A stretch of 64,000 bases of DNA from Megaustenia siamemsis (lineage: Eukaryota; Mollusca; Gastropoda; Stylommatophora; Ariophantidae). Position 1 is the first letter of the stretch, and each line of letters opens with the position of its first letter. The translations under genes were made by a program, and so were the position numbers. Below the pieces are notes generated by a model that saw nothing but the letters and a program-made list of their open reading frames with translations, had not been told where the DNA came from and did no database searches. The stretch is taken from contig JAVIAB010000092.1 of NCBI GenBank assembly GCA_032433765.1, positions 106,508,279 to 106,572,278 of the forward strand, given 5' to 3'. Positions 1 through 64,000 of this stretch are shown one piece after another.

Positions 1-834
1 TCATTTATTTAGGAAATCTACTGCAGTTTGTATTGTACTAACTATTCATTGTATACAAATGTATGGCCTTTGGCGCCGTGACAGACGGTTGGTTGCAAGC
101 AATCATGATTTCTTACTAGTTTGGTAGTATATTAGGCTGTCTTATGCTGATTTACTGAGCAATTATTCTCGTGACTGAATCTACCAAAATTGGATAGACA
201 GAATAAGCAAGATGCATATGTGGTGTTTGTCCTCGTCTCCTTTCTTCTTTCTGTCTTCTGATCTTGACGTCATCACATCCTCGAATGTCGGTGTGCCGTT
301 TTATATAATTACCGAACAAAAGACCACATGATACACATGTAGAATACTGTATCTCTTCATTTTTAATGAAACCCTAGTGGGTGTTGGCAGAATACAGAGT
401 ATTACTTGTTTAATTGTTCTGCATAGCAAGAACTGTGCGGGCAATTTACATCTATTTAAAATTTAAACAAGACTAAGTAATGGTTAATGACGGACACATT
501 TGCTGAAAGTAGGTGAACCGAGGACGAGGGTCGGTTCAGTGGTGAGGCCTTTATTCGTGCTGGGGGGAGGAGGGGGGGGGGGGAATGGGTACTTTGTACA
601 TTAAATGTTGAAAAGGAGGATGTTCAGTATATAACTTAACTCTTTAAAAGTACGGAGGGAGTGATGAAGGGAATGGTGAGAGGTGATTCATTGTTTTTTT
701 TTTTTTTTATTCATGATGTTAAATAATGGATATGTTATTTCAAGAAACACTCATAAAATACAAAGTACTCAGTGCACATAAGTCTTTATTGAAGTGTTTC
801 TTTCATGAACTGTCAATGGCTACGAAAAAATATA
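1..834. other. Non-coding flank, no gene recognised
   Basis: AT-rich sequence without a convincing coding region. It holds a short G-run near 560-585 and a T-run near 694-708. The open frame that starts at 726 is the antisense shadow of the LINE remnant that follows. Confidence 0.5.
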
Positions 835-1245
835 TCTTCATCTTGATCATTCCAGCACCGCTAGACGTCGCAAAGCGCTTTTCGCCATCTGTCTCTAATT
901 CTTCGCGAGATGTTCATGTATCTAATGAGTCTATGCCGGCCAATTCTGCTTCTCATATAAGTGTTCTTGTTAGTGTCTCTCTATGTCTTCCTTTTCTTCT
1001 GTACCCTGATGTTTTCCATAGAAGAATCTGTTTTGGAATTCTCTTGTTGTCACTTCTCAGCACATGACCGACATATGCCCGCATTCTCTTCCTAATTGTA
1101 GATGAGATCGTTCGTTGCATGACCGTTTCTATTATCTTAATGTTAATCTTGAATTCATTTTATTGAACACAGAGTATTCTTCTTAGGCATTTGTCTTCAA
1201 AACCATTTAGTTTTTCCTCAATCTCTTTTATTGTTTTCCGGCTTT
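835..1245 (-). mobile_element. LINE 3' fragment, left part (interrupted by the Polinton-like element)
   Basis: Read on the minus strand, this encodes degenerate versions of the C-terminal tail of a non-LTR retrotransposon ORF2: a 'LNGFEDKCLRRIL' stretch, then 'RAYVGHVLRSDNKRI', then 'RRRKTPRET', then 'RDRWRKAL'. The same order is seen, better preserved, in the LINE at 54968-55975. Frame breaks show it is dead. The alignment stops at the CACGTG at 1246-1251 and resumes at 14135, so this element was here before the 12.9-kb insertion. Confidence 0.75.
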
Positions 1246-1251
1246 CACGTG
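1246..1251. repeat. 6-bp target site duplication, left copy (CACGTG)
   Basis: CACGTG immediately precedes the terminal AGTAGTATAC of the inserted element and recurs immediately after its other end (14129-14134). A 6-bp duplication is the known signature of Polinton/Maverick insertion. The sequence is itself palindromic, so the duplication is weaker evidence alone than together with the interrupted LINE. Confidence 0.8.
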
Positions 1252-1316
1252 AGTAGTATACAAGGGTCCATTTGAATATATTATTTGGCCCGTAAATTAA
1301 CAAAGATATATAGTAG

Positions 1317-1331
1317 GCGCGCGGCGCGCCT
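1317..1331. repeat. GC-rich subterminal palindrome (left)
   Basis: GGCGCGC G GCGCGCC forms a perfect 7-bp stem with a one-base centre, in otherwise AT-rich sequence, about 65 bp from the end of the element. The mirror copy lies at about 14051-14065. Such subterminal palindromes can be protein-binding or replication signals; no function is shown here. Confidence 0.55.
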
Positions 1332-1539
1332 AATGTACTGTAGGCGCAGGGGGAGTTAACCGTGACATTTCGTGTCGGGATGTTGACCTTTAGTCCAGGT
1401 GTCCCCGGAAGGACCCTGTTTATGTCTGGTGTGGCCTGGCTTTGGAGCTCTTGGTGTACTTGAGCGATAGTGATAGGTTAGTAGATTATACAACATCAAT
1501 GAAAAACGATCAATATAAAACAGAAGACAAAAGATATAT

Positions 1540-1555
1540 TTTATTCTTTTATTAT
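1540..1555 (-). terminator. Poly(A) signals of the left polymerase gene
   Basis: Complement of the two overlapping AATAAA hexamers seen in the right arm at 13828-13841, about 200 bp past the stop codon. Both arms preserve them. Confidence 0.5.
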
Positions 1556-1754
1556 CTCAATAGGTGTATAACATACAGTGGATATTATATAACATTACAA
1601 ACATATTCAGTACATTGAGTAAATATATAGTACAAGGATAACAATTATTTATAGCTATGTAGTTGGGTGTCTGCTTAGCTCTATGTCATAAATGAAGCAT
1701 AAGGGGTGAAACTGTTAGAGATTGCTGGGTAGTCTAAGCTGGTAGTGTAAAGAG

Positions 1755-4700
1755 TTAAATATCTAGAGGCGTAGTCGAGACGTTATCATCAGCTACCTTT
1801 CTTTTTATATAGAAATAGGAAAGAGCATTTCTTGTTTGACTGTAGGAAAATATGGAATTATTTAAGACTTTGAAACCTACATTTTTCCCACCCTTGGCCT
1901 TTTGCGTGGCGAGAACCTCTAAAAACATATCTTTATCTAATTTGTTGTGTTGCTTGCTTAGCCCTTTACAACTGATTTTATCGTAATCCCCACTACAATG
2001 GTACGTCTTACTACATAAGCTAACAAGAGCTGTCCCTTCGTACTCTAGTTTAAAAAGCCCAGGCGTTCGTTTGGTGTACGCTTTAACACCCTTACAGTTT
2101 ATACAGTCTATTTTGCTAGTATGCGCATCGCAAAACTCGGCAGGAAACCAGTCTTTATATACACTATTAAACTCATCCCGCAGACCTGACTTAACTATGT
2201 CCTCTAGCTTAGGTGCGCTTAAGGCTAAGTATAAACTATCAGTATCTGTTTCACATAACTGAAAGTTGGACCTATCTACAAACTTATCTAAGAACTCGAA
2301 ATAAAAATCTAACATACGAAGTTTTGCATATTGATAGACGAAGAAACCGATTGTAGGGGCAAGTCCCAAACAGTTTTCTTTTTCTCCATCTCAATTTCAA
2401 AAAGATCCTCCCCTATTTCAGTCATCTTTTTAAACCGGGAACTATTAATCATTTTCGATATCTCACCCCCCTGAACGTACGAGACAGCGCTATGATTGGC
2501 CTTATTGGTTAGAGTCTTCCCGTAGGCTGAGTTTCCTAAGAGCTTCATCGTATCGCTTACTATAGATTGATTCTCGTCTAGATCACCAGCCCTCCTAGCG
2601 TCAGAAACCATTTCGCCAAACTTTCTAAAACAACTAGACGGTTGATATTCTATCACTTGATAAATTTTTGTTACCACCAATCCATGGTCTAAATACCATT
2701 TTAACAGTGGCGTTGCCAACAAAATTTTTTCCCCGACATAACTACCTATTAGGGTGCGACGAGGGGTTGACAACAAGTTATGTTTGAAGGCATATTCACC
2801 CATAAACGGGCCAATATCAGCACGCGTGACGTCAATATTTTTGAAAATTGGAGTCATCTCACTGAAATGTTCCTTCAGACGGTCGGGGACGTGTAGATCA
2901 CATTCCACTAAACCAAAACATGTCCCATCTGAAACAGAAGCCAGAATCTGTTTATCACTGAGAGGGAGCCCTTCTTTAGAGTAAGAGGGTCTAGCTCTAG
3001 GGATGGCTTTAGAAAGGAAAGCCCTAATGGTTGGGTCAGACTTTTTCAGAGCCTGAAACTCACATTCCCACATAACTTCTACTGGAACTTTTACCTCCTC
3101 GGTTAGGTAGGTGTGTATCTCACATGTTTTTTCAAACAGCTCGAACAAGGGCTTATTATTAACAGGGTTTCTATCTTTATCTTTGGTGAGGGGACAGTCT
3201 TTGTGACCATGGTACAGACAACCATGAAAATTGTAGCCTCTTCTATTGGATTTATCCCACCCATCCACAGGGATATTTCTAGCACCTAAGCGAAACTCCC
3301 TCCCGTTAAACTGAGTTTTCAACTCCACCCCTTTTTGGTGGGCGACCCACGTTAACCACTCTCTACTTTGTTGGACATAATAGTTATCTTTTTCGACCCT
3401 AAACCCGGTCTCCATTCTTCTAATAATTGGGTAATCTGTTGGCATTGGGTTCATCAGAGCCCAAAGATACAACGCGTTGGCATCGTAACCTTGGATGGAT
3501 TTGACTACCTTTCCGCCCCTAATAAGCGTTTTGTCTACCTCGTGATACCTATGGAAAATTATAGAGGGACCCCCAACGATATTATCTCTAATCATTTTGT
3601 GTAGACTCGCCTGTTTGCTCGAACATAAACTAAACATTACACCCCTATCAACGGTCTTGAAAAGATACTTTAAACAAACACCCGGAACCGAAATGGCGTC
3701 TTTAAAACAGTCTACACCCCGCTCCCCATAAAAGCGAACCTGCTGCGCCAAGGCTTCTAAAAAGGGGACTACATCTTTGTTGTTATACCACACCAAAAAG
3801 TCCCTAAGTGTGGTCATGTTATTGTCCTGCCATACCTTTTTGCACAGAGCGTACTCTTCCTTGGAAATATTGGAATTTTTTAACGACGAATAAAACGCTT
3901 CGTGTGGGGGTAGTTCTGTCTCCTCCAACTTTTGGGGTCGTCTATATATTCATAACAAAAGTAACCCTTTGTCTCACTAATCTTATAAGCGGCCAGATAT
4001 TTACTATAGCTAAACACGGGGGCTAGATAGTTTACTATAACTAAGAATTTTAGATTCGGCGTTGCAATACACATAAAGTTATTGTTTCTTTTAACTATAA
4101 ACTTGAACGGTTTTGGTACTTTGTAGTCTACGTCCATTTTATCTTCCTCTTCTTCTTCTTCTTCTTCTTCTTCTTCTTCTTCTTCTTCTTCTTCTTCTTC
4201 ACCCACTTGGGCAGTGGCATCCATGAAGTGCTTTATTAAATAAGGTTTAATGACGTTGACGTCATATTTCCCCGAGTTAAACCCTATTACTGGAAGCTCT
4301 TTTAAATACTCATCAAACCTAACTACTATCTTGTCTTTATTCAGAGCATGGAGTTGAGTAAAAATACTTTCAAACCGAGCTCGCAACAACGAGTATGCCT
4401 TAGCAGCTATACCAGTGAGATAATCAACCATCTGACTAACTAAAACCTGTGGGTCACCCTTCGCTATGAAGCATTTTGGGGCCTCCCACCCAGGGACATT
4501 TGACGCTATAGAGCAGGAGAGGGGTACGTGTTTAGCTACAAAGGTAGTCGAGTGCGTCTCTTTGGGAACATTCCTACTATCAAAGTAGCATTCATAATCG
4601 AATGTCGCCCTGAATGGGTAAATAAAACACTCTGGAGTACTGATCCCTTCAGCGCTGATCGCGTCCCATACACTTTCAGGTGAAGAATAAACACCACCTT

Positions 4701-6093
4701 TATATGTCTCTACAGCCATATCCCCATTGCAAGTTTTTTCGTGCCTATCCATACGCCCAAACTTTTTCCACAATTTCCCACATTTTCCACAAGAAAAGCT
4801 TTTACTAGCCCTGGAAAGATCGTTTATATAAAAGAAGTGGTTTTTGTAAAGTAAAAGACGGAGAGTTTCACTATAACTACTGCCACTTCTCAGGACAATA
4901 CGCAAGGATTGTTGAGAATCAAACTCAAAAATATCTATGTTTATTGAAAAACAACTTTCTAAGAGAGACATTTCAGCAAGAGTTACACCGTGAAAGTTAC
5001 TTAACTTTAGAGACGGGTTAAACTGTTTGAAAAGTAGTCTCGAAACCTTCCTAACATTAGTATTTGAAGTTCCTCGATAGACAGCTAGACAACGGAAGAA
5101 GCAGAGATTATCATTGTAAACTTTAGAATTGGAGTCGTTTTGAAGGATATTAATACCATGATTTGATGCAATGTAGGGTGGGATATCTATCAGACACCCT
5201 ATAGGATAATCTTGAAGTTTATAAATATAAACACTCGTACTGACTAATGATTCTAAGGTATATTTGGTTGTCTCCCTGTTTTTATTTGCATACCCTAATA
5301 TATCACTTTCATTTAATCTATTGTCAAATGTTTCAAAATCATTTCTGTTGTTAACTAACAAGGGTTTGTCTAACCCTGTCGCGTTATTCGAGCTGGCGTG
5401 AAAGTAACGCAATCCCTGTGTCTCCCTATGTCTTAAAACTAGATGATGACTATAATTCACCTTGAAACGCTTTTTCTGGGCTAGAAAAATTGGGTTTACA
5501 AGGGTCTTCCAATCTATAGGAGTATCAGGTTGATGAAATATAGTGTATGTGTCCATGTATTTGGTCCTACGTTCATGTGTTCTAATAGCTAACCAGTTGT
5601 TCTTATATATCTTCTTAATATCTTGAGGTAACTTATTTAAAGAGTCTATTTCATTAATAAGTCTTGGTCTCTTTGAGAGCTCTTGAGTCGAACTCGTTAC
5701 TGTCCGCTTGCGTGAGGTTGTCGATACAAGTGGGTCTGCTGGAGTTGATCGTGTTGAGGTGTCCACAGCTATGGCATGGTTAGCAAGATGCACTCGCAGA
5801 TGGCTTGCGCCAGTAAAGCTTTGTTGGCAGATATGGCAGATATGTGGATTAACACCGGTCTCTTTTGAAAGTACGTGATCTGTTGACACAGGAGTTGGTG
5901 ATGCTGGAACTACTGATACAAGAGATGCAGGATGCTCTGTCTTGATATGTTTGGCAAGATTGTCAGCTCTATTATATACTCGTTCACAAACATCACATTT
6001 GTATTCCTGACGCCCATGTACACTAGCAACGTGTCGTTTTAGGTCCCGGCTCCGGGTGAAAGTTTTGGAGCAGAGATGACAAGTGTTAGACAT
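1755..6093 (-). pseudogene. Left-arm copy: C2H2 / OTU-like / protein-primed-type family B DNA polymerase, two frameshifts
   Basis: Inverted duplicate of the gene at 9290-13626. The start is the ATG at 6091-6093, just after a splice acceptor, in preference to an upstream in-frame ATG that lies inside the presumed 5' UTR intron. The frame is open from 6093 to about 3930 and covers three C2H2 fingers, the OTU-like region, a C2HC finger, Exo I, Exo II and the poly-Glu run. One C is missing from a C-run near 3937, relative to the other arm. The second frame (3928 to about 2309) holds Exo III, Pol A and the NSAYG motif. A missing A near 2353 moves to the third frame (to 1755) with the TDTDS catalytic motif. 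This copy is intact across the junction where the right copy is broken. Both shifts are single-base homopolymer differences, so real decay and assembly error are both possible. Domain details are given under the right copy. Confidence 0.85.
4151..4200 (-). repeat. GAA/TTC microsatellite encoding poly-Glu
   Basis: Run of TTC (GAA on the coding strand), about two dozen codons, between Exo II and Exo III of the polymerase. The right-arm counterpart (about 11182-11235) has one triplet fewer, so the arms diverge here by slippage. Confidence 0.9.
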
Positions 6094-6337
6094 CTGTAGA
6101 AAAGAAATTGAAACATTACAACTAAAGAGTAAAGAACAGTAAACATTACAAGAAAAGTAAACAACAAGATACACAAACTATCGAAATTAGGTTACAAAAG
6201 TAACACGTGGATGCTAAAAAACCAACTTATCGAAAATAGGTTACTAAAATAACACGTGGATACTAAACAACCATCTTATCGAAAACAGGTTACTAAAGTA
6301 ACATACTATAATGTTAAAGAACTAAGATAACACTTAC
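6094..6337 (-). other. Probable 5' UTR intron of the left polymerase gene
   Basis: On the minus strand the donor is GTAAGT following CATAAAAA, and the acceptor TTTCTTTTCTACAG ends one base before the ATG at 6093. Mirror of 9046-9289. Confidence 0.55.
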
Positions 6338-6423
6338 TTTTTATGTGTTTGAAGGCACGAGACACGTCCGGCGGCAACAACTGTAAGCGAAAGTCTGATT
6401 AGAAGCTTCACAGTCGCGTTATG

Positions 6424-6434
6424 TATATATACGC
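6424..6434 (-). promoter_or_regulatory. TATA box of the left polymerase gene
   Basis: The minus strand reads GGCGTATATATACATAACGC about 90 bp upstream of the splice donor. The same motif is kept in the right arm. No other core element was identified with confidence. Confidence 0.45.
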
Positions 6435-6598
6435 CAGAAACACCGGAAGTGTTACTAAAAATAGAACTGACCGCTGATTCAATACCGGAAGTGTTACTAA
6501 AAATAGCTTTTGACCGCTGACGTGATGCCCGTGGAGTTTCTAAAAATAGATTTTGACCTATGATGCAATACCAGGCAATTTTATGATAGTTACGCCCC

Positions 6599-7870
6599 TT
6601 GACCCTTTATGAGGGGACGCCCATGAAACTGTTAGAAATAGTAAATTTACACTCTAGGGTTACTCAAAACTTTATTTTAGTCATCCACATAGCAAAAATT
6701 TGCTTAAAAAACACTTTTATGGTTGTTACCCCCTTGTCCATTTTTGGCGGTTACGCCCATGAAACTGTTAAAAATAGTAAATTTAACATATAGACATACC
6801 CCAAACTTATATTAAGCATCCCCATATCAAGAATTTACATAAAAACAACGTTTGAAATTACTACCCCTGTACCCATTTTTGGTGGTTACGCCCATGAAAC
6901 TGTTAAAAATAGTAAATTTAACATATAGACATACCCCAAACTTTATATTTAGCATCCCCGTATCAAGAAGTTACATAAAAACAACTTTTGAAATTACTAC
7001 CCCTGTACCCATTTTTGGCGGTTACGCCCACGAAACTGTTAAAAATAGTCAATTTACACTCTAGACATATCCCAAACTTTATATTAAGCATCCCCATATC
7101 AAGAATTTACATAAAAATCACTTTTGAAATTACTACCCCTGTACCCATTTTTGGCGGTTACGCCCATGAAACTGTTAAAAATAGTCAATTTAACATCTAG
7201 ACATACCCCAAACTTTATATTAAGCATCCCGATATCAAGAAGTTACATAAAAATCACTTTTGAAATTACTACCCCTGTACCCATTTTTGGCGGTTACGCC
7301 CATGAAACTGTTAAAAATAGTAAATTTAACATATAGACATACCCCAAACTTTATATTAAGCATCCCCATATCAAGAATTTGCATAAAAACAACGTTTGAA
7401 ATTACTACCCCTGTACCCATTTTTGGCGGTTACGCCCATGAAATCGATAAAAAAATGAAATGTACACTCTAAACTTACCCCAGATGTTATTTTAGACATC
7501 CCCGTAGCAAGAATTTACATAAAAATCACTTTTGAAATTACTACCCTGTACCCAGTTTTGGCGGTTACACCCATGAAACTGTTAAAAATAGTCAATTTAA
7601 CATATAGACATACCCCAAACTTTATATTAAGCATCCCCGTATCAAGAATTTACATAAAAATCACTTTTGAAATTACTACCCCTGTACCCATTTTTGGCGG
7701 TTACGCCCATGAATTCGATAAAAAATTGAAATTTAACATCTAGACATACCCCAAACTTTATATTAAGCATCCCCGTATCAAGAATTTACATAAAAACAAC
7801 TTTTGAAATTACTACCCCTGTACCCATTTTTGGCGGTAACGCCCATGAAATCGATAAAAAATTGAAATTT
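6599..7870 (+). repeat. 136-bp tandem repeats with GGCG-GTTA-CGCC hairpin
   Basis: The core GGCGGTTACGCCCATGAAA recurs at 6746, 6881, 7017, 7153, 7289, 7425, 7560, 7696 and 7832, spaced 135-136 bp, with a degenerate first unit near 6610. Each core can form a short GGCG/CGCC hairpin. About four units lie in the mirrored arm and the rest in the central spacer. Small open frames of 60-70 codons here repeat with the unit and do not look like genes. Confidence 0.9.
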
Positions 7871-8081
7871 AACCTATTGGTATACCTCAAACATAATATT
7901 TGACACGCCCATGTATCAAATTTGCCTGAAAAATCAATAAAAAATTAGTAGTATAGATCTAGTGATAGTACCTTTGAAAGTCCTTCCAGCCGCACATAAT
8001 TCCTTATATAAATAGTCTACCCGTACATGGAAGCACATTTTTTGGTGCGGTTTTTCCTTATATGAGAGTCTTCCGGTCAAT
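7871..8081. other. Unique centre of the palindromic element
   Basis: About 200 bp with no mirror partner and no tandem unit. It holds two TATA-like stretches (CCTTATATAAATAG near 8002 and TTCCTTATATGAG near 8054). It could be the loop of a fold-back or a promoter region. No gene is seen. Confidence 0.6.
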
Positions 8082-8946
8082 GGGCGTTACCGCCAAAAAT
8101 GGGTACAGGGGTAGTAATTTCAAAAGTGATTTTTATGTAACTTCTTGATATCGGGATGCTTAATATAAAGTTTGGGGTATGTCTAGATGTTAAATTGACT
8201 ATTTTTAACAGTTTCATGGGCGTAACCGCCAAAAATGGGTACAGGGGTAGTAATTTCAAAAGTGATTTTTATGTAAATTCTTGATATGGGGATGCTTAAT
8301 ATAAAGTTTGGGATATGTCTAGAGTGTAAATTGACTATTTTTAACAGTTTCGTGGGCGTAACCGCCAAAAATGGGTACAGGGGTAGTAATTTCAAAAGTT
8401 GTTTTTATGTAACTTCTTGATACGGGGATGCTAAATATAAAGTTTGGGGTATGTCTATATGTTAAATTTACTATTTTTAACAGTTTCATGGGCGTAACCG
8501 CCAAAAATGGGTACAGGGGTAGTAATTTCAAACGTTGTTTTTATGTAAATTCTTGATATGGGGATGCTTAATATAAGTTTGGTGTATGTCTATATGTTAA
8601 ATTTACTATTTTTAACAGTTTCATGGGCGTAACCGCCAAAAATGGACAAGGGGGTAACAACCATAAAAGTGTTTTTTAAGCAAATTTTTGCTATATGGAT
8701 GACTAAAATAAAGTTTTGAGTAACCCTAGAGTGTAAATTTACTATTTCTAACAGTTTCATGGGCGTCCCCTCATAAAGGGTCAAGGGGCGTAACTATCAT
8801 AAAATTGCCTGGTATTGCATCATAGGTCAAAATCTATTTTTAGAAACTCCACGGGCATCACGTCAGCGGTCAAAAGCTATTTTTAGTAACACTTCCGGTA
8901 TTGAATCAGCGGTCAGTTCTATTTTTAGTAACACTTCCGGTGTTTC

Positions 8947-8960
8947 TGGCGTATATATAC
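8947..8960 (+). promoter_or_regulatory. TATA box of the right polymerase gene
   Basis: GGCGTATATATACATAACGC lies about 90 bp upstream of a good splice donor (9046) and about 340 bp upstream of the chosen ATG. Its exact mirror lies in the left arm. Confidence 0.45.
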
Positions 8961-9045
8961 ATAACGCGACTGTGAAGCTTCTAATCAGACTTTCGCTTAC
9001 AGTTGTTGCCGCCGGACGTGTCTCGTGCCTTCAAACACATAAAAA

Positions 9046-9289
9046 GTAAGTGTTATCTTAGTTCTTTAACATTATAGTATGTTACTTTAGTAACCTGTTT
9101 TCGATAAGATGGTTGTTTAGTATCCACGTGTTATTTTAGTAACCTATTTTCGATAAGTTGGTTTTTTAGCATCCACGTGTTACTTTTGTAACCTAATTTC
9201 GATAGTTTGTGTATCTTGTTGTTTACTTTTCTTGTAATGTTTACTGTTCTTTACTCTTTAGTTGTAATGTTTCAATTTCTTTTCTACAG
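9046..9289 (+). other. Probable 5' UTR intron of the right polymerase gene
   Basis: The donor is GTAAGTG at 9046. A pyrimidine-rich tract ends in TTTTCTACAG at 9289, one base before the ATG. The 244 bp hold an in-frame ATG at 9209 whose encoded residues (a hydrophobic, Cys-rich stretch) look unlike the zinc fingers that follow, which supports splicing. Confidence 0.55.
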
Positions 9290-10672
9290 ATGTCTAACAC
9301 TTGTCATCTCTGCTCCAAAACTTTCACCCGGAGCCGGGACCTAAAACGACACGTTGCTAGTGTACATGGGCGTCAGGAATACAAATGTGATGTTTGTGAA
9401 CGAGTATATAATAGAGCTGACAATCTTGCCAAACATATCAAGACAGAGCATCCTGCATCTCTTGTATCAGTAGTTCCAGCATCACCAACTCCTGTGTCAA
9501 CAGATCACGTACTTTCAAAAGAGACCGGTGTTAATCCACATATCTGCCATATCTGCCAACAAAGCTTTACTGGCGCAAGCCATCTGCGAGTGCATCTTGC
9601 TAACCATGCCATAGCTGTGGACACCTCAACACGATCAACTCCAGCAGACCCACTTGTATCGACAACCTCACGCAAGCGGACAGTAAAGAGTTCGACTCAA
9701 GAGCTCTCAAAGAGACCAAGACTTATTAATGAAATAGACTCTTTAAATAAGTTACCTCAAGATATTAAGAAGATATATAAGAACAACTGGTTAGCTATTA
9801 GAACACATGAACGTAGGACCAAATACATGGACACATACACTATATTTCATCAACCTGATACTCCTATAGATTGGAAGACCCTTGTAAACCCAATTTTTCT
9901 AGCCCAGAAAAAGCGTTTCAAGGTGAATTATAGTCATCATCTAGTTTTAAGACATAGGGAGACACAGGGATTGCGTTACTTTCACGCCAGCTCGAATAAC
10001 GCGATAGGGTTAGACAAACCCTTGTTAGTTAACAACAGAAATGATTTTGAAACATTTGTCAATAGATTAAATGAAAGTGATATATTAGGGTATGCAAATA
10101 AAAACAGGGAGACAACCAAATATACCTTAGAATCATTAGTCAGTACGAGTGTTTATATTTATAAACTTCAAGATTATCCTATAGGGTGTCTGATAGATAT
10201 CCCACCCTACATTGCATCAAATCATGGTATTAATATCCTTCAAAACGACTCCAATTCTAAAGTTTACAATGATAATCTCTGCTTCTTCCGTTGTCTAGCT
10301 GTCTATCGAGGAACTTCAAATACTAATGTTAGGAAGGTTTCGAGACTACTTTTCAAACAGTTTAACCCGTCTCTAAAGTTAAGTAACTTTCACGGTGTAA
10401 CTCTTGCTGAAATGTCTCTCTTAGAAAGTTGTTTTTCAATAAACATAGATATTTTTGAGTTTGATTCTCAACAATCCTTGCGTATTGTCCTGAGAAGTGG
10501 CAGTAGTTATAGTGAAACTCTCCGTCTTTTACTTTACAAAAACCACTTCTTTTATATAAACGATCTTTCCAGGGCTAGTAAAAGCTTTTCTTGTGGAAAA
10601 TGTGGGAAATTGTGGAAAAAGTTTGGGCGTATGGATAGGCACGAAAAACTTGCAATGGGGATATGGCTGTAG
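9290..10672 (+). CDS. N-terminal part of polymerase polyprotein: C2H2 fingers and OTU-like domain (right arm, ends in frameshift)
   Basis: Begins at the ATG right after the splice acceptor (MSNTCHLC). Residues about 5-27, 34-56 and 86-108 are three C2H2 fingers (CxxC-x12-HxxxH/HxxxxH). After a Ser/Thr-rich linker comes a region with NDNLCFFRCL (Cys about 331) and LYKNHFFYI (His about 419). This matches the spacing and flavour of the catalytic Cys and His of OTU cysteine proteases (family motif DGNCLFR...NHY). A fourth CxxC finger (FSCGKCGKLW) follows. Near 10645 a run of five A replaces the six A of the left arm, so the frame ends 21 bases later, while the polymerase frame restarts at an overlapping ATG at 10663. 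Enzyme activity of the OTU-like part is inference. Such N-terminal extensions would sit beside the replication machinery in the nucleus. Confidence 0.75.
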   Translation: MSNTCHLCSKTFTRSRDLKRHVASVHGRQEYKCDVCERVYNRADNLAKHIKTEHPASLVSVVPASPTPVSTDHVLSKETGVNPHICHICQQSFTGASHLRVHLANHAIAVDTSTRSTPADPLVSTTSRKRTVKSSTQELSKRPRLINEIDSLNKLPQDIKKIYKNNWLAIRTHERRTKYMDTYTIFHQPDTPIDWKTLVNPIFLAQKKRFKVNYSHHLVLRHRETQGLRYFHASSNNAIGLDKPLLVNNRNDFETFVNRLNESDILGYANKNRETTKYTLESLVSTSVYIYKLQDYPIGCLIDIPPYIASNHGINILQNDSNSKVYNDNLCFFRCLAVYRGTSNTNVRKVSRLLFKQFNPSLKLSNFHGVTLAEMSLLESCFSINIDIFEFDSQQSLRIVLRSGSSYSETLRLLLYKNHFFYINDLSRASKSFSCGKCGKLWKKFGRMDRHEKLAMGIWL

Positions 10673-13626
10673 AGACATATAAAGGTGGTGTTTATTCTTC
10701 ACCTGAAAGTGTATGGGACGCGATCAGCGCTGAAGGGATCAGTACTCCAGAGTGTTTTATTTACCCATTCAGGGCGACATTCGATTATGAATGCTACTTT
10801 GATAGTAGGAATGTTCCCAAAGAGACGCACTCGACTACCTTTGTAGCTAAACACGTACCCCTCTCCTGCTCTATAGCGTCAAATGTCCCTGGGTGGGAGG
10901 CCCCAAAATGCTTCATAACGAAGGGTGACCCACAGGTTTTAGTTAGTCAGATGGTTGATTATCTCACTGGTATAGCTGCTAAGGCATACTCGTTGTTGCG
11001 AGCTCGGTTTGAAAGTATTTTTACTCAACTCCATGCTCTGAATAAAGACAAGATAGTAGTTAGGTTTGATGAGTATTTAAAAGAGCTTCCAGTAATAGGG
11101 TTTAACTCGGGGAAATATGACGTCAACGTCATTAAACCTTATTTAATAAAGCACTTCATGGATGCCACTGCCCAAGTGGGTGAAGAAGAAGAAGAAGAAG
11201 AAGAAGAAGAAGAAGAAGAAGAAGAAGAAGAGGAAGATAAAATGGACGTAGACTACAAAGTACCAAAACCGTTCAAGTTTATAGTTAAAAGAAACAATAA
11301 CTTTATGTGTATTGCAACGCCGAATCTAAAATTCTTAGTTATAGTAAACTATCTAGCCCCCGGGTTTAGCTATAGTAAATATCTGGCCGCTTATAAGATT
11401 AGTGAGACAAAGGGTTACTTTTGTTATGAATATATAGACGACCCCCAAAAGTTGGAGGAGACAGAACTACCCCCACACGAAGCGTTTTATTCGTCGTTAA
11501 AAAATTCCAATATTTCCAAGGAAGAGTACGCTCTGTGCAAAAAGGTATGGCAGGACAATAACATGACCACACTTAGGGACTTTTTGGTGTGGTATAACAA
11601 CAAAGATGTAGTCCCCTTTTTAGAAGCCTTGGCGCAGCAGGTTCGCTTTTATGGGGAGCGGGGTGTAGACTGTTTTAAAGACGCCATTTCGGTTCCGGGT
11701 GTTTGTTTAAAGTATCTTTTCAAGACCGTTGATAGGGGTGTAATGTTTAGTTTATGTTCGAGCAAACAGGCGAGTCTACACAAAATGATTAGAGATAATA
11801 TCGTTGGGGGTCCCTCTATAATTTTCCATAGGTATCACGAGGTAGACAAAACGCTTATTAGGGGCGGAAAGGTAGTCAAATCCATCCAAGGTTACGATGC
11901 CAACGCGTTGTATCTTTGGGCTCTGATGAACCCAATGCCAACAGATTACCCAATTATTAGAAGAATGGAGACCGGGTTTAGGGTCGAAAAAGATAACTAT
12001 TATGTCCAACAAAGTAGAGAGTGGTTAACGTGGGTCGCCCACCAAAAAGGGGTGGAGTTGAAAACTCAGTTTAACGGGAGGGAGTTTCGCTTAGGTGCTA
12101 GAAATATCCCTGTGGATGGGTGGGATAAATCCAATAGAAGAGGCTACAATTTTCATGGTTGTCTGTACCATGGTCACAAAGACTGTCCCCTCACCAAAGA
12201 TAAAGATAGAAACCCTGTTAATAATAAGCCCTTGTTCGAGCTGTTTGAAAAAACATGTGAGATACACACCTACCTAACCGAGGAGGTAAAAGTTCCAGTA
12301 GAAGTTATGTGGGAATGTGAGTTTCAGGCTCTGAAAAAGTCTGACCCAACCATTAGGGCTTTCCTTTCTAAAGCCATCCCTAGAGCTAGACCCTCTTACT
12401 CTAAAGAAGGGCTCCCTCTCAGTGATAAACAGATTCTGGCTTCTGTTTCAGATGGGACATGTTTTGGTTTAGTGGAATGTGATCTACACGTCCCCGACCG
12501 TCTGAAGGAACATTTCAGTGAGATGACTCCAATTTTCAAAAATATTGACGTCACGCGTGCTGATATTGGCCCGTTTATGGGTGAATATGCCTTCAAACAT
12601 AACTTGTTGTCAACCCCTCGTCGCACCCTAATAGGTAGTTATGTCGGGGAAAAAATTTTGTTGGCAACGCCACTGTTAAAATGGTATTTAGACCATGGAT
12701 TGGTGGTAACAAAAATTTATCAAGTGATAGAATATCAACCGTCTAGTTGTTTTAGAAAGTTTGGCGAAATGGTTTCTGACGCTAGGAGGGCTGGTGATCT
12801 AGACGAGAATCAATCTATAGTAAGCGATACGATGAAGCTCTTAGGAAACTCAGCCTACGGGAAGACTCTAACCAATAAGGCCAATCATAGCGCTGTCTCG
12901 TACGTTCAGGGGGGTGAGATATCGAAAATGATTAATAGTTCCCGGTTTAAAAAGATGACTGAAATAGGGGAGGATCTTTTTGAAATTGAGATGGAGAAAA
13001 AGAAAACTGTTTGGGACTTGCCCCTACAAATCGGTTTCTTCGTCTATCAATATGCAAAACTTCGTATGTTAGATTTTTATTTCGAGTTCTTAGATAAGTT
13101 TGTAGATATGTCCAACTTTCAGTTATGTGAAACAGATACTGATAGTTTATACTTAGCCTTAAGCGCACCTAAGCTAGAGGACATAGTTAAGTCAGGTCTG
13201 CGGGATGAGTTTAATAGTGTATATAAAGACTGGTTTCCTGCCGAGTTTTGCGATGCGCATACTAGCAAAATAGACTGTATAAACTGTAAGGGTGTTAAAG
13301 CGTACACCAAACGAACGCCTGGGCTTTTTAAACTAGAGTACGAAGGGACAGCTCTTGTTAGCTTATGTAGTAAGACGTACCATTGTAGTGGGGATTACGA
13401 TAAAATCAGTTGTAAAGGGCTAAGCAAGCAACACAACAAATTAGATAAAGATATGTTTTTAGAGGTTCTCGCCACGCAAAAGGCCAAGGGTGGGAAAAAT
13501 GTAGGTTTCAAAGTCTTAAATAATTCCATATTTTCCTACAGTCAAACAAGAAATGCTCTTTCCTATTTCTATATAAAAAGAAAGGTAGCTGATGATAACG
13601 TCTCGACTACGCCTCTAGATATTTAA
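10663..13626 (+). CDS. Family B DNA polymerase, protein-primed type (right arm, catalytic part)
   Basis: 987 codons containing the full exonuclease and polymerase core. Exo I is FDYECYF (D41, E43), Exo II is GFNSGKYD (N148, D153) and Exo III is WYNNKDV. A run of about two dozen Glu follows Exo II. Pol A is GYDANALYLW (D412), the central motif is KLLGNSAYG (N729) and Pol C is ETDTDSLYL (D825, D827), followed by a KLEYEG lysine motif. Between Pol A and the central motif lies a Cys/His insertion (HGCLYHGHKDC) of the kind seen in Polinton and related viral polymerases. Motif order and spacing indicate a protein-primed replicative polymerase. All catalytic residues are present. The start used here is an overlapping ATG made available by the upstream single-base loss; in the left arm this ATG is an internal Met of one continuous frame. 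Translation of this part alone is uncertain. Confidence 0.85.
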   Translation: MAVETYKGGVYSSPESVWDAISAEGISTPECFIYPFRATFDYECYFDSRNVPKETHSTTFVAKHVPLSCSIASNVPGWEAPKCFITKGDPQVLVSQMVDYLTGIAAKAYSLLRARFESIFTQLHALNKDKIVVRFDEYLKELPVIGFNSGKYDVNVIKPYLIKHFMDATAQVGEEEEEEEEEEEEEEEEEEDKMDVDYKVPKPFKFIVKRNNNFMCIATPNLKFLVIVNYLAPGFSYSKYLAAYKISETKGYFCYEYIDDPQKLEETELPPHEAFYSSLKNSNISKEEYALCKKVWQDNNMTTLRDFLVWYNNKDVVPFLEALAQQVRFYGERGVDCFKDAISVPGVCLKYLFKTVDRGVMFSLCSSKQASLHKMIRDNIVGGPSIIFHRYHEVDKTLIRGGKVVKSIQGYDANALYLWALMNPMPTDYPIIRRMETGFRVEKDNYYVQQSREWLTWVAHQKGVELKTQFNGREFRLGARNIPVDGWDKSNRRGYNFHGCLYHGHKDCPLTKDKDRNPVNNKPLFELFEKTCEIHTYLTEEVKVPVEVMWECEFQALKKSDPTIRAFLSKAIPRARPSYSKEGLPLSDKQILASVSDGTCFGLVECDLHVPDRLKEHFSEMTPIFKNIDVTRADIGPFMGEYAFKHNLLSTPRRTLIGSYVGEKILLATPLLKWYLDHGLVVTKIYQVIEYQPSSCFRKFGEMVSDARRAGDLDENQSIVSDTMKLLGNSAYGKTLTNKANHSAVSYVQGGEISKMINSSRFKKMTEIGEDLFEIEMEKKKTVWDLPLQIGFFVYQYAKLRMLDFYFEFLDKFVDMSNFQLCETDTDSLYLALSAPKLEDIVKSGLRDEFNSVYKDWFPAEFCDAHTSKIDCINCKGVKAYTKRTPGLFKLEYEGTALVSLCSKTYHCSGDYDKISCKGLSKQHNKLDKDMFLEVLATQKAKGGKNVGFKVLNNSIFSYSQTRNALSYFYIKRKVADDNVSTTPLDI

Positions 13627-13827
13627 CTCTTTACACTACCAGCTTAGACTACCCAGCAATCTCTAACAGTTTCACCCCTTATGCTTCATTTATGACATAG
13701 AGCTAAGCAGACACCCAACTACATAGCTATAAATAATTGTTATCCTTGTACTATATATTTACTCAATGTACTGAATATGTTTGTAATGTTATATAATATC
13801 CACTGTATGTTATACACCTATTGAGAT

Positions 13828-13841
13828 AATAAAAGAATAAA
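13828..13841 (+). terminator. Two AATAAA poly(A) signals of the right polymerase gene
   Basis: AATAAA at 13828-13833 and 13836-13841, about 205 bp after the TAA at 13624-13626. Cleavage would fall before the GC-rich subterminal palindrome. Confidence 0.6.
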
Positions 13842-14050
13842 ATATATCTTTTGTCTTCTGTTTTATATTGATCGTTTTTCATTGATGTTGTATAATCTAC
13901 TAACCTATCACTATCGCTCAAGTACACCAAGAGCTCCAAAGCCAGGCCACACCAGACATAAACAGGGTCCTTCCGGGGACACCTGGACTAAAGGTCAACA
14001 TCCCGACACGAAATGTCACGGTTAACTCCCCTGCGCCTACAGTACATTAG

Positions 14051-14065
14051 GCGCGCCGCGCGCCT
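14051..14065. repeat. GC-rich subterminal palindrome (right)
   Basis: GGCGCGC C GCGCGCC, mirror image of the copy at 1317-1331. Confidence 0.55.
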
Positions 14066-14128
14066 ACTATATATCTTTGTTAATTTACGGGCCAAATAAT
14101 ATATTCAAATGGACCCTTGTATACTACT

Positions 14129-14134
14129 CACGTG
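14129..14134. repeat. 6-bp target site duplication, right copy (CACGTG)
   Basis: Follows the terminal ACTACT. Joining the flanks at this duplication restores continuity with the related LINE near 55379 (CTTTCAC...GCATA.GTAAGG). Confidence 0.8.
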
Positions 14135-14215
14135 CATAGGTAAGGCGTACGTTTGAGTTGAACATTCTAAGTTTGGTTTTCTTGCTTAGTATTTTTTATT
14201 TGTATATTTTGTCCA
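14135..14215 (-). mobile_element. LINE fragment, right part of the interrupted copy
   Basis: On the minus strand this continues the LINE of 835-1245. The stretch with 'CATAGGTAAGG' and 'GAACATTCTAAG' aligns with 'CATACGTAAGG' and 'GAATAGCCTAAG' in the LINE at 54968-55975. It fades near 14215, consistent with 5' truncation. Confidence 0.65.
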
Positions 14216-15004
14216 GGTTTTTTTTTTTTATTTGCTGTGGCTTTTGTTAATCTGCTTCAGATCTCTTTCTTTGTTTCACCCTCTTTATCTGTATTATATT
14301 ATATATATACAAGCAAGGCCCCAATTATAAAATTAGAGAGTACGACAGGGCAAGAAAGGCAAGGGATATTAAATATGACAAATCAAAAAAAAGGTAAGAG
14401 AAATTATGTATGAGATGGTAATACAGACAAGCAAAGCAAAGAAGATTAAAAATTACAAAATAAGACAGACAAGCAAGACAAGGCAGAGGAAAGCAGGACA
14501 GGGTATGACAGGTTGTAAGGCTAGAAAGACAAAAATGAGAGGACATGACAGACAAACAAGGCAAAAGAGATGTTAAAAATTAGAGGAGGGACAACACTAG
14601 CAAAGCTATGAAGATACATTTAGAGCTTGGGACAAACATGGAAGGTATAGAAGATGACAGGGTAGAACAGACATGCAGGACAATTAAAAGTTGTATGTAA
14701 ATGGTTCAAAGGTATGTTTAATTTCATGGACGAATATTTACCGTAGCACCGTTATATTACGCGGTGATCAATTGAATAAAGCCCAGGTTTCAAAGAGCTA
14801 ACAGAAGGCCCAAGTCAAATATAAGCATTACATCTCCTGTTTAGTCTTCAAACAAAATTTCCGAAACGTGATAATGTGTCTCGTCTCTCTACAGGTTTAG
14901 CTGCATAGTGCTATTTTATGTTGCTATTCTTCATATTTCTGCAGGTCGAGTCACTGTCCAGCGTGTCACTTAATATATTCTACATTAGTGCTTATCTTTT
15001 GAAA
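14216..15004. other. Non-coding; degenerate purine-rich repeat region
   Basis: From about 14320 to 14700 the plus strand is strongly purine-biased and repeats variants of GACAGACAAGCAAGGCAA without a fixed period. The remainder is AT-rich with no gene seen. Confidence 0.5.
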
Positions 15005-15535
15005 TGGAAATTGACATGAGAAAACATAAAGCAAATGCTGTCACATACCAGCTTTCACCATTGTTAAGACATCCAAATATTTCCTTGGCAGCTAACAACA
15101 AATGATAAATAGCATTTTCATACCAACTTTGTGCTATGAAAGTCAAACATGGACCCTTTCTAAATCACATTTAAGAAAGATCGATGCATGTGAGATGCGA
15201 TGCTTGAGAAAAGTAACAAACAACACAAGAAGAGATAGAATACCAAATGAAACCATAAGAAAAATGGTAGAAACAAAACCCTGCAAAGAATATATAGAAC
15301 AACAACTTAAATGGTTGGCCACCTGGTCAGAATGAATCCTTACCAATCACCATCAAGGGCGTTCTTCTCGAGAATGCATGGAAAAGACCAAGAGGAAGAC
15401 CCAGAAGAAGATAGATAGATACAATGACAGAGACATATAACAACAAACGAAAATCACTAATTCAGACAGTTCGGGCAGCGCAAGAACGACAAATGATATA
15501 ACCACGACACCTTTTAGGTATCATTGAGAAAGAGA
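15005..15535 (+). mobile_element. LINE ORF2 C-terminal fragment
   Basis: Plus-strand frame (15102-15335) reads 'LCYESQTWTLSK', 'DACEMRCLRKV' and 'RRDRIPNETIRK', which are the post-RT tail motifs of RTE-like LINEs (YGSESWT..., LRR...). It is followed by degenerate 'RGRPRRR' coding and an AT-rich tail. No RT motif is present, so it is a 5'-truncated dead copy. Confidence 0.65.
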
Positions 15536-15727
15536 AAAGAAGAAAGTGCTTATCTTCACGAAATAATTTAAGACACTGAAACGTAATTACTCATCTTTTC
15601 TCCCCCACTTAGTGTGTGGAGAGACTAGAGGCGGATATTCAGAGAAGGCAATTAAGGCCAAGAATTCTCTAATATTTTATTACACTACATAACACAATTA
15701 CATTGTAGCTCAATGAGTTAAATGTTA

Positions 15728-16802
<1,075 letters not shown>

Positions 16803-17332
16803 CCATCCACCGTATTGCCTAGTATAATCGCGATTAGGTCAAATAATTCAAGCCGTTACTAACAAATATGTTTGAGTATATACGAAAAATATCAAACCTA
16901 CTACAACACAACATCTACGTCCGTGCAATGTTTATGTGAACTAGGTAGACCATTGCAACAATAAACTTTCTGGTTGCCATGACAACAGTGGTTCAAAAAA
17001 TAAGATGGTCTTTTCCTCCCTTTATCGTAACGTATAGAAATATAGATCGAGAGAAGGCCAGTTTTACTAACACCTTCTTAAATCACTGCACTGCGACTTT
17101 ATATAAAACCCATGAACAAACCTGTAAGAGATGTTATTTTGCAACAAAACATGCTTTTTTTCAAAACTTACAATGCAGGTAAGATATTATGATAATTTAG
17201 GGCAATAATTTAATGAACTATTTGACTTTGCGTAAGTTGCAGTAATTTCTATGTTGCACATTATTGGGTTAAAGGTCAACCAAAAGTTCGGTCTCGCGTA
17301 CTGGTACCCTCAAGTTTCCGACCTACCGTCGA
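16803..17332. other. Non-coding stretch with X-box-like motif and a strong splice donor
   Basis: GTTGCCATGACAAC at about 16973-16986 fits the RFX X-box pattern GTHNYYATRRNAAC. About 190 bp on, CAG|GTAAGA at about 17177-17185 is a consensus splice donor, and the 67-codon frame from 16979 reads just through it. No protein similarity is recognised. A first exon of an unknown gene whose intron contains the satellite is possible but unproven. Confidence 0.3.
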
Positions 17333-20300
17333 CAACTAGGAGAGACACATGACAAGCAAGCATCAGTAGCTAGTTATTCAACTGTTGGGAGAGACACATG
17401 ACAAGCAAGCATCAGTAGGTAGTTATTCAACTGTTGGGAGAGACACATGACAAGCAAGCATCAGTAGGTAGTTATTCAACTGTTGGGAGAGACACATGAC
17501 AAGCAAGCATCAGTAGGTAGTTATTCAACTGTTGGGAGAGACACATGACAAGCAAGCATCAGTAGCTAGTTATTCAACTGTTGGGAGAGACACATGACAA
17601 GCAAGCATCAGTAGCTAGTTATTCAACTGTTGGGAGAGACACATGACAAGAAAGCATCAGTAGGAAGTTATTCAACTGTTGGGAGAGACACATGACAAGA
17701 AAGCATCAGTAGGAAGTTATTCAACTGTTGGGAGAGACACATGACAAGAAAGCATCAGTAGGAAGTTATTCAACTGTTGGGAGAGACACATGACAAGAAA
17801 GCATCAGTAGGTAGTTATTCAACTGTTGGGAGAGACACATGACAAGCAAGCATCAGTAGCTAGTTATTCAACTGTTGGGAGAGACACATGACAAGAAAGC
17901 ATCAGTAGGTAGTTATTCAACTGTTGGGAGAGACACATGACAAGCAAGCATCAGTAGGTAGTTATTCAACTGTTGGGAGAGACACATGACAAGAAAGCAT
18001 CAGTAGGAAGTTATTCAACTGTTGGGAGAGACACATGACAAGAAAGCATCAGTAGGTAGTTATTCAACTGTGGGGAGAGACACATGACAAGCAAGCATCA
18101 GTAGGTAGTTATTCAACTGTTGGGAGAGACACATGACAAGAAAGCATCAGTAGGTAGTTATTCAACTGTTGGGAGAGACACATGACAACAAGCAAGCATC
18201 AGTAGGTAGTTATTCAACTGTTGGGAGAGACACATGACAAGAAGCATCAGTAGGTAGTTATTCAACTGTTGGGAGAGACACATGACAACAAGCAAGCATC
18301 AGTAGGTAGTTATTCAACTGTTGGGAGAGACACATGACAAGCAAGCATCAGTAGGTAGTTTTTCAACTGTTGGGAGAGACACATGACAACAAGCAAGCAT
18401 CAGTAGGTAGTTATTCAACTGTTGGGAGAGACACATGACAAGCAAGCATCAGTAGGTAGTTATTCAACTGTTGGGAGAGACACATGACAACAAGCAAGCA
18501 TCAGTAGGTAGTTATTCAACTGTTGGGAGAGACACATGACAACAAGCAAGCATCAGTAGGTAGTTATTCAACTGTTGGGAGAGACACATGACAAGCAAGC
18601 ATCAGTAGGTAGTTATTCAACTGTTGGGAGAGACACATGACAAGCAAGCATCAGTAGGTAGTTTTTCAACTGTTGGGAGAGACACATGACAAGCAAGCAT
18701 CAGTAGGTAGTTATTCAACTGTTGGGAGAGACACATGACAAGCAAGCATCAGTAGGTAGTTATTCAACTGTTGGGAGAGACACATGACAACAAGCAAGCA
18801 TCAGTAGGTAGTTATTCAACTGTTGGGAGAGACACATGACAAGCAAGCATCAGTAGGTAGTTATTCAACTGTTGGGAGAGACACATGACAAGCAAGCATC
18901 AGTAGGTAGTTATTCAACTGTTGGGAGAGACACATGACAAGCAAGCATCAGTAGCTAGTTATTCAACTGTTGGGAGATACACGTGACAAGAAAGCATCAG
19001 TAGGTAGTTATTCAACTGTTGGGAGAGACACATGACAAGCAAGCATCAGTAGGTAGTTATTCAACTGTTGGGAGAGACACATGACAAGCAAGCATCAGTA
19101 GAAAGTTATTCAACTGTTGGGAGAGACACATGACAAGAAAGCATCAGTAGGTAGTTATTCAACTGTTGGGAGAGACACATGACAAGCAAGCATCAGTAGG
19201 TAGTTATTCAACTGTTGGGAGAGACACATGACAAGAAAGCATCAGTAGGAAGTTATTCAACTGTTGGGAGAGACACATGACAAGCAAGCATCAGTAGGTA
19301 GTTATTCAACTGTTGGGAGAGACACATGACAAGAAAGCATCAGTAGGAAGTTATTCAACTGTTGGGAGAGACACATGACAACAAGCAAGCATCAGTAGGT
19401 AGTTATTCAACTGTTGGGAGAGACACATGACAACAAGCAAGCATCAGTAAGAAGTTATTCAACTGTTGGGAGAGACACATGACAAGAAAGTATCAGTAGG
19501 TAGTTATTCAACTGTTGGGAGAGACACATGACAACAAGCAAGCATCAGTAGGAAGTTATTCAACTGTTGGAAGAGACACATGACAAGCAAGCATCAGTAG
19601 GTAATTATTCAACTGTTGGGAGAGACACATGACAAGAAAGCATCAGTAGGTAGTTATTCAACTGTTGGGTGATACACATGACAACAAGCAAGCATCAGTA
19701 GGAAGCTATTCAACTGTTGGGAGAGACACATGACAAGAAAGCATCAGTAGGTAGTTATTCAACTCTTGGGAGAGACACATGACAAGCAAGCATCAGTAGT
19801 TAGTTATTCAACTGTTGGGAGAGACACTAGACAAGAAAGCATCAGTAGGTAGTTATTCAACTGTTGGGAGAGACACATGTCAACAAGCAAGCATCAGTAG
19901 GAAGTTATTCAACTGTTGGGAGAGACACATGACAAGAAAGCATCATTAGGTAGTTATTCAACTGTTGGGAGAGACACATGACAAGAAAGCATCAGTAGGT
20001 AGTTATTCAACTGTTGGGAGAGACACATGACAAGCAAGCATCAGTAGGTAGTTATTCAACTGTTGGGAGAGACACATGACAAGCAAGCATCAGTAGCTAG
20101 TTATTCAACTGTTGGGAGAGACACATGACAACAAGCAAGCATCAGTAGGAAGTTATTTAACTGTTGGGAGAGACACATGACAAGAAAGCATCAGTAGATA
20201 GTTATTCAACTGTTGGGAGAGACACATGACAACATGCAAGCATCAGTAGGAAGTTATTCAACTGTTGGAAGAGACACATGACAAGCAAGCATCAGTAGGT

Positions 20301-23300
20301 AGTTATTCAACTGTTGGGAGAGACACATGACAACAAGCAAGCATCAGTAGAAAGTTATTCAACTGTTGGGAGAGACACATGACAAGAAAGCATCAGTAGG
20401 TAGTTATTCAACTGTTGGGAGAGACACATGACAAGCAAGCATCAGTAGGTAGTTATTCAACTGTTGGGAGAGACACATGACAAGCAAGCATCAGTAGGTA
20501 GTTATTCAACTGTTGGGAGAGACACATGACAAGCAAGCATCAGTAGGTAGTTATTCAACTATTGGAAGAGACACATGACAAGCAAGCATCAGTAGCTAGT
20601 TATTCAACTGTTGGGAGAAACACATGACAAGAAAGCATCAGTAGGTAGTTATTCAACTTTTGGAAGAGACACATGACAAGCAAGCATCAGTAGGTAGTTA
20701 TTCAACTGTTGGGAGAGACACATGAGAACAAGCAAGCATCAGTAGGTAGTTATTCAACTGTTGGGAGACACATGACAAGCAAGCATCAGTAGGTAGTTAT
20801 TCAACTGTTGAGAGAGACACATGACAAGCAAGTATCAGTAGGTAGTTATTCAACTGTTGGGAGAGACACATGACAAGCAAGCATCAGTAGGTAGTTATTC
20901 AACTGTTGGGAGAGACACATGACAAGCAAGCATCAGTAGGTAGTTATTCAACTGTTGGGAGAGACACATGACAACAAGCAAGCATCAGTAGGTAGTTATT
21001 CAACTGTTGGGAGAGACACATGACAACAAGCAAGCATCAGTAGGTAGTTATTCAACTGTTGGGAGAGACACATGACAACAAGCAAGCATCAGTAGGTAGT
21101 TATTCAACTGTTGGGAGAGACACATGACAACAAGCAAGCATCAGTAGGTAGTTATTCAACTGTTGGGAGAGACACATGACAAGCAAGCATCAGTAGGTAG
21201 TTATTCAACTGTTGGGAGAGACACATGACAAGCAAGCATCAGTAGGTAGTTATTCAACTGTTGGGAGAGACACATGACAAGCAAGCATCAGTAGGTAGTT
21301 ATTCAACTGTTGGGAGAGACACATAACAAGCAAGCATCAGTAGGTAGTTATTCAACTGTTGGGAGAGACACATGACAAGCAAGCATCAGTAGGTAGTTAT
21401 TCAACTGTTGGGAGAGACACATGACAAGCAAGCATCAGTAGCTAGTTATTCAACTGTTGGGAGAGACACATGACAAGAAAGCATCAGTAGGAAGTTATTC
21501 AACTGTTGGGAGAGACACATGACAAGAAAGCATCAGTAGGTAGTTATTCAACTGTTGGGAGAGACACATGACAAGAAAGCATCAATATGAAGTTATTTAA
21601 CTGTTGGGAGAGACACATGACAAGAAAGCATCAGTAGGTATTTATTCAACTGTTGGGAGAGACACATGACAAGCAAGCATCAGTAGCTAGTTATTCAACT
21701 GTTGGGAGAGACACATGACAAGAAAGCATCAGTAGGTAGTTATTCAACTGTTGGGAGAGACACATGACAAGCAAGCATCAGTAGGAAGTTATTCAACTGT
21801 TGGAAGAGACACATGACAAGCAAGCATCAGTAGGTAGTTATTCAACTGTTGGGAGAGACACATGACAAGCAAGCATCAGTAGGTAGTTATTCAACTGTTG
21901 GGAGAGACACATGACAAGCAAGCATCAGTAGGTAGTTATTCAACTATTGGAAGAGACACATGACAAGCAAGCATCAGTAGCTAGTTATTCAACTGTTGGG
22001 AGAAACACATGACAAGAAAGCATCAGTAGGTAGTTATTCAACTTTTGGAAGAGACACATGACAAGCAAGCATCAGTAGGTAGTTATTCAACTGTTGGGAG
22101 AGACAGATGAGAACAAGCAAGCATCAGTAGGTAGTTATTCAACTGTTGGGAGACACATGACAAGCAAGCATCAGTAGGTAGTTATTCAACTGTTGGGAGA
22201 GACACATGACAAGCAAGTATCAGTAAGTAGTTATTCAACTATTGGGAGAGACACATGACAAGAAAGCATCAGTAGATAGTTATTCAACTGTTGGGAGAGA
22301 CACATGACAAGAAAGCATCAGTAGGTAGTTATTCATCTGTTGGGAGAGACACATGACAAGCAAGTATCAGTAGCTAGTTATTCAACTGTTGGGAGAAACA
22401 CATGACAAGAAAGCATCAGTAGCTAGTTATTCAACTGTTGGGAGAAACACATGACAAGAAAGCATCAGTAGGTAGTTATTCAACTATTGGAAGAGACACA
22501 TGACAAGTAAGCATCAGTAGGTAGTTATTCAACTGTTGGGAGAGACACATGAGAACAAGCAAGCATCAGTAGCTAGTTTTTCAACTGTTGGGAGAGACAC
22601 ATGACAACAAGCAAGCATCAGTAGGTAGTTATTCAACTGTTGGGAGAGACACATGACAAGAAAGAATCAGTAGGTAGTTATTCAACTGTTGGGAGAGACA
22701 CATGACAAGCAAGTATCAGTAGGTAGTTATTCAACTGTTGGGAGAGACACATGACAACAAGCAAGCATCAGTAGGTAGTTATTCAACTGTTGGGAGAGAC
22801 ACATGACAACAAGCAAGCATCAGTAGGTAGTTATTCAACTGTTGGGAGAGACACATGACAACAAGCAAGCATCAGTAGGTAGTTATTCAACTGTTGGGAG
22901 AGACACATGACAACAAGCAAGCATCAGTAGGTAGTTATTCAACTGTTGGGAGAGACACATGACAAGCAAGCATCAGTAGGTAGTTATTCAACTGTTGGGA
23001 GAGACACATGACAAGCAAGCATCAGTAGGTAGTTTTTCAACTGTTGGGAGAGACACATGACAAGCAAGCATCAGTAGGTAGTTATTCAACTGTTGGGAGA
23101 GACACATGACAAGCAAGCATCAGTAGGTAGTTATTCAACTGTTGGGAGAGACACATGACAACAAGCAAGCATCAGTAGGTAGTTATTCAACTGTTGGGAG
23201 AGACACATGACAAGCAAGCATCAGTAGGTAGTTATTCAACTGTTGGGAGAGACACATGACAAGCAAGCATCAGTAGGTAGTTATTCAACTGTTGGGAGAG

Positions 23301-26300
23301 ACACATGACAAGCAAGCATCAGTAGGTAGTTATTCAACTGTTGGGAGATACACATGACAAGCAAGCATCAGTAGGTAGTTATTCAACTGTTGGGAGAGAC
23401 ACATGACAAGCAAGCATCAGTAGGTAGTTATTCAACTGTTGGGAGAGACACATGACAAGCAAGCATCAGTAGAAAGTTATTCAACTGTTGGGAGAGACAC
23501 ATGACAAGAAAGCATCAGTAGGTAGTTATTCAACTGTTGGGAGAGACACATGACAAGCAAGCATCAGTAGGTAGTTATTCAACTGTTGGGAGAGACACAT
23601 GACAAGAAAGCATCAGTAGGAAGTTATTCAACTGTTGGGAGAGACACATGACAAGCAAGCATCAGTAGGTAGTTATTCAACTGTTGGGAGAGACACATGA
23701 CAAGAAAGCATCAGTAGGAAGTTATTCAACTGTTGGGAGAGACACATGACAACAAGCAAGCATCAGTAGGTAGTTATTCAACTGTTGGGAGAGACACATG
23801 ACAACAAGCAAGCATCAGTAAGAAGTTATTCAACTGTTGGGAGAGACACATGACAAGAAAGTATCAGTAGGTAGTTATTCAACTGTTGGGAGAGACACAT
23901 GACAACAAGCAAGCATCAGTAGGAAGTTATTCAACTGTTGGAAGAGACACATGACAAGCAAGCATCAGTAGGTAATTATTCAACTGTTGGGAGAGACACA
24001 TGACAAGAAAGCATCAGTAGGTAGTTATTCAACTGTTGGGTGATACACATGACAACAAGCAAGCATCAGTAGGAAGCTATTCAACTGTTGGGAGAGACAC
24101 ATGACAAGAAAGCATCAGTAGGTAGTTATTCAACTCTTGGGAGAGACACATGACAAGCAAGCATCAGTAGTTAGTTATTCAACTGTTGGGAGAGACACTA
24201 GACAAGAAAGCATCAGTAGGTAGTTATTCAACTGTTGGGAGAGACACATGTCAACAAGCAAGCATCAGTAGGAAGTTATTCAACTGTTGGGAGAGACACA
24301 TGACAAGAAAGCATCATTAGGTAGTTATTCAACTGTTGGGAGAGACACATGACAAGAAAGCATCAGTAGGTAGTTATTCAACTGTTGGGAGAGACACATG
24401 ACAAGCAAGCATCAGTAGGTAGTTATTCAACTGTTGGGAGAGACACATGACAAGCAAGCATCAGTAGCTAGTTATTCAACTGTTGGGAGAGACACATGAC
24501 AACAAGCAAGCATCAGTAGGAAGTTATTTAACTGTTGGGAGAGACACATGACAAGAAAGCATCAGTAGATAGTTATTCAACTGTTGGGAGAGACACATGA
24601 CAACATGCAAGCATCAGTAGGAAGTTATTCAACTGTTGGAAGAGACACATGACAAGCAAGCATCAGTAGGTAGTTATTCAACTGTTGGGAGAGACACATG
24701 ACAACAAGCAAGCATCAGTAGAAAGTTATTCAACTGTTGGGAGAGACACATGACAAGAAAGCATCAGTAGGTAGTTATTCAACTGTTGGGAGAGACACAT
24801 GACAAGCAAGCATCAGTAGGTAGTTATTCAACTGTTGGGAGAGACACATGACAAGCAAGCATCAGTAGGTAGTTATTCAACTGTTGGGAGAGACACATGA
24901 CAAGCAAGCATCAGTAGGTAGTTATTCAACTATTGGAAGAGACACATGACAAGCAAGCATCAGTAGCTAGTTATTCAACTGTGGGAGAAACACATGACAA
25001 GAAAGCATCAGTAGGTAGTTATTCAACTTTTGGAAGAGACACATGACAAGCAAGCATCAGTAGGTAGTTATTCAACTGTTGGGAGAGACACATGAGAACA
25101 AGCAAGCATCAGTAGGTAGTTATTCAACTGTTGGGAGACACATGACAAGCAAGCATCAGTAGGTAGTTATTCAACTGTTGAGAGAGACACATGACAAGCA
25201 AGTATCAGTAGGTAGTTATTCAACTGTTGGGAGAGACACATGACAAGCAAGCATCAGTAGGTAGTTATTCAACTGTTGGGAGAGACACATGACAAGCAAG
25301 CATCAGTAGGTAGTTATTCAACTGTTGGGAGAGACACATGACAACAAGCAAGCATCAGTAGGTAGTTATTCAACTGTTGGGAGAGACACATGACAACAAG
25401 CAAGCATCAGTAGGTAGTTATTCAACTGTTGGGAGAGACACATGACAACAAGCAAGCATCAGTAGGTAGTTATTCAACTGTTGGGAGAGACACATGACAA
25501 CAAGCAAGCATCAGTAGGTAGTTATTCAACTGTTGGGAGAGACACATGACAAGCAAGCATCAGTAGGTAGTTATTCAACTGTTGGGAGAGACACATGACA
25601 AGCAAGCATCAGTAGGTAGTTATTCAACTGTTGGGAGAGACACATGACAAGCAAGCATCAGTAGGTAGTTATTCAACTGTTGGGAGAGACACATAACAAG
25701 CAAGCATCAGTAGGTAGTTATTCAACTGTTGGGAGAGACACATGACAAGCAAGCATCAGTAGGTAGTTATTCAACTGTTGGGAGAGACACATGACAAGCA
25801 AGCATCAGTAGGTAGTTATTCAACTGTTGGGAGAGACACATGACAAGAAAGCATCAGTAGGAAGTTATTCAACTGTTGGGAGAGACACATGACAAGAAAG
25901 CATCAGTAGGTAGTTATTCAACTGTTGGGAGAGACACATGACAAGAAAGCATCAATATGAAGTTATTTAACTGTTGGGAGAGACACATGACAAGAAAGCA
26001 TCAGTAGGTATTTATTCAACTGTTGGGAGAGACACATGACAAGCAAGCATCAGTAGCTAGTTATTCAACTGTTGGGAGAGACACATGACAAGAAAGCATC
26101 AGTAGGTAGTTATTCAACTGTTGGGAGAGACACATGACAAGCAAGCATCAGTAGGTAGTTATTCAACTGTTGGGAGAGACACATGACAAGAAAGCATCAG
26201 TAGGAAGTTATTCAACTGTTGGGAGAGACACATGACAAGAAAGCATCAGTAGGTAGTTATTCAACTGTTGGGAGAGACACATGACAAGCAAGCATCAGTA

Positions 26301-29300
26301 GGTAGTTATTCAACTGTTGGGAGAGACACATGACAAGAAAGCATCAGTAGGAAGTTATTCAACTGTTGGGAGAGACACATGACAAGTAAGCATCAGTAGG
26401 TAGTTATTCAACTGTTGGGAGAGACACATGACAAGAAAGCATCAGTAGGAAGTTATTCAACTGTTGGGAGAGACACATGACAAGCAAGCATCAGTAGGTA
26501 GTTATTCAACTGTTGGGAGAGACACATGACAACAAGCAAGCATCAGTAAGAAGTTATTCAACTGTTGGGAGAGACACATGACAAGAAAGTATCAGTAGGT
26601 AGTTATTCAACTGTTGGGAGAGACACATGACAACAAGCAAGCATCAGTAGGAAGTTATTCAACTGTTGGAAGAGACACATGACAAGCAAGCATCAGTAGG
26701 TAATTATTCAACTGTTGGGAGAGACACATGACAAGAAAGCATCAGTAGGTAGTTATTCAACTGTTGGGAGATACACATGACAACAAGCAAGCATCAGTAG
26801 GAAGCTATTCAACTGTTGGGAGAGACACATGACAAGAAAGCATCAGTAGGTAGTTATTCAACTCTTGGGAGAGACACATGACAAGCAAGCATCAGTAGTT
26901 AGTTATTCAACTGTTGGGAGAGACACTAGACAAGAAAGCATCAGTAGGTAGTTATTCAACTGTTGGGAGAGACACATGTCAACAAGCAAGCATCAGTAGG
27001 AAGTTATTCAACTGTTGGGAGAGACACATGACAAGAAAGCATCATTAGGTAGTTATTCAACTGTGGGAGAGACACATGACAAGAAAGCATCAGTAGGTAG
27101 TTATTCAACTGTTGGGAGAGACACATGACAAGCAAGCATCAGTAGGTAGTTATTCAACTGTTGGGAGAGACACATGACAAGCAAGCATAAGTAGGTAGTT
27201 ATTCAACTGTTGGGAGAGACATGACAACAAGCAAGCATCAGTAGGAAGTTATTTAACTGTTGGGAGAGACACATGACAAGAAAGCATCAGTAGGAAGTTA
27301 TTCAACTGTTGGAAGAGACACATGACAAGCAAGCATCAGTAGGTAGTTATTCAACTGTTGGGAGAGACACATGACAACAAGCAAGCATCAGTAGGAAGTT
27401 ATTCAACTGTTGGGAGAGACACATGACAAGCAAGCATCAGTAGGTAGTTATTCAACTGTTGGGAGAGACACATGACAAGAAAGCATCACTAGGTAGGTAT
27501 TCAACTGTTGGGAGAGACACATGACAACAAGCAGGCATCAGTAGGAAGTTATTCAACTGTTGGAAGAGACACATGACAAGCAAGCATCAGTAGGTAGTTA
27601 TTCAACTGTTGGGAGAGACACATGACAAGCAAGCATCAGTAGGTAGTTATTCAACTGTTGGGAGAGACACATGACAAGCAAGCATCAGTAGGTAGTTATT
27701 CAACTATTGGAAGAGACACATGACAAGCAAGCATCAGTAGCTAGTTATTCAACTGTTGGGAGAAACACATGACAAGAAAGCATCAGTAGGTAGTTATTCA
27801 ACTTTTGGAAGAGACACATGACAAGCAAGCATCAGTAGGTAGTTATTCAACTGTTGGGAGAGACAGATGAGAACAAGCAAGCATCAGTAGGTAGTTATTC
27901 AACTGTTGGGAGACACATGACAAGCAAGCATCAGTAGGTAGTTATTCAACTGTTGGGAGAGACACATGACAAGCAAGTATCAGTAAGTAGTTATTCAACT
28001 ATTGGGAGAGACACATGACAAGAAAGCATCAGTAGATAGTTATTCAACTGTTGGGAGAGACACATGACAAGAAAGCATCAGTAGGTAGTTATTCATCTGT
28101 TGGGAGAGACACATGACAAGCAAGTATCAGTAGCTAGTTATTCAACTGTTGGGAGAAACACATGACAAGAAAGCATCAGTAGCTAGTTATTCAACTGTTG
28201 GGAGAAACACATGACAAGAAAGCATCAGTAGGTAGTTATTCAACTATTGGAAGAGACACATGACAAGTAAGCATCAGTAGGTAGTTATTCAACTGTTGGG
28301 AGAGACACATGAGAACAAGCAAGCATCAGTAGCTAGTTTTTCAACTGTTGGGAGAGACACATGACAACAAGCAAGCATCAGTAGGTAGTTATTCAACTGT
28401 TGGGAGAGACACATGACAAGAAAGAATCAGTAGGTAGTTATTCAACTGTTGGGAGAGACACATGACAAGCAAGTATCAGTAGGTAGTTATTCAACTGTTG
28501 GGAGAGACACATGACAACAAGCAAGCATCAGTAGGTAGTTATTCAACTGTTGGGAGAGACACATGACAACAAGCAAGCATCAGTAGGTAGTTATTCAACT
28601 GTTGGGAGAGACACATGACAACAAGCAAGCATCAGTAGGTAGTTATTCAACTGTTGGGAGAGACACATGACAACAAGCAAGCATCAGTAGGTAGTTATTC
28701 AACTGTTGGGAGAGACACATGACAAGCAAGCATCAGTAGGTAGTTATTCAACTGTTGGGAGAGACACATGACAAGCAAGCATCAGTAGGTAGTTTTTCAA
28801 CTGTTGGGAGAGACACATGACAAGCAAGCATCAGTAGGTAGTTATTCAACTGTTGGGAGAGACACATGACAAGCAAGCATCAGTAGGTAGTTATTCAACT
28901 GTTGGGAGAGACACATGACAACAAGCAAGCATCAGTAGGTAGTTATTCAACTGTTGGGAGAGACACATGACAAGCAAGCATCAGTAGGTAGTTATTCAAC
29001 TGTTGGGAGAGACACATGACAAGCAAGCATCAGTAGGTAGTTATTCAACTGTTGGGAGAGACACATGACAAGCAAGCATCAGTAGGTAGTTATTCAACTG
29101 TTGGGAGATACACATGACAAGCAAGCATCAGTAGGTAGTTATTCAACTGTTGGGAGAGACACATGACAAGCAAGCATCAGTAGGTAGTTATTCAACTGTT
29201 GGGAGAGACACATGACAAGCAAGCATCAGTAGGTAGTTATTCAACTGTTGGGAGAGACACATGACAAGCAAGCATCAGTAGCTAGTTATTCAACTGTTGG

Positions 29301-32300
29301 GAGAGACACATGACAAGAAAGCATCAGTAGGAAGTTATTCAACTGTTGGGAGAGACACATGACAAGAAAGCATCAGTAGGAAGTTATTCAACTGTTGGGA
29401 GAGACACATGACAAGAAAGCATCAGTAGGAAGTTATTCAACTGTTGGGAGAGACACATGACAAGAAAGCATCAGTAGGTAGTTATTCAACTGTTGGGAGA
29501 GACACATGACAAGCAAGCATCAGTAGCTAGTTATTCAACTGTTGGGAGAGACACATGACAAGAAAGCATCAGTAGGTAGTTATTCAACTGTTGGGAGAGA
29601 CACATGACAAGCAAGCATCAGTAGGTAGTTATTCAACTGTTGGGAGAGACACATGACAAGAAAGCATCAGTAGGAAGTTATTCAACTGTTGGGAGAGACA
29701 CATGACAAGAAAGCATCAGTAGGTAGTTATTCAACTGTGGGGAGAGACACATGACAAGCAAGCATCAGTAGGTAGTTATTCAACTGTTGGGAGAGACACA
29801 TGACAAGAAAGCATCAGTAGGTAGTTATTCAACTGTTGGAGAGACACATGACAACAAGCAAGCATCAGTAGGTAGTTATTCAACTGTTGGGAGAGACACA
29901 TGACAAGAAAGCATCAGTAGGTAGTTATTCAACTGTTGGGAGAGACACATGACAACAAGCAAGCATCAGTAGGTAGTTATTCAACTGTTGGGAGAGACAC
30001 ATGACAAGCAAGCATCAGTAGGTAGTTTTTCAACTGTTGGGAGAGACACATGACAAGCAAGCATCAGTAGGTAGTTATTCAACTGTTGGGAGAGACACAT
30101 GACAAGCAAGCATCAGTAGGTAGTTATTCAACTGTTGGGAGAGACACATGACAAGCAAGCATCAGTAGGTAGTTATTCAACTGTTGGGAGAGACACATGA
30201 CAAGCAAGCATCAGTAGGTAGTTATTCAACTGTTGGGAGAGACACATGACAAGCAAGCATCAGTAGGTAGTTATTCAACTGTTAAGAGACACATGACAAG
30301 CAAGCATCAGTAGGTAGTTATTCAACTGTTGGGAGAGACACATGACAAGCAAGCATCAGTAGCTAGTTATTCAACTGTTGGGAGAGACACATGACAAGAA
30401 AGCATCAGTAGGAAGTTATTCAACTGTTGGGAGAGACACATGACAAGAAAGCATCAGTAGGTAGTTATTCAACTGTTGGGAGAGACACATGACAAGAAAG
30501 CATCAGTAGGAAGTTATTCAACTGTTGGGAGAGACACATGACAAGAAAGCATCAGTAGGTATTTATTCAACCGTTTGGGAGAGACACATGACAAGCAAGC
30601 ATCAGTAGCTAGTTATTCAACTGTTGGGGGAGACACATGACAAGAAAGCATCAGTAGGTAGTTATTCAACTGTTGGGAGAGACACATGACAAGCAAGCAT
30701 CAGTAGGTAGTTATTCAACTGTTGGGAGAGACACATGACAAGCAAGCATCAGTAGAAAGTTATTCAACTGTTGGGAGAGACACATGACAAGAAAGCATCA
30801 GTAGGTAGTTATTCAACTGTTGGGAGAGACACATGACAAGCAAGCATCAGTAGGTAGTTATTCAACTGTTGGGAGAGACACATGACAAGAAAGCATCAGT
30901 AGGAAGTTATTCAACTGTTGGGAGAGACACATGACAAGCAAGCATCAGTAGGTAGTTATTCAACTGTTGGGAGAGACACATGACAAGAAAGCATCAGTAG
31001 GAAGTTATTCAACTGTTGGGAGAGACACATGACAACAACCAAGCATCAGTAGGTAGTTATTCAACTGTTGGGAGAGACACATGACAACAAGCAAGCATCA
31101 GTAAGAAGTTATTCAACTGTTGGGAGAGACACATGACAAGAAAGTATCAGTAGGTAGTTATTCAACTGTTGGGAGAGACACATGACAACAAGCAAGCATC
31201 AGTAGGAAGTTATTCAACTGTTGGAAGAGACACATGACAAGCAAGCATCAGTAGGTAATTATTCAACTGTTGGGAGAGACACATGACAAGAAAGCATCAG
31301 TAGGTAGTTATTCAACTGTTGGGTGATACACATGACAACAAGCAAGCATCAGTAGGAAGCTATTCAACTGTTGGGAGAGACACATGACAAGAAAGCATCA
31401 GTAGGTAGTTATTCAACTCTTGGGAGAGACACATGACAAGCAAGCATCAGTAGTTAGTTATTCAACTGTTGGGAGAGACACTAGACAAGAAAGCATCAGT
31501 AGGTAGTTATTCAACTGTTGGGAGAGACACATGTCAACAAGCAAGCATCAGTAGGAAGTTATTCAACTGTTGGGAGAGACACATGACAAGAAAGCATCAT
31601 TAGGTAGTTATTCAACTGTTGGGAGAGACACATGACAAGAAAGCATCAGTAGGTAGTTATTCAACTGTTGGGAGAGACACATGACAAGCAAGCATCAGTA
31701 GGTAGTTATTCAACTGTTGGGAGAGACACATGACAAGCAAGCATCAGTAGCTAGTTATTCAACTGTTGGGAGAGACACATGACAACAAGCAAGCATCAGT
31801 AGGAAGTTATTAACTGTTGGGAGAGACACATGACAAGAAAGCATCAGTAGATAGTTATTCAACTGTTGGGAGAGACACATGACAACATGCAAGCATCAGT
31901 AGGAAGTTATTCAACTGTTGGAAGAGACACATGACAAGCAAGCATCAGTAGGTAGTTATTCAACTGTTGGGAGAGACACATGACAACAAGCAAGCATCAG
32001 TAGAAAGTTATTCAACTGTTGGGAGAGACACATGACAAGAAAGCATCAGTAGGTAGTTATTCAACTGTTGGGAGAGACACATGACAAGCAAGCATCAGTA
32101 GGTAGTTATTCAACTGTTGGGAGAGACACATGACAAGCAAGCATCAGTAGGTAGTTATTCAACTGTTGGGAGAGACACATGACAAGCAAGCATCAGTAGG
32201 TAGTTATTCAACTATTGGAAGAGACACATGACAAGCAAGCATCAGTAGCTAGTTATTCAACTGTTGGGAGAAACACATGACAAGAAAGCATCAGTAGGTA

Positions 32301-35300
32301 GTTATTCAACTTTTGGAAGAGACACATGACAAGCAAGCATCAGTAGGTAGTTATTCAACTGTTGGGAGAGACACATGAGAACAAGCAAGCATCAGTAGGT
32401 AGTTATTCAACTGTTGGGAGACACATGACAAGCAAGCATCAGTAGGTAGTTATTCAACTGTTGAGAGAGACACATGACAAGCAAGTATCAGTAGGTAGTT
32501 ATTCAACTGTTGGGAGAGACACATGACAAGCAAGCATCAGTAGGTAGTTATTCAACTGTTGGGAGAGACACATGACAAGCAAGCATCAGTAGGTAGTTAT
32601 TCAACTGTTGGGAGAGACACATGACAACAAGCAAGCATCAGTAGGTAGTTATTCAACTGTTGGGAGAGACACATGACAACAAGCAAGCATCAGTAGGTAG
32701 TTATTCAACTGTTGGGAGAGACACATGACAACAAGCAAGCATCAGTAGGTAGTTATTCAACTGTTGGGAGAGACACATGACAACAAGCAAGCATCAGTAG
32801 GTAGTTATTCAACTGTTGGGAGAGACACATGACAAGCAAGCATCAGTAGGTAGTTATTCAACTGTTGGGAGAGACACATGACAAGCAAGCATCAGTAGGT
32901 AGTTATTCAACTGTTGGGAGAGACACATGACAAGCAAGCATCAGTAGGTAGTTATTCAACTGTTGGGAGAGACACATAACAAGCAAGCATCAGTAGGTAG
33001 TTATTCAACTGTTGGGAGAGACACATGACAAGCAAGCATCAGTAGGTAGTTATTCAACTGTTGGGAGAGACACATGACAAGCAAGCATCAGTAGCTAGTT
33101 ATTCAACTGTTGGGAGAGACACATGACAAGAAAGCATCAGTAGGAAGTTATTCAACTGTTGGGAGAGACACATGACAAGAAAGCATCAGTAGGTAGTTAT
33201 TCAACTGTTGGGAGAGACACATGACAAGAAAGCATCAATATGAAGTTATTTAACTGTTGGGAGAGACACATGACAAGAAAGCATCAGTAGGTATTTATTC
33301 AACTGTTGGGAGAGACACATGACAAGCAAGCATCAGTAGCTAGTTATTCAACTGTTGGGAGAGACACATGACAAGAAAGCATCAGTAGGTAGTTATTCAA
33401 CTGTTGGGAGAGACACATGACAAGCAAGCATCAGTAGGTAGTTATTCAACTGTTGGGAGAGACACATGACAAGAAAGCATCAGTAGGAAGTTATTCAACT
33501 GTTGGGAGAGACACATGACAAGAAAGCATCAGTAGGTAGTTATTCAACTGTTGGGAGAGACACATGACAAGCAAGCATCAGTAGGTAGTTATTCAACTGT
33601 TGGGAGAGACACATGACAAAAAAGCATCAGTAGGAAGTTATTCAACTGTTGGGAGAGACACATGACAAGTAAGCATCAGTAGGTAGTTATTCAACTGTTG
33701 GGAGAGACACATGACAAGAAAGCATCAGTAGGAAGTTATTCAACTGTTGGGAGAGACACATGACAAGCAAGCATCAGTAGGTAGTTATTCAACTGTTGGG
33801 AGAGACACATGACAACAAGCAAGCATCAGTAAGAAGTTATTCAACTGTTGGGAGAGACACATGACAAGAAAGTATCAGTAGGTAGTTATTCAACTGTTGG
33901 GAGAGACACATGACAACAAGCAAGCATCAGTAGGAAGTTATTCAACTGTTGGAAGAGACACATGACAAGCAAGCATCAGTAGGTAATTATTCAACTGTTG
34001 GGAGAGACACATGACAAGAAAGCATCAGTAGGTAGTTATTCAACTGTTGGGAGATACACATGACAACAAGCAAGCATCAGTAGGAAGCTATTCAACTGTT
34101 GGGAGAGACACATGACAAGAAAGCATCAGTAGGTAGTTATTCAACTCTTTGGAGAGACACATGACAAGCAAGCATCAGTAGTTAGTTATTCAACTGTTGG
34201 GAGAGACACTAGACAAGAAAGCATCAGTAGGTAGTTATTCAACTGTTGGGAGAGACACATGTCAACAAGCAAGCATCAGTAGGAAGTTATTCAACTGTTG
34301 GGAGAGACACATGACAAGAAAGCATCATTAGGTAGTTATTCAACTGTTGGGAGAGACACATGACAAGAAAGCATCAGTAGGTAGTTATTCAACTGTTGGG
34401 AGAGACACATGACAAGCAAGCATCAGTAGGTAGTTATTCAACTGTTGGGAGAGACACATGACAAGCAAGCATAAGTAGGTAGTTATTCAACTGTTGGGAG
34501 AGACATGACAACAAGCAAGCATCAGTAGGAAGTTATTTAACTGTTGGGAGAGACACATGACAAGAAAGCATCAGTAGGAAGTTATTCAACTGTTGGAAGA
34601 GACACATGACAAGCAAGCATCAGTAGGTAGTTATTCAACTGTTGGGAGAGACACATGACAACAAGCAAGCATCAGTAGGAAGTTATTCAACTGTTGGGAG
34701 AGACACATGACAAGCAAGCATCAGTAGGTAGTTATTCAACTGTTGGGAGAGACACATGACAAGAAAGCATCACTAGGTAGGTATTCAACTGTTGGGAGAG
34801 ACACATGACAACAAGCAGGCATCAGTAGGAAGTTATTCAACTGTTGGAAGAGACACATGACAAGCAAGCATCAGTAGGTAGTTATTCAACTGTTGGGAGA
34901 GACACATGACAAGCAAGCATCAGTAGGTAGTTATTCAACTGTTGGGAGAGACACATGACAAGCAAGCATCAGTAGGTAGTTATTCAACTATTGGAAGAGA
35001 CACATGACAAGCAAGCATCAGTAGCTAGTTATTCAACTGTTGGGAGAAACACATGACAAGAAAGCATCAGTAGGTAGTTATTCAACTTTTGGAAGAGACA
35101 CATGACAAGCAAGCATCAGTAGGTAGTTATTCAACTGTTGGGAGAGACAGATGAGAACAAGCAAGCATCAGTAGGTAGTTATTCAACTGTTGGGAGACAC
35201 ATGACAAGCAAGCATCAGTAGGTAGTTATTCAACTGTTGGGAGAGACACATGACAAGCAAGTATCAGTAAGTAGTTATTCAACTATTGGGAGAGACACAT

Positions 35301-36434
35301 GACAAGAAAGCATCAGTAGATAGTTATTCAACTGTTGGGAGAGACACATGACAAGAAAGCATCAGTAGGTAGTTATTCATCTGTTGGGAGAGACACATGA
35401 CAAGCAAGTATCAGTAGCTAGTTATTCAACTGTTGGGAGAAACACATGACAAGAAAGCATCAGTAGCTAGTTATTCAACTGTTGGGAGAAACACATGACA
35501 AGAAAGCATCAGTAGGTAGTTATTCAACTATTGGAAGAGACACATGACAAGTAAGCATCAGTAGGTAGTTATTCAACTGTTGGGAGAGACACATGAGAAC
35601 AAGCAAGCATCAGTAGCTAGTTTTTCAACTGTTGGGAGAGACACATGACAACAAGCAAGCATCAGTAGGTAGTTATTCAACTGTTGGGAGAGACACATGA
35701 CAACAAGCAAGCATCAGTAGGTAGTTATTCAACTGTTGGGAGAGACACATGACAAGAAAGCATCAGTAGGTAGTTATTCAACTGTTGGGAGAGACACATG
35801 ACAACAAGCAAGCATCAGTAGGTAGTTATTCAACTGTTGGGAGAGACACATGACAACAAGCAAGCATCAGTAGGTAGTTATTCAACTGTTGGGAGAGACA
35901 CATGACAACAAGCAAGCATCAGTAGGTAGTTATTCAACTGTTGGGAGAGACACATGACAAGCAAGAATCAGTAGCTAGTTATTCAACTGTTGGGAGAGAC
36001 ACATGACAACAAGCAAGCATCAGTAGGTAGTTATTCAACTGTTGGGAGAGACACATGACAACAAGCAAGCATCAGTAGGTAGTTATTCAACTGTTGGGAG
36101 AGACACATGACAAGCAAGCATCAGTAGGTAGTTATTCAACTGTTGTGAGAGACACATGACAAGCAAGTATCAGTAGGTAGTTATTCAACTGTTGGGAGAG
36201 ACACATGACAAGCAAGTATCAGTAGGTAGTTATTCAACTGTTGGGAGAGACACATGACAAGCAAGCATCAGGAGGTAGTTATTCAACTGTTGGGAGAGAC
36301 ACATGACAAGCAAGCATTTGTAGCTAGTTATTCAACTGTTGGGAGAGACACATGACAAGCAAGCATCAGTAGCTAGTTATTCAACTGTTGGGAGAGACAC
36401 ATGACAAGCAAGCATTTGTATAGTTATTCAACTG
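17333..36434 (+). repeat. 49-bp satellite array, about 19.1 kb
   Basis: Roughly 385 head-to-tail units with period 49 bp (for example ACATGACAAG at 17347 and 17396), all in one orientation. Common variants are a 52-bp form with an extra ACA (GACAACAAGCAAGC), AAGCAAGC versus AAGAAAGC, and TAGGTAG, TAGCTAG or TAGGAAG. Stop codons in the unit leave no open frame of note across the whole array. The rare variant CACTAGACAAG occurs at 19825, 24196, 26924, 31479 and 34207. Intervals are 4371, 2728, 4555 and 2728 bp, giving a 7,283-bp higher-order period. Confidence 0.97.
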
Positions 36435-36576
36435 CGAAAATTGTTCTTAAATATGGAAAAATCCATAGTGTGCATGTGGACTTTACTAATGTCGTAAATC
36501 AAACCAAAAAATGTGTTTTGCAAAGTAGGAGGTGCTAAAACACCCAAACATGACAGGCGAACGGTGCTTTTATCTT
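36435..36576. other. Short unique sequence between satellite and SINE
   Basis: AT-rich single-copy sequence with no gene seen. Confidence 0.4.
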
Positions 36577-36589
36577 AAACAAGCCATAT

Positions 36590-36848
36590 AAAAAAAGTAA
36601 CGTACCCCCGTCACGCCAAGTAGCGTATAAGGAAATATGGTGTTAGTGACCCTATATTTTACAGACCTTCAGCACATGATTTTTGGGGTAATGTGGTCGG
36701 TATTACCCCCGTGCTGCTTTACTTTCCAAGAAAAAAATCCGGTGCCCATTTAAGGCTGGGTGAACCCGGAAGCCGTCGGTTGGGATCGAACCCTACCCCT
36801 TGTCCTTTGTAGTCCAGTTCACTAACCACTGAGCTATCGATGCTCCTA
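36590..36848 (-). mobile_element. tRNA-derived SINE with 13-bp target duplication
   Basis: On the minus strand the head at about 36846 reads GGAGCATCGATAGCTCAGTG, with an A-box-like TAGCTCAGTGG and a B box GGTTCGATCC. It is followed by a body with CACCCAGCC and TGGGCACCGG, then a tail ending near 36592. It is flanked by the perfect direct repeat AAACAAGCCATAT (36577-36589 and 36849-36861). The head is tRNA-like but the element is about 255 bp and lacks a tRNA 3' end, so this is a SINE, not a tRNA gene. Confidence 0.85.
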
Positions 36849-36861
36849 AAACAAGCCATAT

Positions 36862-37335
36862 GTTGCTGATTAATTATACATTTACCAGAGCAATTAATTG
36901 AAAAGAATCACTTAAATATGCACTGAACTGTTAAAACAGACGACTGTATTCTACCACAAAAACACTTGTTTGGTTTGTGCCATTTTTAATAAAGTAAGAA
37001 CAGCTTTCATCCAACTTAATCAAATATGGTCATCAAAATATATATTTTTAAAAAAATAATTTTGAAAATGAAAACAACTTCTAGGTAAAAGTAAAGTGCC
37101 CCGTCACGCCAAGAGGCGTATAGGGAACATGGTGTTAGTGACCATAATATTTTACTGACCTCCGGCACATTATTTTTGGGGTAATGTATTACGGTATTTC
37201 GATGCAGACTTTTACTAAGAAATCCGAACCAGACTAGAAGGTAAAGTCAAGTTTTGATGCAGACTGTTGCAAGGGAGCTCGAATCAGACTTGAAGGTAAA
37301 GAAGTATCAGCTGCTTGGGTAGCAGAAGAAAAAAG
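36862..37335. repeat. AT-rich spacer with a SINE body fragment and a short duplication
   Basis: 37090-37205 repeats the 3' body of the SINE at 36590-36848 in the same orientation (CCCCGTCACGCCAAG, then GGTGTTAGTGACC, then TTTTTGGGGTAATG). At 37207-37310 two diverged copies of a roughly 65-bp segment (GATGCAGAC ... GAAGGTAAAG) lie in tandem. The rest shows nothing. Confidence 0.6.
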
Positions 37336-37346
37336 TGGGTATAAAT

Positions 37347-39179
37347 CATCATCATGTGCCGTACCGGTTGGCAAAGGCGATTATGTCCTGCCACAATATT
37401 CTATCCAAAGTGCATCGTATGAGTTCAGTTGTTGACTGTTTTCCATGCCATGACACCAAGCTATCCAGTATTTTCTCTCTTTGTCGTCCGCGATCTCTAT
37501 TTCCTTTTATTTTGCCAGTTGTAACCAAGTATTCCAACTTTCCTCTTCTCATGATGTGCCCAAAAAATGATGATTGCTTCTTTCTGATGTTTTTAAAGAT
37601 CTCCCTTTTTGTGTTGGCCTCTTTGAGAACTTTCTCATTGGTCTTTTAAGCTGTCCATGGAACTTTCAACATTCTTCTGAGAAATCCCATCTCTGTGGCC
37701 TCTAATCGTCTTTTCATTTGTTTGTCTATTGTCCATGATTCGCTTCCATAGGTCAGAATTGGTTCTATATAGCATCGATGAACTCTCTTTCTCATTTCTA
37801 TTGACATAGATTTGTTGCATAATATATTTTTCATTTTCTGAAATGCTATTTTGGCCAGAGCTATTCTACTTTTTATTTCTGTGGTGCATCTTACATCTGA
37901 TGTTATCACTGTGCCCAAGTATTTCAAACGTTGCACTTGTTTCAGATTTGTCTTGTTTATTTTTATGCTGCATGATGGTGATGATTGTTTCTTCGATATA
38001 ACCATTACTTCTGTTTTCTTACTATTCAGACTGAGACCTTTCTTGTTGCTTTCTTTCACTATTATATCTATCATTTCTTGTAGCTCATTCTCTGTCTCTG
38101 CTATTAAGACTGCGTCATCCGCATATCGTAAATTATTTATGTTGTGACCGTTAACTTCAATTCCTTTTTTGTCAATTATTGATCTCATAATATGTTCGCT
38201 GTAAAGTGAAAACAAATCCGGCGAAAGAACATAACCTTGTCTGACTCCTTGTTTTATAAATTGAAATTGTCCTGTTTGGTTGTTAATTCGTATAGCTGCT
38301 GTTTGTTGCCAGTACATGTTTTTATTATTATTCGCAGATCCTTGCCATCAATGTTTAATTTCTCCAGCATATTGATTATTTCCACATGCTTTACTTTGTC
38401 AAATGCTTTCGTGTAGCCTATAAAGCACATATATAGATCTTTCTTTACCTCTATAGATCTTTCTATCAATATTCTTAAGATGTATATTGCATTGTTGGTG
38501 CCCTTTCCTTCCACAAATCCACATTGTTCCTCACTTATTTCTGGTTTTATTTTGTTTCTTACATGTCTCATGATGATTCTTATTAATATTTTAGTCATAT
38601 GGCTCATGAGACTAATAGTGCGATGGTCTTCACAATCAGTGGCGCCTGACATCTTCGGAATGGCTACAAAGATAGACTTTAGTAGATCCTCGGGTATGAG
38701 TCCAGTGTTATATATGTCATTGAGTAGTTTTGTTATGTCTTGTACTCCCAGCTCTCTTAATGCATTTATCTCTTCGATTGTTATATTGTCTGGACCTGGA
38801 GCTTTGCCTCTTTTCATGTGTTGAATTGCGTCCTCCACTTCACTCTGCATTATTGGTGGTCCTGTGTCTTCATTTGAATTGTTTAATTCTGGTCTTTCAT
38901 CATCATAGTGTTGACTGATATATTCTGTCCATCTTTCCATTGTCTTCTCCTGTCCCATTATTATATTTCCTTCCTTTGATTTCACACATCCTGAAACTTT
39001 GACTTCTTTTCTTCCTGTTAATTCATTTAACTGATTGTGTATAAATTTTGAGTCTTTCTTTTGTTGTTTTTCTATTTCCTCATCACATTTCTGTTTTAAC
39101 CATCCTTCCTTTCTTCACTGCACTTGTTTTGGATCTCTTTGTGCAATATGTTGTATGTCCGCTCTTCTTTCTTATGTTT
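37347..39179 (-). mobile_element. 5'-truncated RTE-like LINE, 1,833 bp, with 11-bp target duplication
   Basis: Flanked by TGGGTATAAAT at 37336-37346 and 39180-39190. The minus-strand frames read RT motifs in order: 'GKAPGPDNITIEE', 'EEQCGFVEGKGTNNA', 'YTKAFDKVKH', 'GVRQGYVLSPDLFSLY' and 'LRYADDAVLIAE', then the tail motifs 'YGSESWT' and 'GFLRRMLKVPW'. The YADD Asp pair is kept. At least two frame breaks occur (near 38300 and 37640). There is no endonuclease, because the 5' end is lost. The 3' end is a short ATGATGATT tail, as in RTE elements. Confidence 0.85.
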
Positions 39180-39190
39180 TGGGTATAAAT

Positions 39191-39663
39191 AGACATCTTT
39201 AAATGTAACAAGTTGAATAACCGTTAATTGACTTTAATTATTTTTAAGAGACTCAATAATCCAGAATCAAATACCAAATTTTCGTTTGAATAATTCAGTC
39301 ATATTTGCATTTCTTTGGTCACGAGATTCCCCAGGATATTCGCAACACAACAAACAATTCGTCGAGATTGAAAAAGCACCCCCTCTCTCTCCCTTATTTC
39401 ATTAGTGCCCCGAGCGGATAACAGGGCTCGCGTAGCAAAAATAAAATAACTAAATAATATGCCCCTGGAAATAACTAATTGTGAATATGTACCGCCAGAC
39501 ACGCGTCGATGAACCTAATAACAATAATAATAATTGCTCCCAGTCGTGATCTGAGAAATTGGTGAGGGAAAGAGACACAATCGTTAACGTGTTGTTCGTG
39601 TAACGTGCTGCTGGTAGCAGTTTTTTTTATTTAGTGAAAATATTTTCAATGTCTAGTAGATGG
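39191..39663. other. Non-coding, no feature recognised
   Basis: AT-rich sequence, with no conserved coding or repeat signal noticed beyond a short AAT/AAC-rich patch near 39520. Confidence 0.4.
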
Positions 39664-39860
39664 GCTGGGTGGTCTTGAGGTGAGATGTCGGCATTTGGAC
39701 AAGAAGGTCCCGGGTTAAATCCCAGCAGTGGGAATACTTTTAAAACATAAATAAAATTGAATCCGTTGAGTTTTTTTTTCGTAGCTTTATCCACTCCTGA
39801 TCTCTGGGTAGTGAAATTTGATGTCCTCTCCGATAACAACAACAAAAAAAAAGGTCCTGT
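39664..39860 (+). mobile_element. Probable tRNA-derived SINE
   Basis: The plus strand reads GGTCTTGAGGTGAG and later GGTCCCGGGTTAAATCCC at the A-box/B-box spacing, a short body, and an A-rich tail (AACAACAACA9) ending near 39852. No convincing flanking duplication was found. Confidence 0.5.
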
Positions 39861-40325
39861 GAGCACTCCCGCACGTTAAAAATAGAAAAGAGTAGACCAA
39901 AAAATGGCCGCTGATAATTGTTTTAAAAAATATATCAGCGCCGATGTATAACATGTTGTACTACGGAGTTCGTACACATGGTCCGGGGTTCTCCATGGAG
40001 ATTCTTGATATTTTTAGGGGAGAATCGGAGCATCTGTGGAAAAGTCCGGTGTGCAGCGATGATGGTACTAGCATAACATAACAAGTACAATGTATATGTA
40101 GCGAGGGTAGATCGGAAAAATAAACGTAGGGGTGAACTAGTTGACTTTAATGAAGAAGTAAGAAAACAAAAACTCAAAACTAAGCAATGAAAAAATACTA
40201 TATATACATTCTATTTCTTCATGTTTGCAGTATGTTTGGCAATGTTCACAGAAAGTCAGTTTCTCTGAAAAGACCAACATGCTGATGTGTTTTAGACTTA
40301 CTCATGGCATCCAAACAACTTAGTA
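39861..40325. other. Non-coding, nothing recognised
   Basis: Open frames here are short and show no conserved motif. Confidence 0.4.
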
Positions 40326-40735
40326 GGATACAAGCTTTAATTAGTGACAACTATTATACAAGCACTAAGGTAATGTCCACTGACAAAACAAACTGCCAAC
40401 CCAAAACCATCATCAGCAGTGAAGAACATGCTATGAATTTCTGGGAACTGTAGTAACTAACAATGGAGACTGCCAGAAAGAGATCAAAAGGAGATTAGCA
40501 ATAGCAACAGAAAAATTATTATTAAGAACATGTAGCACAATACCAGCAAGAAAGTAAAATTTAAACTACTGGAGACATGTATCTTCCTGATAGCAGCATA
40601 TGGTTGTGAATCATGGACTATCTCACAAACAGAAAAGAAGAAAATCAGTTCCTTCAAAGCAAAATACAACAGGAAAATCCTTAACCTTGGATAATAAAAA
40701 CAAAGCAGTTAAGACATATTACAAGATTTCACCAT
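40326..40735 (+). mobile_element. LINE ORF2 fragment
   Basis: Broken plus-strand frames read 'FLGTVVTNNGDCQKEIKRRLA', then 'AYGCESWT'-like and 'KISSFKAK' segments. This is the thumb/tail region following the RT domain of RTE-like LINEs. Several frame breaks, no RT core. Confidence 0.6.
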
Positions 40736-40939
40736 AATCGAGTGCCGTCTCCACGTCGAAGGTTGGCTACCATGGAGTGCTATTCCACTCTGTTACTTGC
40801 TTTGATAGTGCAAGTTGTCATAGGCTGACTTGTCCATCTTTTGATGTTACTCGTCATGTTAATTTTGGTCTGCCTTTTTTACCATATATTTTCCCTTCCA
40901 AGATTACTTTTGAGTTATTTGTGGGTCATCATCATTGCA

Positions 40940-41760
40940 CTCCGAACATGTCCATAGGTGCTCAGTAAGTTTCGAGGGGAGCAGCGACTGACGGCTCCAG
41001 TTCTGTGTTGGTTGATAAGTTTTCTTACACGCCCACTAAGTTTCTTATTTCTGGCTGTGCCCATCTTAACTCCAATCTCTCATCCGAAGGAATAACGTGG
41101 ACTCATGGTTGTGGATATCCTGTGCCCTTCCCACATCTCGGAGGGCATTGATGATGTATAACCGATCCACTTGTTGACCGTCCTCAATGATAGCGCAGCT
41201 AGCCAACCTGTCCGCTCTTTCATTTCCCCGTACTCCCGCATGTCCTGGGACGCAAACAAAGGTGACCTTACGTATTTTTGACTTCTGTAATGACTGTACC
41301 CATAGCATGCGTACAGAGCCCGCCTCCACTTTTGTTATCATGCTCATCAAATTACTCAGTATACAGGCATGGGAATAGTCTTGTGACTCCAATCAGAAGA
41401 ATGCCCTGGTCACTGCCATCACCATGCTACTCGTGGTCATGACGTATGCACCACTGTCTTCATTGACTATTCTGCCTGCCTAGCGTGCTGTAAATGCCCA
41501 TGCACTCCGTTGGTGTCGTATTACAGATCCGTCTGTATAGATGACTGCATCTTTCTCAGCGGTGTTATCCCAGATAAGACAGTTGACCTCCGAATTGACC
41601 ACGACTGAGTTCTGTTCCCTACATTTCCTGTCGAGTGTGACAATACACGAGAATGTCCCTCTGAATGACCTACCACCCCTCGCCAATGTTGTTATCGGTA
41701 AGCCCACAGACCTGTTTGATGACAGCTGCACGGCCCACCCATTTTTACTAGACTACTGTG
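40940..41760 (-). mobile_element. RNase H-bearing LINE fragment
   Basis: The minus-strand frame at 41480-41731 has 'DAVIYTDGSV', the first catalytic Asp block of RNase H. The frame at 41066-41392 has 'VTFVCVPGHAGVRGNERADRLA', the His and final Asp block. The frames are separated by stops. A second, shorter copy of the same family lies at 61080-61545. No reverse transcriptase is present here. Confidence 0.75.
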
Positions 41761-42663
41761 TCTTTTAACATGCCCCAAAAATCTCATTGTCTTGTTTGAA
41801 ATTGTGTTTAGTAGTTTTCTTTTCATTTTTACTTGTTTTAAGATCCTAGATAGAAAGCTCATATGTATCCTGTATAGCGGAATTACTTTTTTTTTTCATT
41901 TCTTATCATCATCACATACTTTATTTGCAGTAAATACATTTTCCTCATACGCTCAATTGTTTCTACCTTATATTTTACATACATCTTTGTTCTATCCCAG
42001 ACACAATTGTTTGTCAGTGATACTTTCGCAGATCTGTTCATTTGTGTTTTCCGAGAAATATAAAATGCATATGTATCTTTTTTATTACACATTCAATTTG
42101 GTTAGATGTTATATTTTAGAATTTAGATTGTTCTGTGGTCAATAATGAAATATCGCATCCCCGTAACTGCGTCAATGTATGATTTGTTTTTTATGAGCCC
42201 CATTCATACATATATTTACTTTAGTTTAAAATTGTACGTTTTGTGTGTAGTGTCACAAATTGAAAGCATTTCCATAACATATCAATGTTAAGAATTAAGT
42301 GAATGTTCTAAATTCAAGGCTTTTGCACCCAAAAATTACTGCAACATTTTCAAGATAAGAACTATAATGCCACTTTTAGATGTAAACAAACAGCTGTTCA
42401 GAACTCAAGACATTGGGCAGCACATAAGGTAACAAAAGTTAACATAAAGTGAACAGGGACTCATTGATGCCATCGTCAGTGAATACCCAACGAACTGGGC
42501 TGAAGTAAGATGTGATGAGTTGAAAAACGCAAGTCACAGTTTGCAGCAAAAAACAACTGAGCATAAATTACGCCAACTTTAAAGAGGAATAATCTTGAGC
42601 AAACAAGAAGGCATAGAACTTGACTTTGTCATCACTCAGTCTTCCTCATTGTTGTGACTTCAC
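41761..42663. other. AT-rich non-coding stretch before the 29-bp array
   Basis: Mostly AT-rich. At about 42452-42592 a plus-strand frame reads 'GLIDAIVSEYPTNWAEVRCD' and on to a stop, which looks more protein-like than its surroundings. I do not recognise it and cannot link it to a neighbour. Confidence 0.35.
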
Positions 42664-43920
42664 AATGCAAGATATTGCAGACCAGCTGAAACAATGCAAG
42701 ATATTACAAACCAGCAGAGACAATACAAGATATTACAGACGAGCAGAGACAATACAAGATATTACAGACGAGCAGAGACAATACAAGATATTACAAACCA
42801 GCAGAGACAATACAAGATATTACAGACGAGCAGAGACAATACAAGATATTACAGACGAGCAGAGACAATACAAGATATTACAGACGAGCAGAGACAATAC
42901 AAGATATTACAGACGAGCAGAGACAATGCAAGATATTACAGACGAGCAGAGACAATACAAGATATTACAGACGAGCAGAGACAATGCAAGATATTGCAGA
43001 CCAGCAAAGACAATGCAAGATATTACAAACCAGCAGAGACAATACAAGATATTACAGACGAGCAGAGACAATGCAAGATATTACAGACGAGCAGAGACAA
43101 TACAAGATATTACAGACGAGCAGAGACAATGCAAGATATTACAGACGAGCAGAGACAATACAAGATATTACAGACGAGCAGAGACAATGCAAGATATTGC
43201 AGACCAGCAAAGACAATGCAAGATATTACAAACCAGCAGAGACAATACAAGATATTACAGACCAGCAGAGACAATGCAAGATATTACAAACCAGCAGAGA
43301 CAATACAAGATATTACAGACGAGCAGAGACAATGCAAGATATTACAGACGAGCAGAGACAATACAAGATATTACAGACGAGCAGAGACAATGCAAGATAT
43401 TGCAGACCAGCAAAGTCAATGCAAGATATTACAAACCAGCAGAGACAATACAAGATATTACAGACGAGCAGAGACAATACAAGATATTGCAGACCAGCAG
43501 AGACAATACAAGATATTACAGACGAGCAGAGACAATACAAGATATTGCAGACCAGCAAAGACAATGCAAGATATTGCAGACCAGCAAAGACAATGCAAGA
43601 TATTACAGACGAGCAGAGACAATACAAGATATTGCAGACCAGCAGAGACAATGCAAGATATTGCAAACCAGCAAAGTCAATGCAAGGTATTACAAACCAG
43701 CAGAGACAATGCAAGATATTACAGACCAGCAGAGACAATGCAAGATATTACAGACCAACAGAGACAATGCAAGATATTGCAGACCAGCAAAGACAATACA
43801 AGATATTACAGACGAGCAGAGACAATGCAAGATATTGCAGACCAGCAAAGTCAATGCAAGATATTACAAACCAGCAGAGACAATACAAGATATTACAGAC
43901 GAGCAGAGACAATACAAGAT
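42664..43920 (+). repeat. 29-bp tandem repeat array 1 (about 43 units)
   Basis: Unit of 29 bp: CAATACAAGATATTACAGAC followed by GAGCAGAGA. Main variants are TACAAG/TGCAAG, TTACA/TTGCA, GACGAG/GACCAG/AACCAG and CAGAGA/CAAAGA. Because 29 is not divisible by 3 and the unit has no plus-strand stop, all three frames stay open and give the same 29-residue cycle (QDITDEQRQ... KILQTSRDN... RYYRRAET) in different phase. Long open frames here (up to 450 codons) follow from the repeat and are not evidence of a protein. Confidence 0.95.
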
Positions 43921-44346
43921 TGGTTATTATTGGTTATGGAAGGCCTCGGCATCACAGCAAACGAATTAAAATCCATAATTGCTCAACCGCCCGTGCCAGT
44001 GGAATCATCCGAATTACCAACTCATCTCCCAAACAAAGAAAGGTAACTGTAGTCCCCATCGTAGCAGTCTCAGCACACGCCAAAAGACATAAGGCGAAAC
44101 CGCGCAGAAAGTGAACACAGCCAACTGTTCCCTGTCATACGATATCATCATTCATCGTAAACAAGCGGGATATCGAAGCAGGATCAAAACGGATGAGACA
44201 CACAGCTCACGGTGTGCACAGAGCACTTAACTCAGTAGCTCCTGCAACAAGCCGGACTTGGAATATGAGGAAACTGCAAGAAGGAACACTTTTCAGACAT
44301 AGCCTTCAATGGTTCCTGCCGCCTATCCACCATATACCATGGGAGT

Positions 44347-45315
44347 TCACGTCCTCCCGAAAATGATGATCGTCATAGCACTTGATGATGTTAGGCCGTC
44401 ATTGATGACTCCAATTCCAAACATATAGACACACAGTGGTGGTAATTTGTCATTTTCAATCCAACAGAAGCCACATGACCTGTAGTTAGTAAAACCACAG
44501 AGAGAATATGATTTTGTGACCTTCACTGATTCACTCTTAGATGTGAATGTGTAGTTTACACAAGAGGAGAAGTTTTCAACTACAGTGATTCCATTTAAGG
44601 CAATTCTGGGATAGCAAGGCAAGTCTCCTTTATAGCAGCAGAACTTGATGTTCTCCGCTCCCTTCTTGTAGCTGCTGCCACACGATTCTGATGTCTCATT
44701 AACTTGGACATCTTTCAAGAACAATGTCAGATTAACATTCCATAGATATGGCTCTGCTGATGAAGTGCTTGGTGCAACAGTTGTATCAATCATACTGGAG
44801 GCTCCTGGTCTGTGGTCATTAATATCACATGGTGTTGTTATATTCAGTATTTCTTTCTGGGGTGTAAATATGTGGCACACACATGGAGAGTGGTTTGTGG
44901 TCACAGTAATCCCATTAAAGGCAATTCTAGGGTAGCATGGCAATGCTGTTTCAGAACAGCACAATCCTGTGATGTTTTCTGTGTTCGCTATAAAGCTGCT
45001 GCTGCTACACAATCCTGACCAATTATAGGTGTGGACATTATTCACTTGCAATGACAAAACTTGCATTGTTTACATCATAAACCTCTGGAAGCGAATCATT
45101 TATGGGACTAATAGTACAATTTATTCTTCCATCGGGGATATCTGCATTGAGTCCCCCCCAAAAAGGTCTTTGGTTAAAAAGCACATATGCGTTTGAGTTA
45201 AACACACAATGAGCCCAGTTCATAGATTCAAAATGATCCTTGCCAATGTCATCCGCTTGCACAAGTTAGGTCCTTAGCTACCAACGTCAAAAATGTCTGA
45301 AACGAAGCCATCCAA
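44347..45315 (-). pseudogene. Cys-rich, probably extracellular protein with two internal repeats; frame-broken
   Basis: I do not recognise the family. The frame 45066 to 44347 (239 codons) contains two tandem domains of about 85 residues. Each has a C-C pair, then the shared core LPCYPRIA-NGITV, a spaced CVC or CVN, and a terminal Cys. They are joined by a Thr/Ser-rich linker. Asn-x-Ser/Thr sites and evenly spaced Cys suggest a secreted or extracellular protein. A second frame (45262-45038) ends 'EVYDVNNASFVI', which aligns with 'WNVNLTLFL' before the second domain. The two frames therefore belong to one protein split by a one-base shift near 45040-45060. Farther upstream, an ATG near 45312 begins a short hydrophobic stretch in a third frame. 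Introns or errors could explain the splits. No transmembrane segment is clear. Confidence 0.5.
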
Positions 45316-45495
45316 TTAACGACTTTATCTTTAGCGAAGGTTAACGAACTGTGAACAAACATTTATGTTCAAACCCTTGAAAACATTTTTAAAAATCTGC
45401 CAACTCGCAGCAATAACATTTATCGTGTTGTTCAATGTAAACATTGCTTGGTCCATAGCTCGAATATAAATAAGCTGCCATTTTGGTGCGTCCCA

Positions 45496-45503
45496 TGACG
45501 TCA
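45496..45503. promoter_or_regulatory. Full CRE palindrome TGACGTCA at the array edge
   Basis: TGACGTCA, the canonical CREB/ATF site, lies 5 bp inside the unique segment and about 30 bp upstream (minus strand) of a TATA-like TTTATATTCG. It is placed as expected for a minus-strand promoter of the Cys-rich gene. Function is inference. Confidence 0.35.
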
Positions 45504-45507
45504 TAAT

Positions 45508-48500
45508 AATACAAGATATTACAGACGAGCAGAGACAATACAAGATATTACAAACCAGCAGAGACAATACAAGATATTACAGACGAGCAGAGACAATACA
45601 AGATATTACAGACGAGCAGAGACAATACAAGATATTACAGACGAGCAGAGACAATACAAGATATTACAGACGAGCAGAGACAATACAAGATATTACAGAC
45701 GAGCAGAGACAATGCAAGATATTACAGACGAGCAGAGACAATACAAGATATTACAGACGAGCAGAGACAATACAAGATATTACAGACGTGCAGAGACAAT
45801 ACAAGATATTGCAGATCAGCAGAGACAATACAAGATATTACAGACGAGCAGAGACAATACAAGATATTGCAGACCAGCAGAGACAATACAAGATATTACA
45901 GACGAGCAGAGACAATACAAGATATTGCAGACCAGCAAAGACAATGCAAGATATTGCAGACCAGCAAAGACAATGCAAGATATTACAGACGAGCAGAGAC
46001 AATACAAGATATTGCAGACCAGCAAAGACAATGCAAGATATTGCAGACGAGCAGAGACAATGCAAGATATTGCAAACCAGCAAAGTCAATGCAAGGTATT
46101 ACAAACCAGCAGAGACAATACAATATATTACAGACCAGCAGAGACAATGCAAGATATTACAGACCAGCAGAGACAATGCAAGATATTACAAACCAGCAGA
46201 GACAATACAAGATATTACAAACCAGCAGAGACAATGCAAGATATTACAAACCAGCAGAGACAATACAAGATATTACAAACCAGCAGAGACAATACAAGAT
46301 ATTGCAGACGAGCAGAGACAATACAAGATATTACAAACGAGCAGAGACAATACAAGATATTGCAGACGAGCAGAGACAATACAAGATATTGCAAACGAGC
46401 AGAGACAATACAAGATATTACAAACCAGCAGAGACAATACAAGATATTACAGACGAGCAGAGACAATACAAGATATTGCAGACCAGCAGAGACAATACAA
46501 GATATTACAAACGAGCAGAGACAATACAAGATATTACAGACGTGCAGAGACAATACAAGATATTGCAGATCAGCAGAGACAATACAAGATATTACAGACG
46601 AGCAGAGACAATACAAGATATTGCAGACCAGCAAAGACAATGCAAGATATTGCAGACCAGCAAAGACACTGCAAGATATTACAGACGAGCAGAGACAATA
46701 CAAGATATTGCAGACCAGCAAAGACAATGCAAGATATTGCAGACGAGCAGAGACAATGCAAGATATTGCAGACCAGCAAAGACAATGCAAGATATTGCAG
46801 ACTAGCAAAGACAATGCAAGATATTGCAGACCAGCAAAGACAATGCAAGATATTACAGACCAGCAAAGACAATGCAAGATATTGTAGACCAGCAAAGACA
46901 ATGCAAGATATTGCAGACCAGCAAAGACAATGCAAGATATTGCAGACCAGCAAAGACAATGCAAGATATTACAAACCAGCAAAGACAATGCAAGATATTG
47001 CAGACCAGCAAAGACAATGCAAGATATTGCAGACCAGCAAAGACAATGCAAGATATTACAAACCAGCAAAGACAATGCAAGATATTACAGACCAATTAAA
47101 GACAATGCAAGATATTACAAACCAGCAAAGACAATGCAAGATATTACAGACCAGCAAAGACAATGCAAGATATTACAGACCAGCAAAGACAATGCAAGAT
47201 ATTACAGACCAGCAAAGACAATGCAAGATATTGTAGACCAGCAAAGACAATGCAAGATATTACAGACCAGCAAAGACAATGCAAGATATTGCAGACCAGC
47301 AAAGACAATGCAAGATATTACAAACCAGCAAAGACAATGCAAGATATTGCAGACGAGCAGAGACAATGCAAGATATTGCAGACCAGCAAAGACAATGCAA
47401 GATATTGCAGACTAGCAAAGACAATGCAAGATATTGCAGACCAGCAAAGACAATGCAAGATATTACAAACCAGCAGAGACAATGCAAGATATTACAAACC
47501 AGCAGAGACAATACAAGATATTACAGACCAGCAGAGACTATGCAAGATATTACAAACCAGCAGAGACAATACAAGATATTACAGACGAGCAGAGACAATA
47601 CAAGATATTGCAGACGAGCAGAGACAATACAAGATATTGCAAACGAGCAGAGACAATACAAGATATTACAAACCAGCAGAGACAATACAAGATATTGCAG
47701 ACCAGCAGAGACAATACAAGATATTACAGACGAGCAGAGACAATACAAGATATTGCAGACCAGCAGAGACAATACAAGATATTACAAACGAGCAGAGACA
47801 ATACAAGATATTACAGACGTGCAGAGACAATACAAGATATTGCAGATCAGCAGAGACAATACAAGATATTACAGACGAGCAGAGACAATACAAGATATTG
47901 CAGACCAGCAAAGACAATGCAAGATATTGCAGACCAGCAAAGACACTGCAAGATATTACAGACGAGCAGAGACAATACAAGATATTGCAGACCAGCAAAG
48001 ACAATGCAAGATATTGCAGACGAGCAGAGACAATGCAAGATATTACAGACGAGCAGAGACAATGCAAGATATTGCAGACTAGCAAAGTCAATGCAAGATA
48101 TTGCAGACCAGCAAAGACAATGCAAGATATTACAGACCAGCAAAGACAATGCAAGATATTGCAGACCAGCAAAGACAATGCAAGATATTGCAGACTAGCA
48201 AAGACAATGCAAGATATTGCAGACCAGCAAAGACAATGCAAGATATTACAGACCAGCAAAGACAATGCAAGATATTGTAGACCAGCAAAGACAATGCAAG
48301 ATATTGCAGACCAGCAAAGACAATGCAAGATATTACAGACCAATTAAAGACAATGCAAGATATTACAAACCAGCAAAGACAATGCAAGATATTACAGACC
48401 AGCAAAGACAATGCAAGATATTACAGACCAGCAAAGACAATGCAAGATATTACAGACCAGCAAAGACAATGCAAGATATTGTAGACCAGCAAAGACAATG

Positions 48501-49028
48501 CAAGATATTACAGACCAGCAAAGACAATGCAAGATATTGCAGACCAGCAAAGACAATGCAAGATATTACAAACCAGCAAAGACAATGCAAGATATTACAG
48601 ACCAGCAAAGATAATGCAAGATATTGTAGACCAGCAAAGACAATGCAAGATATTACAGACCAGCAAAGACAATGCAAGATATTGCAGACCAGCAAAGACA
48701 ATGCAAGATATTGCAGACCAGCAAAGACAATGCAAGATATTACAGACCAGCAAAGACAATGCAAGATATTACAAACCAGAAAAGACAATGCAAGATATTG
48801 CAGACCAGCAAAGACAATGCAAGATATTGCAGACCAGCAAAGACGATGCAAGATATTACAGACCAGCAAAGACAATGCAAGATATTACAGACCAGCAAAG
48901 ACAATGCAAGATATTGTAGACCAGCAAAGACAATGCAAGATATTACAGACCAGCAAAGACAATGCAAGATATTGCAGACCAGCAAAGACAATGCAAGATA
49001 TTGCAGACCAGCAAAGACAATGCAAGAT
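45508..49028 (+). repeat. 29-bp tandem repeat array 2 (about 121 units)
   Basis: Same unit as array 1. Composition drifts from GACGAGCAGAGACAATACAAG forms on the left to GACCAGCAAAGACAATGCAAG forms on the right. Rare variants mark larger internal duplications: AGACCAATTAAAGACAATGC at about 47091 and 48341 (1,250 bp apart), and ACGTGCAGAGACAATAC at about 45786, 46541 and 47817. Long open frames on both strands are products of the repeat. Confidence 0.95.
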
Positions 49029-49529
49029 AAACATTTTCTGGGATAGCAATCAGAAGACACAATCTTATCCTAATGATCACAGGAACTGAAATGCTAATTT
49101 CAAGCAGAATGTTATAGAAATGTGTCAACTCCAGATATAATCATGTGTCAACTCCAGATATAATCATGCGTTAACATTTATAAATGGATTGTCCGTCACT
49201 TCCTAAAAACTGAGATACAGAGAAAACTTTATATGCAGCAGTAATAATTTTAAAAAACCAGTGTGTTACCAGGGCCTCATTGTGAGGGAAGTAAAGAATA
49301 GTGATACTCTGAACTTCCAGGCATGTCATAAGAGGCAACTTAATTGATGAGGAGGTTAATTGATGGCCTGACAAGCTGTAATTATAAAAAGTATTGTTAT
49401 GGAAACAGGCACAGATTTTAGAAGCTGTGATTTCTGCAATATGTGCCATTTTGGTATGCAAGGTTTCTGTTTCTAAGATTGTGGTTCTGCCCAATGTGCT
49501 GTCTTCGGCTCGAAAGGACAATATTTAGA
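49029..49529. other. Non-coding sequence right of the 29-bp array
   Basis: Contains two tandem copies of a 26-bp segment (TGTGTCAACTCCAGATATAA) near 49121-49166. A 116-codon minus-strand frame shows no recognisable motif and I do not call it a gene. Confidence 0.4.
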
Positions 49530-52500
49530 TAAATCATCATCATCATGTACCATACCGGTGAGCGTAGGCGATCATGTCCTTCCACAATCTTCTATCTACA
49601 GTGCATCGTATCAGTTTTGTTGTTGACTGCTTTCCATGCCATGACACCAAGCTATCCAGTATTTTCTCTCTTTGTTGTCCACGATCTCTCTTTCCTTTTA
49701 TTTTGCCAGTTGTAACCAAGTATTCCAACTTTCCTCTTCTCATGATGTGTCCGAAAAATGTTGATTGTTTCTTTCTGATGTTTTTTAAGAGCTCCCTTTT
49801 TGTGTTGGCCTCTTTGAGAACTTCCCCATTGGTCTTTTTAGCTGTCCAGGGAACTTTCAACATTCTTCTGAGAAATCTCTGTGGCTTCTAATCGTCTTTT
49901 CATTTGTTTGTCTACTGTCCATGATTCGCTTCCATAGGTCAGAATTGGTTCTATATAGCACCGATGAACTTTCTTTCTCATTTCTATTGACATAGATTTC
50001 GCGCATAAGATATTTTTCATTTTCTGAAATGCTATTTTGGCTGCTATTCTGCTTTTTATTTCTGTGGTGCATCTTCCATCCGATGTTATTATTGTGCCCA
50101 AGTATTTGACGCGTTGCACTTGTTTCAAATTTGTCCTGTTTATTTTTATGCTGCATGCTGGTGATGATTGTTTCTTCGATGTGACCATTACTTCTGTTTT
50201 ATTATTATTCAGACTGAGACCTTTCTTGATACTTTCTTTTACTATTATGTCTATCATTTCTTGTAGTTCATTCTCTGTCTCTGCTATTAAGACTGTGTCA
50301 TCCGCATATCGTAAATTATTTATGTTGTGACCATGGCTTCAATTCCTTTTTTGTCTACTATTGATCTCATAATATGTTCGCTGTAAAGTGAAAACAAATC
50401 CGGCGACAGAACACAACCTTGTCTGACTCCTTGTTTTATAAATTGGAATTGTCCTGTTTGGTTGCTAATTCGTATTGCTGCTGTTTGTTGCCAGTACATG
50501 TTTTTTATGATTCGCAGATCCTTGCCATCAATGTTTAATTTCTCCAGCATATTTATTATTTCCACATGCTTTACTTTGTCAAATGCTTTAGTGTAGTCTA
50601 TAAAGTACATATATAGATCTTTCTTTACCTCTAAAGATCTTTCTATCAATGTTCTTAAGATGTATATTGCATTATTGTGCCCTTTCCTTCCACAAATCCA
50701 CATTGTTCCTCACTTATTTCTGGTTTTATTTTGTTTCTTACATGTCTCATGATGATTCTTATTAATATTTTCGTCATATGGCTCATGAGACTAATAGTGC
50801 GATGGTCTTCACAATCAGTGGCGCCTAACTTCTTCGGTATGGCTGCAAAGATAGATTTTAGTAGATCTTCGGGTATGTGTCCAGTGTTATATATGTCATT
50901 GAGTAATTTTGTTATGACTTGTACTCCCAGCTCTCCTAATGCATTTATCTCTTCGATTGTTATATTGTCAGGACCTGGAGCTTTGCCTCTTTTCATGTGT
51001 TGAATTGCGTCCTCCACTTCACTCTGCATTATTGGTGGTCCTGTGTCTTCATTTGAATTGTTTAATTCTGGTCTTTCATCATCATAAAGTTGACTGATAT
51101 ATTCTGTCCATCTTCCCATTGTCTTCTCCAGCCCTATTATTATATTTCCTTCCTTTGACTTTACACATCCTGAAACTTTGACTTTTCTTCCTGTTAATTC
51201 ATTTAACTGATTGTGCATAAATTTTGAGTCTTTCTTTTATTGTTTTTCCATTTCTTCACATTTCTGTTTTAACCACCCTTCCTTTGCTTCTCTGCATTTG
51301 TTCTGGATCTCTTTGTGCAATATTTTGTATGTCCGTTCTTTTTTCTTATGTTTTCTTCTTTCATCCATTAGTTGTAATATTTCTTCTGGTATCCATTTCT
51401 TTTTGTTGATTCTTTTGGTCACTGGTATAACTTCTTTTGATGTTTGTTGAATCTATTGTTTGAGCATTTCCCACTGCTCCTCGATGTCCTGTATTTTCTC
51501 AATAGCATTATATCTATTTTGTACTATCGTGCCATACTTATCACTCATCTTTTTATCTACTCTAAGTATATCTAGTTCTAATTTTATATTTCTTGGTGAT
51601 TTCTGTGCCTTCCACAGTTTTATTCTTATCTTTCCAACTACTGGTACATGGTCACTATTGCAATCTGCTCCTGGCCTTGTTTTAACAGATGTTAGCCCAT
51701 TCCTGAATCTTCTCTGTACCAGTATAAAATCAATTTGCTTGTGCACTTTTTTGTCTGGGTTTTGCCATGTCCATAGTCGCCTAAGGTGTTGTTTGAACCA
51801 GGTGTTACCTATAATCATTTCATGTGTCTTTGCCCAATCTATCCCCTCTGTTATTCATCTCTCCAAGGCCATGCCCCCCCAGTCACATTCTGCACTTTAG
51901 CTGTTCCTACCTTTGCATTGAAATCCCCTAATATAATAGTTATTTCTTGGGATTTACACTGTTCCATGGTCATCTCTAGCTCATTGTAAAAAGTGTCAAT
52001 GTCTTCTTCTTCGCTATTACTTGTTGGTGCATAAGCTTGAATTATGTTGATATCCACTGGTCAACCTCTCAATTTTACTAGCAGAATTCTGTCTGATACT
52101 GGCCAAAATCCTTTCACTGTTTTGCTTCTTTCTCTATCTAACATGATGCCTACACCTCTTTCGTGTGTGGTTCCCCCAGAGTAAATTACATTTCCACTGT
52201 CGCGTTGTAATAATCCTGCTCCTTTCCATCTCATTTCACATAGTCCCAAGATGTTCAATTTCATTCTCTTCATTTCTTGACTGATGTTTTCTATTTTACC
52301 AACCTGGAATGCTGATCTAATGTTCCAAGTTCCTATTGCTGGTGTCTCTTTATTTTTGATTTTGCATACAGTAGCTTATGACGATCGGGTGTCACCTGTA
52401 GCACATGACACTCCCCACCGGACGAGGTGGCTGTAGAGTCCCCATTAATGTCATTAGCTGTAGATATAAAGTTGTGATTTGTCATGATTAGTCTAGGCAA

Positions 52501-52790
52501 TAAAAGAAGGTAGTTTGCCATTCCTTTCCTTCTTGGCAGTGACTGTACTAGTCGGAGATCGCCACCATTGTCTCTATACATGAGATCGTCTGCCTGCCAT
52601 CGCGGTGTGGGGACCATAACTGGCACTACTTGTCGACTGCTCCAATGGCTTCACATAACCCTGATAGGGGGCTAAACAGGAGCTCCACCTTGCCCAAGGG
52701 TGTCCCAAAGACAAGCGGAGGAAAGGAGACTTCTTACTCCTCCTTTAGTAGGTCAGAACTCTACCCCGCTAACCCCAGATAGAATAATTA
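49530..52790 (-). mobile_element. Longest RTE-like LINE copy: EEP endonuclease plus reverse transcriptase, inactivated
   Basis: Minus-strand frames cover the whole ORF2. The endonuclease has 'LGLCEMRWKG' (52061-52273), 'IIQAYAPTS' and 'ILGDFNAKVG' (51851-52057), and 'DCNSDHVPVVG' (51453-51818). Reverse transcriptase has 'GKAPGPDNITIEE' and 'EEQCGFVEGKG' (50655-51218), 'IDYTKAFDKVKH' and 'GVRQGCVLSPDLFSLY' (50320-50703), and YADD near 50310. The tail 'YGSESWT', 'GHIMRRGKLEY' lies at 49543-50257. At least six stops or shifts separate these pieces, so no active protein is made. The 3' end is an ATGATGATG tail near 49540. The 5' end is uncertain (about 52690-52790). It is the same family as 37347-39179. 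Confidence 0.85.
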
Positions 52791-54106
52791 AAAATCACCA
52801 CACAAAAAAAACTCTGAAACATAAGAAATATATTTTAATTTTATTGTTTCAACTTAGATAATCTAGAGCTATCTTGACATGAATTGTTATCCATTTCAAC
52901 TATTTAAACTTGGACAGTATCTCACACTTTCTCTTTAAATGACATGTCCTCCGATAAATTATACACAACATTACAATTACATTAAATTCACTTCCTTACA
53001 TTTGTTAACTAAAATAATCTTTCAATTAAAATTCCTCAATTACAGTTAAAATGTATTATTTATTATGATCTAATAATCTTTCCAAGCCAATTTGCATTCA
53101 CTGATTATTCTATGCAACAAATTGTTCTATTTAATGAATCTATGATATAGTGCCAGCACTTGATTAGTAGTACAAAACAGTGAATTAAAACACAAATCAT
53201 AATAAGAAAATATAACAAAAAAGAAAAACAATCACACAGTTCTATTTCCTCAAAGCTTCAAACCTAGAAAATGCAATCAAACATTAACATTGTTAATAAC
53301 TTCACATTTTGTTGACTAAATAAAAACACTTTAATTCACTGAATAATAAACACAGCAGCTACATAACAGTGTTTATCTTAGTATTTATAACATTTTTAAA
53401 TCGCGGCACCCAATAAGCAGAAAGAAATAGTTAATATGTGGTTTCAAAAATGAGAGATAATAAAGCCACGACTTTTATTTGTGAAAGCTGAGTCATAAAT
53501 CTTGGTCGAGGGAATTAATACTCTGTCATCAATGTTAATAAATTATAAAGTCGCTGACTGTATTAAGACATCTTATGCAAGTTAAGACTTTAGACTTTAG
53601 AACGAAATGGCTTCACTGCAGGCGGGACAATCCCACATCCGCTCAGTCCTTGTTGCAGCAACCAATAAAATGTATATCCAGATCGTTCATATTGTTACAA
53701 TTGTTGCACTGAATGCATTGTATTCTGTGAAAATGGCATGTCTTGATAAACACAAAAATTTGTAATATTGAACACGCTGAACCCTGTACAAATGGCATAC
53801 AGCTCATAATGCAAGTTGAGATAACACTATATATTCAGCTCATTCAGTCTTGCAGTGACGATCTTACTTAGGCCAGTGAAAGAGTAGGACAGAAATGGAA
53901 AGATAACATCAAAGAATCGACAAACCTTGACTTTATCTTGAATTATTGATGCTGTCCCAATGACCCTCAATGTTATGTGATAGAAGGAAGGAAGAAATAA
54001 ACTGAAACAGGTTAACATGCAATCTTATTTAACTGCTTAAACAAATGACAGTTGACCAATTATTATTGTATTAACAAGCATTTTCTGTGCTGTTTACGGT
54101 TGTGAA
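52791..54106 (-). other. AT-rich non-coding, probably including the GLRX3 3' UTR
   Basis: No coding signal. On the minus strand, downstream of the GLRX3 stop at 54107, the first clear AATAAA is at 53474-53479 (TTTATT on the plus strand), with another at 53059-53064. Which is used cannot be told from sequence. Confidence 0.4.
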
Positions 54107-54151
54107 TTATCCTTTCAAAGTACTTTCCAGCTCTCCACTGTCTTTCAACTC
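54107..54151 (-). CDS. GLRX3: Glutaredoxin-3, last coding exon
   Basis: Follows the acceptor TTTAAACAG and encodes ELKDSGELESTLKG and a TAA stop. It aligns with the conserved GLRX3 C-terminus (family pattern ELKENGELxxxL). Phase 0 matches the donor of the preceding exon. The short C-terminal helix closes the second glutaredoxin domain. Confidence 0.85.
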   Translation of the reverse strand, partial: ELKDSGELESTLKG

Positions 54152-54588
54152 CTGTTTAAATGAGAAATGAACAAACAATTTTAATGTTTATGACCAACAC
54201 TTGAGGAAAGGTTAGAGTTATATGCTTAAATCGACTAGAAATTATAACATATTTTTTGAAAATTTAGAATCAAAGAACAGAAATTAAAATATATCATCAA
54301 AGATACCCCTTGTGCGGAGCACAAAACAGACATTTTGAAAAAGTAATATCTTTTTAATCAGATAAAAAATGTGAGTAATGTAAATATAGAGGAACGCAAA
54401 CATTTGCATGAAGTTTGAAAGATAGCAAGTACAAATGACATAAAAATGACACAAGAACCTAACAAATATAAATTAACTTGTTATAACACTTTGATGTATG
54501 ATGCATTATGAAAAAAACATTTGATGTTTTTTTTTAAAAACTACTAACAAAATGTTAACTTTATAACTAAATTAATAATAATTGTCAC

Positions 54589-54721
54589 CTTTATTATATC
54601 TAATCCACCAATCAGTTCTCCTTTCACATACAGCTGTGGGTATGTTGGCCAGTTAGAGTATACTTTTAAACCTTGTCGCACCTCTTCATCAGACAAGATA
54701 TCAAAGGTTGTATATGGAACT
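54589..54721 (-). CDS. GLRX3: Glutaredoxin-3 exon: second Grx domain, C-terminal half
   Basis: Acceptor TTCAAG at 54722, donor GTGACA after Lys. It encodes the [14 protein letters not shown] helix, the [18 protein letters not shown] core (cis-Pro TYPQ loop and GG turn that bind glutathione and the Fe-S cluster in monothiol glutaredoxins), and LDIIK. It enters in phase 2 and completes a Gly codon from the CGFS exon, as expected. Confidence 0.93.
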
Positions 54722-54904
54722 CTTGAATAAAAAAAAATTAAAAGGCATTATATTATACACTGGAAGATCCGTTTTTTAATTATTATAGAAATGGGCTATT
54801 TATATAAACAACAATTTCAATAGGAAAGAAAATTATAAATACTATCACACACACTTTCATCTAGACAGCCATAATTAACTTTCAGAGATAAACATACTGT
54901 ACTA

Positions 54905-55975
54905 TCTATTGACCTTTCGAGCCGTAACCGGCCCATAGGGCGTAGACCAAGATACACCTTCTCCTATATGGATTTTTTTTGTTCTAGCAGTTTTCTTTTA
55001 AAGATATTTTATCAAATCTCGCCATCTGTCTCTGTTCTGTGCAAGCAGTTCTATCTCATTGAGGGAGCCGACTCCTGCTGCTCTTGCCTCTCTCATCAAT
55101 GTTCTTCTCAGTGTCTCCCTGGGTCTTCCTCTTTTTCTTTTACCTGTTGTTTCCCATATGAGGGCTTGCTTTGCTATTCGGTTATTATCTCTTCTCATCA
55201 CATGTCCAACGTATGACCATCGTCTTTTCTTTATTACTGAAGATATTAGTGGTTGATTGGCGATTTCTCTAATTTCCTCATTTGTTTTGAATTCGTTCCA
55301 TTCTATACCAAGTATTTTCCTTAGACATTTATTTTCGAATGCGTTCAACTTTGTTTCTACATCTCTTGTTGTTTTCCAGCTTTCACACGCATACGTAAGG
55401 GTTGATAGTACATTTGATTTGAATAGCCTAAGTTTTGTGTTTGTGCTGATAAGTTTTGATTTCCACAACTTTTCAAGGCTTCTGAAAGACATTGCTGCTT
55501 TAGCTATTCTGATTTTAATTTCTTTGCTCGTATCCCCTTCTCGATCAATGTGACTTCCAAGATAGATAAAGTGATCGATCTCTTCTACTGGTTTGTTTTC
55601 CATGTATATTTTGTCACCTGTGGAATTAAACTAGTCATGACTTTAGTCTTTTCATGATTGATCTCAAGCCCAATTTGCTGGCTATTGATGATAGTTCATT
55701 TGTGTTTTCCTGCATCGTTTTTATCTGACTGCTGATGAGAACTATGTCATCAGCAAAGTCGAGGTCCTCCAAATGGTCTCCTTGTATCCATTTGATGCCT
55801 TTATTACCAGTGCAGCATTTCTTCATTATGAAGTCCATAACAATTCCAAATAACAAGAGCGATAAAATACATCCTTGTTTAACCCCAGTTTCTATTGGGA
55901 AACATTCGCTCAGTCCTTCCTCTGTTCGAACTGCACATACTGTACTAGTAGATGGAAAAAAAAAACTCAACTAAC
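54905..55975 (-). mobile_element. LINE fragment in a GLRX3 intron (FADD reverse transcriptase)
   Basis: Minus-strand frames: 'ETGVKQGCILSLLLFGIVMD' and 'LEDLDFADDIVLIS' (55635-55970), then 'HFIYLGSHIDREGD', 'YACESW', 'NAFENKCLRKILGIEWNEF', 'WSYVGHVMRRDNNRIAKQAL', 'GRPRETLRRTL' and 'RDRWRDLIKYL' (54998-55603). One frame break lies near 55620. It is 5'-truncated upstream of the QGCILS motif. It is the best-preserved relative of the LINE interrupted by the palindromic element. Confidence 0.85.
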
Positions 55976-56544
55976 AGGAAAAAAAAACAACTAATTTTCT
56001 TTTCATTTCACTGTGTGGATGCTCTGTTACCGTTTTTATTACAATGAACTTTAGCAATGTTATCCAAGGAATAAAATGTGATGGACTCTGGATGGACAAT
56101 CGCACCTGGGCAGAGTGTATTCAGCAACTCATAGCTGACTGCAAACATCAGGGTCAGGAACCAAAACTGATCAAAACCTTACTCCATCTTCCCATGGTGG
56201 GCATGAAAACAACTAGCCTGGGTAAGTGAGTAGGGTTTGAAGTGGGAAGACAACTCACTACACAAATATGCCATTCTGGTGTAAAATGTGCTGTACTCAG
56301 CTGTGGAGATATCACAGCTTTTAGTGGACCACAGCACAATGCATCCATGTTCATTTAACATCCTTTTAAAGATGAACTATACATAGATGATTTCATCAGG
56401 TGTTTACATGTTTCAAGAAATGTAAAAAAAAAAAAATACAGTGAATGAAAGCAACAAGAAAGGTCGCAGACTATAAAAAGTACAACAGAATTAATAGTTA
56501 TATATAAAAGAAAAACAACAACCACCACCATACAACATACAAGT
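55976..56544. other. GLRX3 intron sequence, nothing recognised
   Basis: AT-rich; short open frames only. An A-rich stretch lies at 55949-55990 next to the 5' edge of the LINE. Confidence 0.4.
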
Positions 56545-57118
56545 AAGGACAAATCTGAATAAAGTACCGATCTTCAAAAACTTGGGCACAACATTCAGAA
56601 GATGCACCACAGAAATAAAAAATAAAAAGCAGAATAGTGCAGGCCAAATTAGTATTTCAGAAAATTAGAAACATCTTGTAAAAGTCTATGTCAGTAGAAG
56701 TAAGAAAGAGTTAGTCAGAGCTATATAGAGCCAGTTCTGACCAATGGAAGCGACAGTAAACAAACAAATGAAAAGATGATTAAAGGCCACACAGAGATGG
56801 GATTTCTCAGAAGGATGTTGAGAGTTTCCTGGACAGCTAAAAAGAACAAGGACATTTGCAAAGAGATCATCACTAAAAAAAGAACTTCTAAAAAAATCAA
56901 AAAGAGGTTTTCAACATTTTTCTGGCACATCATGAGAAGTAGGAACACTTTATTATAACAGACAAAATACAAGGAAAGAGATTGCAGATGACAAAGAGAG
57001 AAGATAATACATAGCTTGGTAAAGAGTTAACAGCAGAACTGATTTGATGCATTGTCGACAGAGATTTGTAGAAAGACATGATCACATATGCCAACACCAG
57101 TAAGGAAAATTATGAATA
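56545..57118 (+). mobile_element. Degenerate RTE-like LINE 3' fragment
   Basis: Plus-strand pieces match the tail of the 37347-39179 family: 'FKNLGTTFRRCTTEIKN', then 'EMGFLRRMLRVSWTAKKNK' and 'FFWHIMRS' (56776-56958). Its orientation is opposite to GLRX3 and it is more diverged than the other copies, so it is older. Confidence 0.7.
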
Positions 57119-57182
57119 AATATATGTGTTAAAGCATTAGACAAAATAGTCAAACTTAACCAAAAAAAACATTGACACTAAC

Positions 57183-57293
57183 CCAACTTCATCAAGAATA
57201 CTAATTATTGTCTTGCTAAATCCACATCTTGGGCTTAATGGTGTTCCTTTCATGAACAGCACCAAAGGAGATTGGTTGATTAGAGTTTTTAGT
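57183..57293 (-). CDS. GLRX3: Glutaredoxin-3 exon: CGFS active site of the second Grx domain
   Basis: Acceptor TGACCAG at 57294; donor GTTAGT after GG. It encodes LVLFMKGTPLSPRCGFSKTI and then IISILDEVG. CGFS is the monothiol glutaredoxin active site that ligates a [2Fe-2S] cluster with glutathione. GLRX3 (PICOT) hands Fe-S clusters to cytosolic targets together with BOLA2. The phases (2 in, 2 out) agree with both neighbouring exons. Confidence 0.93.
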
Positions 57294-57589
57294 CTGGTCA
57301 GAAATATGTAGGGAATATTAACTGGTTATAATTAATTAATTATATACAACACACACAAAATAATATCAACATTTTAAAATGACAGAAATAAAATGTGAAC
57401 AAATATGTATAGAGACTCTACTTAAAAATACATGATGAAAAAAAAAGATAATGAAAGGCTCCTGAAAGTGGTTTGCAGTAAACTCTTTCTTATAATGTCT
57501 GTTAATGTCTGGTACCATCGGCATATCTAATTAGTCCACATATTGACATTCCCAGTATACTGTCCATGAATCTCAGAATCATTTCATTC

Positions 57590-57885
57590 AACAGATTGAA
57601 CAAGTCTCAATAGTTGAGTGCTTAAGGTGCACTGACCACAAGTCTGGGTTCAACTCCTGATGTGGCCTTTCTTTTTTCAGACTGACATGGCTTTGAGTTT
57701 CACCCAGCCTCTAAAAATAGGTACCAGAGATTTTTCTGGAAAGCAAGGGTAGCCTGGCATGATAATGAGCACATCATCCAAAAATGTGCTGTGGTCATAG
57801 AAAAATATAGTCACTAACACCATATTCCCCATACACCTATCATAGCATGGAAGGAATCTTTACTTTTTATACATTGAACAGATTG
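57590..57885 (+). mobile_element. tRNA-derived SINE with 9-bp target duplication
   Basis: Element 57599-57876 between AACAGATTG at 57590-57598 and 57877-57885. The head has a B-box-like GGGTTCAACTCC. The body has TTTCACCCAGCC, ATAGGTACCAGAG and GTCACTAACACCATATTCCCC. The last segment is shared with the minus-strand SINE at 36590-36848. Confidence 0.8.
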
Positions 57886-58297
57886 GGAGAATCATAAGTG
57901 CAACAAGTACACTAAACGGTAAGGTAAAGGTAGTTTCATAGCAATTACAAGTAGATAATGAAGTGTTAGAGACTCCACTGCACTAAGCTTCAGCTTCAAA
58001 AGTGGCTAGTTCCCTTCCTTGCTGCCTTTCTTCCCAGAGAATCCTCTGGTGCCCAGTTAACCTTAGATTACAATACCCCTCTGTAAGTTACGCAACAACA
58101 TAAGAAATAGAAGATCTTCCAAGAGATTAACAAGCAAAATATCTGACGTCAAACAAAGCACCAAGTGTGTTGTTGTAATATATACAGAGGCACATGAACT
58201 GATGCCATTTATCTCAAAGCCATGTAATGATAGCTGCAGGTATTTCTGAGTTCCTTTGTAGTTTCAAACAAAGTATTCCATTTATCAGGTGGAAGTA
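57886..58297. other. GLRX3 intron sequence with possible SINE remnant
   Basis: GGTAAGGTAAAGGTAG at about 57918 is the complement of the TTACCT-type tail seen in the SINE ending near 59840, which hints at a minus-strand SINE remnant. No gene is seen. Confidence 0.3.
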
Positions 58298-58300
58298 AAG

Positions 58301-58524
58301 TTGCTCTGAAGCATCAAGTATGAACTAAACCAAAAAGCAATGTCGTTGTTCTGAAGCATCAAGTATGAACTAAACCAAAAAGCAATGTCGTTGCTCTGAA
58401 GCATCAAGTATGAACTAAACCAAAAAGCAATGTCGTTGCTCTGAAGCATCAAGTATGAACTAAACCAAAAAGCAATGTCGTTGCTCTGAAGCATCAAGTA
58501 TGAACTAAACCAAAAAGCAATGTC
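58301..58524 (+). repeat. 45-bp minisatellite, five copies
   Basis: Period exactly 45 bp (CTGAAGCATC at 58306, 58351, 58396, 58441, 58486). Nearly identical units. As 45 is a multiple of 3, the minus strand carries an open frame with a repeated 15-residue block (NDIAFWFSSYLML), but nothing else supports it as a gene. Confidence 0.92.
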
Positions 58525-59516
58525 AAGAGAATGCCATTTCCCCTTGACACTGAAAAGCAAAATAGGACAGATCAAAAGACAAAGCTTGGGAAGTGTATTA
58601 AAATCTAACGGGGAAAGATATTTAAAAAATGACAACCAAATCCAAAATAGTCTTTGACAATCAAAACAACATTTTGAGATCTGCCCAACACAGCACAAAA
58701 AACCAAACTAAGGATATCTGAGAGCAATGTATTGTTAATTTCGCTATGAGGATCTGAATGCTGGAAAACAACAGAGAATGAAACATCGAGGGCTGTCATT
58801 ATTTTAGACATCATATCTCAGTACAAATCTTAACATAAAATTATGTTATCATACTTGATCAAAGATCAACATGTGCTGCTATGAGAAAATTAATAGAGTG
58901 ATAACAGTCAGAGGCTGGAGATATATTAGTTATACTTGACTATACTCAAAAGAAAACCAGAAACCACAAAACCAATGGCCTCTGAGTATTGGATTTGTTT
59001 CTTTTGATGTTGGATTTTTTTTTTCAAGTGCGTCATAAAAAGTATGACAGTATCGTAGAAAGGGGTTTATTTTTTCTCTGAATTTCTCTTAATATTTTCT
59101 CACTTTTCACCAATTTTCAAGAAATTTTTTTTGGGTCTCAATGATGGGAGAAATCTTGGTCGCCTGCGAGACATCAAACAAACATTAGTAACTTGGGATA
59201 GATAACAAACAGTGCTTAGAGGAAGCCTAACATACAGCTGGAATGATGGACTGACAGCCGCCGTGCGAAAAGTTAATGTAATATCTCCAGTAACCATGGT
59301 GCCATACGTCCAAATTTAAGGCCAAAAATCTAACACAGCTCAGAAAATGATCACATAAGCCAATTCCTGTGTCTCTGCTTGGGTAAAACACACAGCTGTG
59401 TAGCAAAAGATCAAAGAAAATACTAATTTGGGAACTCCAAATTTAACAATTAAGTGGTAGTAATTTTTATCACAGTATCATGAAAATGTGACTTACAGAT
59501 ATATATCGTAAACTTT
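58525..59516. other. GLRX3 intron sequence, nothing recognised
   Basis: AT-rich, short open frames without conserved motifs. Confidence 0.4.
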
Positions 59517-59840
59517 GGGGGCCTCGGTAGCCTAGTTGGGAAAACCAGCCGTCTGGACTACCGACGTTCGGACAACCTGTGTTCAATTCCCGCTGAGAGC
59601 AGTGTGAATTGTGCTCGTGGTTGGAAAAAAAATACCCCCACGGTCGACCCAGCCATTGGCAGAAATGGGTACCAGGGTATTACCCTGGGAAGGTGAGAAA
59701 TGTTGCTTCGCATCTGAGTCTCGATACTTGAGGCGACACTATACAGAAATATCCTAACATTTCTGGATAGGCGGCCGAGCACATATGGGTGTAAACCCGT
59801 GTGCTAAGATGCCGGTTCAAGTCTCATACTTTACCTTTAC
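59517..59840 (+). mobile_element. tRNA-derived SINE with TTACCT tail
   Basis: The head GGGGCCTCGGTAGCCTAGTT carries an A-box-like motif and GTGTTCAATTCCC is at the B-box position. The body has CGACCCAGCC and AAATGGGTACCAGGG. A second tRNA-like segment (GCCGGTTCAAGTCTC) precedes a TTTACCTTTACCTTTA tail. TATCGTAA occurs near both edges (about 59503 and 59845), a possible target duplication. Confidence 0.7.
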
Positions 59841-60134
59841 CTTTATCGTAATCTAGGGTTAAAGGTAAAAAAAAACCCAGAAATATATAATTTTGTTATT
59901 GTTCTATAGTTCACTGGATGGCATATCACACACTGACTACATTGTTGGTCCATGGCATAGAACAAGAAAAATAAAAACCTTTACACTTATTTGTTTATCT
60001 TCATATAAATATTATTTGAAAATAACATAGTCTTAACTATAACAGGATCAAAATTATGACAAGACTTAAATGCTAATTCATACCACCAAAGTAATGTTAC
60101 ATTGACCTCCCATGACCAAATAATATTCACCAAC
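59841..60134. other. GLRX3 intron sequence next to exon
   Basis: No repeat or gene recognised. It follows the donor GTTGGT of the next GLRX3 exon. Confidence 0.4.
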
Positions 60135-60279
60135 CTTGTGTTCAAATCTTCTGTACTGGGAATAATCTCCTTCAACTCACCAGACGCCAGCATCTCATTT
60201 ACAATGTCTAAGCCTCCAATGAGTTCCCCTTTGATGTAAAGCTGAGGGTATGTAGGCCAGTTGGAATAGGACTTTAGAC
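60135..60279 (-). CDS. GLRX3: Glutaredoxin-3 exon: first Grx domain, C-terminal half, and linker
   Basis: Acceptor GTGCCCAG at 60280, donor GTTGGT. It encodes [20 protein letters not shown], then [20 protein letters not shown] and a linker PSTEDLNTR leading into the second domain. Same glutathione and cluster-binding loop as the other Grx domain. It enters in phase 1 and leaves in phase 2, matching both neighbours. Confidence 0.93.
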
Positions 60280-60379
60280 CTGGGCACCAGCAGTAGATCA
60301 ATATTAAATAAAGTCTCAAACCAAATTAAACTAAACTCTATGGAACATATATGCATAATTAGTCTTATAAACAACTAAA

Positions 60380-60830
60380 TAAAATAGAAAATAAATTGGA
60401 TGCATTTTTAAAACAAATGCCTCTGAAAAATACTTTGTATACCATGGAACGCATATAAGACTAATGCAGAAATAAGAGAAATGACAAAGCGTCCAAAAAT
60501 ATCTATAATCAGAAGAAGGTGGTGATATGTTGGCCATGTGATGAGAAAAGACAACAATAGAATCTGAAAGGAGGCCCTCAAATGGGAACCAAAAGGCACA
60601 AGAAAAGAGGTCAACCTAGAGAAACACTAAAAGGAACACTGAGGTGAGAGGCAACAACATCATGCATAAACTCCATCGCTGAGATTGAACAGCTTACCCA
60701 GAACAGAGTCATGTAGTGAGATATAATGTGGGTCCTGTGCAAGATCTGATGCTTGATAACAAAGATCGTAGGGCACAAGGAGTGTAGAATTTCTGACCTA
60801 TGTGCCATCTCTGGCTCAAAAGGACAACAG
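60380..60830 (+). mobile_element. LINE 3' fragment in GLRX3 intron
   Basis: Plus-strand reading gives degenerate 'RRWWYVGHVMRKDNNRI', then 'KEALKWEP', 'RKRGQPRETLKGTL' and 'SIAEIEQLTQNRVM'. These are the same tail motifs as the LINE at 54905-55975, in the opposite orientation, with stops. Confidence 0.7.
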
Positions 60831-61079
60831 ATAGATAGAGTAAAAAAATAGAACGAGAAAAGGTTACAAAAGAACCAAATTAAAAGATCAGTGTTAAGTA
60901 AAAACACAAAAATCAAGTGTTTCAAATCCCTAAATTTTTTAATCTGCTTGTAATTTGTTATTAACCTTACCTTATGATACCATGGTAAAAACTACCGCAT
61001 GAAAACACAAATTCTTCCAAATTTGACATTTTGGCATGGTCAAGCATTACCCCCATATGTGTACCTTCATAATTACTAC
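60831..61079. other. GLRX3 intron sequence, nothing recognised
   Basis: AT-rich; no motif found. Confidence 0.4.
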
Positions 61080-61545
61080 TTCTGGTGAACTATGAGTGTT
61101 ATTGAGTTATTTGCGGGTCATCATCATTGCACTCCGAACATGTCCATAGGTGCTCAGATCCCCTCCTCAGCAATTCCCTCAGTGTCCAGCGACTGACGAC
61201 TCCAGTTCTATGTTGGTTGATAAGTCTTCTTACACGGCCACCAAGTTTCCCATTTCTGGCTGTTCCCATCTTAACTCCCATTTCCATCATCCGAAGAAGT
61301 GACGTTGATCTGTGTTTGTCGAAGTCCTGTGCTCTTCCCACATCTTGGAGGGCATTGATGATGTCCGCCCGATCTATCGGTTGCCCGTCCTCAACGACAG
61401 CGCAGCTAGCCAACCTGTCCGCTCTCTCATTTCCCCTTACTCCCGCATGTCCAGGGACATAGACAAAGGTGACCTTACGTATTTGGATTTCTGCAACGAC
61501 TCTATCCATTGCATCTATGAGTGTTTGATTTGTTTCTATTGATGT
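61080..61545 (-). mobile_element. RNase H-bearing LINE fragment (second copy)
   Basis: The minus-strand frame 61509-61099 reads 'RKVTFVYVPGHAGVRGNERA', then 'DRADIINALQDVGRAQDF', 'LGGRVRRLINQHRTGVVSR' and 'SEHLWTCSECND'. It has the last RNase H His/Asp block and the C-terminal Cys-rich tail. 5'-truncated relative to 40940-41760, and better preserved. Confidence 0.8.
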
Positions 61546-62855
61546 AGGATTTTTATTTCATGAGATACATCATTTTTGTGAAAAAAAGTGCCAATTTTCA
61601 AGAAAATGTCATTTTTCCTTTTTTTTTTTTGTGTGACCTGGGCTTCATCATCTGCAGCCATTAAACACTTTGTGACTCAGGAAACACAGTGAATAATGCT
61701 ATGAGGTAGCAAAATATATTGACAGACTTACGATGATTATACCAAGAGACATTGTAACACGACAATTCCATAGGGCGAAACTCAGGTTATAAATCAACCT
61801 CAGCCAGGAAATCTGAGTCCCCATGTTTTGCCTAGTGTGAACACACAGCAGTGTGTCAAAAGTTCAGAGAAATTACTATTTTTAGAGTACCTAAAGTTAT
61901 TTTTACTATGGTATCTAACTGGAAGAGATACAGATAGGTATCGTAATTAAGGGTTAAAGTTAACATCATAAAGCTAGAGTGAACTCAAGATGCTCAACAG
62001 AACCAAGGCTTAAGTGGTAACAGACTCATATGTGACTTCTTCTGTGAGGATCATTGAACCAAAACTTATGCAGACCTAAATCGAACTTCCCTTGGTGTGT
62101 ATCAAGGTGGGTAGGACACAGACTAATAGGTCTGTCCAAGTGAGTAGGTATCTAAGCAAGAAGGCAATACAATACCACCCACATGCTGAAGTTGAATGTG
62201 TTGACTCGAAAGGAGCAAATACTACAGCTTGCTTTAAACCATAACACAACATGCTTCTATGCATGTGATATGCTTTTCATGGCAGACGATGAAGAGAAAT
62301 AGTCATCAGGCAAACCCTGAAGAACACCAGATAAATCCATAAATGCTGATTAGTTTCAGCATAAGATGTTTCCAGTAGCTCTCTGCCTATGCACACATCT
62401 AGTTCATCCTTGGAGATGATCTTAGAAGTTTGGATTGGCCAGTAACTTTATTCTCTCACCCCCTGACTCCAAGGGGCGGTTGAGAAGGACATCCAGTAAT
62501 AGTGGCTGGGCCCTTTTGAGGCTGAATGGCCCGGCACTGCACCTGCCTGAGTGTCCATCACAGGGCGAGTGCCATATCGATTCACAATTATAGACATACT
62601 TCCCATTGGCGTGAGTGCGTGGCATCCTGTTTGTTGTAGTGTGTCTTTTGGCTGGTTGCCTCTGTCTTCTGCACTTATACTTTCTAGAGCAGACTGTGGT
62701 CTTGCTCGAGTGTAGGATGGCTTGGCCAGTTTTGGTTTTCAGTTCCTGGTGACTTTTAAGCCACATCCCCATGACAAGGAGCTGGCTTTGATGGGGTTAT
62801 GAACACTAGGGATATGAATTAAATAGCAACAGTGAAATGTTGATATAATTATGAT
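61546..62855. other. GLRX3 intron sequence; one unassigned open frame
   Basis: Mostly non-coding. A minus-strand frame of 116 codons (62772-62422) includes 'RPLESGGERIKLL' and 'CDGHSGRCSAGPFSLKRAQP'. It lies in a locally GC-richer patch that could be a transposon piece, but I do not recognise it. Confidence 0.35.
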
Positions 62856-63480
62856 GCAGAAGTCCAAGCAATAAAGTTGGCAATAGAAAAACTGCTGAAC
62901 AGTAATCTTAGCCCACAGCCAGATGCAAGATCAGTACTCCACTACAATCCAGACAATTGCCACATCTGCAGACCTTATTGACTGAGCTCTGCAAGCACCA
63001 CAGGGTTACCCTGCAGTAGATCCCATCTCACTGTGAAATACCAAGAAATGAGAAAGCGGATCAGTTGGCAAAGGAAGGTGAGACACACAACTAGATAACA
63101 CCAGTTACATACCATCAGAAGAAACAGATAATCAAATCAATCATAGGATCACAAGCCCCAAATCAGGATGCCTTTCATAATATGAATAGATGTGAACAAA
63201 TTATCATTATACGCCTCAGAACAGGATGCAATCAACTCCACAGTCACATGTATACAAAATTCAAGATCGGCACCTCAACTACATATACATGTGGACAGGC
63301 GCTCTAGACTGCTGAACGCATACTTCAAGACTGCACTAAATATAGTAGACTGACAAAAATCCATTGGCCCATAGATACAACACTACAGACAAAACTATAG
63401 TGCCACTGCAAGAATTACAAAAGACAGTAAAATTTATACAGGAAATGACATAGCAGATATAAGCAATACTTCAGGTGAAT
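62856..63480 (+). mobile_element. LINE fragment: RNase H end and C-terminal tail
   Basis: Broken plus-strand frames read 'LLTELCKHHRVTLQ', 'EIPRNEKADQLAKEG', 'RLRTGCNQLHSHMYTKFKI', 'TCGQAL' and 'AERILQDCTKYS'. This is a different LINE family from the GNERAD copies, with a Cys/His tail. Stops make it dead. Confidence 0.75.
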
Positions 63481-63856
63481 GAAAGATAGATAGATCCTTG
63501 GAACTTATTATTTCCACTTGTTTGATACTTTCTGAATTGTCACATTTGAACTAAATTAGCTAACAGCTTATATTCTCTAAACTTGTTAAGTTAAAGATTT
63601 ATCAGTTGATAGGTTTACTGTGGATTTCTCACACACCAGAGCAAATCCTGTTTCAAAAATAAAATATTGCTTGCAAAAATTCATTTAAGACATACTTATA
63701 ATGGAAGGAATGTCTTGGGGTGACAAGGAAGATCAAGAGCAAGGAAGTTAAGCAGTACAGAGGATAAAATATGAAATAGCATATAAAACAGGGATATGAT
63801 AAAAGACAAAATGCTGATGGAACTGGCATTTATTATTATGATAGTATGTTGCTTAC
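63481..63856. other. GLRX3 intron sequence next to exon
   Basis: AT-rich, nothing recognised before the donor CAAG|GTAAGC. Confidence 0.4.
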
Positions 63857-63946
63857 CTTGACGTACATCATCATCTGATAGTATATCAAAGCTTGAGAAC
63901 TTGATTTTTTGCTCATTTAAAATCTGTGTGATCTGTCGGCTAAAAC
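63857..63946 (-). CDS. GLRX3: Glutaredoxin-3 exon: first Grx domain, central part
   Basis: Acceptor ATAAAG at 63947; donor GTAAGC. It encodes the end of the first CGFS motif (GFS; the Cys codon and first base of Gly come from an exon beyond the window) and [20 protein letters not shown], then SDDDVRQ. Exits in phase 1. GLRX3 also has an N-terminal thioredoxin-like domain, which must lie to the right of position 64000. Confidence 0.9.
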
Positions 63947-64000
63947 CTTTATTGACAAAATAGATAGGTTATAGACTTTTATGTTGCAAAGTTACTATAT
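63947..64000. other. Start of the next GLRX3 intron (upstream side)
   Basis: AT-rich intron sequence up to the window edge. The gene continues beyond it. Confidence 0.6.

Follow-up and report, generated by a model that had tools for sequence, protein, structure and literature searches.

Fold-back elements with a predicted family B DNA polymerase gene in each arm form a multi-copy family in the genome of Megaustenia siamemsis

Two inverted arms, each with its own DNA polymerase gene, make up an element in the genome assembly GCA_032433765.1 of Megaustenia siamemsis. This raises the question whether such a structure is a local accident, an artefact of the assembly, or one copy of a family which is built in this way, and how its arms are kept alike. 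The element lies in the window, i.e., the whole stretch of 64,000 nucleotides which was analyzed here, with its left end at position 1252 and its right end at position 14128. A preliminary description had reported these ends, AG...CT termini, mirrored arms of about 6.05 kb and a centre of about 0.78 kb, and its coordinates proved to be right. The arms of about 6.05 kb each are 99.7% alike (6,043 identities, 10 mismatches and 5 small indels in the arm-to-arm alignment), enclose a centre of 776 nt and end in AGTAGT...ACTACT. The longest mirrored blocks (2,569, 1,587 and 1,003 nt) are 100% complementary, and at such lengths chance is out of the question. CACGTG is present at both ends and had been described as a 6-bp target-site duplication. 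As this hexamer is its own reverse complement, the duplication is indistinguishable in the window copy from six extra bases of the inverted repeat, and it was the other copies of the family that settled it (see below). The features of the element are listed in Table 1.

Table 1. Positions of the features of the fold-back element in the window.
Feature	Position	Strand	Basis
Target-site duplication CACGTG, left	1246..1251	.	Exact 6-bp duplications in 27 of 32 elements
Outer terminal motif AGTAGTATAC, (AGT)2 Maverick-type end	1252..1261	+	Motif type as in PMC8097293
Inverted arm, left	1252..7303	+	Arm alignments
ORF, polymerase C-terminal fragment, left arm	1755..2369	-	ORF list
ORF, polymerase middle part, DNA_pol_B_2, left arm	2309..3928	-	ORF and domain search
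N-terminal ORF, C2H2 fingers and exonuclease motifs, left arm	3880..6174	-	ORF and domain search
136-bp tandem array	6617..7900	+	Repeat search
Centre, without mirror partner in the window copy, which has lost one side of the central cassette	7304..8079	.	
Terminal motif repeated inside the element, AGTAGTATA, bounding the central cassette	7947..7955	+	
Inverted arm, right	8080..14128	-	Arm alignments
136-bp tandem array, right arm	8080..8766	-	Repeat search
N-terminal ORF with C2H2 zinc fingers followed by a conserved D..C...H region, right arm	9209..10672	+	
ORF for polymerase B (987 aa, phi29-like fold) with exonuclease and polymerase, right arm	10663..13626	+	
Domain resembling Vsr endonucleases, located between motifs A and B of the polymerase	11980..12387	+	
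Outer terminal motif GTATACTACT	14119..14128	+	
Target-site duplication CACGTG, right	14129..14134	.	

Each arm of the window element carries one gene, which reads outward from the centre and encodes a polymerase B of phi29-like fold that includes a Vsr-like nuclease domain. Apart from pieces of this gene, no ORF of at least 100 aa (starting with ATG, GTG or TTG) was found in the element, in agreement with the earlier statement that everything but the polymerase is absent. The claim of an own polymerase gene in each arm holds for the gene as such, but both frames are interrupted, at different places, by single-base differences, which could be mutations or consensus errors. One of the two arms retains a polymerase frame of 987 aa. 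Frame-breaking differences are present in many arms across the elements of the family, and consensus errors are possible there as well.

The nuclease domain shows no variation at its key residues in the 47 proteins aligned, in one of which it is partly missing. Weak matches to Pfam Vsr were obtained for 2 of 11 domain segments, and a profile match to the PDB had an E-value of about 0.007. Vsr was absent from the fold-search rows shown, in which a single small domain is easily missed. The function of the domain may be nicking at the terminal motif or the resolution of hairpins. The N-terminal region with the residues D..C...H, which we take by eye to be OTU-like, gave no OTU match in Pfam. No relative was found in viral contigs searched with one protein and with alignment A1.

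Further repeats and ORFs were observed in the remainder of the window. A satellite of 19 kb (17339-36434), in which a 49-bp unit is repeated about 385 times, takes up a large part of the window, and several frames remain open across two arrays of closely alike 29-bp units (42662-43920 and 45508-49029), which gives long repetitive ORFs on both strands. By eye, ORFs resembling the reverse transcriptase of non-LTR retrotransposons were recognized at 37646-38985, 49838-51818 and 54998-55970, as well as an ORF with a glutaredoxin-like stretch on the minus strand (59987-60319), which is perhaps an exon of a host gene.

The host assembly comprises 2.59 Gb in 155 contigs. It was searched twice with arm sequences. 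The totals of loose first-look candidates, 5,189 and 3,901, do not stand for copy numbers, and the best 40 of each were considered. Among the matches listed, 62 of 73 distinct arm ends form converging pairs. The tabulated lengths of these 31 pairs range from 5.1 to 14.4 kb, with two right ends (C125 and C137c) really lying about 1 kb further out. Twelve elements including that of the window were compared in halves, and all of them have mirrored arms which are 98.7-99.8% alike. The other eleven had been picked since both of their ends were already listed, and for C125 the outer portion of the right arm lay outside the compared piece. Three ends which were unpaired in the first search were traced and a second arm was found at each, although the outer end of C49 did not appear in the further piece. 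Eleven ends remained without a converging partner; the two of them that were traced, one being C49, are also two-armed. A second arm is therefore present in all 15 elements read inside, 11 of which were chosen as pairs, and the one-armed copies with ordinary Polinton genes that were looked for did not turn up among them.

Other insertions with the same arms and 6-bp duplications, the search for which had been proposed, were found in number. In the 32 elements of which both flanks were read, the 6-bp duplication is exact in 27, has one mismatch in one, two mismatches in three and five mismatches in one; the left end of L079, which has an extra AGT, was shifted by three bases for this count. When left and right flanks of different elements were paired as a control, 2 of 992 pairings matched exactly over 6 bp. 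The duplications have a C at position 3 in 20 of 27 cases and a G at position 4 in 17 of 27. The preferred target bases thus centre on CG, so that CACGTG, which is the duplication of two elements, is near the preferred target. In addition, a composite copy (L015/L016, host C91) was observed, in whose left arm a second left end begins at about 2.57 kb; it looks like the product of an insertion of one copy into another with later recombination.

The polymerase-only fold-back is a multi-copy family and no local accident or artefact, which supports the earlier interpretation as a polymerase-only Polinton derivative. For a local rearrangement or an assembly fold-back of an ordinary Polinton one could adduce the near-identical arms and the fact that some of their differences resemble consensus errors, being single-base indels in runs. 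However, 31 more insertions are present elsewhere in the genome, the arms carry different differences, and ordinary Polintons are a separate lineage (polymerase 38% and 34% identical to that of the fold-back family in two segments). The probability of this explanation is negligible, and an assembly fold-back is refuted by the converging pairs and duplications of the other copies.

Such ordinary Polintons are found in the same genome, in which the A32-type ATPase family has 127 matches. One ordinary Polinton of 17.1 kb was read in pieces. It encodes a polymerase B, of which 1,351 residues were read, as well as an rve integrase (Pfam, E 1.6e-9), a Pox_A32 ATPase (3.3e-9) and a double jelly roll capsid protein (2.8e-58), while the protease is represented by a Peptidase_C5 match (6.6e-4) just under the Pfam cut-off. 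Its ends are AGTAGTTGATCC and its duplication is TTCAGT. In the ordinary Polinton, the open frame of the integrase also contains a phospholipase A2-like stretch (PF08398; L032:2259-3473). Eleven ordinary Polintons were compared at their ends: the 6-bp duplication is exact in 8 and has one mismatch in 1, all 11 start with AGTAGT, and three have nine bases in common with the fold-back ends. The first 266 bases of the examined copy (L040:5295-5560, host C143) form a near-perfect hairpin (z -19.7, DNA parameters), which is bounded by AGTAGT and ACTACT. Since matches to about these bases lie on the opposite strand in 40 of 80 cases, the hairpin is present in other ordinary Polinton copies, too.

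The ends and the duplication length which the fold-back family has in common with ordinary Polintons suggest integration in trans. The base preference is no help to the idea of a shared integrase, as G at position 4 is found in 17 of 27 fold-back and in 2 of 9 ordinary duplications and the preferences are not clearly alike. Alternatively, the family could be autonomous for integration, with the Vsr-like nuclease domain making the 6-bp staggered insertion so that no Polinton integrase is needed. The invariant key residues of this domain and the lack of an integrase ORF in the window element would fit, but integrase-bearing ordinary Polintons have the same ends and the same duplication length. 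Moreover, a Vsr-like stretch also occurs in the polymerase of the ordinary Polinton read (P0121), where it stands before the exonuclease, whereas it is located between motifs A and B in the fold-back polymerase (10663-13626). Vsr enzymes nick at mismatches, and we know of none which acts as an integrase, a point that was counted against this explanation as well. Autonomous integration is accordingly regarded as unlikely.

At the centre of the fold-back elements, the arm end (...AAAAATT in most copies shown) is followed by AGTAGTATA, a loop, TATACTACT and AATTTTT.... This centre is kept in 10 of 12 elements. The exact motif is found in 9 of these 10, in 5 of them on both sides, and the tenth, C91b, has a variant differing by one base. 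The window copy has the inner motif on one side only, and at least part of its central 210 bases is matched at the centre of nine other elements. Three complete loops of 161-199 nt fold better than dinucleotide shuffles (z -10.0, -6.1 and -3.6, RNA parameters), although these values are somewhat flattered, since each loop was excised at the motif and 9-10 of the paired bases come from the motif itself. Among the folded loops, a long perfect stem end (24 bp) is present in C155b only. The outer terminus and five arm stretches fold no better than shuffles (z -1.3 to +1.1). The central cassette looks like a terminal hairpin caught mid-way in an inverted dimer. The likeness shown between it and the terminal hairpin of the ordinary Polinton is one of structure and of the motif at the boundary. 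Unlike those of the ordinary Polinton, the outer fold-back ends form no hairpin (z -1.3), which counts against a remaking of the arms at replication.

A tree built from the first 2.4 kb groups the two arms as sisters for 10 of 11 elements; those of C1 are split solely by the long branch of C8. The median identity between elements is 96.8%. The arms of C124 are as similar to each other as C124 is to C155b (99.75% in both cases, over 2.4 kb), and this, too, counts against copying at replication. In six full-length elements, ungapped two-state sites private to one element are changed in both arms in 260 cases and in one arm in 28, and sites common to several elements are concordant between the arms in 157 of 157. 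Compared over 66 segments of 500 columns, the difference within an element is smaller than the smallest one between elements in 58, equals it in 7 and exceeds it in 1. The arms of an element vary in lockstep. The derivative C8 departs from the polymerase at the identical place in both arms and is the sole symmetric change; symmetric deletions in C47, C124 and C105 were ruled out as proof of arm copying, as they are single deletions through the centre.

The sister arms would also be expected if a one-armed element underwent a fresh inverted duplication at each integration, the dimer being a side effect of insertion rather than what is inherited, and the motif-bounded cassette could then be a rejoined end. 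Against this stand the central sequence which the window element has in part in common with nine others and the lack of a one-armed copy among the 15 elements read (11 chosen as pairs), and we give this explanation little chance.

The polymerase is evolving under purifying selection. When one arm from each of 11 elements was compared, the 55 pairs gave a median dN/dS of 0.21 (range 0.14-2.33, mean dN 0.016, mean dS 0.077). The maximum of 2.33 was kept in the count and is probably an effect of small numbers; the closest pair has 7 differences. Between the arms inside 10 elements, 28 nonsynonymous and 8 synonymous changes were counted, which is close to the site ratio of 3.9 to 1, so that the arm-to-arm differences look neutral. 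Arms that are identical in a selected, replicating lineage and drift after insertion suggest that one arm templates both at replication.

In 2 of 32 copies (L092-L095; host C137 and C1) the host flank is mirrored past the element end. The mirrored part measures 1.31 kb in one of them, with no mismatch and two gaps. In the other it measures about 100 bp with one mismatch and is followed by a 594-bp direct copy of the left flank (98%). Arm-to-arm fold-back copying thus also takes place in the chromosome and could contribute to arm identity. This leads to the main competing explanation, in which ordinary chromosomal gene conversion or fold-back repair homogenizes the arms once the element is inserted, much as in the palindromes of sex chromosomes, and replication is nothing special. 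The mirrored flanks prove that such in-place copying occurs, and the arm-locked sites are not decisive, as both explanations predict them. However, the part common to both arms is under purifying selection and the differences between the arms look neutral, and with 27 of 32 duplications intact, copying across the element ends must be rare. Homogenization in the chromosome is therefore considered rather improbable, though less so than the other alternatives.

Arm copying at replication is the reading we prefer: the window element is probably one copy of a Polinton-derived transposon family whose normal form is an inverted dimer, in which arm is remade from arm at replication and the integrase is most likely provided in trans. 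A unit would measure about 6.4 kb and carry one outward polymerase gene, and two near-identical units would meet head to head in a short hairpin cassette which is bounded by the terminal motif of the element. A copy would be replicated by its phi29-type polymerase, and the displaced strand could fold on itself along its full length; alternatively, synthesis could proceed round the central or a terminal hairpin in the manner of parvoviral dimer intermediates. Both arms of the progeny would be derived from a single arm, and the new copy would be inserted by an integrase giving 6-bp duplications, most likely that of an ordinary Polinton. We infer hairpin or strand-switch replication from the arm-locked variation, the motif-bounded central hairpin cassette and the phi29-type fold.

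A more far-reaching version is put forward tentatively, at somewhat less than even chances. The family could represent a capsid-less and integrase-less branch of the Polintons with the inverted dimer as permanent heritable form, an arm being rewritten via the central hairpin at each replication. The copy in the chromosome would then be a dimer intermediate that has become fixed, and the transposon would serve as its own template. The gene copies would never drift apart in the active lineage, the integrase would be parasitized from the parent Polintons, and relatives of the polymerase would occur in molluscs and echinoderms.

If the preferred reading is true, the boundary between transposon and virus is moved. 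Polintons are usually discussed as losers or keepers of the capsid, and here a lineage would have retained the replicase alone, with an altered genome geometry. As each insertion holds two copies of one gene which apparently have a single template, each carries its own clock and its own test of the replication mechanism. How Polinton ends are copied in the cell, a question otherwise hard to ask, could be tested on genome sequences. Should the integrase come from ordinary Polintons, the two would form a host-parasite pair within one genome. Judged by titles and the beginnings of abstracts, outside Repbase and most subscription journals, no paper dealt with fold-back or polymerase-only Polintons or with such a layout, in line with the preliminary description, which knew of no such family.

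Among the known systems, vertebrate Mavericks have (AGT)2//(ACT)2 ends and 6-bp target duplications (PMC8097293). The fold-back family resembles the Polintons/Mavericks in the (AGT)2//(ACT)2 ends, of the (AGT)2//(ACT)2 or (AG)3//(CT)3 type expected of them, in the 6-bp duplications (27 of 32 exact) and in a predicted protein-primed polymerase B of phi29-like fold. It differs in the inverted repeat, which spans the whole coding content, and in the position of the nuclease domain, between motifs A and B and not before the exonuclease as in the one ordinary Polinton read. Furthermore, the ORFs of at least 100 aa in the window element include neither an RVE-type integrase, of which an ORF is present in an ordinary Polinton of the same genome, nor a packaging ATPase, an adenovirus-type protease or capsid proteins. 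Because integrase and capsid genes are absent, the family is filed as Polinton-derived and not as Polinton.

FB and TU are foldback-type elements, in which very long inverted arms with tandem repeats form most of the element. Galileo and Tetris are of this type as well, Galileo belonging to the P-element superfamily. The fold-back family is alike in its tandem repeats and in its long inverted arms, which make up most of the element in the 12 copies compared in halves and the 3 traced. It is unlike them in encoding a replicative polymerase in both arms, and no ORF of at least 100 aa for a transposase of a cut-and-paste superfamily was found in the window element.

To our knowledge, no bidnavirus is fold-back or polymerase-only. 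Bidnaviruses are small viruses which replicate with a protein-primed polymerase B (PMC4061559). They are similar to the fold-back family in this type of polymerase and dissimilar in being single-stranded DNA viruses. Mitochondrial linear plasmids combine a polymerase B with inverted ends, like the fold-back family, but are extrachromosomal, and we know of no 6-bp target duplications in them.

Finally, the dimer replicative form of parvoviruses consists of two genome copies joined head to head via one terminal hairpin. The fold-back family has a polymerase B and not a nickase-helicase, its dimer is the integrated state, and it has no capsid gene. It agrees with rolling-hairpin elements in the two head-to-head copies joined by one hairpin, which was found at the sequence level in the three cassettes folded.
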